From: Pyropia yezoensis
Lineage: Eukaryota > Rhodophyta > Bangiophyceae > Bangiales > Bangiaceae
Reading direction: 5' to 3'
Assembly (NCBI GenBank): GCA_009829735.1
Contig: CM020620.1
Coordinates: forward strand, 3,588,299-3,652,298
Length of the DNA stretch: 64,000 bases
Part shown: in pieces, positions 1 to 64,000 of the stretch
Numbering within the stretch: position 1 is the first letter of the stretch
How the letters are laid out: every line of letters starts with the position of its first letter
Position numbers and translations under genes: made by a program
The notes under the pieces: model-generated
What the model was told of the DNA's origin: nothing
The model's database searches: none
Seen by the model: the letters and a program-made list of their open reading frames with translations, nothing else

Positions 1-230
1 ACGGATGTGGAGGCGGTCACGTTGACCGCCCCTCTCCTCAAGCTTGCCCACTCGGCAGCTTGCTCTCCTCAGTTCACACTTCACCATCACCACCACCTCC
101 CCTTCACCTTCCACTGGGCCGCCCCACGCTGGGGAGGCCACCCGTATACCCACGATCCGAGTCCCCCTCAACTCGAGGCGGGTCTCGTGCTGCGATAGCC
201 AGAGCGTCTCTCCCCAACTTGGGGAGAGCC

Positions 231-2174
231 ATGGCGACTCCGGGAGTGGAGACGGACTCTCTTGACGAGCGCATGGAGGACACCTCCTACGGTGCAGCAC
301 CCGCCGGGACTTCCGGCGGGGGCTCCGCGATCGCTCCGGGGGATGGGACTCCCGCGTCACCCGGCTTTGGGTTGACGGCGGGGTCTCCCCCGGAGGCGGG
401 ACAAGTTGTCCCGCGTGAGGCCTTGGGGCGGTGGTTTTACCCCGCTTGGCCTCTTTATGAGGAAGGGTTGACTGTTCTTCGCTGTGGCCGACTTGGCGCA
501 GCGATGGGCCGGGTATGGGACCGCCTACGGGAGAAGTATCCCCGTAGGGTCGGGTTCCCGGCCGGCTTCAGGACGGACCAGTTTGCCTTCCTGGACGACG
601 AGGAGGTTGAAGACGTCCAACGTGCCAAGGCCATGGTGGACCGCGGGGGAACTATCCCGGGTCCCGGCGACTTGCCGACCTTCACGTGGGACGCTGTGGC
701 AACTCGCCCACCGTACCTCCACGAGGCCGATCCGCACACTCATCACTTTGATGTGCGGATGGAGAAAGACTTCCGGCGAGGTCCCTACTTGGTGACCTCG
801 GCTCAACTTGAGTTTCCTCAACAGTCTGCTGCCAGTAAGGAGCAGTACTATCCGAAGAAGCCCGAGTGGTGGCCTCAAGTTGAGGTCCCCTACGGGTTCC
901 CGGCGCTGTTGCCCCGGTTGCTTGACCACTTCGGCTCCGTCATGTTGACGGCTGCCCCTGATCACCTGGTGTGGGCCATGTTGGCCACCCAGTGGCTCCT
1001 CGAGGTCATGTCGACCTGGGTGTCCTGTGTTCAGCGGCGGGGGATGCTCTGGCATCTCCCCCTCCGGCTCATCCAGGGTTTGGAACAGCTCACCCCTCAG
1101 CTAGTTGCTGAGGGGTGCTCATCAGGACAACTCACTCTACTTGAGGAGATGCTCCGGCTCCATAAGTTTATCGAGTGGGAGAGCATTGAGCACAAGTTGC
1201 GCCGCCCCACTCGTGGGCCCAAGGACGATGGCGCACTTCGCCAGTTCGTATGGGTCGCTCGTGAACTTCATGACGGCCGTGTGGTCCTACGAGAGGGGTT
1301 GGGCATCGGGGACTACCCGTATGCCCCGGGGGTGGATCGCCACACTGCGCCACCCCCGGACAAGCCCATAGTTATGGCCGTGCCGTCCTATGATGACCAC
1401 ATGACTCAACCCACTGCGGGAGCCCCAAGTCGGGGTCGCAGTTACACCCGGGTACCGCCACCTCGGCGGGCCCCTCCGCTTCCTCCAGTTCCTTTCCAAC
1501 CTCACGGGAACATCCCGATCAGCGTGGCCGTGGAGTCTTCCACCCCGGTGTCCCCCAACTTGGGGGCCACCCTCCTGACGGTATACCCCAAGTTGGTGTT
1601 GCCGCTCACGCCTCTAACCTCAGAGATGATGATCACCACGTTGGTGCGCACCATTTCCTGGTTGGCCGCGTCGACCGCAACCCTACAGAGATCCGAGACT
1701 CCTCAACTTGAGGAGCGCGTTCGTACTGCAGTAGCGACCGCGAGTTGCGAGTCGGTGGCGGAGTTTATGACAGCCGAGTTGGCTCGTATTGGGGCTATTA
1801 TGCCCCAGCCAGCCCCACTTGGGCGTGGCAAACGTCGCGCGAGCCGGGCATACTCGCCTCCTCGCCGTCGTCGCCGACACTCTCGGCGCTCTCCCTCCGT
1901 GTCGGAAGACGAGTTGTCTTACTCCGTCTCGGAGTCCTCTACCCCGTCGGAGACGGAGTCTGTCCAGCGTCTGCGTCGCAAACTTGCGCGCAAGACCAGG
2001 CAGAAGAGTGTCCACGGTCGGCGCCACTTGCGCGACCGTGAGGGGCGCGACGGTTCCGACTTGGAGCCGCCGCCCCCTCCAACGAGTGGAGACCGTTATC
2101 GGCGTGGGTCTCGCCGCTCGCCTCCACGTGAGGGCGAGGGCCGTGGAGTGGGAGAGTCTAGCATGCGTGCCTAG
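231..2174 (+). CDS. Antisense accessory ORF (aORF) of family A, copy 1
   Basis: A 647-residue protein on the strand opposite gag-pol, between the end of pol and the 3' LTR. I do not recognise the family. The first ATG gives MATPGVETDS; the frame stays open at least 57 codons further upstream without an ATG in all four copies. Residues 1-60 are low-complexity. A folded-looking Trp/Leu-rich region spans about 65-380, with YYPK at 206-209, VEVPYGF at 217-223, WLLEV near 255 and LWHLP near 273. Residues about 380-520 are Pro-rich. The last roughly 110 residues are rich in Arg and Ser, resembling an RS or nucleic-acid-binding tail. No membrane segment or zinc site is evident. A counterpart lies at 34750-36876 in element B. 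Function unknown; antisense ORFs are known in some plant Ty3 elements, but no relationship can be shown here. Confidence 0.8.
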   Translation: MATPGVETDSLDERMEDTSYGAAPAGTSGGGSAIAPGDGTPASPGFGLTAGSPPEAGQVVPREALGRWFYPAWPLYEEGLTVLRCGRLGAAMGRVWDRLREKYPRRVGFPAGFRTDQFAFLDDEEVEDVQRAKAMVDRGGTIPGPGDLPTFTWDAVATRPPYLHEADPHTHHFDVRMEKDFRRGPYLVTSAQLEFPQQSAASKEQYYPKKPEWWPQVEVPYGFPALLPRLLDHFGSVMLTAAPDHLVWAMLATQWLLEVMSTWVSCVQRRGMLWHLPLRLIQGLEQLTPQLVAEGCSSGQLTLLEEMLRLHKFIEWESIEHKLRRPTRGPKDDGALRQFVWVARELHDGRVVLREGLGIGDYPYAPGVDRHTAPPPDKPIVMAVPSYDDHMTQPTAGAPSRGRSYTRVPPPRRAPPLPPVPFQPHGNIPISVAVESSTPVSPNLGATLLTVYPKLVLPLTPLTSEMMITTLVRTISWLAASTATLQRSETPQLEERVRTAVATASCESVAEFMTAELARIGAIMPQPAPLGRGKRRASRAYSPPRRRRRHSRRSPSVSEDELSYSVSESSTPSETESVQRLRRKLARKTRQKSVHGRRHLRDREGRDGSDLEPPPPPTSGDRYRRGSRRSPPREGEGRGVGESSMRA

Positions 2175-2285
2175 TTGGCAGCTGCCTTTGTTGTGAGAGT
2201 GTGAGGGTTAGGGCTGTAGTTAAAAGCCACTCTGCGTACCACTTCGACTTGAAGCACTCTCGTGGCACTGTTGCTCGGCCTTCCC

Positions 2286-5200
2286 TCATGTTGAGGGAGG
2301 GCTGTTAGGGTCTATCTCATTCCGGGCACAGTACGCCCGGACCTTCTCAGCGGGAAGGTCCTCCACATACTCCCACGTATCATCCTTGGCTTTGTAGCCA
2401 AACCAACGCACCCTCAACATGAGGCGGTTAGTGTCCTCATCCCATCCGTGGTCGATGAACTTATCGAACACGTACTCCTGCGGGCCCTGTTTGGCCGCAG
2501 GCAGTGAGGGGAGGCGCCACGACTCCAACGCACGTGCCCAAGCTGGGTCGCCTGCAGGCGGTGGTGCAACTTTGACCACGTCCTGTCCGTTCACTGTGCG
2601 GACCCCATCGTCACTTTCGATGGTGAAGCGCCGCCCATCAGTACGAAGGACCTGGTACGGTCCCTTCGTCTGGAATACCAGCTTACCCCCAGTTGGGGTG
2701 TGCGAGTGTACCAGCACCCAGTCACCCTGCTCGGGGACATGTTTAGCATTGCGCACCTTTTTGTCAAAGGTACGCTTGTAGCGCTTTTGTGCTTTGTCCA
2801 TCTCAGCCCTGACTTTAGGGATGAGGTTTTCAAGCCTAGCTGCGAACTCCGCCTTACTCTCAGTAGGAGTAGGCGTCCTGCCACCATCCTCCCTAGTTGG
2901 GAGCGACCGCCGCACGGCAATAGACCGCACGCGACGGGGGGTCACAAAAGCGAGGGGTACTTCCCCTGTAGATGAGTGAACCTGCGAATTGTAGGCAGTA
3001 GTAAGGATAGAAATATATTGGTCCCACGTCTTCACGTGCTCACTCACATAGTGGCGCAGCTGCCTAACAATAGTTTTGTTGAAGCGCTCCACCTGCCCAT
3101 TAGTTTGTGGGTGGTAGGGGGTGGCATAGTTTGCCTTAACCCCCAACATATCCAGCACTCCCTGAAACAGTACGGACGCAAATTGCGGTCCATTGTCCGA
3201 TAGTGTACTATCTGGGATGCCATACGCGGCAACCCAGTGATCTGGGAAGGCTGACACGACCGACATGGCCGTGATCTCTGCCAGTGGGATCGCTCGCGTA
3301 AGTTTCGTGAAGCGGTCACAGATGACCAGGAGGTACTGGTTGCCCTCCTCGGTCACGGGCAGTGGCCCAAGGATGTCCATCGCCAACGCGGCGAAGGGCT
3401 CCTTGGCCGGGAACAATAGCATAGCCGTACTAGGCCGCCGTTCCATCAGACGATTCTGTGCACAACTTGTGCAGGCAGCCACCCAACTGTAGATGTCCAC
3501 CACCATGGACGGCCAGTAGTACCTGGTCCTCAGGGTCTGGTACAGTTTACTAGACCCCAGGTGTCCACCCGTGGGAGCGTTGTGCTCCCTCTCAAGGATA
3601 CTGTCCTTGAGGGATGCGGGGATGACAAGTTGTTCGGTCCCCTGGAATACCCCCCTCCTCATGAGGAGGCCATCGTCTCCCAGGAAGAAGCGCGTCTCAA
3701 CCACCGTATCCAGTATATCCCTCTGCGACTTGCAGAAGGGATCCTCGGCCTGGGCCTTCACCACCTCGTCCAGGGACAGGGGCAAGTACTTCTTGTTCCC
3801 TGGCGCCTCGGGGTTCAACGCCTGACCCGAGCGCGTGACTACCCCCACAATGGGGATGTCCTCATCGACTGGGTTAGTGTCCAGCCCCTCGGTAGGTACC
3901 CGAGAGAGGCCGTCGGCAAGGGCATGTTGCCTGCCAGGTCGGTACTCAATGTCAAAGTTGAAGGGTGCCAGTCGCACCCTCCACCGGTTGAGACGAGTGT
4001 TCGTACAGTCCGTCTTAAAGATGAACTGCAACGCGCGGTGGTCACAGCGGATGAGGAACTTCTCACCCTCCAGGTAGTGACGAAGTGACGTCACCGCCCA
4101 CACCACTGCGAGTCCTTCCAACTCGGTGACTCCGTAGTTCTTCTCGGCCGAGTTCAGCCCCTTGCTGAAGTATCCCACCGGCAAGTACTCCTTGTCCGGC
4201 TGCTGCTGAAGCAACACACAACCAAGTTGGTCGTAGCTAGCGTCCACATCCAGGATGAAGTGGCCTCCCAACCTGGGAATAGCCAAGATGGGGGGCTTCA
4301 GCAGAAGGTCCCGAAGAGTCTCAAAGGATTCCTGCTCCACCCGACTTGGGGGAGGCAGGTTCTTCGGTAGCGTTGAGCTCACTAGCTCATTCAACGGCTT
4401 CGCCACCTTGGCGAAGCCCTTGGTGAAACGTCGGTACACGTTACACATCCCGAGGAAGCTCCTCATCTGGGTCTGGGTCCGGGGGTACTGAGCCTTACGT
4501 ATGGCCCTCAAGTTCTTCTCGTTAACACTGAGACGCCCCGGACGGACAACATGTCCCAAGTACTCCACCTCTTGAGTGAAGAGGTGGCACTTACTCGCCT
4601 TCAGTGTCACACCGTTGTCAGCAAGTAGCTTGAACACCTGGCCAAGATGGCCAATGTGTTCCTCCGGACTTCGGGAGAACACAATGATATCGTCTAGGTA
4701 CACAAGACAGATCTGCCACCGTACTCCGGCCAGAATCATGTCCATAGCGCGCTGGAAAGTTGCCGGCGCGTTACACAGACCAAACGGTAGGCGTTTGCAC
4801 TGGTAGGTACCACAGTGACAGGTAAAGGTAGTTTTATGCCTGTCCTCCGGGGCAATGGGAATTTGCCAGTACCCCGCGTTACAGTCCAGGGTAGAGAACA
4901 CGTTCGCCTCCCCCAGGGAGTCCAGACAGTCATCCATCCTAGGTAGGGGATAACTGTCCTTCACCGTGCTCTCGTTGAGCTTACGGTAGTCGATACAAAA
5001 CCGGGGGGTCCCATCAACTTTGGGGACGATAACCACCGGACTCGCCCACTCGGCGTTGCTGGCCTCGATCACATCGAGGGCCTCCATGCGAGCAACTTGC
5101 TCCTTATCGAGGGCCCTTGAACGAGGTCCTCCCCTATACGGTTGTTGGCGTATAGGGGGTGCACCGGGCTTCAACTCGATCCGGTGTTGGGTGGCTCTCA

Positions 5201-6269
5201 TGAGTCCCAATTGACCATCCCACAACTTGTGATATTGGTCCAAGAGGCGTTCAACTTGAACCCTCAACCTGGGGGGAACACCCTCCATGTTCACATGGGG
5301 CCGAGGAGAGGTGGCCGACTTGGCTTGATGCTTCTCCTTTCCGGACTTCGGGTCGCTACTTGCGCCCGCGTTGAGGGTGACCGCTACTACCGGTCCCTCA
5401 TGTTGGTCGATATAGCCGAACTTGGCTCCCGACTTGAAGTACTTGGGCGTCGGACTCAGGTTCATCACCTGGATCCTCCACGGGACTCCGGCTTTGGAGT
5501 CCATCGTGCCAAGGGCAACATGCACTTGGTGCTTGCGAGCAAGACGGGGGTTAGGGTGCACCAACCCGTTCCCCGAAAAATCAGTTACAACGTCAACGTG
5601 CGCCACCGAGTTGGGGGGCAACGTGACTTTGCGGGCTAAGCGCAGGGTAGCAGTAAACCCTTCCCTCACAGAGCAAACAGGCTTCGACTGTGAGACTGTC
5701 ACAGGAGCCACAGACTTTCCCTTACCAAGGATGGGGATAGTCTCCCCATTCATCAACTTGACCCAGTACTCGGGGCCACAGATCAAAGGCACTTGTGTTA
5801 CGACATAAGGGGTACCCAGAAGCAGGGGTACCGATATATTCTCAACTACGCCATAGGTCACGTCGACCTCATGGGTCCCCAACCTAGTTGGTAGGGTCAC
5901 GGCACCAACGATGGGAAGTACCCCACCATTGATGTCAATCATATGGTCAGCTTTGGACCTCCAGCGTTGGAGCTTCACCTCCTTTGGTAATAGCGACTTG
6001 CGTATCAAGGAGGCTCCTGACCCGGTATCAAGTACGATACGGGTACAGCATGCACGGCCGGGGGCAAGTTGCACCCGTCCAGCCACCTGGAAGTTCTCAC
6101 CCGTCAGCACCGCGATGACCCGACGTGGGTTTACGTTCTTGGGGAGTCCTACCCGAGGTGGGCGTACTCCCTTAGGTCGCCGCAGTATCCGGCACGGTTG
6201 GTTCGTCCTCCTGGCCCACTTGGCCGAGGCTGCCGTTGTGAGCTTCGGACGACCAGCCCCAACGGTCAT
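2286..6269 (-). CDS. pol: Pol polyprotein: protease, RT, RNase H, integrase, chromodomain (A1, intact)
   Basis: A 1327-residue polyprotein copies element RNA into DNA and inserts it. Aspartic protease DTGSG lies at residues 81-85. The reverse transcriptase catalytic box YLDD is at 524-527. RNase H shows DVDAS near 674-678, TELE near 715 and the RCDHRALQ block near 741. Integrase has its zinc site (H896, H903, C933, C936) and D965, D1025, E1061, with exactly 35 residues between the last two. A GPY motif and a C-terminal chromodomain (VRWFGYKAKDDTWEY) follow; chromodomains steer integration to modified chromatin in chromoviruses. Domain order is that of Ty3/gypsy. The start ATG overlaps the gag stop. 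The stop at 2286 lies 111 bp from the end of the convergent ORF. Confidence 0.95.
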   Translation of the reverse strand: MTVGAGRPKLTTAASAKWARRTNQPCRILRRPKGVRPPRVGLPKNVNPRRVIAVLTGENFQVAGRVQLAPGRACCTRIVLDTGSGASLIRKSLLPKEVKLQRWRSKADHMIDINGGVLPIVGAVTLPTRLGTHEVDVTYGVVENISVPLLLGTPYVVTQVPLICGPEYWVKLMNGETIPILGKGKSVAPVTVSQSKPVCSVREGFTATLRLARKVTLPPNSVAHVDVVTDFSGNGLVHPNPRLARKHQVHVALGTMDSKAGVPWRIQVMNLSPTPKYFKSGAKFGYIDQHEGPVVAVTLNAGASSDPKSGKEKHQAKSATSPRPHVNMEGVPPRLRVQVERLLDQYHKLWDGQLGLMRATQHRIELKPGAPPIRQQPYRGGPRSRALDKEQVARMEALDVIEASNAEWASPVVIVPKVDGTPRFCIDYRKLNESTVKDSYPLPRMDDCLDSLGEANVFSTLDCNAGYWQIPIAPEDRHKTTFTCHCGTYQCKRLPFGLCNAPATFQRAMDMILAGVRWQICLVYLDDIIVFSRSPEEHIGHLGQVFKLLADNGVTLKASKCHLFTQEVEYLGHVVRPGRLSVNEKNLRAIRKAQYPRTQTQMRSFLGMCNVYRRFTKGFAKVAKPLNELVSSTLPKNLPPPSRVEQESFETLRDLLLKPPILAIPRLGGHFILDVDASYDQLGCVLLQQQPDKEYLPVGYFSKGLNSAEKNYGVTELEGLAVVWAVTSLRHYLEGEKFLIRCDHRALQFIFKTDCTNTRLNRWRVRLAPFNFDIEYRPGRQHALADGLSRVPTEGLDTNPVDEDIPIVGVVTRSGQALNPEAPGNKKYLPLSLDEVVKAQAEDPFCKSQRDILDTVVETRFFLGDDGLLMRRGVFQGTEQLVIPASLKDSILEREHNAPTGGHLGSSKLYQTLRTRYYWPSMVVDIYSWVAACTSCAQNRLMERRPSTAMLLFPAKEPFAALAMDILGPLPVTEEGNQYLLVICDRFTKLTRAIPLAEITAMSVVSAFPDHWVAAYGIPDSTLSDNGPQFASVLFQGVLDMLGVKANYATPYHPQTNGQVERFNKTIVRQLRHYVSEHVKTWDQYISILTTAYNSQVHSSTGEVPLAFVTPRRVRSIAVRRSLPTREDGGRTPTPTESKAEFAARLENLIPKVRAEMDKAQKRYKRTFDKKVRNAKHVPEQGDWVLVHSHTPTGGKLVFQTKGPYQVLRTDGRRFTIESDDGVRTVNGQDVVKVAPPPAGDPAWARALESWRLPSLPAAKQGPQEYVFDKFIDHGWDEDTNRLMLRVRWFGYKAKDDTWEYVEDLPAEKVRAYCARNEIDPNSPPST

Positions 6270-7123
6270 TCGTTTCCCGCCGACTTGGCGTCCGAATCTG
6301 AGGGCGGGGAGGAAGACGACGAGTCCGAGGACGACGTGTCCGCCTCCTCCGCCGAGGGTGTGGCGACCGCAACGACCGGTCGCGACCCATCCTCGCGACG
6401 TGAACGTACTTCGCTCGTAGCCGACTTCTTACTCGCATTCCTAACAAGTTGTTGGATGCGTTTACTCAACTTGGGGCAATCATATGCCCAGTGTCCATCG
6501 GAGTTGCAGTTCCAACACCGATGGTCAGTTCCCGGAGGGGTCTTCCCAACTGGGGAAGACGAAGAGGTACCCTGGGAAGTTCCCACGGCAGCTACCACCC
6601 TCTCCTTGCGGATTCGGCGTGCCTCTCTCAACTCTCTGGCCTGGCGCGCCTCCTCCCGTTCCTTGGCCAACTCGGCCTGACGCTCCTGGCGTTGTTCCTC
6701 CCGCAACTTGCGGTAGGCCTCGCCTCTGCGATAGGCGAACCTGGCCAACTCGGCCAGGGTCGCCCGGGCAGTGTTATGCTCCCGGGTCTTCATCCGGACT
6801 GACCAATGGAGTCCCTCCACAAACCGACTCTTCACCACAGCTTGTGGATGAAGAAACCCACAAAGATTGTTGAGCTTACGGACTCGCTCCGCAAAGGACA
6901 ACTCGTCCTCCGCCTCTTCCTGATGGGCTTGCGTAAACTCCTCGACTTGAGAAGCCAACGCTGCCTCATCAACCATGGCTCTCAACAACCAGTTGACGAG
7001 CTCCAAATAGGACGTCACCTCCCCAGCGCCTCCACTTGAGGAGCTGGGCAGGACGGACATAAGTTCTGTCCGTAGGTCTCCCTTCGTAAAACTCCTGTAG
7101 CATGTAAAAAGCCATGCCTTCAC
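6266..7123 (-). CDS. gag: gag, 3' part with CCHC zinc knuckle (family A copy 1)
   Basis: This frame continues the capsid domain (DLRTELMSVLP onwards), then a charged Glu/Arg-rich helical stretch, then one zinc knuckle C-x2-C-x4-H-x4-C in CWNCNSDGHWAYDC, which binds element RNA, and an acidic Ser-rich tail. It has no ATG at its start: the first codon of the open stretch is GTG and overlaps the 5' gag frame. It therefore probably depends on a +1 (or -2) shift from the upstream frame near 7075-7085. The final codon overlaps the pol start as ATGA at 6269-6266. Element B gag lines up with the two frames joined at FYEG, which supports treating them as one protein. Confidence 0.8.
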   Translation of the reverse strand: MKAWLFTCYRSFTKGDLRTELMSVLPSSSSGGAGEVTSYLELVNWLLRAMVDEAALASQVEEFTQAHQEEAEDELSFAERVRKLNNLCGFLHPQAVVKSRFVEGLHWSVRMKTREHNTARATLAELARFAYRRGEAYRKLREEQRQERQAELAKEREEARQARELREARRIRKERVVAAVGTSQGTSSSSPVGKTPPGTDHRCWNCNSDGHWAYDCPKLSKRIQQLVRNASKKSATSEVRSRREDGSRPVVAVATPSAEEADTSSSDSSSSSPPSDSDAKSAGNE

Positions 7124-8213
7124 TTATGGCATTGTCGTCACAGGCTTTTGTGAAACGACGTAGGAACTCAAAGACACGGAGGGGGGGAGTTCCATCCCAC
7201 TCCGCTCTGTGCCCAAAAGAATGAAGTGCATTCTTCTTGGCACGGCCCATAGCTCGGGCCTGGTCAGGACCATACGCCACCGACTTGTTGTGGAGAGCGT
7301 AGGTCTCACAGTCAAAGATCCGCTGGTAGACCGGGTTGGCTACCTGAATCTTGGGCGGCACCTCACGTTGAGGGAACAGCCGCTGTGGCACTGGGGTAAG
7401 TCCACCCTCAGTGCCTGTAGTCTGGTACGGCGAGCTTGGTGTAGCCGCCGGCGTTTCCGAGGGAAATTCCCCCGTGAAGGGCGTACGCCCCACCGCGTAT
7501 GGTGTGGCTCCCTCGTTGGGAGTCACAGGTGTCGCCCCAAGTTCGGGGCGACCCGAGATAGGCGTGGGGAGGGATTCCCCCTGCGCCTGTGGGCTCGAAA
7601 GCCCCAATCCGGTCTGGACATTAAGGCCATCTGGCAAACTCGCCACAATCTGATTCAGAATAGTATTCGTCATCGTGACCACCAGGTCCGGCAAAGTCTG
7701 CCGCAACACATCGGTCGCCTCCCGACGGACAGTTTCCGCGAGGAGTGGATTGACGACTCCAGTTGAGTCTCGGTCCGCCTCCGGGAGTCCACCTGAGGGG
7801 TAACCACGTTCCTCAGGGGTCTCAACCGGGGGCATGGGCGCGAGCCCATCGCCGACCAACGGAGGTCCACCGTCCTCCGAAAGCCTAGTTGGCGACGACT
7901 CCAAGCCAAAGTTGGCTCCAACCCGAGTGGAACCCGCGAGGACAGTCCTCACCCCTTGGGACGTTCCCGTTGAGTATACCACGCGGTGGCCAGACTTCGG
8001 CCCACCCACATCAGAAGTGTCACCCGAGTGAACTCCCGACTGAGTCGGGGTGGCCTGTTGCCCGCCCGTACTTCCAGTCCTGCAGGCTTGAGGGACCTCC
8101 AGTCCCTCTGCGACCCCAGGTAAACCCACCTGTGTCTCACCAGTATTCAAAGGCACTGAAGTACGTGCTTCACCCGTGTACTCCCCGGACGACGGGGGGT
8201 CCGAGCTAGCCAT
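6969..8213 (-). CDS. gag: gag, 5' part (family A copy 1)
   Basis: Structural protein of the retrotransposon particle. ATG at 8213 begins MASSDPP; the same ATG exists in A2 (25539) and A3 (45703). The first roughly 250 residues are Gly/Pro/Ser/Thr-rich and look disordered. They are followed by a capsid-like helical segment ending EGMAFYMLQEFYEG. This frame then runs about 35 residues further into sequence that does not look like gag and stops at 6969. The recognisable continuation of the capsid domain is in another frame (see 6266-7123). The frame change falls near 7075-7085 at GAAGGGAGACC and is present in A1, A2 and A3. Either translation shifts frame here or all copies descend from a damaged parent. 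Confidence 0.8.
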   Translation of the reverse strand: MASSDPPSSGEYTGEARTSVPLNTGETQVGLPGVAEGLEVPQACRTGSTGGQQATPTQSGVHSGDTSDVGGPKSGHRVVYSTGTSQGVRTVLAGSTRVGANFGLESSPTRLSEDGGPPLVGDGLAPMPPVETPEERGYPSGGLPEADRDSTGVVNPLLAETVRREATDVLRQTLPDLVVTMTNTILNQIVASLPDGLNVQTGLGLSSPQAQGESLPTPISGRPELGATPVTPNEGATPYAVGRTPFTGEFPSETPAATPSSPYQTTGTEGGLTPVPQRLFPQREVPPKIQVANPVYQRIFDCETYALHNKSVAYGPDQARAMGRAKKNALHSFGHRAEWDGTPPLRVFEFLRRFTKACDDNAISEGMAFYMLQEFYEGRPTDRTYVRPAQLLKWRRWGGDVLFGARQLVVESHG

Positions 8214-8313
8214 GTTAGCTGACGATCCGTATGACACGGTCCAAGACCACCGTTCCTCTGAGACAGAGGGCCCCCTACACCCGGGTGCACCCGGAGGTAA
8301 AGTTTACCTCTGT

Positions 8314-8330
8314 CCCCTGCTGCTCCACCA
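8314..8330 (-). other. Primer-binding site of A1
   Basis: Two bases inside the 5' LTR the minus strand reads TGGTGGAGCAGCAGGGG. It begins with the TGG expected opposite a tRNA CCA tail. The same 17 bases lie next to the LTRs of A2 (25640-25656), A3 (45586-45602) and element B (43056-43072). The implied tRNA acceptor stem would start GGAGCAG; I cannot name the tRNA. Confidence 0.8.
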
Positions 8331-8332
8331 AA

Positions 8333-8801
8333 TGTGGCAAAAACCACAAGCACACACGGCACCCAAGTTGGGGCGGTGTGCCAGGGCTGCCTCCCGTGTC
8401 GGGGGAACCGGAAGAAGTGCAAGTCGCACACACTCCGTCCCTGTTGTGGGGCAAACCCCCCACGGACAAACAAGAAGATGGTGTGTGGTCCAACAGTTTC
8501 TTGGTCGGGACGGGGAAGCAGGGCCAAGCCCCGCTGTCCCTCCCCTTATCCCCCCAGGGTCCCCTCAGAATCTCGCCACTCAGAATCTCCCACCCCAGCA
8601 CCTGCCCACCGGGCCACACGAAAATTCAAGACGATAAATGCAGAAAACCCTCAAATCCAAGTTGGATTTACTACTAAGCTAACTATCCCAAACTTAGGGA
8701 ATATGGACCCAAATGCAGGGGGAGGAACGGATCAGGCTAGTGGCCTGCCGCCCCTTGCATGGCACGTGTTGCCCCCCTACCTGGGGGTCAATACTGCCAC
8801 A
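8333..8801 (-). repeat. 5' LTR of A1
   Basis: This 469-bp repeat is bounded on the plus strand by TGTGGC and GCCACA, a 6-bp terminal inverted repeat with the usual TG...CA ends. Near-identical copies lie at 16750-17218, 25659-26127, 45119-45583, 54023-54490 and 60322-60790. It contains a 17-nt perfect palindrome at 8653-8669 with centre CCAAGTTGG. Confidence 0.93.
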
Positions 8802-9200
8802 TATATGACCACGCCGGCCATGCCCACCAGCAGGAGATGTAGGGCGGGAAGGTGGCGCAGCCGGCGGTGATGCGGACCAGCCCCGCGTGCAGGAAGTTGA
8901 CAAGTGCCTGCCAGCCTGTCGGTGATCACCAGCACACCGTAGCCGCCGCCATCCCCATCGGCAAGAGGGGGTGTTTGGTGGTGGCGGGTGGGGGGAGGGG
9001 TACGGGAGCGGGAATGGGCGGCCTCGCGCTCCTCGCCTCCCCTTCCCGCTCCAACCCATTCCCATTCTTTTTTTTTCTTTTTTTTTCTTCCGGATCGATC
9101 CCCCCTCCCCCGCCTGTGCACTCTTCTGGATGCGGTGCAGTACCCCCACACGACGATTGAGCGGGAGCACCGCGGATTGCCCCCACGCCCGCGAGGCTGC
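8802..9200. other. Flank of A1; possible broken exon, not assignable
   Basis: The minus strand from about 8950 to 8802 can be read as a hydrophobic coding stretch in two different frames (one ending near LLLVGMAGVVIY) and stops abruptly at the A1 LTR, as if an exon had been interrupted. Neither frame gives a recognisable domain. From about 8965 the DNA turns into C/G-rich low-complexity sequence. Confidence 0.25.
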
Positions 9201-10500
9201 GCGCGTCACCCGACCCCCCTATCCACCCTCCGTGCCGCCGCGTCGCGCGTCGCCGGCGCGGCGGCGGGCGGCGGCGGGCGGCGGGTGGTCGGGCAGCAGC
9301 CACCTTGTCCCCGCACCCCCCCCCTTTTTCCCATCCCCGCCCCCCTGCCATCCCCCTCACCCTGCCCCATCCCCCGCCACTCCCCCCCGCCCCCACGTCC
9401 TCTTTCTCGTCCACACCCCCGACCCCCCCCTCCCACCTCCTGCCGCCGGTGCTGGACCTGCTTCCACGAGAAGAAGAGGGGGGTCCGGGGGGGGGGGGGG
9501 GGGTGGAGGGGGGGGGAGATGGCCGGCGGCGGCGGCGACGATCGCCCCCGTGCGCCCGCCGCCGCCGTGGACACCGCCGTGAGGGCTGTGGCCGTGGCGG
9601 CGCGGCCGCTTTTGTCCCCTCCCTTGTCCCTCTCGTTCCACCACGTTCCACCCTACCCCCCCCCCCCCCCCCCTCGCAACCCCCAGACCCGCTCCTTCCG
9701 CTCTCCCCCCCCCCCCCGCCCACCCCCCGCGCTGCCGCGGGTCAGCCCCCATCGACAGCCACCATGGCCCGCCTCCCCGCCCCGCCGGCGGGCGGCAGGC
9801 CGCCGCTCCCTCCCCCCCGCTGGGTCGCCTCCGCGGACCCCCCCCCCCTCCCCCTATGGCCACCGCACGCGGCGACACCCCCCCCCCCCCCCCCTCCCCG
9901 CCCGTGCCGTCCCCGCCTCCGCCTCCCCTCGTCCCCCCCCTACTTCCCATCCTCCCCCTCCCCTTCCCCGTCCCCTTCCTCCCCCCCCCGTCCGCGGCCC
10001 TTCTCCATCACAGCCGCCCCCCCCCCCCCCCCCCTCCCCCCCCGCCACCACCCCGCCGCCCGTCGACTCGGACCACGCCGCGACGCACGCCGCTGCCATT
10101 GCCGCCGCACTCGCAGCTGGGCTCACCCGCCCGCCGCCGACGGCGCTACGCTCGCTGCGGCCGCGGCCGCCCCCGCCCATGATGCCACGCACGCGGCGGC
10201 CGTTGCCGACGCGGTCGCCGCCATCCCTGCCGATGCCGCGTCGGGCAGGGGCGCCCCAACTGCGGAGGCGGCCGCCGCCGCCACTGCCACCGCGGCGGTG
10301 GCGGCCGACCGCCTCGCCACGTGCCGAGCGGCGGTGGTCGCCGCCGCAATGGCGGCTCGGCCGGCGGTGGCGGCCGCCCGCGGGACGGTGACCGCATCGG
10401 GCTGTGCGGCAGTGTACTTGGTCGGCGCCGTGTGTGGGCTGTGGGGCGCCATTGCCACGGGGCCACGGCAGGGGCGACCTGCCGATGATGGCACGACCAT
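9200..10500. repeat. Extremely C/G-rich low-complexity tract
   Basis: Long C and G homopolymers dominate (for example near 9487-9504, 9655-9672 and 10017-10034). The proline-, glycine- and alanine-rich open frames on both strands are consequences of composition. No domain could be read. Homopolymers of this length are also where assembly errors gather, so frames across it are unreliable. Confidence 0.7.
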
Positions 10501-10551
10501 CCATATCCCGGGCCATGGCGTGCCGCTTATACTGCTGGGTGGTTGCGTTGA

Positions 10552-11180
10552 GAGGGACCCCCTGAGCTCGCCCGCCCGCCCCGCCTGACGCTCCTCTGCC
10601 TTCGGGGCAGCCCGGTCACGCGGATGCACAACTGCCGCCTGGCGGTTATTGCCGCTCTGCCGAGCGTGCGGGTGTTGGACTTTGTGCACGTCCGCGACGC
10701 GGTGCGGCGGGCGGAGCGTCGCTTTTCTTGGAGTATCATGGCCGTGAAAGGTGGGGGGGATGCGATGGCGGCAGCGGAGGCGACTGGGGGCAAGGGGGGG
10801 GGGGGGGGGGGGGGCGGGCGCGGGAGCGGAAGGTGCTGGTCGCGGTGACGGCGGCGTGGCTGCGTCCGTCTTTTAACGCCGACCGCTAGCAGCCGCGGCG
10901 GATGGCCGCCGCGGCGGAGAGTATTGAGGAGGTGGACGCGCTGGAGGCGGCGCTCAAGTCGGAAAACTTGGCGGCGGTGCTAGGCCGGGACGGTGGTGGC
11001 GGTGGCGGCGGCGATGGCGCCGCCGGCTGTGCTGCCACTTCCTCTGACGGGGCCGACGGGGCCGCCTTCGGAGGGCCAGCGGCCGGCGCGGGGGGGGGGG
11101 GCGACGACGGCGGCTGCTTCTGCCGCTCCTGCGGGGGCGCCCCTGGCCACGACGGCGGCGGCGACAATACGCACCCTTAG
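10552..11180 (+). pseudogene. U2 snRNP A' (U2A')-like gene, C-terminal half
   Basis: The frame from about 10567 reads LARPPRLTLLCLRGSPVT, then NCRLAVIAALPSVRVLDF and a short charged stretch. This is the last leucine-rich repeat and LRR cap typical of U2A', which with U2B'' recognises the branch-site snRNP. A second frame at 10902-11180 begins AAAESIEEVDALEAALKSEN, resembling the short helical tail of U2A' beyond its cap. The two frames are separated by a run of about 20 G (10795-10815) that would shift the frame, or by an intron. An AG acceptor-like site precedes 10567. I could not find the N-terminal LRRs upstream, so this may be a truncated copy or an incompletely readable gene. It is followed by Gly/Ala-rich low complexity. 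Confidence 0.5.
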
Positions 11181-11597
11181 CGGGGGAAAGCAACTGTCCA
11201 ACGGGGACGCGGATGGCGGTGGAGGTGGTGGGGACGGGGCTGGTGGGGACGGGGTGGAGACTGGCAGTGGGGAAGGGGAGGACGTGAAGGACGACGACCG
11301 CGCGAATGGCGGCGCGGCGGGGGGGGGGGGGAGGCGGATGACGACAGAAACGCAAGCAGATAAAGCGGCCAGTGGCTATGCAGCGGCGATGGCAGACCCC
11401 ATGCCTGCGCGGCGGTCCGTGCATCAGTACGCACTCTCACACGGACCCCCCATGCCCGCGCAGCGGCCCGTGCACCAAGACGCACTCTTACACGTACGCA
11501 GACGCAAAACGTAGACAGCAGAGGGGCGGGCTGATGCGCACGACCCCTTCACCGGCGGGGCCCATGCCACGGCAGACAAGCCGGTGGCACCCGCTTC

Positions 11598-11830
11598 AAA
11601 ATCAAGGGGCGCGAGCTTCCGCTGCTCGCCGTCCCCACGCCGACGGCGTTTTGTAGAAGTAGAGGCCCGAGCCGTCCACGTTCTTCTTGCACCGGTGTGA
11701 CGCGTACGCGTCGGATTTGCACAGGAAGACAAATGAGGCCAGGAAGGGGCGCAGGTGCATGGCGCCGCAGCTGTGCTGCTTTCCCGTACCGTCGGAGGGC
11801 GAGATGTGGCTTGCCCGCTGCCATGGGCGC
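11598..11830 (-). CDS. Possible short exon, unrecognised
   Basis: A short minus-strand frame reads ISPSDGTGKQHSCGAMHL, then a hydrophobic FLASFVFLCKSDAYASHRC segment and VDGSGLYFYKT before a TGA. Its amino-acid balance is that of a globular protein and unlike the proline/arginine-rich frames around it. A CAG that could be a splice acceptor lies just upstream. It could be a downstream exon of the gene at 11874-14299 or a separate fragment. No family recognised. Confidence 0.3.
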
Positions 11831-11873
11831 AGCCGCCGCGTGCACGGACGGCCCCGACGTCACCGCCTCGACG

Positions 11874-12896
11874 TCACCGCCTCCGCGGAGGTGCCCCCCC
11901 CCCCCCCCCCCCCCCCCCTGGCTTCTCCTGCTCCTCCCCCCCCACCTCCTCCTCCTCCTCTTCCTCCTCCTCCTCCTCCTCCTCCTCCTCCCCCCCGTCC
12001 TCCTTTTCCTCCTCCTCCCCCCCGTCCTCCTCCTCCTCCTCCTCCCACCCGTCCTCCTCGTCCTCCTCCTCCTCCTCCTCGTCCTCCTCCCTCGCCCCGT
12101 CCTCCTCCTCTCTCCTCCTTCTCTTCGCTCCCCTCATGGCTTTGCCGGCCTTTCTCTCCTTCTCAATCGAGAGCGGCACCATGCCTATGGCCTGCATGCG
12201 TTGCTGCAGTGGCTGCGGTGTGTCGTGCCAGTCTGCTAACAGCCGCCGCGTCATCCGGTACAGCCTATAGTGCTGCGAGGAGCGCGGTAGGGCACCCATC
12301 TGCTCCTTGTGCGCCGCCAACTCAGCGACTTGCTCGGAAGGACGCCGCCGCCGCGTGGCCTCGCGGGCACTCAGCGGCACTCCGCCGTCCTCGCCATCCG
12401 CAGGCAGCCGCAGGCCGAGGGCCTCCAGCCGCGCAGTCAGTGGCTCTGGCAAGCTCTGCCAGGACCCTACCAGCCGCGTCATCCTCCTGTACGCCGCACA
12501 GTCTTGCAGGCGGCGCGGCAGGCCGCCCATCCGCTCCTGGTGCAGCTCCAGCTCCGCCACATGGGCAAAGTAGCGCCGACGCGTAATCCGGGAGTATTCG
12601 CGCTTGTCCCAACTGAACCCAGCGTCGGTCAATCGCGCACCCATCGCCGAACTCTGTGTAAACGGAAACCCCTTAGCCCTCGGGTACTTGGCGTCCACAC
12701 CGATGGGACGACCGAGCCTGCCGTCGCTCCAGTCGTCCGACCACATGATGTCGCAGTGCCCGTAGACGCTCTTGTAGCGCAGTATCGTGGCTACCAACGC
12801 CTGCCCTGCGACTTCGCCGACCATTGGGAACAGCAAAGGTCGGCTCACGTTCAGCGACCGGTGGGTAGACGGGTCGCCCTCTCGGTAAAAAGACCC
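11874..12896 (-). CDS. Unrecognised gene, 3' exon with two tandem helical repeats and a poly-Glu tail
   Basis: The exon opens near 12896 after a CTGCAG acceptor-like site and reads through SRPLLFPMVGEVAGQALV, an ILRYKSVYGHCDIMW segment and AGFSWDKREYSRITRRRYF. Two related blocks of about 55 residues follow: AELELHQERMGGLPR...AYRRMTRLVGSW...LEALGL and AELAAHKEQMGALPR...LYRMTRRLLADW...MQAIGM. The remainder is a basic patch and then a Glu/Asp-rich low-complexity tail encoded by a CTC/CTT repeat. The YGH...GFSW pattern is faintly like helicase-associated repeats of algae, but too weak to assign. The likely 5' exons are at 13138-13476 and 13504-14299. Confidence 0.5.
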   Translation of the reverse strand, partial: GSFYREGDPSTHRSLNVSRPLLFPMVGEVAGQALVATILRYKSVYGHCDIMWSDDWSDGRLGRPIGVDAKYPRAKGFPFTQSSAMGARLTDAGFSWDKREYSRITRRRYFAHVAELELHQERMGGLPRRLQDCAAYRRMTRLVGSWQSLPEPLTARLEALGLRLPADGEDGGVPLSAREATRRRRPSEQVAELAAHKEQMGALPRSSQHYRLYRMTRRLLADWHDTPQPLQQRMQAIGMVPLSIEKERKAGKAMRGAKRRRREEEDGAREEDEEEEEEDEEDGWEEEEEEDGGEEEEKEDGGEEEEEEEEEEEEEEEVGGEEQEKPGGGGGGGGAPPRRR

Positions 12897-13137
12897 CTGC
12901 AGCTCAATAAGAAGCCCCTCGCCGCGCCACAGGCACCACTGACACTCTAGGACCAGAGTCCAGGCTCTCCAACGCAGCTACGATAAAGAAGAACACCCGA
13001 TGAGGGTTCGCTATCGCCCGGGGCCACCGCGCTGCTGTTCGGCGTGTACTTATGGAGACACTCCCCTCTTGTTGCAGAGTGTGCACGTGGTGGAGCTTAA
13101 GCCCGGCGAAAGTGTCAACTGTCTGACCGCTATAGGA

Positions 13138-13476
13138 TTACTGGTGCAGGTCAGCGTCGTCAGGGTCCCAATAGAACGCAACGTACAGGCATGCAATTTG
13201 GTCAGCAGGGACACGGTGCATGCCGGGTGGCGTGGACGACGTGTCCACGCCCCAGCAAGGAACCTCGTCGTGCAACGTGCGTAGCACGTGTTCCCGCCGC
13301 CACTGACCTTCATGCAGGACCCCCTCCGCTGCGGCAGGGGGGGCGGCGGTGTCGTCCATGGACACGATGTTGTCACTGGTAGCCGTCCAAACACAGCTCA
13401 CGCCACAGTTGCGGGCGGCCGCGAACTGGGCGGCAAGCGCCGCGCTGCGCGCACCGACTTCGCCGCCGCACGCCAA
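13138..13476 (-). CDS. Unrecognised gene, middle exon
   Basis: The frame reads CGVSCVWTATSDNIVSMDDT and, after a short linker, VPCWGVDTSSTPPGMHRVPA and CLYVAFYWDPDDADLH. A GTAATC donor-like site follows at the end, about 240 bp before the acceptor of the next exon. The composition is globular, unlike the Ala/Pro-rich frames on either side. It is separated from the upstream exon by a run of 12 G (13492-13503), where a slip of one base would join the frames. No domain family recognised. Confidence 0.45.
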   Translation of the reverse strand: MACGGEVGARSAALAAQFAAARNCGVSCVWTATSDNIVSMDDTAAPPAAAEGVLHEGQWRREHVLRTLHDEVPCWGVDTSSTPPGMHRVPADQIACLYVAFYWDPDDADLHQ

Positions 13477-13503
13477 CGCTGTGGCAGGCGAGGGGGGGGG
13501 GGG

Positions 13504-14299
13504 CGCTGAGGCCGTCGCCGTCGGTCGCAGTGGAGCCGATTAAGAGAGTGATGGAGGCGGGAGGGGAGACGGCGGCGGGGTCGTCCCAGTCGCAGCGGTT
13601 GCCGTCGGCGATGTCGGAGAGGGTGATGGGTATGGGGGAGGCGAGGCTGCCGCCCCGGCTGCCGCCGCCGCCGCCGCCGCCGCCGCCACCGCCGCCGCCG
13701 TCGCTGGTGGTGCCACCGGCGCCACCGCCCTGGCGGCCGTCGCTGCGGCCGCTTCTGCCAATGGGGGTGACGCCGGAGGGGAAGGAAAGCGGGGGGTGTG
13801 GGGGGGCGGGGGCTTGCGCTGCCGCCGGAGGCGGCTCCTCTGCCGCCGCTGCCGCCGCGGCCGCCGCGGCCGCCGCGGCCACCGCCGCCGCCGTCGGTAG
13901 TTCCGGCGCCGACGCCACCGCCCCGGCGGCCGTCGCGGCGGCCGCCTCTGCCAGTGGAGGTGACGCTGGGCGAGAAGGCAAGCGGGGGGGGGGGGCGGCG
14001 GGGGCTTGCGCTGCCGCCGGAGGCGGCTCCCCTGCCACCGCTGCCGCCACGGGGCTCGCTGACGGCCCTGCCGCGGCAGAGCCAGCAGGCACGTGTAGCT
14101 GTCTGAGGGCGGACGCCCCATGTATCCGCCAAGCCAGCCGACGCAGGGCCTGCAGGTTCAACTTGTACTGGGGCGAGTAGTCGGGTGTGTCAAACGTCTG
14201 CCGTGCGATCGCACGGGTGGGGGCCGGGACCCTCTCGTCTTGTGCGAGGCGCAACAGCCATCTAGGGGGATTGATCAGCCTGCGTGGACGCGGCGCCAT
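13504..14299 (-). CDS. Unrecognised gene, 5' exon with Ala/Pro/Ser-rich region
   Basis: ATG at 14299 gives MAPRPRRLINPPRWLLRLAQ, then a helical segment through about residue 70 (ALRRLAWRIHGASALRQLHV). Repetitive Ala/Pro/Gly-rich sequence follows, with two imperfect repeats based on EPPPAAAQAPA. A poly-Gly stretch (13670-13700) and an ITLSDIADGNRCDWDDPA segment come next. The helical start looks genuine; the rest is low complexity. I infer it is the first exon of the gene continuing at 13138-13476 and 11874-12896, since all are on one strand with plausible donor and acceptor sites. Confidence 0.4.
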
Positions 14300-14523
14300 G
14301 GGGTAGAGCGTGCACAGTCGGGGGAAGGGGGGGGGGGGGAGGACATTGTTGGCCGCAGATGCCGAGCGCACACACAGGCAGAGGACGCAATGGCCGCGCA
14401 CAAGAGGGCCAGGTAGGAGGCCCAAGAGGGGACGAGCCGCGGGGGGGGAGCCGCCCACCTCTCATCCCCCGCCCTATCACTTACGGCCCGCTCCGCACGC
14501 GGTGCGCAAGCTGGGAGCTCACA

Positions 14524-15837
14524 ATGGCTCGTAGTGCGCGCAAGCTTGTTCTTGCTCGCTTGCGCACCCGTGTGCTCCTGTTCACGGTTCTCTTGGCCCT
14601 GAGCCAGGCGGATGCTCTGCCAGGCGGACTTCGACTGCCTGCGCTAGGTATGAAGAATTCTTTTCGGTTGCTTTGGGGGCTCTCTGCCAGTGCTCTGCAC
14701 CGCGTATGCACTCGGCGGTACCTTACGGCATCGCGTGCGCCACGCTATAAGTGTCGGGACTGGTATCACATCGTTCTGCTTCGATGCACCGATGAGGCCT
14801 ACCGCGGGTATATGCGCATGAGTTGCGTGACGTTTGAAAGCGTCTTCAGCTTGTTGCGCTGCCACGCAGCGAAATTTTTTGTTTCTCGCCACGGCTCTTG
14901 CCAGCTCTCGTTGAATATACAGGTAGCGCTCACGCTGTGCCGGCTGGGATCTTATAGTAACGCAACGAGGGTCAAAGCCGTGGCTGACCTGCTCAGAGTG
15001 TCGGCTGGGGCGGTCGTGAAGAGCACACGTCGCGTGATCGCAGGTCTCAAGCGCTTGGCCCCGACCTTAATTGTCCGGCCAAACTCCGAGCGGCGCCAAA
15101 AATTATCTGACTGGGCTGGAAGTCGCTTTGGATTTGATGGTTGCATTGGAGCTACAGACGGAACGACCATTCCCTTGGCGTATCAACCTGCATTGTATTC
15201 CTGGGCTTACTACGACAGGTAAGGTAAGTATAGTTTGAGTGCCGTCATCACGTGTGACTGGGATGACCGTATTATTAGTGTCGTGCAGGGTTGCACTGGT
15301 GCAGCTCCAGACTCTTTCGTGCAGTCGCGGGCCAGCTGGCAGAAGCACCCGGATTGGTATTTTTCTGCTGGGCAATACTTGCTGGGGGATAAGGGTATGA
15401 GGTACACGAAGCGAGTGCTAGGACCTTTTCTGCAGGCGGAGTGCACGAGTGCGGACCGACGGAACTATAATTTCCAATTGGCCTGGTTGCGGGTGCGATC
15501 GGAGCATACGATCGGCATCCTGATGGTACGCTGGGCAAGCTTGAAGGAGCTTCGATTGGGTATCTCTAGTGACAAGGCGTTCGCGCACGCTACGGACTGG
15601 GTGCTAGTTCGCTGTGTGCTGCACATTATTTGTGTGGCGGTGGATGACGGCGCTCCGGACCGCGTGCAGGAGGGTGTGGAGCCTCCTGTTATCTCGCAGG
15701 AAATCGAGGACGGGGCGGACGACACACGCCCCAGCGTCATGGAGCGATTGTGCTCATTTATGCGCTCGAGGGGCTCGTATCACGGTTCTCCCCGACAGGG
15801 TGCGTTGTGTATATGGTACGGTTTCAAATATATCTGA
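14524..15837 (+). pseudogene. PIF/Harbinger transposase, one in-frame stop
   Basis: ATG at 14524 (MARSARKLVLAR) opens a frame of about 437 codons interrupted by one TAA at 15220-15222. The N-terminal third has a helix-turn-helix-like segment (VADLLRVSAGAVVKSTRRVI). The DDE nuclease motifs are all present: D in GATDGTTIPL, D in GAAPDSFVQS and E in RSEHTIGILMVRW, the usual PIF/Harbinger signature. The stop sits in a tandem duplication, AGGTAAGGTAAG, exactly where the family has YYDRKYS; the frame resumes immediately with KYSLSAV. The duplicated GTAAG also resembles a splice donor, so an unusual tiny intron is a second explanation. The terminal repeats were not located. The minus-strand fragment at 16196-16749 may be the second protein of this transposon. 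Confidence 0.85.
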
Positions 15838-16195
15838 AACAAATCGCACACGCGACACGTGCGCTTCTCTGCAGGCATTAGCATGAGCCGCGCGGTGGTC
15901 CTTCCATCCAGCTTTGCAACGCAGGCCTGTCTTGAGACCAGCGCTTATACCGCTGCCCCCTCCGCCTGAGTGTCGCATGCAGGTGGTCGTGCACCGGCGA
16001 GAGCGCCCGGCGCTGTACGGCCCTTCTCTTGGCGAGTTCAGACAATGGATACGGAAGCGTACTTGAGGCGGAAACGAAAGAAAAAACGGAAATGAAAGCA
16101 GCTCAATACCAAGTGTAGCCGACGCACGCAAACTATGGCGCGTCAACCAATTTGTCTCAGCCAATTGATCTACAGCTCCCTGAACCTCGCCTAAG

Positions 16196-16749
16196 TCAAC
16201 CCACTACCCTGCCCTCCTCGTGCTCCTCTCTGCCGTTCCTGGCGTACACCCCCCGCCCGATCCTCTCCACCAGTGCCTTACGAGTCACCCCCCTGTGCTC
16301 GCTCCCGCCCGCACCCGCCCCACCAAAGCTACCCTCAATCAAAGTGCGAAGCATAGCTACAAACGCAGGGTTGTCCGGGTGCTGAGGAACCAGGCGTGAG
16401 ACCTCTTTGATGCGCTTCGTCCGCTGCTTCTCATCGAACCGGCGGCTCTTATCAGCGGTGGAACGAGCCAAGGAGCTCACCAGCTGTGCCGCGCCAGGAA
16501 GAAGCGCCTCCGATTCGGCCTCAGCCTGGGACGCACGGACAGCTCGGCCGCTTGCGCCGGTACCGGCTTGCTGGGCGCTCTCACGCGGAACCACGCGAGC
16601 AGCTGAGCCATCAGCATCAGGGGCGCGCGCCTGGTCGTCGCCCCCCTCATCCCCAACGCCCGCCTCATCCGCCGATGACCCGTCGGTGGCGCCGTCAGCA
16701 ACAGCCCCAACAACAATGACGATGCCATCCGGGGCGTCGTCGGGGGGAG
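16196..16749 (-). pseudogene. Truncated ORF abutting A2 (possible Harbinger accessory protein)
   Basis: This frame ends at 16196 and loses its 5' part at the A2 LTR boundary at 16750. It is acidic, Ala/Asp-rich, with a basic helical part (STADKSRRFDEKQRTKRIKE) and LVPQHPDNPAFVAMLRTLIE. Harbinger elements carry a second Myb/SANT-like gene beside the transposase, and the position fits, but no Myb tryptophans are visible here. The missing 5' part is not found beyond the other end of A2 at 26128. Confidence 0.4.
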
Positions 16750-17218
16750 TGTGGCAAAAACCACTTGCACACACGGCACCCAAGTTGGGGCGGTGTACAA
16801 GGGCTGCCTCCCGTGTCGGGGGAACCGGAAGAAGTGCAAGTCGCACACACTCTGTCCCTGTTGTGGGGCAAACCCCCCACTGACAAACAAGAGGATGGTG
16901 TGTGGTCCAACAGTTTCTTGGTCGGGACGGGGACGCAGGGCCAAGCCCCGCTGTCCCTCCTCTTATCCCCCCAGGGTCCCCTCAGAATCTCGCCACTCAG
17001 AATCTCCCACCCCAGCACCTGCCCACCGGGCCACACGAAAATTCAAGACGATAAACGCAGAAAACCCTCAAATCCAAGTTGGATTTACTACTAAGCTAAC
17101 TATCCCAAACTTAGGGAATACGGACCCAAATGCAGGGGGAGGAACGGATCAGGCTAGTGGCCTGCCGCCCCTAGCATGGCACGTGTTGCCCCCGTACCTG
17201 GGGGTCAATACTGCCACA
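16750..17218 (-). repeat. 3' LTR of A2
   Basis: 469 bp with TGTGGC...GCCACA ends. Just inside it the minus strand is purine-rich (GTGAGGAGCGGGTAG), the degraded equivalent of the GAGGGGAGGGGAG polypurine tract seen in A3 and A4. Confidence 0.92.
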
Positions 17219-17556
17219 CTACCCGCTCCTCACATCGGACCGACCCGGTCGGCCCTGTGAGGGGGTGCGTAAACGCACGTCTTGGCGTTGGGGGCGCGAC
17301 TTGCTGTCCCCCATCGAGTACGTAACGCAGATGTGGAGGCGGTCACGTTGACCGCCCCTCTCCTCAAGCTTTCCCACTCGGCAGCTTGCTCTCCTCAGTT
17401 CTCACTTCACCATCACCACCACCTCCCCTTCACCTTCCACTGGGCCGCCCCACGCTGGGGAGGCCACCCGTCTACCCACGATCCCAGTCCCCCTCAACTC
17501 GAGGCGGGTCTCGTGCCGCTGTAGCCAGGGCGTCTCTCCCCAACTTGGGGAGAGCC

Positions 17557-19500
17557 ATGGCGGCCCCGGGGGTAGAGACGGACTCTCTCGACGAACGTAT
17601 GGAGGACACCTCCTACGGTGCAGCGCCCGCCGGGACTTCCGGCGGGGGCTCCGCGATCGCTCCGGGGGATGGGACTCCCGCGTCACCCGGCTTTGGGTTG
17701 ACGGCGGGATCTCCCCCGGAGGCAGGCCAAGTTGTCCCGCGTGAGGCCTTGGGGCGGTGGTTTTACCCCGCTTGGCCTCTATATGAGGAAGGGTTGACTG
17801 TTCTTCGCTGTGGCCGACTTGGCGCAGCGATGGGTCGGGTATGGGACCGCCTACGGGAGAAGTATCCCCGTAGGGTCGGGTTTCCTGCCGGCCTCAGGAC
17901 GAAGCAGTTTGCCTTCCTGGACGACGAGGAGGTTGAAGACGTCCAACGTGCCAAGGCCATGGTGGACCGCGGGGGAACTATCCCGGGTCCCGGCGACTTG
18001 CCGACCTTTACTTGGGACGCGGTGGCAACTTGCCCCCTGTACCTTCACGAGGCCGATCCGCACACTCATCACTTTGATGTGCGGATGGAGAAGGACTTCC
18101 GGCGAGGTCCCTACTTGGTGATCTCGGCTCAACTTGAGTTTCCTCAGCAGTCTGCTGCCAGTAAGGAGCAGTACTATCCGAAGAAGCCCGAGTGGTGGCC
18201 TCAAGTTGAGGTCGTCTATGGGTTCCCGGCGTTGCTACCACGGTTGCTTGACCACTTCGGTTCCGTCATGTTGACGGCTGGCCCTGATCACCTGGTGTGG
18301 GCCATGTTGGCCACCCAGTGGCTCCTCGAGGTCATGTCGACCTGGGTGTCTTGTGTTCAGCGGCGGGGGATGCTCTGGCATCTCCCCCTCCGGCTTATCC
18401 AAGGCTTGGAACAGCTCACCCCTCAGCTAGTTGCTGAGGGGTGCTCATCAGGACAACTCACTCTACTTGAGGAGATGCTCCGCCTCCACAAGTTCATCGA
18501 GTGGGAGAGCATTGAGCACAAGTTGCGCCGCCCCACTCGTGGGCCCAAGGACGATGGCGCACTTCGCCAGTTCGTATGGGTCGCTCGTGAACTTCATGAC
18601 GGCCGTGTGGTCCTACGAGAGGGGTTGGGCATCGGGGACTACCCGTATGCCCCGGGGGTGGATCGCCACACTGCGCCACCCCCGGACAAGCCCGTAGTTA
18701 TGGCTGTGCCCTCATATGATGACCATATGACTCAACCTACTGCGGGGGCCCCAAGTCGGGGTCGCAGTTACACCCGGGTCCCGCCACCTCGGCGTGCCCC
18801 TCCGCTTCCTCCTGTCCCCTACCAGCCGCACGGGGACATCCCGATTGTTGTGGCCGTTGAGTCTTCCACCCCGGTGTCCCCCAACTTGGGGGCCACCCTC
18901 CTGACGGTATACCCCAAGTTGGTGTTACCGCCTACGCCTCTAACCTCAGAGATGATGATCACCACGTTGGTGCGCACCATTTCCTGGTTGGCCGCGTCGA
19001 CCGCAACCCTCCAAACTTCCGAGACTCCTCAACTTGAGGAGCGCGTTCGGACTGCAGTGGCGACCGCGAGTTGCGAGTCGGTGGCGGAGTCTATGACGGC
19101 CGAGTTGGCTCGCATTGGGGCTATTATGCCCCATCCAGCCCCACTTGGGCGTGGCAAACGTCGCGCGAGCCGGGCATACTCGCCTCCTCGCCGTCGTCGC
19201 CGACGCTCGCGGCGCTCTCCCTCCGTGTCGGAAGACGAGTTGTCTTACTCCGTCTCGAAGTCCTCGACTCCGTCAGAGTCGGAGTCCGTCCGGCGTCTGC
19301 GTCGCCAACTTGCGCGCAAGACTAAGCAGAAGAGCAGCCGCGGTCGTCGCCACTTGCGCGACCGTGAGGGGCGCGACGGGTCCGACTTAGAGCCGCCGGC
19401 CCCTCCGACTGGTGGAAAGCGTTATCGCCGGGGGTCTCGCCGCTCGCCTCCACGTGAGGGCGAGGGCAGTGGGGTTGGAGAGTCTAGCATGCATGCCTAG
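17557..19500 (+). CDS. Antisense accessory ORF (aORF), A2 copy
   Basis: Same length as in A1 (647 residues from ATG, open 57 codons further upstream) with scattered substitutions and no frame damage, although the gag-pol strand of this copy has five nonsense codons. YYPK, VEV(V)YGF, WLLEV and LWHLP are retained, as is the Arg/Ser-rich tail ending SSMHA. It converges with pol across about 110 bp. Confidence 0.8.
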   Translation: MAAPGVETDSLDERMEDTSYGAAPAGTSGGGSAIAPGDGTPASPGFGLTAGSPPEAGQVVPREALGRWFYPAWPLYEEGLTVLRCGRLGAAMGRVWDRLREKYPRRVGFPAGLRTKQFAFLDDEEVEDVQRAKAMVDRGGTIPGPGDLPTFTWDAVATCPLYLHEADPHTHHFDVRMEKDFRRGPYLVISAQLEFPQQSAASKEQYYPKKPEWWPQVEVVYGFPALLPRLLDHFGSVMLTAGPDHLVWAMLATQWLLEVMSTWVSCVQRRGMLWHLPLRLIQGLEQLTPQLVAEGCSSGQLTLLEEMLRLHKFIEWESIEHKLRRPTRGPKDDGALRQFVWVARELHDGRVVLREGLGIGDYPYAPGVDRHTAPPPDKPVVMAVPSYDDHMTQPTAGAPSRGRSYTRVPPPRRAPPLPPVPYQPHGDIPIVVAVESSTPVSPNLGATLLTVYPKLVLPPTPLTSEMMITTLVRTISWLAASTATLQTSETPQLEERVRTAVATASCESVAESMTAELARIGAIMPHPAPLGRGKRRASRAYSPPRRRRRRSRRSPSVSEDELSYSVSKSSTPSESESVRRLRRQLARKTKQKSSRGRRHLRDREGRDGSDLEPPAPPTGGKRYRRGSRRSPPREGEGSGVGESSMHA

Positions 19501-19611
19501 TTGGCAGCTGCCTTTGTTGTGAGAGTGTGAGGGTTAGGGCTGTAGTGAAAAGCCACTTTGCGAACCACTTCGACTTGAAGCACTCTCTTGGCACTGTTGC
19601 TCGGCCTTCCC

Positions 19612-22600
19612 TCATGTTGAGGGAGGGCTGTTAGGGTCTATCTCATTCCGGGCACAGTACGCCCGGACCTTCTCAGCGGGAAGGTCCTCCACATACTCCC
19701 ACGTATCATCCTTGGCTTTGTAGCCAAACCAACGCACCCTCAACATGAGGCGGTCAGTGTCCTCATCCCAGCCGTGGTCGATGAACTTACCGAGCACGTA
19801 CTCCTGCGGGCCCTGTTTGGCCGCAGGCAGTGAGGGGAGGCGCCACGCTTCCAACGCACGCGCTCAAGCTGGGTCGCCTGCAGGCGGTGGTGCAACTTTG
19901 ACCACGTCCTGTCCGTTCACTGTGCGGACCCCATCGTCACCTTCGATGGTGAAGCGCCGCCCATCAGTACGAAGGACCTGGTACGGTCCCTTCGTCTGGA
20001 ATACCAACTTACCCCCAGTTGGGGTGTGTGAGTGGACCAATACCCAGTCACCCTGCTCGGGGACATGCTTGGCGCTGCGCACCTTTTTGTCAAAGGTACG
20101 CTTGTAGCGCTTTTGTGCTTTGCCCATCTCAGCCCTGACTTTAGGGATGAGGTTTTCAAGCCTAGTAGCGAACTCCGCCTTCCTCTCAGTAGGAGTAGGC
20201 GTCCTGCCACCATCCTCCCTAGTTGGGAGCGGCCGCCGCACGGCAATAGACCGCACGCGACGGGGGGTCACAAAAGCGAGGGGTACTTCCCCGGTAGATG
20301 AGTGAACCTGCGAATTGTAGGCAGTGGTAAGGATAGAAATATATTGGTCCCACGTCTTCACGTGCTCACTCACATAGTGGCGCAGCTGCCTAACAATAGT
20401 TTTGTTGAAGCGCTCCACCTGCCCATTAGTTTGTGGGTGGTAGGGGGTGGCATAGTTTGCCTTAACCCCCAACATATCCAGCACTCCCTGAAACAGTACG
20501 GACGCAAATTGCGGTCCATTGTCCGATAGTGTACTATCCGGAATGCCATACGCGGCAACCCAGTGATCTGGGAAGGCTGACACGACCGACATGGCCGTGA
20601 TCTCTGCCAGTGGGATCGCTCGCGTAAGTTTCGTGAAGCGGTGACAGATAACCAGGAGGTACTGGTTGCCCTCCTCGGTCACTGGCAGTGGCCCAAGGAT
20701 GTCCATCGCCAACGCGGCGAAGGGCTCCTTAGCCGGGAACAATAGCATAGCCGTACTAGGCCGCCGTTCCATCAGACGATTCTGTGCACAACTTGTGCAG
20801 GCAGCCACCCAACTGTAGATGTCCACCACCATGGACGGCCAGTAGTACCTGGTCCTCAGGGTCTGGTACAGTTTACTAGACCCCAGGTGTCCACCCGTGG
20901 GAGCGTTGTGCTCCCTCTCAAGGATACTGTCCTTGAGGGATGCGGGGATGACAAGTTGTTCGGTCCCCTGGAATACCCCCCTCCTCATGAGGAGGCCATC
21001 GTCTCCCAGGAAGAAGCGCGTCTCAACCACCGTATCCAGTATATCCCTCTGCGACTTGCAGAAGGGATCCTCGGCCTGGGCCTTCACCACCTCGTCCAGG
21101 GACAGGGGCGAGTACTTCTTGTTTCCTGGCGCCTCGGGGTTCAACGCCTGACCCGAGCGCGTGACTACCCCTACGATGGAGATGTCCTCATCGACTGGGT
21201 TAGTTTCCAGCCCCTCGGTAGGTACCCGAGAGAAGCCGTCGGCAAGGGCATGTTGCCTGCCAGGTCGGTACTCAATGTCAAAGTTGAAGGGTGCCAGTCG
21301 CACCCTCCACCGGTTGAGACGAGTGTTCGTACAGTCCGTCTTAAAGATGAACTGCAACGCGCGGTGGTCACAGCGGATGAGGAACTTCTCACCCTCCAGG
21401 TAGTGACGAAGTGACGTCACCGCCCACACCACTGCGAGTCCTTCCAACTCGGTGACTCCGTAGTTCTTCTCGGCCGAGTTCAGCCCCTTGCTGAAGTATC
21501 CCACCGGCAAGTACTCCTTGTCCGGCTGCTGCTGAAGCAACACACAACCAAGTTGGTCGTAGCTAGCGTCCACATCCAGGATGAAGTGGCCTCCCAACCT
21601 GGGAATAGCCAGGATAGGGGGCTTCAGCAGAAGGTCCCGAAGAGTCTCAAAGGATTCCTGCTCCACCCGACTTGGGGGAGGCAGGTTCTTCGGTAGCGTT
21701 GAGCTCACTAACTCATTCAACGGCTTCGCCACCTTGGCGAAGCCCTTGGTGAAACGTCGGTACACGTTACACATCCCGAGGAAGCTTCTCATCTGGGTCT
21801 GGGTCCGGGGGTACTAAGCCTTACGGATGGCCCTCAAGTTTTTCTCGTTGACACTGAGACACCCCGGACGGACAACATGTCCCAAGTACTCCACCTCTTG
21901 AGTGAAGAGGTGGCACTTACTCGCCTTTAGTGACACACCGGCGTCAGCAAGTAGCTTGAACACCTGGCCAAGATGGCCAATGTGTTCTTCCGGACTTCGG
22001 GAGAACACAATGATATCGTCTAGGTACACGAGACAGATCTGCCGCCGTACTCCGGCCAGAATCATGTCCATAGCGCGCTGGAAAGTTGCCGGCGCGTTAC
22101 ACAGACCAAACGGTAGACGCTTGCACTGGTAGATACCACAGTGACAGGTAAAGGTAGTTTTATGCCTGTCCTCCGGGGCAATGGGAATTTGCCAGTACCC
22201 CGCGTTACAGTCCATGGTAGAGAACACGTTCGCCTCCCCCAGGGAGTCCAGACAGTCGTCCATCCTAGGTATGGGATAACTGTCCTTCACCGTGCTCTCG
22301 TTGAGCTTACGGTAGTCGGTACAGAACCGGGGGGTGCCATCAACTTTGGGGACGATAACCACCGGACTCGCCTACTCGGCGTTGCTGGCCTCGATCACAT
22401 CGAGGGCCTCCATGCGAGCAACTTGCTCCTTGACGAGGGCCCTTGAACGGGGTCCTCCCCTATGCGGTTGTTGGCGTATAGGGAGTGCACCGGGCTTCAA
22501 CTCGATCCGGTGTTGGGTAGCTCTCATGAGTCCCAATTGACCATCCCACAACTTGTGATATTGGTCCAAGAGGCGTTCAACTTGAACCCTCAACCTGGGT

Positions 22601-23595
22601 GGGACACCCTCCATGTTCACATGGGGCCGAGGAGAGGTGGCCGACTTGGCTTGATGCTTCTCCTTTCCGGACTTCGGGTCGCTACTTGCGCCCGCGTTGT
22701 GGGTGACCGCTACTACCGGTCCCTCGTGTTGGTCGATATAGCCGAACTTGGCTCCCGACTTGAAGTACTTGGGCGACGAGCTCAGGTTCATAACCTGCAT
22801 CCTCCACGGGACTCCGGCATTGGAGTCCATCGTGCCAAGGGCAACATGCACTTGGTGCTTGCGAGCAAGACGGGGGTGAGGGTGCACCATCCCGTTCTGC
22901 GTATAATGAGTTACAACGTCAACGTGCGCCACCGAGTTGGGGGGCAACGTAACTTTACGGGCTAAACGCAGGGTAGCAGTAAACCCTTCTCTCACAGAGC
23001 AAACAGGCTTCGACTGTGAGACTGTCACAGGAGCCACAGACGTTCTCTTACCAAGGATGGGGATGGTTTCCCCATTCATCAACTTGACCCAATACTCAGT
23101 GCCACAAATCAAAGGCACTTGTGTAACAACATAAGGGGTACCCAAAAGCAGGAGTACCGATATATTCTCAACTACACCATAGGTCACGTCGACCTCATGG
23201 GTCCCCAACCTAGTTGGTAGGGTCGCGGCACCAACGATGGGAAGTACCCCACCATTCATATCGATCAGATGGTCAGCTTTAGACTTCCAGCGTTGGAGCT
23301 TCATCTCCTTTGGTAATAGCGACTTGCGTATCAAGGAGACTCCTGACCCGGTATCAAGTACGATACGGGCACAACAGGCGCGGCCGGGGGCAAGTTACAC
23401 CCGTCCAGCCACCTGGAAGTTCTCACCCGTCAGCACCGCGATGACCCGACGTGGGCTCACGTTCTTGGGGAGTCCTACCCGAGGTGGGCGTACTCCCTTA
23501 GGTCGCAGCAGTATCCGGCACGGTTGGTTCGTCCTCCTGGCCCACTTGGCCGAGGCTGCCGTTGTGAGCTTCGGACGACCAGCTCCAACGGTCAT
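19612..23595 (-). pseudogene. pol: pol of A2, four in-frame stops
   Basis: It aligns with the A1 polyprotein over its whole length in a single frame with no indel that breaks it. It is interrupted by TAA at 23395-23397 (before the protease; CAA in A1), TAG at 22372-22374 (TGG in A1), TAG near 21812-21814 (CAG in A1) and TGA at 19864-19866 (TGG in A1, just before the chromodomain). All four are C-to-T or G-to-A changes relative to A1. DTGSG, YLDD and the integrase D,D,E codons remain; the conserved CDRF motif in integrase reads CHRF. The last stop is shared with A3. Confidence 0.93.
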
Positions 23596-24449
23596 TCGTT
23601 TCCCGCCGACTTGGCGTCCGAATCTGAGGACGAAGGGGAAGACGACGAGTCCGAGGACGACGTGTCCGCCCCCTCCGCCGAGGGTGTGGCGACCGCCACC
23701 ACCGGTCGAGACCCACCCTCGCGGCGTGAACGTACTTCGTTCGTAGCCGACTTCTTACTCGCATTCCTAACAAGTTGTTGGATGCGTTTACTCAACTTGG
23801 GGCAATCATATGCCCAGTGTCCATCGGAGTTGCAGTTCCAACACCGATTATCACTTCCCGGAGGAATCTTCCTAACTGGAGAAGACGAAGAGATACCCTG
23901 GGAAGCTCCCACGGCAGCTACCACCCTCTCCTTCCGGATTCGGCGTGCCTCTCTAAACGCTCTGGCATGGCGCGCCTCCTCCCGTTCCTTGGCCAACTCG
24001 GCCTGACGCTCCTGGCGTTGTTCCTCTCACAACTTGCGGTAGGCCTCGCCTCTGCGGTAGGCGAACCTAGCCAACTCGGCCAGGGTCGCCCCGGCAGTGT
24101 TATGCTCCCGGGTCTTCATCCGGACTGACCAATGGAGTCCCTCCACAAACCGACTCTTCACCACAGCTTGTGGATGAAGAAACCCACAAAGATTGTTGAG
24201 CTTACGGACTCGCTCCGCAAAGGACAACTCGTCCTCCGCCTCTTCCTGATGGGCTTGCGTAAACTCCTCGACTTGAGAAGCCAACGCCGCTTCATCATTC
24301 ATGGCCCTCAACAACCAGTTGACGAGCTCCAAATAGGACGTCACCTCCCCAGCGCCTCCACTTGAGGAGCTGGGCATGACGGACATAAGTTCTGTCCGCA
24401 GGTCTCCCTTCGTAAAACTCCTGTAGCATGTAAAAAGCCATGCCTTCAC
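23592..24449 (-). pseudogene. gag: gag 3' part of A2, one stop
   Basis: Second gag frame with the capsid C-terminal part, zinc knuckle CWNCNSDGHWAYDC and acidic tail. A TGA at 24027-24029 replaces CGG of A1 after RKL. The terminal ATGA overlap with pol is retained. The frame relation to the upstream gag part is the same as in A1. Confidence 0.85.
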
Positions 24450-25539
24450 TTATGGCATTGTCGTCACAGGCTTTTGTGAAACGACGTAGGAACTCAAAGA
24501 CACGAAGGGGGGGAGTTCCATCCCACTCCGCTTTGTGCCCAAAAGAGTAAAGTGCATTCTTCTTGGCGCGGCCCATGGCTCGGGCCTGGTCAGGACCATA
24601 CGCCACCGACTTGTTGTGGAGGGCGTAGGTCTCAAAGTCAAAGATCCGCTGGTAGATCGGGTTGGCTACCTGGACCTTGGGCGGCACCTCACGTTGAGGG
24701 AACAGCCGCTGTGGCACTGGGGTAAGTTCACCCTCAGTGTCCATAGTCTGGCGCGGCGCGCTTGGTGTAGCCGCCGGCGTTGCCGGGGGGATCTCCCCCA
24801 TAAAGGGCGTATGCCCCACCGAGTATGGTGTGGCTCCCTCGTTGGGAGTCACAGGTGTCGCCCCCAGTTCGGGGCGACCCGAGATAGGCGTGAGGAGGGA
24901 TTCCCCCTGCGCCTGCGGGCTCGAAAGCCCCAATCCGGTCTGGAAATTAAGCCCATCTGGCAAACTCGCCACAATCTGATTCAGAATAGTATTCGTCATC
25001 GTGACCACCAGGTCCGGCAAAGTCTGCCGCAACACATCGGTCGCCTCCCGATGGACAGTTTCCGCGAGGAGTGGATTGACGACTCCAGTTGAGTCTCGGT
25101 CCGCCTCCGGGAGTCCACCTGAGGGGTAACCACGTTCCTCAGGGGTCTCAACCGGGGGCATGGGCGCGAGCCCATCGCCGACCAACGGAGGTCCACCGTC
25201 CTCCGAAAGCCTAGTTGGCGACGGCTCCAAGCCAAAGTTGGCTCCAACCCGAGTGGAACCCGCGAGGACAGTCCTCACCCCTTGGGACGTTCCCGTTGAG
25301 TATACCACACGGTGGCCAGACTTCGGCCCACCCACATCAGAAGTGTCACCCGAGTGAACTCCCGACTGAGTCGGGGTGGCCTGTTGCCCGCCCGCAATTC
25401 CAGTCCTGCTGGCTTGAGGGACCTCTAGTCCCTCTGCGACCCCAGGTAAACCCACCTGTGTCTCACCAGTATTCAAAGGCACTGAAGCACGTGCGTCACC
25501 CGTGTACTCCCCGGACGACGGGGGGTCGGAGCTAGCCAT
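24295..25539 (-). CDS. gag: gag 5' part of A2
   Basis: ATG at 25539 (MASSDPP). A Gly/Pro/Thr-rich N-terminal region is followed by the capsid-like start ending FYEG, after which the frame leaves gag and stops at 24295. The frame-change site GAAGGGAGACC is at 24401-24411. No other break. Confidence 0.8.
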   Translation of the reverse strand: MASSDPPSSGEYTGDARASVPLNTGETQVGLPGVAEGLEVPQASRTGIAGGQQATPTQSGVHSGDTSDVGGPKSGHRVVYSTGTSQGVRTVLAGSTRVGANFGLEPSPTRLSEDGGPPLVGDGLAPMPPVETPEERGYPSGGLPEADRDSTGVVNPLLAETVHREATDVLRQTLPDLVVTMTNTILNQIVASLPDGLNFQTGLGLSSPQAQGESLLTPISGRPELGATPVTPNEGATPYSVGHTPFMGEIPPATPAATPSAPRQTMDTEGELTPVPQRLFPQREVPPKVQVANPIYQRIFDFETYALHNKSVAYGPDQARAMGRAKKNALYSFGHKAEWDGTPPLRVFEFLRRFTKACDDNAISEGMAFYMLQEFYEGRPADRTYVRHAQLLKWRRWGGDVLFGARQLVVEGHE

Positions 25540-25639
25540 GCTGGCTGACGATCCAGATGACACGGTCAAAGTCCACCGTTCCTCTGAGACAGAGGGCCCC
25601 CTACACCCGGGTGCACCCGGAGGTAAAGTTTACCTCTGT

Positions 25640-25656
25640 CCCCTGCTGCTCCACCA
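25640..25656 (-). other. Primer-binding site of A2
   Basis: TGGTGGAGCAGCAGGGG on the minus strand, two bases from the 5' LTR, identical to A1, A3 and B. Confidence 0.8.
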
Positions 25657-25658
25657 AA

Positions 25659-26127
25659 TGTGGCAAAAACCACTTGCACACACGGCACCCAAGTTGGGGC
25701 GGTGTACAAGGGCTGCCTCCCGTGTCGGGGGAACCGGAAGAAGGGCAAGTGGCACACACTCTGTCCCTGTTGTGGGGCAAACCCCCCACTGACAAACAAG
25801 AGGATGGTGTGTGGTCCAACAGTTTCTTGGTCGGGACGGGGACGCAGGGCCAAGCCCCGCTGTCCCTCCCCTTATCCCCCCAGGGTCCCCTCAGAATCTC
25901 GCCACTCCGAATCTCCCACCCCCGCACCTGCCCACCGGGCCACACGAAAATTCAAGACGATAAATGCAGAAAACCCTCAAATCCAAGTTGGATTTACTAC
26001 TAAGCTAACTATCCCAAACTTAGGGAATACGGACCCAAATGCAGGGGGAGGAACGGATCAGGCTAGTGGTCTGCCGCCCCTTGCATGGCACGTGTTGCCC
26101 CCGTACCTCGGGGTCAATACTGCCACA
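25659..26127 (-). repeat. 5' LTR of A2
   Basis: 469 bp with TGTGGC...GCCACA ends. It shares AAGGGCAAGTGGC and ACTCCG variants with the A3 5' LTR rather than with its own partner at 16750-17218. Confidence 0.92.
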
Positions 26128-26149
26128 GTAGCACCTCTAGCGACGTCGC

Positions 26150-26960
26150 ATCCCCCCACCGTTGACGACCCCCCCCCCCACCGTCGAATACCCCCCCCCC
26201 CACCGTCGTCGACCCCCTTCCCCACCGTCGTCGACCCCCTCCCCCTCCGTCGTCGACCCCCGCCCCCACCGTCGTCGCCGTCCCCCCCGCCGTCGTTGGC
26301 CCCATCCCCGTCGTCGTCGCTGCCGCTCCCACCGTCGTCGCCCCCCCCAGCGTCGTCATCGCGGCCGTCCCCATCGTCGTCGACCCCCCCCTGACCGTCG
26401 TCAACCCCCCCTGTCGTCGTTGACCCCCTCACCGTCGTCGTCGACCCCCCCACCGTCGTCTTCGCCGCCCCACCACCGTTGTCGTCGTCTCTACCTCCGT
26501 TGGCTCCCCCCCCCCGCTTCGGCGTCGCCGTCCCACCATCGTCGTTGTCGTCACCCTCACCGTCGTCGTCGACCACGTCACAGTCGTCGCCCTCGTTACG
26601 CCTCCAACCGTCGTCGCCGTCATCGCCGCCATCCGACGTCGTCACCCCCCCCCCGACCGTGATAGGCCGCCGCCCTGTTATCATCGCTGCCTTCCTGTCG
26701 TCGTCGCTCCCCACACCGTAATTGGTCGCCCGCCCTGCGTCGCCCCCGCCCCTGTCATCGCCCACCCTGCCACCGTATTTACCCCTTACCCATCGCGTCT
26801 TCGCCCCCCACCGTCGTTCGCGTGGCCCCCCCGTCGTTGTCGCTTCCCCCTTCCGTTATTGCCAGCCAAGCCACCGTCGGTCCCCCCCCACCTTCGTCGT
26901 CCCCCCCCCCACCGTCGTGGCCTTTTTCTTTCGCGTCGCAGCCACAGCCATCGCCATTAC
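26150..26960. repeat. CGTCGT/C-run minisatellite-like tract
   Basis: Degenerate tandem units of the type CCACCGTCGTCGACCCCC fill this stretch and decay towards the right. Open frames in it (Thr/Val/Gly/Asp-rich or Pro/Ser-rich) reflect the repeat. It begins about 25 bp right of the A2 LTR. Confidence 0.8.
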
Positions 26961-29900
26961 GCTTCCCTTGAGTGGCGATTGGGTCGCGACCCCGGTTTTT
27001 CGTACAGCAGGGGGGGGGCGCCAGGATGGCACGGGTAGCCCCATGGGTGTGAGGAGTAGCGCCAGTAAAGGTGAAAGGGAGCCAGTACGGCGGCAAAGGA
27101 GCTTGTAGCGGGCAGTGCGCCATCGTCGTGGGGTGCGGCCACCAGGACAGTGAGTGGTGCCAACCACGGCGAATGTGGTGAACAGGACGGAGGAGGTGAC
27201 GCCCTCGAACGCTGGGGTGGCGCCAGAACCAGAGAGCAGCGGGAGTGACGCCCATCACTGGAAGGGGGGCAGCTGGTACGGACCAAGGTGGGGCCTCAGA
27301 AGCTGGATCGGTCTGGGGGTGTGTGTGGAGGGAGGAGCCCCTCCGTCACGAGGGCGAGGGGCAGCCTACTGTCTCAAGTCGGGGCGACGCTGGAAGCACT
27401 GTGGTGGTGGCTCTGGGTGCAGGACAGACCCGAGGAGGTCTTTCGCATAGGCATCTTGCACGACTTTGGCTCTGTGCCGCTTCTGAGGTCGCCCCACCGT
27501 GGCAGCCGCCAAGTCGACGCGGTCTGAGACTTCGGAAGGAAAAACGAAAGCGCTTGGCGGGGGCCGGTCACGCTAAAGGCAATGCCTGGATCGGGATCTT
27601 AGGAGATAACAATTCGAGCTTGGACATCGCTGCACTGCAGAAAATCACGTGCAGGTCACTCTCGCAAGATAAAAATGCAGGCATGATGGAATCAATGAGC
27701 TGGTCCCTGTGAGCCCGCGAGGTCGAGATGGGCAGGAGGAGTCGACTCACGTCAGCAATTGCGGTCAACCCCCAAAGGACGACGAGGCAGTCGCCGCACC
27801 ACGGTGCCAGTCCGTGCTCTTTGGCCCCTCTTTTTCCTCGCCCCCTGCCACAGTGCGAGGGAGAGAGGTCGGCCTGCTGGCGCGTGATTGGCTGACCACT
27901 CACGCAGTGACCCGTGCCACCACAAACAGGGGGGGGCAGCGGCAGAATGCCCCCACTCTTGGACGGCCGCACGAGCCGCAGCCCGCCCAGCCGCTGTCAA
28001 GTACGTCATCAAATCCAACGAGTCCAACAGTCGGCTGCCGCGTGCAGGATGCAGTTTTGTGTAGCCTGCACAGCGCAAGAGTTCCAGGTTAACCTGAACG
28101 AGATGGTGCCCCACAGAAGCATCCAGCACACTTCGGAAACAGCATCGGGTCACATGGAGAGAAGAACCCCCGATCGTCACAGGAAATGCAAATCAGAACG
28201 AAGCGGTTTTTCGGCTGCTTTCAGTTCCCTGCTCGCCACGGGAATGCCAGCGGACTATCGGATTTTAGTCACATACAAGTTCGCCCAGCTCGAGACAGCA
28301 GAGACCACTGCAGACTCCCCAGTGATCCCGTGTGCCGCTTACGATTAGTCGCGCTCTAATGCGCCGCCTAATCGATGGCGCTATAATGAGGTCCCCGTCA
28401 GGACCGCACCGGGCGGCAGTGGCGCGGCAGTGCACACATGGTGCAAAATACGGGATGGTTGCTTTTTGGCTGGTCGGGTAGCAGGACCATCCTGGGCACG
28501 AGCAGCTGTCAGGTCGCGTGCCGCTCGTGCCCTATGCCCACGCCAGGTCGCTACTTATCCCAACAAGCAAGAACAAACAAAGCACTGCAAAACTCTCACG
28601 CACGCGGCATGACCACAGACAGGCTCCTGCTCGTCCACCGGCCCGCGCAATCTGCTCTCTCCCACGCGCCCTCTGGGGTCCTGCGCACTGCGCGGACACC
28701 TGCACACAAGCGCACCCTCAAGCACCGTCATGGCCTAACGTCCAACTCCAGCAGCCCGTCGCCAACGACCTCCGTAGAGTAGCAGGACTCAATATATGGC
28801 AAAGACAGGCAGCGCGCAAGAAAGCGGGGGGGGGCACCAAGCACACAAAGAGCAGGGAGTAGAAGCGCAATCGGGGGGCAGAGTGTCGACAAAGGCGTGA
28901 GCGGCTGGGACACTGGCGGCGGGGAGGGGCTGTTAGTGCGCCTCTAAGGTCTCATTGACGCCCAGGGGCAACTTCTCTTCAGGGTGAGGACGTCAGGAGG
29001 ACCGCAACGGGGGTTGGCTGGTTCAGCCACCCGCGGACCCTACCTGCCGCCGACGCGCACTCGGCCGTGCAGCAAGACCCCGACCAAAGCACCCACCATC
29101 ACTCATGCCAGTGGTAGCCCCCCGCTGGCTCTAACGCGGTGCCGTAGCACCAGCGGGAGATGCTCTTGGTAAACCCACCCGCCGCCGCTGCCGGCAGCGG
29201 CGATGGCCGGCATCAGCGGGGGGGAGCAGCGGCACGGGCGGGGGCGGGGACGGGGGCAGGGGCGGGGGCAGAGGTGGGGGGTGGCGGCGCCTGGAGCGGC
29301 GTTGCGCCCCCAATGGTCATGTCGTCCACCAGGCGGGGGGAGGGCGGGGGAAGGGGGCGGGGTGGGGGGGGGAGGGGGTGGGTGGCGGTGGTGGTGGTGG
29401 TAGTGGTGGTGGTGGCGGCGGCGGCGTCAGCGGCGGCGGCGGCAACGCCTTCTGTAGTTGCACGGCTCCGGGTTGGTGCGACACACGCGGGTTGGCGCCC
29501 TTTTCTCTGCCCGGCGAGATCGCAGCCTGCGACGGCCGGGGGCTTGTCCTCCTACATTGGATGGAAATGGGAGATATGCAGTACATTTTACATACGTGCT
29601 CACTCTTGGTTGGTTCACTTTCATATTTCCAAGCGTGGCACTCCACATAACCGTCCCTGATTGGACGGCTTGATCTCCACTCTCGTGAAATTGAACTTTG
29701 CTTGCTTTGTAGAATTCCGTTGCGTGCCACAGACGGTTTTGCAAGCCTACCGTCTTGGTCTCCAGCCGTGGCTGTGAACAAAGTAGCGCAAAGGGAAGGG
29801 CGGGGGCGGCGCCCCTACGGCCGCGGCGCTGCCGCTAGGGCCGCACCGCCACGGCAAGCAACGAGATGGACGCGGCGCCAGCGGCCCCGGCAAAGCCGCG

Positions 29901-30718
29901 CCAAGCCAACATGGAAACGGGGAGGGCAGGCGCGGGGCCGCTGCGGCCGCGCCGCCACGACAAACAGTGGGGTGGACGCGGCGGCAGCGGCGCCCGCAAT
30001 GCCGCGCCACGCCGCCAACTGCGAGATGGGCAGGGCAGGCGGGGGCGACGCCAGCACCGGCACACCGCCACGGCAAAGAGCGGGGTCAGAAGGCGGGGGC
30101 GACTTGCAGCGCGGGCATGGGAAGTGGCTCGTGGTATCCACCAAGTGCTCCGGGGCTCACCCGCCGTCTGCGCGCAATCGCCTAATGCGAAATCAGCCGC
30201 TTAATAACCAGTTAACGGGCAGTGCTCCCGCGACTGTGTGCGGCTCGGCTCCTTACTGGTTGTCTCTGACAGGGACCAGCAGTAGAGTCTGCAGAGACTC
30301 GCAGGATCGCCCCACATGCTGGCCTGTTGCCGTTTCCCAGGCACGAGGGTCGACCGAAAAGCGGCGTGGCGTGAACCGGGGAGTCCCGGCTTGTGTCCGG
30401 TGGTCTTTACAAGGACGAAAATCCGGTAGTTGACGGGGTTTTGAGTGTGCAGGCTTGTCCAGTGAGTAGTCCTATTGTCACTTCCCGTGACGATGTCTTC
30501 GGAGCCTCCCGACCGGCTGTGTCCCGGTAGCACTCTGGGGAACTATTTCGGGTCACGCCGCCGCTTAAAATTCGGAGAAGGGCAATAGTGGTCGGCGGAA
30601 CTGTGAGTGCCAGGTTTCAGCGCACAAGCGAATCTGGACACGTTGTTTCGTCTGCTGGAATTCTTGAACCTCATGAACCATTTGATTTAGAACTTTATTT
30701 TAGCTCGCGCTGGCGTCG
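26961..30718. other. Intergenic stretch, no confident gene
   Basis: The only reading frame with a balanced composition is a short minus-strand one at about 27570-27760 (ending SKLELLSPKIPIQALPLA), which could be an exon but has no recognisable family. A G-rich simple tract lies at 29220-29450. A small plus-strand ORF of 31 codons starts at 30493. I saw no tRNA-like fold or transposase. Confidence 0.4.
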
Positions 30719-30748
30719 TAGAATCGCCTCTGCAAGGTGGCGATTCTA
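30719..30748. repeat. 10-bp perfect inverted repeat
   Basis: TAGAATCGCC and GGCGATTCTA flank a 10-nt loop. It lies beside the plus-strand ORF at 30939-31661 and beyond the 3' end of the minus-strand transposase-like gene, so it could be a transposon end or an RNA hairpin; nothing distinguishes these. Confidence 0.5.
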
Positions 30749-30938
30749 GGTACTTTGACCTACTTGCGCTGCCTCGGCGCTTGCCCGCCCGCGACTTGCG
30801 CTCATCTCGCATGCTGGCCCTCTGCCGCGGCCCGCCATCGCCGGACGGCCTCGCTCGCATCGGCTCCCGCTGGGTACTCGCGACCCCCCCATGCCAGCAA
30901 CCAGCTGACCCGCAACCCCTTTCCCCTCCCTCTGCTGA

Positions 30939-31661
30939 GCCCTCTCCCTGCGCGTCTGCGGCAAGCAACTTTTCTTCAACGGCTGCCTCGCCACCCACGG
31001 CGCGCAACCCCCCCAAGTGTGCCAACCTCACCTCGGCGGCGACCCCCGTGGCCAGCGGCATCCTCTTCGCGCTGGCTACCTCCACAACAGCGTGGTCGGT
31101 GCCGGCAACGCCGCCCGTCCGTACACGCGCTGGGGTGGCTTTCCCGCTAGTGACCTTGCTGGCGCCTCACGTGCCCTGACCCAAGTCTTCCCACACCTAC
31201 CTGCCGTCTCCCTTGTATCCCCTCTTCCTCTCGCTGGCGACCAGTCGCTGAGCTTTTCCGCCTGCTGTTTAACTGGCTGTCGTCCACCTCGTCGCCGTTG
31301 CCAACCGTCTTGCATCTGCGGCTTGTGCCAAGACTGCATGGACGGCATCCGCGCTCGCCAGACTCGTTCTGGCGATTCAAGTGCGCGCCGGGATGCGTCA
31401 TCGACGCAGAGGTCTGTGTCGGTGGCGAGCGATGGTGGGATTGCTCGAGCGCTGGATGTGCGCATCATTGCAGCTGTCTTGCTGAAGGACCAGGCGGCGG
31501 AAGAGCTGGCATCTGCATCCGCGGCCGTCAAGGCGTTGCATGCTCGGCTTGCCAGCGAGGCGGAGGGGCGAGAGATGGAGGGGCTTGGCAAGCGGCTCGA
31601 GCTGGCCAAACAATGCAAGAGCAGTGCTCAAGCAGACTTTGAAAGACGCGTGGCCACCTAG
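30939..31661 (+). CDS. Possible Cys-rich/coiled-coil protein, unrecognised
   Basis: The frame is open from 30939 and reads LRVCGKQLFFNGCLATHG, VCQPHLGGDPRGQ and a cysteine cluster (CLTGC, RRRCQPSCICGLCQDC), which could bind zinc. It ends in a charged helical stretch (AAEELASASAAVKALHARLA, then KRLELAKQC) that looks like a coiled coil. No ATG is obvious in this frame, so an upstream exon is likely. It converges on and overlaps the end of the minus-strand transposase-like gene by about 130 bp, so one of the two 3' ends may be non-coding. It may be a partner gene of the same transposon. Confidence 0.4.
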   Translation, partial: ALSLRVCGKQLFFNGCLATHGAQPPQVCQPHLGGDPRGQRHPLRAGYLHNSVVGAGNAARPYTRWGGFPASDLAGASRALTQVFPHLPAVSLVSPLPLAGDQSLSFSACCLTGCRPPRRRCQPSCICGLCQDCMDGIRARQTRSGDSSARRDASSTQRSVSVASDGGIARALDVRIIAAVLLKDQAAEELASASAAVKALHARLASEAEGREMEGLGKRLELAKQCKSSAQADFERRVAT

Positions 31662-33994
31662 GAGCCTCCTTGCATATGCCAGCCGCCCACTTGTTGCGCG
31701 CTTTGGCGGCCGTGCTGGCCTCAGCGCCGCACGCTGGCAGCTGCGGCTTGTTCTCTCGGCGTCGTTTGTCGCCCGCCTTGGTGGCCTTGTGTGCTCCCGC
31801 CGCGCTGGGCCTCCGCGAGGGGGAGTGGCGCGCCAACACTTCGGCCCCCGCCTCCCTCGCCAGCGCCATCGCCCGCACGAACGCCGTGGCGCGCTCAAGC
31901 TCCGTGGCGCCAAGGTACTTGTCAGCGTTCTGACCGTACCGCCCGTGCCAGGCTTCAAGCCCCTGTTCCCCATACAGTCCGATACTCCCGAACCGCTGCA
32001 AAAAAGCGGGAGCATGACACATGAGACTGTGAAGCTTGGGGGAGATGGATAGCCGGGGAAAGCTGGTTTTCGGCAGGCTGACCATGCCCGCCGTATCCGC
32101 CTGGAAGCTCCGGACCTCGTCCGCAGGAACAACTGAGGCCCGGTTGAGCATCGTGCGGACGCGGTTCCATATGGTCCAGGCCTCCTCGAAGGCGGCGAGG
32201 TGGCCGTCCGACACCCTCCCCTTCAGTGCAGCACACACGACCGCCCAGCTGTCACCAATGGTATGGCAGTCGCGGCCGATGAACAGCCCTCCTTTGAAGA
32301 ACGTCGGCCGCACGCGCACCTGGTCGTGCAGTATCTCAACTAGCTCCCGGGCGAAGGCAGCGCCCGCCTGCCGCCAACGCGCTGCATCCTGGCTGGCGCT
32401 TGCGCACAGCATCACCATCTCAATTGCGAGACGCAAGCACCGGAAGTTTATTCCGATGGTCGCGTGCAGGGGAATCGGTACGATTTGCCCTGGTACGATC
32501 GCAAGTAGCAGGCTCCGCTCGACTGATCCCCGGTCCCCGACAGCAGGTACAGCGCCCTCGGCCAGCATACGAGTCGAGTAGTACGAGGCCTCCCGCAAAC
32601 GCCGGCCGACGACAACGTCCTGCAGTGTCCCGTACGTCGCGTCCAGCAACCTCTGCGCCGCGCTGGGCGACCGCGTGCTCAAGCAGTAAAGGCACGGCTG
32701 CGTTGCAGACGCGCCCTTGTGCCCCAGCACGTCACACTGCGCGGCATAGTCGCCCCCGAGGAACAGCCGCACGGGCTGCCGCTCACCGCGGACAAGGACC
32801 CCCTCTCGCAGCAGGGCGACAACTTGAGGCTGGTGCGTCAGCAGCATCTTCTTGAGGTCCTCGTACTTTTCGTCGTCACAGGGGCAGACGCCCGCCAGGA
32901 TGGTGTTTGATGGATTGTTGGGGTGGGCTTGGTTGATAATGGCCGCTACAATCTTGACGGTTCCGGGGTCGCCGCCTTTTTCAAGCCCCACGGTAACCTG
33001 CACCTCATGCACAGAAGGAGCAGGTGCGCCAGGGAAGGGCCCCACTCTGAAGGCCCCGGCGCTCTCCGATAGTGACGGCGGGAGGACGACCCTCTCAATG
33101 AAGGCGTCCTTATCGATGAGCGCCGACACGCCTTCCAGGATTGCCGCCGTCAGGGACGCCAGGTGGGCGCCTGTGCCGGTCGCAACGACTACTTTGCCCG
33201 GCAGGGAGCAAAGCTGCCGGCGCGCAGCGCGCAGCACGGGCTGGCTCGCCAGTCCGCTGTGGGCCCCCCCCCAGAGCCAGGCGCCAGCGGTTGAAGCACC
33301 GCTGGCTCATGGAGAGCGCTGCCACCAGGCCCACCTGCTCAGGGAGAGACAGGTGTGCACGCGCGCGCGAGACGGGCACCCGACGACGCGGCAAGCTCTC
33401 GCCCGCGGCGCCCCCCGCCACTCGAAAGCGGCGCGCGCGGGCGCGGCGCTTGTTGTCCTGGCTGGTCTTGACCCGCGCCTTCCGTGGCGTCAGCCGCCTG
33501 ACGTACACGCGCTTCGCCCCGTTCTTGTGCTTCAGCCGTATTTCAAGGCGCTTGTCACGGAGCAAAATTGCCCCAGCAAATGCCTCAAGTACAGCAGTAT
33601 CCTGGTCTCCTTGGTACTTCCCTGCCAGAAGCCCGGCCAGAAATGCACGGCTGCTCGGGAGCTCCGCCGCCTCCGCCGCTACCGCGCCTCCCGTCCACCG
33701 CACCATCGCTCCACTTGAGTCCCCCTCGTGCCGCTGCTGGACTTCTCCTGCTGCAGGGGCGACACACACGTCGGGGCGGTCCCGCTTCTCCTCTAGTGGG
33801 CGCCCGCCGACAGCTTCCGGCTCAGCTTCCGGCTCAGCAGCCCGGCGGGCGGTCTGTCCTGCTGCTGCCCACCTCCCCCCGGCCACAAGGTTGACACTTG
33901 AGGTTGGCGCTTGAGCTGCGGCAGGGAGCGAGGCGGCGTGCGTAGCCTCCAAGGTGGAGGGGCTCGCAGCTCCCCCGCTTTTGCGCGTGGGGTG
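31528..33994 (-). pseudogene. RAG1/Transib-reminiscent transposase gene, 3' portion, cut at 33994 by element B
   Basis: Two frames meet at a run of nine G (complement of 33263-33271). The upstream frame (33994 to about 33270) has an Ala/Pro-rich linker, helical segments and LSLPEQVGLVAALSMSQRC. The downstream frame (33237-31528) has a GLEKGGD segment near residue 84, GGDYAAQCDVLGHKG near 161, C-x2-C at 182-185, PLHATIGI near 257, KLH...CHAP near 402-410, then FGSIGLYGEQGLEAWHG near 416-431. The order (acidic strand, C-x2-C, HxxxG, H...GSIG...E) recalls the RNase H-fold catalytic core of RAG1 and Transib transposases. The first catalytic Asp is not certain; Glu stands where I would look for it. 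An uncharacterised DNA-transposon family is the alternative. Coding runs straight into the B LTR at 33995, and a candidate 5' part lies beyond B at 43640-43897. Confidence 0.5.
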
Positions 33995-34402
33995 TGTGGT
34001 ATAAAACTCGATCCTCTCAGACACGTGTCAATATCCCTCGGGGGAAAGGGACAGGTAACGCAGAAAGGGGAACTACGAGAATGGTATGCCTGTTGCCTCA
34101 CGTGCCTGCTCGCAGGGCAAACAGATACGCACGGTAGTGCACACGGGGAAGAGGAAAGCAAACGCGCAGTTGTCTTTTTCCCTGAGGGCGCGGGCCGAGG
34201 GCGCCTCGCTGTCCCTCTTAACGTGCATCTGGGGGAACCCCGGCACGTTGGCCCGGTAGCCCCCCCATAACCCCGAGTGGCCCCGACCCGAGTCTAACCT
34301 CGTCAGGTCGGGGGCCACTATCACTACTAATTCTATTCCCACTCACTAATCTCACACTCAAATTCTCTCAAATCAAGTCCCTCACAAATATGCAAAAACA
34401 CA
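33995..34402 (-). repeat. 3' LTR of B (inner end tentative)
   Basis: The outer end TGTGGTATAAAAC at 33995 is fixed by identity with 43077. The inner end is placed at ACACA (34402), followed by TCAGAAATCCCTCTCTC, the complement of a purine-rich tract; other CA positions nearby are possible. A TATAAA near the outer edge points on the plus strand towards the antisense ORF. Confidence 0.6.
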
Positions 34403-34749
34403 TCAGAAATCCCTCTCTCGCGTGTGGATAGCGTAGTCCACCGCATCCCAGTGCCGGGCACGGGCCACGGCCGCCAACCATCGCCACACGGCGGGCGTGT
34501 TCTGGCACCTGGTGCCCTCTGGTTGCAGTCCCGGGTCGGCGCCAAGTCGGGGCCAGGGATGCTACATAGCTCCCTCCCTAGTCCGGCACGTCCTCGGGCC
34601 GAACCAGGTGCCACCGTGCACAGCCTCGAGCACGTCCACACCGGTGCCGAGGTCGAGCGTCTTCACCCGGTCACGATCACCTGCCCCGATTCTGCCCCCC
34701 CCCTCCGCTCCTTCACCTTGGCCCTCTCGTTCCCCGGAGTCTGGACGGT

Positions 34750-36876
34750 ATGTCCAGTTCCGAGATCCAAGCTGGGCCCGTGGTTCCGGCGGCGAGTGTT
34801 GCGGAGGAGAACTCGGGTCGTCGTGCCCCTCTCCTGCCTCCGGTTCCTCGGATGTCGGTGCCGGCGCCGGTCGCCACGGCGGGGACGGATCGAGTTCCCC
34901 CGGCTTCCGCGATGCACCCGGTCGAGGCCCCCCCGGAGGGTCTCCCGGAGATGCTTCTTGGGCAGGACCCTCTGGCGGCCCGGCGTTACTCCACGGTGGT
35001 CGGCAACGCCGGCGCGGCCCAGTGCCAGCAGGATTGCAAGGACCTCTGGCGCAAGGAACTCCAGCGCGGGGTCTTGACCGAGATGGACAAGGCACGTCTT
35101 CACACGGCGGACCAGATGCGCCTGGCACAAGACCGCTCCCAGAGCTTCTCGGGTTCCTCTTGGGTTGCTCGTCTGGAGGATCTCCCCTTCGCGCTGGTAC
35201 TGGATCTACCCTTGACCGAGCGTCGCGTGTCCGCGTCCGTTCTCCGGTGGCCGGAGGAGGAAGGGTACGTCCACCGGGCGCTCAAGGTCTGGGACGAGGC
35301 GCTCAAGGGGTCGGGAAGCTTGAACTGCGACCCCCGTCCGAGCATGGTCGCTCTGGAGCCGCCTTTCTTGACCCGGAAATACTCCAAGTTGTCGCCGGCA
35401 CGGGAGCAGGGTGAGCGACGCGGGCGTCAGCGTGACTTCCTTGTGAGCTGCAACCACCAGGAGTTCTGGAAGCTGGACAAGGCTAACCGGGCGGCATACT
35501 ACCCCAAGGTCATCCCGCAGCAGCAGGAAGTCGAGATCCCGGTCGGGTTTGCTCCTTCCAGCATCCCTTGCACCTGGTACTTCTTGGACGCCTTGACTCA
35601 GGCGTCGATCAAGGGCTTCTTCCACTCAATCCCGTACATGATGTACACGTCCGAGATGACAGTCTTGGCGGCCAACCACTGGCTTCACGAGGTCTTGGTG
35701 TCCAACCGGCTTTGGTTTCTCCCCGACCTCCTGATGGTCTGGATTGTCGACAAGTTGACCGTCGACTTCCTGTGCAGCGAGGACGAGGAGTACAAGGAGC
35801 TCTTCCAGGCGATGATCGACTTCCGGCGTCTGGTACCGGTGCATGACCGGAACTTCTTGAACGCGATTGCCGACCAGAACCGCCCGCGTCGGGATGGCTT
35901 CGGTTGGGCGCAGGTGGTCTACCAGTCTTCTCCGGCCAAGGTGCAGCTGGCGACGCCGCTTCCGGCGTGGCCGCAGCTAGGTAGCTTTCCTGCTCCGGCC
36001 GCCCTTGATCTTCTGCCAGTTGGGCCGCCGGTGCAGGAATCGGGATGGGCCGCGGCGGTCGGTCGGGCGTCTGCGGCGGCTCCGCTTCCTCTTGTTGCCC
36101 CTGTCGCCCCGGTCGCCTCGGTCGCCTCGCCTGAACCGTCACCGGCGCGTCCGCGCCCTGTTCCGGCTGTGCCGGTACTTCAAGCTCCTCCGGCACCGCG
36201 CTTGTCTGCGGCGAGTCTGGGAGTGGCCGTGCGGTCGCCGACTACTCCGGCCGCTCTACCCCGGACGCCTTCTTCCAACGCCGGCGGCGCTGTGCCTCCG
36301 CTGGAGTTGGGTACTCCGGTCTCGGGGGCCGTTGTGGATCGTCCGGTAGTGTCATCCTCGGGCCGGTTCGAGATTCCGGCGCCGACTCTGCGCCTTACCC
36401 GCTTCCGGGTGCCTGACTGGTACCTGAACCAAGGTGGTCCAACATGCGACCAGTACGACGTCGGTATGATTGAAGACCAGCTGGGTCGTCTTCCGGTGCA
36501 GGTTGAAGGCGTCGGGTCTTCTCTGGTGCTGGGCACTTACGCCAGTGTCTTGAACGACGTGGTCGACCGGGTGTTTGCTTGCGCGGACAGTGGTCAGATG
36601 TCGAACAACCCGGTGGTTGGCGAACTTCTGGCGACTTTGACGCGGCATGGCTTGGCCCAGCAGTGGTCAGAGACCTTCACGGGCTTCCAGCGGCGCCGAC
36701 GGACATATCTGGATGAGCGGGAGCCACCGGCAACTACTGGTACTACTCCGATGGCGTCATACCGGGATGCGCCGCGTCCACCGCACTACGTCATCCCGTC
36801 TTCCTCCGGTTCCCGTCGTACCGCGGAGGCAACGCCGGAGGACACTCCCGCGGCTCAGCGTCCGCGCCGGGAGTAG
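34750..36876 (+). CDS. Antisense accessory ORF (aORF) of lineage B
   Basis: A 708-residue protein on the strand opposite gag-pol, ATG at 34750 (MSSSEIQAGP), intact. The N-terminal 70 residues are Pro/Ala-rich. A folded-looking region spans about 75-380 and carries YYPK at 250-253, VEIPVGF at 261-267, WLHEV at 311-315 and LWFLPDLL at 321-328. In the family A protein the spacing from YYPK to VE(V/I)PxGF is also 11 residues, and WLLEV and LWHLP follow in the same order, so I infer common descent. A Pro/Ala/Val-rich linker follows, then a second helical region (about 550-640) and a basic end. It lacks the strong Arg/Ser tail of A. It converges with pol across 145 bp. Function unknown. Confidence 0.8.
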   Translation: MSSSEIQAGPVVPAASVAEENSGRRAPLLPPVPRMSVPAPVATAGTDRVPPASAMHPVEAPPEGLPEMLLGQDPLAARRYSTVVGNAGAAQCQQDCKDLWRKELQRGVLTEMDKARLHTADQMRLAQDRSQSFSGSSWVARLEDLPFALVLDLPLTERRVSASVLRWPEEEGYVHRALKVWDEALKGSGSLNCDPRPSMVALEPPFLTRKYSKLSPAREQGERRGRQRDFLVSCNHQEFWKLDKANRAAYYPKVIPQQQEVEIPVGFAPSSIPCTWYFLDALTQASIKGFFHSIPYMMYTSEMTVLAANHWLHEVLVSNRLWFLPDLLMVWIVDKLTVDFLCSEDEEYKELFQAMIDFRRLVPVHDRNFLNAIADQNRPRRDGFGWAQVVYQSSPAKVQLATPLPAWPQLGSFPAPAALDLLPVGPPVQESGWAAAVGRASAAAPLPLVAPVAPVASVASPEPSPARPRPVPAVPVLQAPPAPRLSAASLGVAVRSPTTPAALPRTPSSNAGGAVPPLELGTPVSGAVVDRPVVSSSGRFEIPAPTLRLTRFRVPDWYLNQGGPTCDQYDVGMIEDQLGRLPVQVEGVGSSLVLGTYASVLNDVVDRVFACADSGQMSNNPVVGELLATLTRHGLAQQWSETFTGFQRRRRTYLDEREPPATTGTTPMASYRDAPRPPHYVIPSSSGSRRTAEATPEDTPAAQRPRRE

Positions 36877-37021
36877 TAGTTGGAGGCAGGGAGGGTGAGG
36901 GTCTTGGGAGAAGCGAGGAGGGAAGAGGCGGAGAGAAGGGTTGCTCGAGCGGGTGCTTGGTTTCCTTGATTGTTCCATGCTTGCATTGCGTGTTCTCCTT
37001 GATATACCCGTTCCCTTCTTC

Positions 37022-40000
37022 TCAATCCTCTTGTTCCGCATCCGTTGCGGGTGAGCTCGTCTCGTCCCGAGGGTCTTGGTTGGCCCCGTCCTCTTGGTCC
37101 TCCTCCGTGTCCGACTCCAGAATCTTGCCGGCTCTGGCCACGGGAGTGCCCTCAATCCCGTTCCGTCGCGTGTAGGCACAGACGTCCGCGATGGGTAGCC
37201 GGTTTGAGGGTTCCCATGTATCATCTGCCGGGTTGAAACCGAACCAGCGTACTCGCAGGTACAGGCGTCCATCTCTCCAGGCATGGTCGACAAACTTGAC
37301 GTAGACAAATTCCCGACCTTCTTCTTGGGATAGCCAGGGTATCGCAGTCCGCTTACGCCGGGTCAAGTCCCGTTGGCTTGGCGGTGGAGCTCGGGTGACA
37401 TGGTCGCTGCTCACCCGGTACGGAGAGCCATCCACGTCTAGAAGGAAGGTCCAGCCATCCGTATTGAGAATCTCATAAGGTCCATCCGTCCTAGAGTCCA
37501 GCTTCCCCCGGGTCTTGCTATGGTTGTCCACAAAAACCCAGTCGCCACCACCCAGTTCCTTGTTCTTTTCCCGGACACCCTTGTCATAGTCCCGCTTGTA
37601 TCGCTCCTGGGTCTTTGAAATTGACTCCTTGACTCTTGGGAGCAGGAGCTTTAGTTGTTCCAGGAACTCATCCTTTGCCTTGGGACCTGACTTCAGTGCA
37701 GGCTGGAGACCATCCGGTATTCTTTCCAGGGAGAAGTTGGTCAGCCGCCTCGGGGTGACAAAGTCGAGTGGAGCGACTCCCGTTGTCCGGTGAACTCGGG
37801 AGTTGTAGGCTAGAGTGAGGACAGCCAGGAGCTCGTCCCAGTCTTCTTGGTGCTCCTCCACGTAGTGCCGTAGCATGTCCACTAGGGTCCGGTTGAATCG
37901 TTCCACCTGGCCGTTCGTTTGAGGGTGGTACGTCGTGGTGTACAAGTTCTTGATGCCCATCAGGTCACAGACTCCTTGGAAGAACAGGGATGCAAACTGG
38001 GGACCGTTGTCGGTTAAGACGGAGTCTGGAGGGCCGTAGGCAGCTATCCAGTACTCGCAGAAGGCCGACGTGACATCCAGAGCCGTGATGGTTCTCAACG
38101 GGATTGCTCGAGTGAACTTGGAGAACCGGTCACAAATGATGAGTAGGTATATGTTGCCACTGGAGGTCTCAGGTAGGGGCCCCAGGATGTCCATGCTTAA
38201 GCTTGCAAAGGGCTCCGCCGCAGGGAATAGGCGTAGCTTAGAAGTCTTCTTCCTCTGGGACAACCGGTTCCTTGCACAAGAAACACAAGCCTCCAGGCAC
38301 TTATGGACGTCACTGGCCATGGTTTCCCAGTAATAGTGTCGTCTCATGGAAGCATACATCCGATTGATACCAGGATGTCCGGCCTGGGGAGACGAGTGCT
38401 CCAGGCGTAGGATGTCAGTCCGTAGGCTCCGGGGTACGTAGACTTGAGTTGCCCCATCGAAGGGTGACACCCGTACTAGGAGTCCGTCTGTAGACTCGGA
38501 GAAGCGACTGTTCCGGTTCAGGTCCATTTGGTGGCGAAGCTCCAAGCATTGAGGGTCCGTCAATTGTGCCTCCAGCATCCGGTGAATGGTTACCGGTTGA
38601 TGAGCTTCAGGTGTCTCGTACAGGGGAGCGTGCCAGCCACGTCCGACATTCGGGAGGATAAAGCAAGGTATTTCCTCCGGGATAGGACCGGTATCGGCTG
38701 CAGGAGTCTCCAGCCTGGACATGGTGTCGGCGCAGTGGTGCTCCCTCCCTGCTCTGGTGCACACCTTGTACTTGAACTCCGAAAGGCGTAGGCGCCACCG
38801 GGCGACCCTTCCTTGACTGCTGTCCATGCATAGCAGCCACCTTAGACTGGCGTGGTCCGTCCGGATGAGGAACTCTTGTCCTTCAAGATATGGACGTAAC
38901 AGGAAGCAAGCCCAGACGACCGCCAAGCACTCGCGCTCGGTCGTGGAATAGTTCTTCTCGGCTGGAGTCAAGACGCGACTGTAGTAGCCTATCGGGAGGA
39001 AGTGCCAATCAGGTTGCTGCTGGAGTAGTGAGCACCCCACCTGGACGCCACAGGCGTCAGTCTCCAGAACAAACTGACCCTCCCGCTTGGGTAACGCCAG
39101 TACTGGAGTGGTGGTCAGGCGCTTCTTGAGCTCTTCGAAGGCTGCTGTCTGCTTCTCGTCGAACACCGGGAGTTGTGCTGGAAGCTTCTTGCTAGTAAGC
39201 TTGGTCAAGGGCCGGGCAATCAGAGCGTAGTCTCGTACGAACCGGCGGTAGACGTTGCACATACCCAGGAAGCTCTTGAGTTCCGTCTGGGTTTTAGGTT
39301 GCCGTGCATGCCGGAGGGCCTTGATGTTCTTCTCATTGACTCGGAGCTCCCCCGGACTCAGCACGTGCCCCAGGTACTCCACCTCAGTCTCAAACAGGTG
39401 GCACTTCTCGGCCTTGAGGGTAACTCCAGCCTTGGACAGGAGGGCCAGGACTTCTCGAAGGTGCTCCAGGTGTTCCGCTGGGGTCTTGGAGAAAACGATG
39501 ATGTCGTCCAGGTAGACCAAACATGTTCTCCACCTTAGCCCCGACAGGATGATGTCGATGGCTCTCTGGAAGGTTGCCGGGGCATTAGTGAGACCAAAAG
39601 GGAGACGCTTGCACCGGAACAGTCCCATGTGGCACGTGAAGGTGGTCTTGTCCTTGTCCTCGTCAGCCAGAGGGATCTGCCAGTAACCGGCATTACAATC
39701 CAGCGTCGAGAAGAGGGTGGCATCACCAAGAAAGTCGAGGCAATCATCCATCCGGGGTATCGGGTATACATCCTTGACTGTCATCTCGTTCAGGCGTCTG
39801 TAGTCAACGCAGAAACGGAAGTGACCGCCAGGTTTCGGGACGACTACCACCGGGAAAGCCCACTCGCCATCAGACGGCTCGATAACATCCATCTTGAGCA
39901 TCTTGTTAACCTGCTTCTCAATCTCATCCCGGCGATGAGGTCCAGCCCGGTATGGGTGCATGTGCACTGGTTTGGCATCTGGCTTGAGTTGAATCCGGTG

Positions 40001-40981
40001 TAGGGTGGCGTCCATCTTGCCCAGCTCTCCGGACCACAGGTGCCGATGTTCCTGGAGAAGCTTCTCCAGTGCCTCCTTCAAGTCGAGAGGGACGTTTTCT
40101 TGGTTGACCTTCGGCATCCCGGGCGGTGCTTGTTCGGGCTTCGGAGTAATACGGCCAGCCTGCTCTTGTTCCGGAGATACGTCTAAGGCCGTCAAGTTGG
40201 ATGCCAGCTCTTGTTGCAGGTTGAAGAGGTCTTCCTTGCTCATAGCGCGGGCGGACCCCCGGTAAGGCTCTGCTGTACCAACTCGAGTGCCCTTGGCGAG
40301 GGTTATTGGCTTCCGGCTCACGTTGACGATCAGCACCGAGAACGGGGTGTGCCTCTCCACCTTCTTGTGGTGTCCGTGGGCTAGGTATAATCGGTGTTTC
40401 GCCAGAAATTCCTTGCGTCCGTAGATCAGGCATTGACCTGCAGTCCGGGTCGTGACTTGAACCTTGGTCTCCGAGCGAGGAGGTAGGAGCACCGGTTTGA
40501 TGAGGGTCAAGATTGAGGGTGGGATGCGTTCCTTCTGGTTCTTGGCCACACGAACCTTGGTGTCCAGGTGCTCCAGCACTGGTGACACAAACCCATGGTT
40601 GAACTGCACCTTTCCTTCTCCGGGTAGGATGCTCTTGACATGCTGCTTCTGGAAGTCCCAGCCTAGGATGAGGGGGACTGATAAGGTCTTGACTACTAGA
40701 AAGGGAAAAAGCATTGGTTCATTGTTGACATAGATGGCGACGGGAAGACGGCCAAGCGGTCGTAGGGTTTGACCTGATGCGTCTACAATCCGGGTCTTGG
40801 TAGGCGCTCTCCAGGCATGTCGACGCCAGCCCGGAGGTAACAGGTTCTCAGTGATGACGCTTGGTCCGGCTCCCGTGTCGACCACCGGCGTAACAGCTTG
40901 GGGGAGGCTATCCCCCACACGCATACGAGCATTAATCTTGAGGTTTTCCTTACGCAGGACGAGCAAGGTCCCCTTGAACAA
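37022..40981 (-). CDS. pol: Pol polyprotein of B (intact)
   Basis: Protease DTGAG near the N-terminus, RT box YLDDIIVFS, RNase H with ETDAC and TEREC, integrase zinc site (HSSPQAGHPG...CVSCARNR), catalytic D in SMDILGPL, D in LTDNGPQFAS and E in NGQVERFN, a DGPYEIL motif, and a chromodomain (VRWFGFNPADDTWEP) followed by an acidic tail. The frame has no ATG near the N-terminus and stays open upstream to about 41108, i.e. up to the gag stop at 41110-41112. It lies in the -1 frame relative to gag, so it is probably made by -1 frameshifting. I could not pick out a classical slippery heptamer with confidence. Confidence 0.93.
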   Translation of the reverse strand: MFKGTLLVLRKENLKINARMRVGDSLPQAVTPVVDTGAGPSVITENLLPPGWRRHAWRAPTKTRIVDASGQTLRPLGRLPVAIYVNNEPMLFPFLVVKTLSVPLILGWDFQKQHVKSILPGEGKVQFNHGFVSPVLEHLDTKVRVAKNQKERIPPSILTLIKPVLLPPRSETKVQVTTRTAGQCLIYGRKEFLAKHRLYLAHGHHKKVERHTPFSVLIVNVSRKPITLAKGTRVGTAEPYRGSARAMSKEDLFNLQQELASNLTALDVSPEQEQAGRITPKPEQAPPGMPKVNQENVPLDLKEALEKLLQEHRHLWSGELGKMDATLHRIQLKPDAKPVHMHPYRAGPHRRDEIEKQVNKMLKMDVIEPSDGEWAFPVVVVPKPGGHFRFCVDYRRLNEMTVKDVYPIPRMDDCLDFLGDATLFSTLDCNAGYWQIPLADEDKDKTTFTCHMGLFRCKRLPFGLTNAPATFQRAIDIILSGLRWRTCLVYLDDIIVFSKTPAEHLEHLREVLALLSKAGVTLKAEKCHLFETEVEYLGHVLSPGELRVNEKNIKALRHARQPKTQTELKSFLGMCNVYRRFVRDYALIARPLTKLTSKKLPAQLPVFDEKQTAAFEELKKRLTTTPVLALPKREGQFVLETDACGVQVGCSLLQQQPDWHFLPIGYYSRVLTPAEKNYSTTERECLAVVWACFLLRPYLEGQEFLIRTDHASLRWLLCMDSSQGRVARWRLRLSEFKYKVCTRAGREHHCADTMSRLETPAADTGPIPEEIPCFILPNVGRGWHAPLYETPEAHQPVTIHRMLEAQLTDPQCLELRHQMDLNRNSRFSESTDGLLVRVSPFDGATQVYVPRSLRTDILRLEHSSPQAGHPGINRMYASMRRHYYWETMASDVHKCLEACVSCARNRLSQRKKTSKLRLFPAAEPFASLSMDILGPLPETSSGNIYLLIICDRFSKFTRAIPLRTITALDVTSAFCEYWIAAYGPPDSVLTDNGPQFASLFFQGVCDLMGIKNLYTTTYHPQTNGQVERFNRTLVDMLRHYVEEHQEDWDELLAVLTLAYNSRVHRTTGVAPLDFVTPRRLTNFSLERIPDGLQPALKSGPKAKDEFLEQLKLLLPRVKESISKTQERYKRDYDKGVREKNKELGGGDWVFVDNHSKTRGKLDSRTDGPYEILNTDGWTFLLDVDGSPYRVSSDHVTRAPPPSQRDLTRRKRTAIPWLSQEEGREFVYVKFVDHAWRDGRLYLRVRWFGFNPADDTWEPSNRLPIADVCAYTRRNGIEGTPVARAGKILESDTEEDQEDGANQDPRDETSSPATDAEQED

Positions 40982-41109
40982 ACAGGGTGTCCAGGCGGCT
41001 ACCGGTTGAGCAGGTAACTGCCGTCCTTTCTCCCGGCACGCAAGGGGAGAACAGGTAGAAGTACCCTGCCGTTGGAGATTCGGGAAGACACTTGGGGAGA
41101 GCGCCTGCC

Positions 41110-42868
41110 CTACTCGCTTCCCGGCTCCGAGGAGTCCTTAGAGGTTTCGGTCTCCAGGTCAAAGTCCGTAGGAGCTTCCCTTGCCAGAGCCTCCGTGATG
41201 CTCTGTAAGGTTGCCACTCGGATGGCATGTACCTGTGCCTTGTCCATCTTGGAGGGTGCCCGCCGGTCAGCCCAGTTGACCGCCTTTGCAAACACCAGTC
41301 CTTGACGCTTGAGTTTCTCCTGGAGATCCTCGGGAATGGTCGGGCACTGGTAGGACATATGATCCTCCTTCTGGCACAGCCAGCAAGACCGGAACCGCTG
41401 GTTCCTGATCTGCTTGGGGGCGACCAGGGAAAGTTGCTCCTTAGAAACGAAGCCGCCCCACTTGTCCCTTGACTCCATGGGTGATGCCTCGCCAACTGCG
41501 AGTACCGGTACAGGGTTATCACCTCCCTTATACTTGTCGGGTCCGGGACGAACTCGCGACAACGGCTTGGGGGTTGATACCATAGGAGCCTGGAGGGCCT
41601 TGGCTTGCCGGTGCTTGCCCTGGGTATAGGCCATCAACTGCTGGAAGGTATGTTCTTGATGTTCCTGGTTGTAGTTCTCCGCATCCACTTGAAGATATTC
41701 AGGAAGCCCCTCCGAGAAGATCATCTTGAGCCTGTCCTCAGGGTAAACGTTGCCACAAGCATCGCTCATCTCCCGGACACGACGGGCGAACGCCTCTGGA
41801 GTCTCTTGTCTCTCCATGGTTGCCCGGTTCAGCCTACCGACTGCCTTACGCAGGGAGTCCGCGTCTGCGTAGTTGGACAGGAGCCAGTTGACCGCCTCCG
41901 GATAACTCGCGACGGTACGTCCAACAATGTGCCCGGCAGAGTCTGGTAGAACCTGTGCAAACCGCTGTTCCGCTTCTCCGGTCATGAAGTTAACCAGGAG
42001 ATAGAGAGCCTTGCCCTCGGACACATCGTTGTCATTGCATGCCTTGACAAACCGGCGCAGGAAGGCAAAGATAAGCGCCGGTCTCTTCCCGGAAAACTTA
42101 GGATGCCCCCAAAGCTCGGCTGCATTCGCCGGTTCAGGGATGCCATCTTCTTGGCCATCTTCCGGGTGTAACCTTGGTCTTGGTTCTCCAGCCGGTATTA
42201 CCCCAATACGTGACCTTGTTCAGGGTGGCATCTCCCACTTGGTGGGCAGGGAAGTCGAACTCGACTAGCCTGCGCCGGGTAGGACCGGGAGATGCATCCC
42301 AGTCATATCCCTCCTCAGAGCTGGAGGAACTGGTCTCGCTGGTGCTAGAGCGACGGCGACGACGCCGACGCCTACGGCTGCTCCGGTCACCGGTCTTGGA
42401 GCTCCCCGCCCCATAGGACGCAAGGGGAGGAAAAGCTTGGCCGGTCCCAGGGAGTCGAAGTCTCAGGAAGACCCGTAGAACCAGTCATAGCGGTGCCTCT
42501 GGCACTGCCAGTGCCCACAGGAAGAGGTGTATACACCCAGCTGCCATGTGTGGGTCCAGGAGTAAACACACCAGGGGCTATCCCTGGAGGTTGAGGAGTA
42601 GAACCGACAGGAGGGAGACGTCTGCTGCGAGCGGACTCAAACGCCGTTGACCCCGGGGTGGCTCCCACAGGAGGAACAGCCGGAGGAACGGGAGCAGGCG
42701 GTACTTGGCCGCCTAGACTCCAGTCCACTACCGGATGTCACGCCCAGGTCTGCTTCACCCGTAGGGAGAACGCCGGGTTGGGCACCGTCCCCCGCGGTGA
42801 CCAGGGATGCGTCAAGGGACGCGGGGTCTACCCCTTCGGGCACCGTCGTGCCAGGGAGGGGTAGCCAT
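41110..42868 (-). pseudogene. gag: gag of B, N-terminal part frame-broken
   Basis: The intact part (42024-41110) holds the capsid domain (SEGKALYLLVNFMTGEAEQR, then VNWLLSNYADADSLRKAVGR) and one zinc knuckle CWLCQKEDHMSYQC. Upstream, the ATG at 42868 (MATPPWHDG) is followed by Pro/Gly/Thr-rich sequence like the A gag N-terminus, but it is spread over three frames, with another frame carrying SSKTGDRSSRRRRR and EGYDWDASPGPTRRR. Several small indels are therefore needed to explain it. Confidence 0.8.
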
Positions 42869-43055
42869 GTTGGTCTCTTGACAGCCACAGTCCAGTTACC
42901 TGCGTGTCCAAAGATCGCAAGACCACAAGAGAGGGGTTGGAGAGCCAGGAATGGGGTTCCCGTGAACGGGTGCAAATAATTCCCAAACCACAGAAAAAGA
43001 CAGAATGGAACAACGCAACCGCTGCTCCCAAATGTCTCTTCTCAAACACTCCAAT

Positions 43056-43072
43056 CCCCTGCTGCTCCACCA
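43056..43072 (-). other. Primer-binding site of B
   Basis: TGGTGGAGCAGCAGGGG on the minus strand, four bases from the LTR start at 43077. Identical to family A although the LTRs themselves are unrelated in sequence. Confidence 0.75.
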
Positions 43073-43076
43073 AATA

Positions 43077-43139
43077 TGTGGTATATAAAACTCGATCCTC
43101 TCAGACACGTGTCAATATCCTCGGGGGAAAGGGACAGGT
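43077..43139 (-). repeat. 5' LTR of B, visible 63 bp
   Basis: It begins TGTGGTATATAAAACTCGATCC and matches 33995 onwards until the N run starts at 43140. It has TATATAAA where the 3' LTR has TATAAA. Confidence 0.85.
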
Positions 43140-43639
43140 NNNNNNNNNNNNNNNNNNNNNNNNNNNNNNNNNNNNNNNNNNNNNNNNNNNNNNNNNNNNN
43201 NNNNNNNNNNNNNNNNNNNNNNNNNNNNNNNNNNNNNNNNNNNNNNNNNNNNNNNNNNNNNNNNNNNNNNNNNNNNNNNNNNNNNNNNNNNNNNNNNNNN
43301 NNNNNNNNNNNNNNNNNNNNNNNNNNNNNNNNNNNNNNNNNNNNNNNNNNNNNNNNNNNNNNNNNNNNNNNNNNNNNNNNNNNNNNNNNNNNNNNNNNNN
43401 NNNNNNNNNNNNNNNNNNNNNNNNNNNNNNNNNNNNNNNNNNNNNNNNNNNNNNNNNNNNNNNNNNNNNNNNNNNNNNNNNNNNNNNNNNNNNNNNNNNN
43501 NNNNNNNNNNNNNNNNNNNNNNNNNNNNNNNNNNNNNNNNNNNNNNNNNNNNNNNNNNNNNNNNNNNNNNNNNNNNNNNNNNNNNNNNNNNNNNNNNNNN
43601 NNNNNNNNNNNNNNNNNNNNNNNNNNNNNNNNNNNNNNN
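43140..43639. other. Assembly gap (500 N)
   Basis: Exactly 500 N, probably a placeholder. It hides the rest of the B 5' LTR and the right-hand target-site duplication. Confidence 0.99.
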
Positions 43640-43897
43640 AGAGCTGCTCGACGGGAGACGGCGTGCCATCAGAGAGGGGGCTGACAGGTGGAGCACAGGA
43701 AGCGGGGACTGCCGCCTCTCGGCGGGCGGCGCGCTTGCGCCGGCCGCAGCACGTGTCACAGAGACCCCGAGGGGTACCGCTCGCGTCTGTGCCCAGTATC
43801 CCAGCGCCCTGCTTGCAGGCTAGCACAGGGAGGCTGGATACGACCGCAGGGGATGAACCTCCGTGGCAAGACTGCGCCCACTTCCGCCAGACGTCCA
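43640..43897 (-). pseudogene. Candidate 5' part of the transposase-like gene split by B
   Basis: ATG at 43897 gives MDVWRKWAQSC, then LPVLACKQGAGILG and LCDTCCGRRKRAARREA, a possible zinc-binding cysteine set, running into an Ala/Pro/Ser-rich linker at the gap edge. The downstream gene at 31528-33994 is on the same strand and starts inside an Ala/Pro/Ser-rich linker at the other edge of B. I infer that these are the two halves of one gene separated by the insertion; the junction itself is in the gap. Confidence 0.4.
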
Positions 43898-45118
43898 TTC
43901 CCTGGGTTGGCTTCAGAAGGAGGCGCGAGTAGTCGACGCACAGGTAAGCCCATACCCTGCCTCGAAAGGCGGCAACAACGTCTGCTAAACAAGCTGTGTA
44001 CGTAAAAAAAAGGAACAGAAACGGCGAAGAATAAAACAAAGGGGCGCAAGTGGGACCGGGAATGGCGGGCAGTGGGAGCGGAAGGAGTCAGCGTCGTCCC
44101 ACGAGTGCAGCCCTCTCTCCCACCTCGATCACGCCACGCCGTCTGCCATGTGCATGTCAGAAAAAACGTACGTCCTGTCTTTTTGTCGTCCGCCATGCTG
44201 AACCCACCGCAGGAAGACAGCGCAGTGACTGCACCAGCGACGCGGATCCGCGGGCTGCCTGGGCAGGCACCTGATGGCGACGGACGCCACAACGCCCGCC
44301 ACAACGCCCCGCCACAACGCGCGCGCGCGGGCAAGCTGTGATCCGGCGAATCAAAAGTCGTTCCTCGACCCCTCTCAGAGAGGTCGTGGAGGCCGAAATT
44401 GGGACGCGCCAGCTTTCACAGCGGCCGGGACCTGGGAAATTGTGACGCGTCCCAATTTCGGTGTTTTACGGTCTCTGTGAGCGGGGGCCGTCTCCGAGGA
44501 CCACTCATATTCTAGCACGTTGCACCCGGATTTTTTCAAACGGGTGATGTAAAGCTCTGACCAGGCTCAGACCCAGAAGAGCAGGCTTGACTATGCGTGA
44601 ACCCGGCCGAAGCGACATCGAATATGAACCTAATGCTTGTCTGTTTTTCTATCCGGCTCTTGCATTGGTAGCTCTCCAGCTGGTATGTGGTACTTTTTCT
44701 CGTCTGGACCTGACGCCCGATCCAAGGTGCACTCGCTTGCTGTACGTGTACGTATAACGCTGCCCCCATTGGTGGGACCATGTAACGGCGTCACAAACGG
44801 TACAGACATACTCTGCCGGCGCCGCGAGGTCTAACCGCGATGTACGGCGATACATCGTCCTAGTCGTCGGATTTAATGTGGATCATCGGCCGCTAATCAG
44901 CAATTCTTGCGCCCACCGGAGCTCGCCTGCGCCGGACCTGTCCCAGGGACGTCACCAGGAAGCACGCGCTGGCCGCGTGGACGGGCCCACACCCGTCGAG
45001 GTCGGTTGACCGCATCCACCGCAGATGGCGTCACGCTGATTGACCCCCCTTCTTCCCCGTTGCCCACGTGCGCGGCTCCTCCCCCCACCTCCCCCCCCCC
45101 CGCTGCTGCCCTTACGCA
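43898..45118. other. Intergenic stretch with a 16-bp inverted repeat
   Basis: No convincing coding frame. CCGAAATTGGGACGCG at 44393-44408 and its exact complement at 44446-44461 flank a 37-nt spacer. Another small stem (CACCCG...CGGGTG) lies near 44524-44548. It ends at the A3 insertion point. Confidence 0.45.
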
Positions 45119-45583
45119 TGTGGCAGTATTGACCCCCAGGTAGTGGGGCAACACGTGCCATGCAAGGGGCGGCAGGCCACTAGCCTGATCCGTTCCTCCC
45201 CTGCATTTGGGTCCGTATTCCCTAAGCTTGGGATAGTTAGCTTAGTAGTAAATCCAACTTGGATTTGAGGGTTTTTGCATTTATCGTCTTGAATTTTCGT
45301 GTGGCCCGGTGGGCAGGTGCGGGGGTGGGAGATTCGGAGTGGCGAGATTCTGAGGGGACCCTGGGGGGATAAGGGGAGGGACAGGGGGCTTGGCCCTCGT
45401 CCCCGTCCCGACCAAGAAACTGTTGGACCACACACCATCCTCTTGTTTGTCAGTGGGGGGTTTGCCCCACAACAGGGACAGAGTGTGTGCCACTTGCCCT
45501 TCTTCCGGTTCTCCCGACACGGGAGGCAGCCCTTGTACACCGCCCCAACTTGGGTGCCGTGTGTGCGAGTGGTTTTTGCCACA
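45119..45583 (+). repeat. 5' LTR of A3
   Basis: 465 bp with TGTGGC...GCCACA ends and a few small indels relative to the 469-bp form. Confidence 0.92.
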
Positions 45584-45585
45584 TT

Positions 45586-45602
45586 TGGTGGAGCAGCAGG
45601 GG
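45586..45602 (+). other. Primer-binding site of A3
   Basis: TGGTGGAGCAGCAGGGG two bases after the 5' LTR, identical to the other elements. Confidence 0.8.
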
Positions 45603-45702
45603 ACAGAGGTAAACTTTACCTCCGGGTGCACCCGGGTGTAGGGGGCCCTCTGTCTCAGAGAAACGGTGGTCTTGGACCGTGTCATACGGATCGTCAGCCA
45701 AC

Positions 45703-47649
45703 ATGGCTAGCTCGGACCCCCCGTCGTCCGGGGTGTACACGGGTGACGCACGTACTTCAGTGCCTTTGAATACTGGTGAGACACAGGTGGGTTTACCTGG
45801 GGTCGCAGAGGGACTGGAGGTCCCTCAAGCCTGCAGGACTGGAAGTGCGGGCGGGCAACAGGCCACCCCGACTCAGTCGGGAGTTCACTCGGGTGACACT
45901 TCTGATGTGGGTGGGCCGAAGTCTGGCCACCGTGTGGTATACTCAACGGGGAACGTCCCAAGGGGTGAGGACTGTCCCCGCGGGTTCCACTCGGGTTGGA
46001 GCCAACTTTGGCTTGGAGCCATCGCCAACTAGGCTTCGGAGGACGGTGGACCTCCGTTGGTCGGCGATGGGCTCGCGCCCATGCCCCCGGTTGAGACCCC
46101 TGAGGAACGTGGTTACCCCTCAGGTGGACTCCGGAGGCGGACCGAGACTCAACTGGAGTCGTCAATCCACTCCTCGCGGAAAACTGTCCGTCGGGAGGCG
46201 ACCGATGTGTTGCGGCAGACTTTGCCGGACCTGGTGGTCACGATGACGAATACTATTCTGAATCAGATTGTGGCGAGTTTGCCAGATGGGCTTAATTTCC
46301 AGACCGGATTGGGGCTTTCGAGCCCACAGGCGCAGGGGATCTCTCCTGACGCCTATTCCGGGTCGCCCCGAACAGGGGGGGACCCCTGTGACTCCCAACG
46401 TGGGAGCCGCACCATTCTCGGTGGGGCGTACGCCCTTCACGGGGAGTTTCCCTCGGAAACGCCGGCGGCTACACCAAGCTCGCCGTACCAGACTACAGGC
46501 ACTGAGGGTGGACTTACCCCAGTGCCACAGCGGCTGTTCCCTCAACGTGAGGTGCCGCCCAAGATCCAGGTAGCCAACCCGGTCTACCAGCGGATCTTTG
46601 ACTGTGAGACCTACGCCCTCCACAACAAGTCGGTGGCGTATGGTCCTGACCAGGCCCGAGCCATGGGCCGCGCAAGAAGAATGCACTTCATTCTTTGGAG
46701 CACAAAGCGGAGTGGGATGGAACTCCCCTCCTCCGTGTCTTTGAGTTCCTACGTCGTTTCACAAAAGCCTGTGACGACAATGCCATAAGTGAAGGCATGG
46801 CTTTTTACATGCTACAGGAGTTTTACGAAGGGCGACCTACGGACAGAACTTATGTCCGTCATGCCCAGCTCCTCAAGTGGAGGCGCTGGGGAGGTGACGT
46901 CCCTATTTGGAGCTCGTCAACTGGTTGTTGAGGGCCATGGTTGATGAAGCGGCGTTGGGCTTCTCAAGTCGAGGAGTTTACGCAAGCCCATCAGGAAGAG
47001 GCGGAGGACGAGTTGTCCTTTGCGGAGCGAGTCCGTAAGCTCAACAATCTTTGTGGGGTTTCTTCATCCACAAGCTGTGGTGAAGAGTCGGTTTGTGGAG
47101 GGACTCCACTGGTCAGTCCGGATGGAGACCCGGGAGCATAACACTGCCCGGGCGACCCTGGCCGAGTTGGCTAGGTTCGCCTACCGCAGAGGTGAGGCCT
47201 ACCGCAAGTTGCGGGAGGAACAACACCAGGAGCGTCAGGCCGAGTTGGCCAAGGAACGTGCGGGGGCGCGCCAGGCGAGAGAGTTGAGAGAGGCACGCCG
47301 AATCCGGAAGGAGAGGGTGGTAGCTGCCGTGGGAGCTTCCCAGGGTATCTCTTCATCTTCCCCAGTTGGGAAGACCCCTCCGGGAACTGACAATCGGTGT
47401 TGGAACTGCAACTCCGATGGACACTGGGCATATGATTGCCCCAAGTTGAGTAAACGCATCCAACAGCTTGTTAGGAATGCGAGTAAGATGTCGGCTACGA
47501 ACGAAGTACGTTCACGCCGCGAGGGTGGGTCTCGACCGGTCGTCGCGGTCGCCACACCCTCGGCGGAGGAGGCGGACACGTCGTCCTCGGACTCGTCGTC
47601 TTCCTCCCCGCCCTCAGATTCGGACGCCAAGTCGGCGGGAAACGAATGA
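45703..47649 (+). pseudogene. gag: gag of A3, multiple frameshifts
   Basis: ATG at 45703 (MASSDPP) is retained. The frame is then lost and regained several times between about 46000 and 47100 by single-base and small indels relative to A1. The frame-change site common to all copies (GAAGGGCGACC here) is at 46827-46837. The zinc knuckle CWNCNSDGHWAYDC and acidic tail are intact in the last frame, which ends with the ATGA overlap into pol. Confidence 0.9.
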
Positions 47650-50600
47650 CCGTTGGAGCTGGTCGTCCGAAGCTCACAACGGCAGCCTCGGCCAAGCGGG
47701 CCAAGAGGACGAACCAACCGTGCCGGATACTGCGGCGACCTAAGGGAGTCCGCCCACCTCGGGTAGGACTCCCCAAGAACGTAAACCCACGTCGGGTCAT
47801 CGCGGTGCTGACGGGTGAGAACTTCCAGGTGGCTGGACGGGTGCAACTTGCCCCCGGCCGTGCATGCTGTACCCGTATCGTACTTGATACCGGGTCAGGA
47901 GCCTCCTTGATACGCAAGTCGCTATTACCAAAGGAGGTGAAGCTCCAACACTTGAAGTCTAAGGCTGACCATATGATTGACATCAATGGTGGGGTACTTC
48001 CCATCGTTGGTGCCGTGACCCTACGAACTAGGTTGGGGACCCATGGGGTCGACGTGACCTATGGTGTAGTTGAGAATATATCGGTACCCCTGCTTTTGGG
48101 GACCCCTTATGTTGTTACACAAGTGCCTTTGATTTTTTGCCCGGAGTACTGGGTCAAGTTGATGAATGGGGAGACTATCCCCATCCTTGGTAAGGGAAAG
48201 TCTGTGGCTCCTGTGACAGTCTCACAGTCGAAGCCTGATTGCTCTGTGAGGGAAGGGTTTACTGCTACCCTGCGTTTAGCCCGTAAAGTCACGTTGCCCC
48301 CCAACTCGGTGGCGCACGTTGACGTTGTAACTGATTATTCGGGGAACGGGTTGGTGCACCCTTACCCCCGTCTTGCTCGCAAGCTCCAAGTGCATGTTGC
48401 CCTTGGCACGATGGACTCCAAAGCCGGAGTCCCGTGGAGGATCCAGGTGATGATCCTGAGCTCGTCGCCCAAGGACTTCAAGTCGGGAGCCAAGTTCGGC
48501 TATATCGACCAACACGAGGGACCGGTAGTAGCGGTTACCCTCAACGCGGGCGCAAGTAGCGACCCGAAGTCCGGAAAGGAGAAGCATCAAGCCAAGTAGG
48601 CCGCCTCTCCTCGGCCCCATGTGAACATGGAGGGTGTCCCACCCAGGTTGAGGGTTCAAGTTGAACGCCTCTTGGACCAATATCACAAGTTGTGGGATGG
48701 TCAATTGGGACTCATGAGAGCTACCCAACACCGGATCGAGTTGAATCCCGGTGCACCCCCTATACGCCAACAACCGTATAGGGGAGGACCTCGTTCAAGG
48801 GCCCTCGTTAAGGAGCAAGTTGCTCGCATGGAGGCCCTCGACGTGATCGAGGCCAGCAACGCCGAGTGGGCGAGTCCGGTGGTTATCGTCATCAAAGTTG
48901 ATGGGACCCCCCGGTTTTGTATCGACTACCGTAAGCTCAACGAGAGCACGGTGAAGGACAGTTATCCCCTACCTAGGATGGATGACTGTCTGGACTCTCT
49001 GGGGGAGGCGAACGTGTTCTCTACCCTGGACTGTAACGCGGGGTACTGGCAAATTCCCATTGCCCCGGAGGACAGGCATAAAACTACCTTTACCTGTCAC
49101 TGTGGTACCTACCAGTGCAAGCGCCTACCGTTTGGTATGTGTAACGCGCCGGCAACTTTCCAGCGCGCTATGGACATGATTCTGGCCGGAGTACGGCGGC
49201 AGATCTGTGTTGTGTACCTAGACGATATTATTGTGTTCTCCCGAAGTCCGGAGGAACACATTGGCCATCTTGGCCAGGTGTTCAAGCTACTTGCTGACGC
49301 CGGTGTGTCACTAAATGCGAGTAAGTGCCACCTCTTCACTCAAGAGGTGGAGTACTTGGGACATGTTGTCCGTCCAGGGCGTCTCAGTGTTAACGAGAAG
49401 AACTTGGGGGCCATTCGTAAGGCTCAGTACCCCCGGACCCAGACCCAGATGAGGAGCTTCCTCGGGATGTGTAACGTGTACCGACGTTTCACCAAGGGCT
49501 TCGCCAAGGTGGCGAAGCCGTTGAATGAGTTAGTGAGCTCAACGCTACCGAAGAACCTGCCTCCCCCAAGTCGGGTGGAGCAGGAATCCTTTGAGACTCT
49601 TCGGGACCTTCTGCTGAAGCCCCCTATCCTGGCTATTCCCAGGTTGGGAGGCCACTTCATCCTGGATGTGGACACTAGCTACGACCAACTTGGTTGTGTG
49701 TTGCTTCAGCAGCAGCCGGACAAGGAGTACTTGCCGGTGGGATACTTCAGCAAGGGGCTGAACTCGGCCGAGAACAACTACGGAGTCACCGAGTTGGAAG
49801 GACTCGCAGTGGTGTGGGCGGTGACGTCACTTCGTCACTACCTGGAGGGTGAGAAGTTGCTCATCCGCTGTGACCACCGCGCGTTGCAGTTCATCTTCAA
49901 GACGGACTGTACGAGCACTCGTTTCAATCGGTGGAGGGTGCGACTGGCACCCTTCAACTTTGACATTGAGTACCGACCTGGCAGGCAACATGCCCTTGCC
50001 GACGGCCTCTCTCGGGTACCCACCGAGGGGCTGGACACTAACCCAGTCGATGAGGACATCCCCATCGTGGGGGTAGTCACGCGCTCGGGTCAGGCGTTGA
50101 ACCCCGAGGCGCCAGGGAACAAGAAGTACTTGCCCCTGTCCCTGGACGAGGTGGTGAAGGCCCAGGCCGAGGATCCATTCCGCAAGTCGCAGAGGGATAC
50201 ACTGGATACAGTGGCGGAGACGCGGTTCTTCTTGGGAGACGATGCCCTCCTCATGAGGAGGGGGGTATTCCATGGGACCGAACAACTTGTCGTCCCCGCA
50301 TCCCTCAAGGGCAGTATCCTTGAGAGGGAGCACAACGCTCCCACGGGTGGGCACCTGGGGTCTAGTAAACTGTACCAGACCCTGAGGACCAGGTACTACT
50401 GGCCGTCCATGGTGGTGGACATCTACAGTTGGGTGGCTGCCTGCACAAGTTGTGCACAGAACCGTCTGATGGAACGGCGGCCTAGTACGGCTATGCTATT
50501 GTTCCCGGCCAAGGAGCCCTTCGCCGCGTTGGCGATGGACATCCTTGGGCCACTGCCCGTGACCGGGGAGGGCAACCAGTACCTCCTTGTCATCTGTGAC

Positions 50601-51629
50601 CGCTTCACGAAACTTACGCGAGCGATCCCACTGGCAGAGATCACGGCCATGTCGGTCGTGTCAGCCTTCCCAGATCACTGGGCTGCCGCGTATGGCATCC
50701 CAGATAGTACACTATCGGACAATGGACCGCAATTTGCGTCTGTACTGTTTCAGGGAGTGCTGGATATGTTGGGGGTTAGGGCAAACTATGCCACCCCCTA
50801 CCACCCACAAACTAATGGGCAGGTGGAGCGCTTCAACAAAACTATTGTTAGGCAGCTGCGCCACTATGTGAGTGAGCACGTGAAGACGTGGGACCAATAC
50901 ATTTCTATCCTTACTACTGCCTACAATTCGCAGGTTCACTCATCTACCGGGGAAGTACCCCTCGCTTTCGTGACCCCCCGTCGTGTGCGGTCTATTGCCG
51001 TGCGGCGGCCGCTCCCAACTAGGGAGGATAGTGGCAGTACGCCTACTCCTACTGAGAGGAAGGCGGAGTTCGCTGCTAGGCTTGAACACCTCATCCCTAA
51101 AGTCAGGGCTGAGATGGACAAAGCACAAAAGCGCTACAAGCGTACCTTTGACAAAGAGGTGCGCAATGCTAAGCATGTCCTCGAGCAGGGTGACTGGGTG
51201 CTGGTTCACTCACACACCCCAACTGGGGGTAAGTTGGTATTCCAGACGAAGGGGCCGTACCAGGTCCTTCGCACTGATGGGCGGCGCTTCACCATCGAAA
51301 GTGACGATGGGGTCCGCACAGTGAACGGACAGGACGTAGTCAAAGTTGCACCACCGCCTGCAGGCGACCCAGCTTGAGCGCGTGCGTTGGAAGCGTGGCG
51401 CCTCCCCTCACTGCCTGCGGCCAAACAGGGCCCGCAGGAGTACTTGTTCGATAAGTTCATCGACCACGGATGGGATGAGGACACTAACCGCCTCATGTTG
51501 AGGGTGCGTTGGTTTGGCGACAAAGCCAAGTACGATACATGGGAGTATGTGGAGGACCTTCCCGCTGAGAAGGTCCGGGCGTACTGTGCCCGGAATGAGA
51601 TAGACCCTAACAGCCCTCCCTCAACATGA
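47646..51629 (+). pseudogene. pol: pol of A3, two in-frame stops
   Basis: One continuous frame homologous to A1 pol with DTGSG, YLDD, the integrase zinc site and D,D,E codons. TAG at 48597-48599 (TCG in A1, a transversion) falls between protease and RT. TGA at 51375-51377 replaces a Trp codon directly before the chromodomain and is the same change as in A2. The chromodomain frame after it is undamaged to the normal end. Confidence 0.93.
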
Positions 51630-51740
51630 GGGAGGGCCGAGCAACAGTGCCACGAGAGTGCTTCAAGTCGAAGTGGTTCGCAGAGTGGCTTTTAACTACA
51701 GCCCTAACCCTCACACTCTCACAACAAAGGCAGCTGCCAA

Positions 51741-53684
51741 CTAGGCATGCATGCTAGACTCTCCAACCCCACTGCCCTCGCCCTCACGTGGAGGCGAGCG
51801 GCGAGACCCACGGCGATAACGCTCCCCACCAGTCGGGAGGGGCGGCGGCTCCAAGTCGGACCCGTCGCGCCCCTCACGGTCGCGCAAGTGGCGCCGACCG
51901 TGGCTACTCTTCTGCTTGGTCTTGCGCGCAAGTTTGCGACGCAGACGCCGGACCGACTTCGACTCTGACGGAGTCGAGGACTCCGAGACGGAGTAAGACA
52001 ACTCGTCTTCCGACACGGAGGGAGAGCGCCGCGAGTGTCGGCGACGACGGCGAGGAGGCGAGTATGCCCGGCTCGCGCGACGTTTGCCACGCCCAAGTGG
52101 GGCTGGCTGGGGCATAATAGCCCCAATACGAGCCAACTCGGCTGTCATAAACTCCGCCACCGACTCGCAACTCGCGGTCGCTACTGCAGTACGAACGCGC
52201 TCCTCAAGTTGAGGAGTCTCGGATCTCTGTAGGGTTGCGGTCGACGCGGCCAACCAGGAAATGGTGCGCACCAACGTGGTGATCATCATCTCTGAGGTTA
52301 GAGGCGTGGGCGGTAACACCAACTTGGGGTATACCGTCAGGAGGGTGGCCCCCAAGTTGGGGGACACCGGGGTGGACGACTCAACGGCCAAGCTAATCGG
52401 GATGTTCCCGTGCGGCTGGAAGGGGACAGGAGGAAGCGGAGGGGCCCGCCGAGGTGGCGGGACCCGGGTGTAACTGCGACCCCGACTTGGGGCCCCCGCA
52501 GTAGGTTGAGACATGTGGTCATCATAGGACGGCACGGCCAGAACTATGGGCTTGTCCGGGGGTGGCGCAGTGTGGCGATCCACCCCCGGGGCATACGGGT
52601 AGTCCCCGATGCCCAACCCCTCTCGTAGGACCACACGGCCGTCGTGAAGTTCACGAGCGACCCACACGAACTGGCGAAGTGCGCCATCGTCCTTGGGCCC
52701 ACGAGTGGGGCGGCGCAACTTGTGCTCAATGCTCTCCCACTCGATGAACTTGTGGAGGCGGAGCATCTCCTCAAGTAGAGTGAGTTGTCCTGATGAGCAC
52801 CCCTCAGCAACTAGCTGAGGGGTGAGCTGTTCCAAACCCTGGATGAGCCGGAGGGGGAGATGCCAGAGCATCCCCCGCCGCTGAACACAAGACACCCAGG
52901 TCGACATGACCTCGAGGAGCCACTGGGTGGCCAACATGGCCCACACCAGGTGATCAGGGCCAGCCGTCAACATGACGGAGCCGAAGTGGTCAAGCAACCG
53001 TGGCAGCAACGCCGGGAACCCGTAGGGGACCTCAACTTGAGGCCACCACTCGGGCTTCTTCGGATAGTACTGCTCCTTACTGGCAGCAGACTGCTGAGGA
53101 AACTCAAGTTGAGCCGAGGTCACCAAGTAGGGACCTCGCCGGAAGTCCTTCTCCATCCGCACACCAAAGTGATGAGTGTGCGGATCAGCCTCGTGAAGGT
53201 ACGGTGGGCGAGTTGCCACAGCGTCCCACGTGAAGGTCGGCAAGTCGCCGGGACCCGGGATAGTTCCCCCGCGGTCCACCATGGCCTTGGCACGTTGGAC
53301 GTCCTCAACCTCCTCATCGTCCAGGAAGGAAAACTGGTCCGTCCTGAAGCCGGCAGGGAACCCGACCCTACGGGGATACTTCTCCCGTAGGCGGTCCCAT
53401 ACCCGACCCATCGCTGCGCCAAGTCGGCCACAGCGAAGAACAGTCAACCCCTCCTCATAAAGAGGCCAAGCGGGGTAAAACCACCGCCCCAAGGCCTCAC
53501 GCGGGACAACTTGTCCCGCCTCCGGGGGAGACCCCGCCGTTAACCCAAAGCCGGGTGACGCGGGAGTCCCATCCCCCGGAGCGATCGCGGAGCCCCCGCC
53601 GGAAGTCCCGGCGGGTGCTGCACCGTAGGAGGTGTCCTCCATACGCTCGTCGAGAGAGTCCGTCTCTACCCCCGGGGCCGCCAT
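51741..53684 (-). CDS. Antisense accessory ORF (aORF), A3 copy
   Basis: 647 residues from ATG at 53684, open upstream for a further 57 codons, no frame damage. It carries YYPK, VEVPYGF, WLLEV, LWHLP and the Arg/Ser tail ending SSMHA. It stays intact although its own element has a badly broken gag and stops in pol. Confidence 0.8.
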   Translation of the reverse strand: MAAPGVETDSLDERMEDTSYGAAPAGTSGGGSAIAPGDGTPASPGFGLTAGSPPEAGQVVPREALGRWFYPAWPLYEEGLTVLRCGRLGAAMGRVWDRLREKYPRRVGFPAGFRTDQFSFLDDEEVEDVQRAKAMVDRGGTIPGPGDLPTFTWDAVATRPPYLHEADPHTHHFGVRMEKDFRRGPYLVTSAQLEFPQQSAASKEQYYPKKPEWWPQVEVPYGFPALLPRLLDHFGSVMLTAGPDHLVWAMLATQWLLEVMSTWVSCVQRRGMLWHLPLRLIQGLEQLTPQLVAEGCSSGQLTLLEEMLRLHKFIEWESIEHKLRRPTRGPKDDGALRQFVWVARELHDGRVVLREGLGIGDYPYAPGVDRHTAPPPDKPIVLAVPSYDDHMSQPTAGAPSRGRSYTRVPPPRRAPPLPPVPFQPHGNIPISLAVESSTPVSPNLGATLLTVYPKLVLPPTPLTSEMMITTLVRTISWLAASTATLQRSETPQLEERVRTAVATASCESVAEFMTAELARIGAIMPQPAPLGRGKRRASRAYSPPRRRRRHSRRSPSVSEDELSYSVSESSTPSESKSVRRLRRKLARKTKQKSSHGRRHLRDREGRDGSDLEPPPLPTGGERYRRGSRRSPPREGEGSGVGESSMHA

Positions 53685-54022
53685 GGCTCTCCCCAAGTTG
53701 GGGAGAGACGCCCTGGCTACAGCGGCACGAGACCCGCCTCGAGTTGAGGGGGACTCGGATCGTGGGTAGACGGGTGGCCTCCCCAGTGTGGGGTGGCCCC
53801 GTGGAAGGTGAAGGGGACGTGGTGGTGATGGTGAGGTGTGAACTGAGGAGAGCAAGCTGCCGAGTGGGCAAGCTTGAGGAGAGGGGCGGTCAACGTGACC
53901 GCCTCCACATCCGCGTTACGTACTCGATGGGGGACAGCAAGTCGCGCCCCCAACGCCGAGACGTGCGTTTACGCACCCCCTCACAGGGCCGACCGGGTCG
54001 GTCGGAACTGAGGGGAGGGGAG

Positions 54023-54490
54023 TGTGCAGTATTGACCCCCAGGTAGGGGGGCCACACGTGCCATGCAAGGGGCGGCAGGCCACTAGCCTGATCCGTTCCT
54101 CCCCCTGCATTTGGGTCCATATTCCTTAAGTTTGGGATAGTTAGCTTAGTAGTAAATCCAACTTGGATTTGAGGGTTTTCTGCATTTATCGTCTTGAATT
54201 TTCGTGTGGCCCGGTGGGCAGGTGCTGGGGTGGGAGATTCTGAGTGGCGAGATTCTGAGGGGACCCTGGGGGGATAAGGGGAGGGACAGCGGGGCTTGGC
54301 CCTGCGTCCCCGTCCCGACCAAGAAACTGTTGGACCACACACCATCCTCTTGTTTGTCAGTGGGGGGTTTGCCCCACAACAGGGACAGAGTGTGTGCGAC
54401 TTGCACTTCTTCCGGTTCCCCCGACACGGGAGGCAGCCCTTGTACACTGCCCCAACTTGGGTGCCGTGTGTGCACGTGGTTTTTGCCACA
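54023..54490 (+). repeat. 3' LTR of A3
   Basis: 468 bp; one G is missing from the first TGTGGC. It is preceded by GAGGGGAGGGGAG, the polypurine tract that primes plus-strand DNA synthesis. Confidence 0.92.
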
Positions 54491-55454
54491 ACGCTGGCGC
54501 CCGACGTACGTGCCGAATCGATCGGGCCACACACCTCCAGGTATCTTCCTCGGTCCTGCGCGATCTACGAGTGCTTGTCTTCGACGACCCCAACTCCCAT
54601 CGTCTCTCCGTGTCAAACGCGACTTTCCTTCGGTCTGCTTTTCGTCGTTCTTCCCCTTTCGGCCCCGCTCACCTTCAATCGCTACTGGCTCAGTTTGCTG
54701 CTGCTGCCCCCCCACCTCCTTCCATCGATTTCTTTGGACTGTGACTTGCTCTCTGCTCCCCACGACTGCGTGTGCTTTTTGTCTCCCTTCTTGCCAGCGG
54801 TGGACGGCAGTGTTGTCGGCGGTCAAGGGAGGGCAAGATTGACGCGGGGGCCATCCGGGATCTACCTCACTAAATCGCCGCGAGTAGCAGGAGCGGCAAC
54901 GGGACAGCGTGCGGGGGCTGGAGCCGATGGAGAGAGAGGTGGGCGGAGGTGAGCTGCAGAGAGGGGGTGTTTCATCAGCGGTACGTGTCGTGTTGGTGAG
55001 AGTGCTTGCTGCTGCTTGTTTCCCTGGTTCATGCTCCACGCATGTGCATGAATGCGAGCGGACGTTTTACCAGCCGTGGTGGGGGTGACTTTGACGCTTT
55101 GTTCTTTATGGTGCATCGTTCCATCGTCCTCCAGCTAGGTCCCGTGGGGGAGACGGAGAGTTTTGTGTGTCGCCACACTCTCGACCTCTTTCTCGCAGCA
55201 CATGTAGCACGTGTCGCAACGATTGGTGCCGCCTCCGACAAATAAATAAATCTTCTTGACAGTGCTCACGTTGCATCGAGTCATAAATTACACTCGCAGG
55301 AAGGATCTAGCCGTGGCGCACGCCACATGTGGCATGCTGCAGCACGGTCCTCTCCGTGTCGGCGGCAGCTGCGACCTCGCCTACGTGCCGCCGTTTTCTT
55401 TCCCGAACCGCTCTTTTGCTTCCTCCCCTCCCCTGCTTTCCTCGGTTGCTGCCT
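54491..55454. other. Intergenic stretch, no confident gene
   Basis: Frames exist on both strands but none has a recognisable domain. Sequence between about 54600 and 54800 is pyrimidine-rich on the plus strand. AATAAATAAA at 55241-55250 could be a polyadenylation signal for an unseen upstream transcript. Confidence 0.4.
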
Positions 55455-55870
55455 ATGGCACCCCGATCGGTCAAGAGCCTTCGCAACTTGCTGAAGGATC
55501 ATGGCCTGTCAACCAACGGCACTAAGGAGGTGCTGCTCCAGCGCTGCCGAGAGAAAGGTGTGGACTACGCACGAGTTGGTGGGCGCGGGATCGATCCAAC
55601 TCCCACGCCTGCTGCTCCCGCACCCCGCTCTGATGCGCTCCCATCCGGGTCTTCTGTCCCGCTCTCTGCTCCTCGCGGGATGCATCTTTTGGGTCCGCGT
55701 GCCCCTCCCTCCGCCCCTCGTGGTCCGAATCTCTCTGGCGGTGCCGGCCCTGTCGCCTCCCCATGCCCCGCAGGTGGATCATCGTTTGCCCCGCACCCTC
55801 GCCATTGTGCTCCGAGCTCTGTGCCTAATGGCGGCCCTTGGGGGGGGGCGCTGCCCATCACGGCCAGCGG
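55455..55870 (+). pseudogene. SAP-domain protein, 5' part, apparently interrupted by element C
   Basis: ATG at 55455 (MAPRSVKSLRNLLKDHGLST) opens with a SAP motif: the LRNLLKDHGLST..GTKEVLLQRC pattern matches the helix-extended loop-helix that binds AT-rich or scaffold DNA in chromatin and RNA-processing proteins. A Pro/Ala/Ser/Gly-rich linker follows. Near 55871 the sequence changes to TGTAGCG... and the frame runs into material I attribute to element C, so the C-terminal part is missing. The N-terminal placement of SAP beside a linker is common; the rest of the protein is unknown. Confidence 0.6.
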
Positions 55871-58800
55871 TGTAGCGTTATGGCCCTTCTGGCCCAGGGT
55901 CCACACACACAAGAAACCACAACGGGGTCAGGAAGGAACGGGTAAAGGTCCCAGCGTGATCCACTCGCCCGCCCCTTCAGAGGCAAGGGTAAAAGGACCA
56001 AAGCCCGAGGGAGCAAGAACCCGAAGAACCGTTGATTTTACAAGTTGGCCCCGGGGAGACCCCGGAGCACCCCTCAAGAACCTCCCCCTTGGCCCCTCCA
56101 GGGGCCTGGAGCGGGGCCCCTAGAGGGCGCCTCTGGCGGGTCGAGCGCCAGCAAGGCGTCTGACCTCCACCAGGTCCTCCAGCGCATCCCCTACACCGGG
56201 GTTACACTGGGGCGCCGAGCGTCACCAATCAACCCCCGGTCGCCAAACACAAGCGGAAAGCAAGCGAAAATCCCCCCACACACAGATGCCAATCCCCGAA
56301 AAAAAACCCAGTGGGAAAAAGGGGAAAGACACGAAAACACGCAGTGAAAACAAATACGAAACAAATGGCCACAATGGCCAGTAAGGCCACCTCCACCGGC
56401 CAAATCCGCCTCCCTGGGTGGGACCAATCAGGATCCCGGGTGTGTCGCCACAGTCCCGAGTCACTGACAGAGGGGGCCCCGGCAAGAGAAGGGCTCCACG
56501 TAGGATAGCCCGCCGGGTCCCAAGTCACCTCCCGATGGGCCCGCCTGTCCCCAAAGGCTCAGAACGCCACATAGCCCCCTCACAAGGGCCGAGCGTCCCG
56601 CCGGCCAACAAGGTACAGGATTCGAGCGGGCCGAGGGGAGGAACGGATAGGTCCGGGGGTGTGAGAACCGCACACGACAGCGCCCAGGCACACAGGAGGG
56701 TCACACCGGGGCCACACGCATGGGAAAATGGGAATTCTGCGCAGCACCCCACCCCGTGGCACACTTGGCCCCGTCCCCTTCAGCCGCAGAGCGTCTGGGG
56801 AAGGGTCGGCGCGCTGCCGTACGGGGGGGTGAGGGCGCAGGCGTCGCCGCCGGGTCCGCCCCCTGTTTGGGGGGACGACCCAGACATAAGCGGGCCCCCT
56901 CGGGTTCCGGTGTCCGTCTCCACAACGGCCACCCGACCCGCATCATCTCCACGCGGGCCCTCTGACCCGGTCGCGTCGTCGGGTCCATCACCTACCCCAC
57001 CGTCACCACCGATCCCCCACCTGGCCCACCGTCACGCGGGCCACCTGGGTCGTCCTCCTCCTCCACCCCGGGTCCCTAGTCTTCCCAAGGGCCCATTCTT
57101 ATCTGCGCCGCGGTGCCGCCGACCAACATGACGTCCACCGGCGGCGGCGACGTGAGCGGGGCTGCTGGCATCGACGGGTCCTCGTGCTACACCGGGCCCG
57201 CGAGGACGCGACGGACGGAGGCCCACGAGCACGACGGGACCAAGAAGACGGAGGCGGTCATCGCCATGGACCAAGGAGGACGTCCCCTTCGCCGGAGTCC
57301 GCGCCTACGGGGAAGACGGTCGGGGCCCATGTGACTCGTCGGGCCCGACACATGCACTTCCGCACGACGGGACCCAACAAGGTCCCAATAATGCAGGCCG
57401 GGTGAGGACAATCATGGGCCAGGACGGACCACGGCGGGAAGAGGCAAGCACGGGTCCGACGACTACCGAGGCCCTCATGGCCACGACGGCCCACACACCC
57501 AACGACGCCCCGAAGACGGAAAGGCCCACAAGACCCACGTGACTCGAAGGACCAAGGAGACCAAGTGACCAAGGCCCAAAGGAGATACCGGGACACCAAG
57601 AGACGACGGACGATGGGCAGGGGCAAGACGGGCCAGTGCCAGGGCCACTCAAGTCGGACGGGACCGCCACAAGCACAAGCACGCCGGCGCCTCTTCCGCT
57701 CACCCAGGGTCGACTCCCTCCACCCCATGTAGTCCAAGATGGGCCCATCACGTCGACCAGAGAGGGGGAGTGAGAGGCACAAAGAGGGGAGTGGGGAGCG
57801 CCAGATGTTGGGGAGACCTAGGAGAGGGTAGGTAATTGTAAGCAATTAATTTGGCGGGAGCGTTGGAAGACCAAATATTGATCCCAAGTCGTTGCAACGC
57901 CTCGAATCCGGTCGAATCCTTGGGGAACAAGATGCGTCCTTGCCGATGTTGATGCCGGGGAACAAGATGGGCGTGACGACGGTGATGATGCAAAAGTAGC
58001 CCCCGTAAGAAAAATCTTGGAAGTACTAAAAGTCTCCGCCGTCACTGCTGCTAGTCAGCGGACCCGCCGACACATGTGGCCCGCTCAACACTGCTCGAGT
58101 CCAAGGGATAAACCCCAGCTTAGTCAGGCATGGGACCCATAGCCTGTGGCAGTGTGGGCCCATACTCTCCACCGCTGTCTCACGGACCATGGGCCTAGCG
58201 AAGGCCAGGAGGTGGGTCACATGGGACAGGGCCAGAGCATCGAGGGCCAGGGTACTCCAGCGGTCCACCACGAGGGCACATGTCCGCGCCCGGCTCCAGA
58301 CACCAGGGCCAAACAGAGTAGATGGCCTTCAATGGTTCCAGTAGAGCTAGGGCCCGTTCCTCCAGCATAGGGGGCTCGGTCCCGACTGGAAACAAAACTG
58401 GGTCACCTTGCGCCGGTCGAACTTGTACCAGGGTTCCCAAGTGTCCTCGCTGGGGGCGTACCCCCACCAACGTACCTTGAGCCAGAGGTCCCCATCAGTG
58501 TCACGGTCCCAAGCGACAAAGCGTTCCCAGGCAAAATGCTTCCCAGTGTCCTCATGGTCCAGTGGTACAACCGGTTCCTGCGGGCCATGAAACATTGCTG
58601 AGGAGTCCATCTCTCCTGCTGGGGTCGGGGCTCGGGCCACATGGTCACTGCTGACTCTATCAGGGAACCCCTTGGCCATCACCGTGAAGGTGTGGCCATC
58701 GCGTCTTAGGATCCGGTAGGGCCTTTCAACAATCTGGTCCAACTTCTTGCGCTCCTTGTCGTGAGTGTCCACATAGACCCAATCGCCGGCCTTGAGGGTC

Positions 58801-60321
58801 TCGTTGACCGTATTGACCCGACGATCATAACTCTTCTTGTATCTCTTCTGGGCCAGCTCGAGGTTGTTACGGACCTTAAAGGCCAGGTCACGAAGATGGG
58901 CCCGTCGAGCCTCACGCATCTGCTTAGCGGACCCGGTGAACTTCTTGGGATACGTAGAACTCGGCAACTGGTCCAAAGCATATGACCGGACCCTCTCTGG
59001 GACCACGAACTCCAACGGGGCCACGCCTGTGCTCTGCTGGGGCCTTCAGTTGTAGGCCACCGTCAACACGGATACAAGCTCGTCCCATCGGTCCTGGTGG
59101 TCCTCAATGTAGGTCCTCAACTGGGCCACTATGGTCCTGTTATAACGCTCAGCCTGGCCCTGGGTCTGTGGGTGGTATGTGGTCGAGGTAAGATGCTTGA
59201 TACCAATCATACTACACACGGCCCGGAAGTGAGTTGAGGTAAGCTGGGGCCCATTGTCGGTTAGCAAAGTATCGGGGGGTCCATAGGAAGCTACCCAAGT
59301 CTCCAAAAAGGCCGACGGTACGGTCTCAGCGTCTTCACGGTCCACAGGGACAACACGGGTTAGTTTTGTGAAACGGTCCACCATGACCACCAAATACTTG
59401 TTGCCATTAATGGTCTCCGGTAAGGGGCCCAGCAGGTCAAGACACACATCGGTAAACGGTTCAGTGGCCGGGAAAAGCCGGAGTGGGCTGGTCCGCCGGC
59501 GCCCTTGGACCTTGCCTTTCGCACAGGCCGAACATCGCGACACAAAGGCGTTCACGTCCGTGATCATTGAGTCCCAGTAAAAGGATCGACGGAGCGACGT
59601 GTACATGTTATTGACTTCAGGGTGTCCCGCGTGGCCCGGCTCGTGTTCGAGCATAAGGATCTCCATCTGTAGGCTCTTCGGGACCAGTATCTGCACCGCA
59701 CGGTCCAAGGGGGCCAGGCGAACAAGTAGGCCATCGGGAGTCTCCCCAAACCGAGAGTTAGCATTCTGGTTCATGTGGTCCCTTATCTCCTTGCATCGGG
59801 GGTCCTTGGCTTGGGCCTCAAGAATCCTCTGAACCGTCATGGGCGGGTACCGCTTGTCGCTTTTGAATCTCGGTTGGACCCGGCCCCTTGCGAAGTTGGC
59901 TAGGGTCAGTAGGGCCGGGATCTCTTCCGGTGTGGGTCCGCGGTCCGCGCCCGACGTGGCCAGTCGCGACATAACGTCCGCCGCGTGGTGGTGTTGACCG
60001 GGCCTTGACTCCACGGTATAGTTGAGCTCTGCGAGCCTTAAGCGCCAGCGGGCCAGACGTCCATGAGCCCCATCCATATGTAGCATCCATTTGAGGGCCG
60101 TGTGGTCCGTGCGGACAATAAAGCGGGTCCCTTGAAGATAGGGCCTCAGCAAAAACAGGGCCCACACGACGGCCAGACATTCCCGCTCCGTCGTGCTGTA
60201 GTTCCTCTCTGCCGCCGTCAGGACTCGACTCCAGTATCCAACGGGCCGGTAGGACCCGTCCTCTTGCTCCTGGAGCAAGACGCACCCAATTTGGGCTGCG
60301 CTGGCGTCGGTATCAACGATG
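55871..60321 (-). mobile_element. Ty3/gypsy element C, decayed, split by A4 (left boundary tentative)
   Basis: Pol is recognisable at 58347-60321 on the minus strand and is cut in its RNase H region by A4. The left boundary is set at TGTAGC (55871), where the SAP frame breaks and a TG-type LTR end resembling TGTGGC/TGTGGT would be expected. Between 55871 and 58346 lie the presumed 3' LTR and 3' untranslated region. A plus-strand ATG at 57128 (MTSTGGGDVSG) opens a 68-codon frame placed where A and B carry their antisense ORF, but similarity is not demonstrable. Confidence 0.6.
58347..60321 (-). pseudogene. pol: pol of element C: RNase H, integrase, chromodomain; one stop, 5' cut by A4
   Basis: Reading from the A4 junction: RNase H (VDTDASAAQIGCVLL, TERECLAVVWA, RTDHTALKWM), integrase zinc site (HEPGHAGHPE...CSACAKGK), catalytic D in CLDLLGPLP, D in LTDNGPQLTS and E in GQAERYN, then a GPY-type motif (ERPYRILRRDG) and a chromodomain (VRWWGYAPSEDTWEP). 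A TGA at 59046-59048 follows VLTVAYN, where other elements continue with a polar residue; the same frame resumes immediately. The protein is closer in wording to B than to A but distinct from both. RT and protease lie beyond A4, outside the window. Confidence 0.92.
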
Positions 60322-60790
60322 TGTGGCAAAAACCACAAGCACACACGGCACCCAAGTTGGGGCGGTGTGCCAGGGCTGCCTCCCGTGTCGGGGGAACCGG
60401 AAGAAGTGCACGTCGCACACACTCTGTCCCTGTTGTGGGGCAAACCCCCCACGGACAAACAAGAGGATGGTGTGTGGTCCAACAGTTTCTTGGTCGGGAC
60501 GGGGACGCAGGGCCAAGCCCCGCTGTCCCTCCCCTTATCCCCCCAGGGTCCCCTCAGAATCTCGCCACTCCGAATCTCCAACCCCCGCACCTGCCCACCG
60601 GGCCACACGAAAATTCAAGACGATAAATGCAGAAAACCCTCAAATCCAAGTTGGATTTACTACTAAGCTAACTATCCCAAACTTAGGGAATATGGACCCA
60701 AATGCAGGGGGAGGAACGGATCAGGCTAGTGGCCTGCCGCCCCTTGCATGGCACGTGTTGCCCCCCTACCTGGGGGTCAATACTGCCACA
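60322..60790 (-). repeat. 3' LTR of A4
   Basis: 469 bp, TGTGGC...GCCACA, followed on the plus strand by CTCCCCTCCCCTC, the complement of the polypurine tract. Confidence 0.93.
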
Positions 60791-61128
60791 CTCCCCTCCC
60801 CTCAGTTCCGACCGACCCGGTCGGCCCTGTGAGGGGGTGCGTAAACGCACGTCTCGGCGTTGGGGGCGCGACTTGCTGTTCCCCGGCGTGTACGTAACGC
60901 GGATGTGGAGGCGGTCACGTTGACCGCCCCTCTCCTCAAGCTTGCCCACTCGGCAGCTTGCTCTCTTCAGTTCACACTTCACCTTCACCACCACCTCCCT
61001 TTCACTTTCCACTGGGCCGCCCCACGCTGGGGAGGCCACCCGTATACCCACGATCCGAGTCCCCCTCAACTCGAGGCGGGTCTCGCGCTGCGATAGCCAG
61101 AGCGTCTCTCCCCAACTTGGGGAGAGTC

Positions 61129-63072
61129 ATGGCGACTCCGGGAGTGGAGATGGACTCTCTTGACGAGCGCATGGAGGACACCTCCTACGGTGCAGCACCC
61201 GCCGGGACTTCCGGCGGGGGCTCCGCGATCGCTCCGGGGGATGGGACTCCCGCGTCACCCGGCTTTGGGTTAACGGCGGGGTCTCCCCCGGAGGCGGGAC
61301 AAGTTGTCCCGCGTGAGGCCTTGGGGCGGTGGTTTTACCCCGCTTGGCCTCTTTATGAGGAGGGGTTGACTGTTCTTCGCTGTGGCCGACTTGACGCAGC
61401 GATGGGCCGGGTATGGGACCGCCTACGGGAGAAGTATCCCCGTAAGGTCGGGTTCCCTGCCGGCTTCAGGACGGACCAGTTTTCCTTCCTGGACGATGAG
61501 GAGGTTGAGGACGTCCAACGTGCCAAGGCCATGGTGGACCGCGGGGGAATTATCCCGGGTCCCGGCGACTTGCCGACCTTCACGTGGGACGCTGTGGCAA
61601 CTCGCCCACCGTACCTCCACGAGGCCGATCCGCACACTCATCACTTTGATGTGCGGATGGAGAAAGACTTCCGGCGAGGTCCCTACTTGGTGACCTCGGC
61701 TCAACTTGAGCTTCCTCAACAGTCTGCTGCCAGTAAGGAGCAGTACTATCCGAAGAAGCCCGAGTGGTGGCCTCAAGTTGAGGTCCCCTACGGGTTCCCG
61801 GCGTTGTTGCCCCGGTTGCTTGACCACTTCGGCTCCGTCATGTTGACGGCTGGCCCTGATCACCTGGTGTGGGCCATGTTGGCCACCCAGTGGCTCCTCG
61901 AGGTCATGTCGACCTGGGTGTCTTGTGTTCAGCGGCGGGGGATGCTCTGGCATCTCCCCCTCCGGCTCATCCAGGGTTTGGAACAGCTCACCCCTCAGCT
62001 AGTTGCTGAGGGGTGCTCATCAGGACAACTCACTCTACTTGAGGAGATGCTCCGGCTCCATAAGTTTATCGAGTGGGAGAGCATTGAGCACAAGTTGCGC
62101 CGCCCCACTCGTGGGCCCAAGGACGATGGCGCACTTCGCCAGTTCGTGTGGGTCGCTCGTGAACTTCACGACGGCCGTGTGGTCCTACGAGAGGGGTTGG
62201 GCATCGGGGACTACCCGTATGCCCCGGGGGTGGATCGCCACACTGCGCCACCCCCGGACAAGCCCATAGTTATGGCCGTGCCGTCCTATGATGACCACAT
62301 GACTCAACCCACTGCGGGGGCCCCAAGTCGGGGTCGCAGTTACACCCGGGTACCGCCACCTCGGCGGGCCCCTCCGCTTCCTCCGGTTCCTTTCCAACCT
62401 CACGGGAACATCCCGATCAGCGTGGCCGTGGAGTTTTCCACCCCGGTGTCCCCCAACTTGGGGGCCACCCTCCTGACGGTATACCCCAAGTTGGTGTTGC
62501 CGCCCACGCCTCTAACCTCAGAGATGATGATCACTACGTTGGTGCGCACCATTTCCTGGTTGGCCGCGTCGACCGCAAGCCTACAGAGTTCCAAGACTCC
62601 TCAACTTGAGGAGCGCGTTCGTACTGCAGTGGCGACGGCGAGTTGCAAGTCGGTGGCGGAGTTTATGACAGCCGAGTTGGCTCGCATTGGGGCTATTATG
62701 CCCCAGCCAGCCCCACTTGGGCGTGGCAAACGTCGCGCGAGCCGGGCATACTCGCCTCCTCGCCGTCGTCGCCGACACTCGCGGCGCTCTCCCTCCGTGT
62801 CGGAAGACGAGTTGTCTTACTCCGTCTCGGAGTCCTCGACTCCGTCAGAGTCAAAGTCGGTCCGGCGTCTGCGTCGCAAACTTGCGCGCAAGACCAGGCA
62901 GAAGAGTGGCCACGGTCGGCGCCACTTGCGCGACCGTGAGGGACGCGACGGTTCCGACTTGGAGCCGCCGCCCCCTCCAACAAGTGGAGACCGTTATCGG
63001 CGTGGGTCTCGCCGCTCGCCTCCACGTGAGGGCGAGGGCCGTGGAGTGATAGAGTCTAGCATGCGTGCCTAG
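61129..63072 (+). CDS. Antisense accessory ORF (aORF), A4 copy
   Basis: 647 residues from ATG at 61129, intact, open 57 codons upstream as in the other copies. Carries YYPK, VEVPYGF, WLLEV, LWHLP and the Arg/Ser-rich tail. About 340 bp separate the LTR from the ATG. They hold further palindromes (GGCGGTCACGTTGACCGCC at 60910-60928 and CCGACCCGGTCGG near 60814). Confidence 0.8.
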   Translation: MATPGVEMDSLDERMEDTSYGAAPAGTSGGGSAIAPGDGTPASPGFGLTAGSPPEAGQVVPREALGRWFYPAWPLYEEGLTVLRCGRLDAAMGRVWDRLREKYPRKVGFPAGFRTDQFSFLDDEEVEDVQRAKAMVDRGGIIPGPGDLPTFTWDAVATRPPYLHEADPHTHHFDVRMEKDFRRGPYLVTSAQLELPQQSAASKEQYYPKKPEWWPQVEVPYGFPALLPRLLDHFGSVMLTAGPDHLVWAMLATQWLLEVMSTWVSCVQRRGMLWHLPLRLIQGLEQLTPQLVAEGCSSGQLTLLEEMLRLHKFIEWESIEHKLRRPTRGPKDDGALRQFVWVARELHDGRVVLREGLGIGDYPYAPGVDRHTAPPPDKPIVMAVPSYDDHMTQPTAGAPSRGRSYTRVPPPRRAPPLPPVPFQPHGNIPISVAVEFSTPVSPNLGATLLTVYPKLVLPPTPLTSEMMITTLVRTISWLAASTASLQSSKTPQLEERVRTAVATASCKSVAEFMTAELARIGAIMPQPAPLGRGKRRASRAYSPPRRRRRHSRRSPSVSEDELSYSVSESSTPSESKSVRRLRRKLARKTRQKSGHGRRHLRDREGRDGSDLEPPPPPTSGDRYRRGSRRSPPREGEGRGVIESSMRA

Positions 63073-63183
63073 TTGGCAGCTGCCTTTGTTGTGAGAGTGT
63101 GAGGGTTAGGGCTGTAGTTAAAAGCCACTCTGCGAACCACTTCGACTTGAAGCACTCTCGTGGCACTGTTGCTCGGCCTTCCC

Positions 63184-64000
63184 TCACGTTGAGGGAGGGC
63201 TGTTAGGGTCTATCTCATTCCGGGCACAGTACGCCCGGACCTTCTCAGCAGGAAGGTCTTCCACATACTCCCATGTATCGTCCTTGGCTTTGTCGCCAAA
63301 CCAACGCACCCTCAACATGAGGCGGTCAGTGTCTTCATCCCATCCGTGGTCGATGAACTTATCGAACAAGTACTCCTGCGGGCCCTGTTTGGCCGCAGGC
63401 AGTGAGGGGAGGCGCCACGCTTCCAGAGCACGTGCCCAAGCTGGGTCGCCTGCAGGCGGTTGTGCAACTTTGACCACGTCCTGTCCGTTCACTGTGCGGA
63501 CCCCATCGTCACTTTCGATGGTGAAGCGCCGCCCATCAGTACGAAGGACCTGGTACGGTCCCTTCGTCTGGAATACCAGCTTACCCCCAGTTGGGGTGTG
63601 CGAGTGTACCAGCACCCAGTCACCCTGCTCGGGGACATGCTTAGCATTGCGCACCTTTTTGTCAAAGGTACGCTTGTAGCGCTTTTGTGCTTTGTCCATC
63701 TCAGCCCTGACTTTAGGGATGAGGTGTTCAAGCCTAGCAGCGAACTCCGCCTTACTCTCAGTAGGAGTAGGCGTACTGCCACTATCCTCCCTAGTTGGGA
63801 GCGGCCGCCGCACGGCAATAGACCGCACACGACGGGGGGTCACGAAAGCGAGGGGTACTTCCCCGGTAGATGAGTGAACCTGCGAATTGTAGGCAGTAGT
63901 AAGGATAGAAATGTATTGGTCCCACGTCTTCACGTGCTCACTCACATAGTGGCGCAGCTGCCTAACAATAGTTTTGTTGAAGCGCTCCACCTGCCCATTA
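63184..64000 (-). CDS. pol: pol of A4, C-terminal part (runs off window)
   Basis: Visible part covers the integrase end from the catalytic Glu (VERFNKTIV), the GPY motif (KGPYQVLRTDG) and the complete chromodomain (VRWFGDKAKDDTWEY). The codon before the chromodomain segment that is a stop in A2 and A3 is TGG here, so the chromodomain is fused as in A1. Confidence 0.92.
   Translation of the reverse strand, partial: NGQVERFNKTIVRQLRHYVSEHVKTWDQYISILTTAYNSQVHSSTGEVPLAFVTPRRVRSIAVRRPLPTREDSGSTPTPTESKAEFAARLEHLIPKVRAEMDKAQKRYKRTFDKKVRNAKHVPEQGDWVLVHSHTPTGGKLVFQTKGPYQVLRTDGRRFTIESDDGVRTVNGQDVVKVAQPPAGDPAWARALEAWRLPSLPAAKQGPQEYLFDKFIDHGWDEDTDRLMLRVRWFGDKAKDDTWEYVEDLPAEKVRAYCARNEIDPNSPPST

Follow-up and report, generated by a model that had tools for sequence, protein, structure and literature searches.

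The stretch of Pyropia yezoensis DNA analysed here (64,000 nt, hereafter the window) holds four copies of a Ty3-type retrotransposon family, A, and a single element of a second family, B (Table 1). The genome of this alga is described as having 65% GC, with LTR retrotransposons as its main repeats (PMC7423979). Both families carry, on the strand opposite gag-pol and between pol and the 3′ LTR, an intact ORF of 647 (A) or 708 (B) codons, in agreement with the original prediction of a protein of about 650–710 residues at this place. Each of the four A antisense ORFs in the window has its terminal stop only, and in the first copy (A1) 111 nt separates the end of the pol ORF from that of the antisense ORF. 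Copies A1 and A4 extend past the edges of the window; self-comparison of the window matched the LTR pair of A2 at 97.9% over 472 positions and that of A3 at 96.3% over 465. The A pol contains reverse transcriptase (RT), RNase H, H2C2 and integrase domains (Pfam), and a C-terminal chromodomain match (PF00385) is weak in both families, at 21.1 bits in A and 20.1 bits in B against a curated cut-off of 25.1. Ty3 elements with chromodomains that fall outside the chromoviruses have been described from a brown alga (PMC12477816).

Table 1 Features of the Ty3-type elements in the window (window coordinates)
Feature	Position	Strand	Remarks
A1 antisense ORF	231–2174	+	647 aa from ATG
A1 pol	2286–6269	-	convergent with antisense ORF
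A2 leader, 3′ LTR to antisense ATG	17219–17556	+	candidate promoter or leader region
A2 antisense ORF	17557–19500	+	element 16750–26127
B 3′ LTR, outer end	33995–34056	-	part common with 5′ side; boundary by eye
B antisense ORF	34750–36876	+	708 aa from ATG; convergent with B pol
B pol	37022–40981	-	RT, RNase H, H2C2, integrase; sub-threshold matches to protease and, at the C-terminus, chromodomain
B gag region	41110–42126	-	zinc knuckle below cut-off
B 5′ LTR, inner end	43077–43139	-	remainder in assembly gap (N at 43140–43639, 500 N); boundary by eye
A3 antisense ORF	51741–53684	-	element 45119–54490, opposite orientation
Lineage C remnant	55871–60320	-	pol 3′ part 58371–60320 and element 3′ end; interrupted by A4 insertion
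A4 antisense ORF	61129–63072	+	LTR 60322–60790

Several further features of the window were recorded. The gag of A and B apparently occupies two overlapping frames (6440–8237, 23766–25527 and 41113–42126), which suggests a frameshift, an intron or decay. Beside their 5′ LTRs, which differ from each other, A2 (25641–25656) and B (43057–43072) have an identical putative primer binding site (TGGTGGAGCAGCAGGG, element strand). A DDE_Tnp_4 transposase match (Pfam, 8.5e-13) lies at 15235–15837 on the plus strand. Rfam and tRNA searches of the window returned no relative.

We compared the antisense proteins of A and B directly. BLASTP aligned 166 residues at 23% identity (E 2e-8), and the Smith–Waterman score of the two cores was 98, against a mean of 35.7 (s.d. 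5.2) in 1000 shuffles (Gumbel p 1.2e-7). Replacing B by P0006, a relative from the B clade, gave p 2e-6 with the register unchanged, and profile–profile alignment with hhalign returned a probability of 87.8 (E 3.3e-6). An HMM built from B-type proteins alone placed three of the four A ORFs at E 0.94–4.6 and the fourth was not among the matches listed, so that none was significant. Taken alone, we judge the A–B link from these comparisons to be good but not overwhelming. A third lineage, C, strengthens it. With a profile built from A-type and B-type proteins, C ORFs gave E values between 2.3e-21 and 1.2e-13, and single C proteins matched both the A protein (best 1.9e-11) and the B protein (best 7.8e-14) of the window. 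Because lineage C bridges A and B, it outweighs the failure of the B-only HMM. The predicted kinship of the two proteins is thus present at profile level, and is stronger through C.

The shared motifs on which that prediction had been based were largely found as described. YYPK is followed by VE(V/I)PxGF at a distance of 11 residues, start to start, and LW(H/F)LP aligns between A and B. WL(L/H)EV is doubtful as evidence: BLASTP and MAFFT place it 8 residues out of register, although hhalign pairs it across a gap. YYPK is not retained in C, which has HY-x-RV, but across six proteins drawn from A, B and C there is no variation at Y251, V261, P264 or G266 (numbered as in B). The description of gag, pol and LTRs of the two families as far apart needs softening, as pol is 45% identical over 1291 aligned positions; B gag matches A gag in pieces, at 25% and 46% identity.

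In the window remnant, C pol is 41% identical to that of A and 49% to that of B, and at least 99 scored genome matches (rows) belong to C pol. From these 99 rows we hand-picked 18 C loci (pol-to-3′ regions) to span the identity range. In 10 of these loci the A+B-type profile matched an ORF on the strand opposite to pol. With proteins of all three lineages as tblastn queries, the gene or a clear piece of it was seen in 14 of the 18; two others (L036 and L038) hold a short leader piece only, and two (L043 and L050) hold none at that place. Across all 76 antisense rows and 99 pol rows of C, several of them pieces of one gene, 44 antisense rows lie less than 4 kb from a pol row, and all 44 are convergent with it. 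For A, with 31 of 68 antisense rows and 14 of 73 pol rows entered, all 8 close pairs are convergent and have an identical spacing of 118 nt. For B, convergence was examined in the window element alone, which counts against the reading that we favour below. An ORF with a SAP domain (55311–56120, plus strand; Pfam 3.8e-6, above cut-off) was considered as the antisense gene of C and rejected, as the outer end of C is at 55871 and the SAP part (about 55467–55544) lies outside the element. L042 and L043 hold A-type LTRs, and in L038 there is a solo LTR of A. Elsewhere in the genome, integrase H2C2 matches are numerous within open frames that are about 1186 or 1255 codons long.

Trees of pol (642 columns) and of the antisense protein (311 columns) had the same unrooted topology for six elements, namely A, B and four of C (L039 included; L037 and L052 left out), although three main lineages only are present and the topology between them cannot disagree. 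The pair L041 and L039 has low support in both trees (75 for pol and 48 for the antisense protein). Identities of pol and of the antisense protein are correlated (Mantel r 0.98, 3 of 720 permutations), a value driven largely by C versus the rest. Between lineages, the antisense protein is 20–25% identical and pol 41–51%. From these alignments, the simplest history would be one gain before the split of A, B and C, with faster evolution than pol; transfer between lineages is unnecessary, and an early transfer may have occurred. The original prediction had left it open whether the gene is older than the split or was transferred between lineages, and the same topology and the proportional pol and antisense distances favour the former.

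These results bear on the possibility that the ORF is a host gene, captured and carried by chance. The absence of any Pfam or NCBIfam match would suit such an origin, but the gene is common to three lineages with pols 41–51% identical and with proportional distances, so that capture was already disfavoured; moreover, the gene is under selection, and no host copy was seen among the best-scoring rows inspected. We give this explanation hardly any credence.

We next consider selection. In six pairs of window A copies, dN/dS in the antisense frame was 0.13–0.28, the lowest of the six frames every time, and the differences per pair numbered 23–76 at third positions, 8–22 at first and 8–18 at second. 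The A antisense protein is under purifying selection. The three full A pols of the window gave dN/dS of 0.24–0.38. In the B clade, pooled dN/dS was 0.225 for 11 cores, 10 of them chosen for resemblance to P0006, not for mutual resemblance, and single pairs ranged from 0.07 to 0.83. The A and B loci taken from the genome for dN/dS came from a ranking on how closely their proteins match the query, a choice that biases dN downwards; the window A copies are without this bias. In C, dN/dS of the antisense gene was 0.24–0.40 between subfamilies; it was 0.40–0.77 in three close copies, as if these were decaying, which counts against the favoured reading. The codon substitution patterns that had been proposed as a check thus show constraint on the antisense frame, in window copies for A and in genome copies for B. 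Codon usage of the antisense ORF correlates with that of the pol of its own element (r 0.70 for A and 0.64 for B). Synonymous divergence between A1 and A2 was 0.167 in the antisense ORF (231–2174 and 17557–19500) and 0.072 in pol (2286–6269 and 19612–23595), as if the A copies were mosaic.

Genome copies are mostly intact. Searches covered 107,475,971 bases in 11 contigs, with the best candidates scored, so that the following counts favour intact copies: no internal stop was present in 67 of the 68 best-scoring rows for A, in 61 of 63 for B (identity 98–100%) and in 98 of 110 in the search with P0006. Stops were also absent from 67 of the 73 rows scored for A pol (its last 600 residues), and this measure therefore does not separate the antisense gene from pol. 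In the window, all four A antisense ORFs are intact though two of the three full A pols have extra stops, which supports the favoured reading of a real accessory gene.

A different view of the locus is that the working product is an antisense RNA, acting in cis or in trans to dampen or protect the sense RNA, and that the ORF is incidental. Antisense transcripts of LTR elements can form double-stranded RNA, according to a review of such elements (PMC7264820), and the 111-nt distance between the ORF ends of A1 means that the two transcripts may overlap. The constraint acts on the protein, though, in A, in the B clade and in C; homology is retained across lineages at 20–25% amino-acid identity; and, as described below, some C copies that inserted independently of one another do not have the region. 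We regard an RNA product as very unlikely.

The C copy in the window lacks the antisense core and retains a leader piece only (56835–56975). It shares an internal structure without the core with L036 and L038, each of which has one later insertion. Because their outer flanks differ, each of the three arose by its own insertion of a C form that lacks the antisense core, and this form thus occupies at least three sites. The segment that replaces the core (57144–58069) has no convincing similarity to the antisense protein (best E 0.048), and the pol match of L036 lies within an open frame of 1336 codons. We conclude that the antisense gene is dispensable in cis. That a selected gene has been lost by copies still inserting fits a product acting in trans and is no proof of it; the core-less copies could equally mean that the gene is not needed.

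We searched for domains and relatives of the protein. Pfam at E up to 10, a range in which HMMER filters drop most matches above about 0.1, gave no match in 11 and 10 members of the family, and NCBIfam gave none to the antisense proteins. Among PDB sequences there was none below E 1, and a lone chain at E 1 was taken as chance. No relative was found in viral contigs searched with P0001, B pol, A5 and P0009, or in a collection of genome contigs searched with P0001. The first two protein searches returned one near-identical match each, a poor yield that probably reflects low-complexity words filling the candidate list, and a search with the core alignment returned six matches, four of them new. 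P0005 and P0007 are EukProt entries with about 82% and 73% identity to B. P0006 is 42–43% identical to B and is probably from another species, because the nearest of the 110 scored rows of this genome reached 43%.

AlphaFold models had mean pLDDT of 29.8 (B) and 30.7 (A) and no usable fold. No transmembrane-like segment was found in six proteins, the largest 19-residue hydropathy being 1.54. The A protein has an RS-like stretch, with 11 R/K in one 20-mer; the most basic 20-mers of the B and C proteins have 5–8, so that a strong basic stretch is confined to A, which counts against the favoured reading. These properties also bear on whether the product is a structural protein of the particle, a second capsid-like or Env-like component that acts in the cytoplasm. 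In its favour, the core is predicted to be mostly helical, though at unusable confidence. Env-like genes are in sense orientation and encode transmembrane segments, but the ORF described here is antisense and its product has no transmembrane-like stretch; it lies on the wrong strand to be a product of the gag-pol mRNA, both families already possess gag ORFs, and the lack of a Pfam match extends to gag and env families. A particle protein is accordingly improbable.

Upstream of the ORF, the A2 leader contains two perfect inverted repeats, at -23 to -3 and at -219 to -201 relative to the ATG, where shuffled leaders gave a mean of 0.16 and a maximum of 2 in 100. The ATG-proximal repeat has 10-bp arms and a 1-nt centre (17534–17554), the upstream one, at about -210, has 8-bp arms, and both are present in all four window A copies. 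The leaders of B and L044 have no perfect inverted repeat with arms of at least 7, and those of L042 and L052 have a different inverted repeat near -480. The ATG-proximal palindromes are thus specific to A, and the leader scan revealed no TATA-like motif; both points count against the favoured reading. Outside the leader scan, TATAAAA occurs at 34000–34006 (plus strand), on the antisense strand of the outer end of the B LTR, and is possibly a piece of a promoter.

Antisense ORFs in the interval between pol and the 3′ LTR (aORF-3R) are described, in a review, from flowering plants and fungi, the examples being Grande gene23, RIRE2/Wallabi/Gran3, PvRetro13 and Boty; the same text calls the function of antisense ORFs unknown, and states that the Grande antisense protein is nuclear and has its own promoter (PMC7264820). 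A second paper describes antisense ORFs with the TRP28 domain (PF04195) in Retand, a non-chromovirus lineage that it reports from eudicots and monocots only (PMC11963269). In A, B and C, a long ORF opposite gag-pol likewise occupies the pol–3′ LTR interval, is present in most copies and is conserved like the other element proteins. aORF-3R systems as the review portrays them thus share with these elements where the ORF lies and which way it points, its occurrence in most copies, its conservation as a protein and, for the most part, the lack of a recognised domain. In contrast to the named aORF-3R examples, the host is a red alga, the integrase has a weak chromodomain match and the protein has no library match; unlike Retand TRP28, the 11 and 10 members gave no PF04195 match in the Pfam searches. 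Homology across three lineages and selection at codon level, as shown here, go beyond those examples, with Grande and Boty compared by description only. We conclude that the kind of gene is known, from Grande, RIRE2 and Retand, and that the protein family looks new, the Grande gene23 and Boty proteins again having been compared by description. In the titles and abstract openings of the literature searched, we found no description of an antisense ORF in red-algal Ty3 elements. As far as these searches show, the protein family, the red-algal host, the three-lineage homology and the natural gene-less copies have not been described.

Taking these results together, we favour, at about an even chance, a real ancestral accessory gene of a red-algal Ty3 clade, which would be expressed from an antisense mRNA as a nuclear protein acting in trans on element nucleic acid. 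Most simply, the common ancestor of the three lineages would already have carried the gene, which would then have passed down together with pol. Since it is oriented opposite to gag-pol, a separate antisense transcript is needed for the protein to be made; for this mRNA, which would be opposite in strand to the genomic RNA, the promoter would lie within the 3′ LTR or immediately interior to it. The protein would then enter the nucleus, where it may act on the DNA or RNA of the element itself, in transcription or RNA export, and would do so in trans for copies of its own lineage. By analogy with the Grande antisense protein, a nuclear accessory regulator is the most likely role. A looser analogy is offered by the antisense proteins HBZ and APH-2 of HTLV, named in the Retand paper (PMC11963269), where a separate antisense transcription unit encoding a nuclear regulatory protein corresponds to the mechanism that we infer here.

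The most interesting alternative is that the protein lifts host silencing from copies of its own lineage. VANC proteins of VANDAL DNA transposons have such an anti-silencing effect on their own lineage, and the comparison with them is one of analogy. Many near-identical copies, divergence faster than that of pol (20–25% against 41–51% identity between lineages), the family-specific palindromes of the A leader and the C copies without the gene would all fit a factor of this kind, which we nevertheless consider rather unlikely as the specific function. A broader proposal, that an ancestral trans-acting regulator of a new family serves the copies of its lineage, gene-less ones included, for instance in RNA export or anti-silencing, and diverges faster than pol, as in a conflict with the host, is tentative, and we think it somewhat sooner wrong than right. 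For the nuclear accessory gene that we favour, the benefit is probably that it helps the elements to spread.

Antisense accessory genes of LTR retrotransposons have so far been described mainly from flowering plants. The red-algal case brings three lineages, many near-identical copies, codon-level evidence and natural gene-less copies. A family without a library match may pass for host genes, and EukProt already lists two of its relatives under the names of gene models. The host is a farmed and sequenced seaweed, in which the questions of protein versus RNA and of cis versus trans become testable by comparison and simple expression work.
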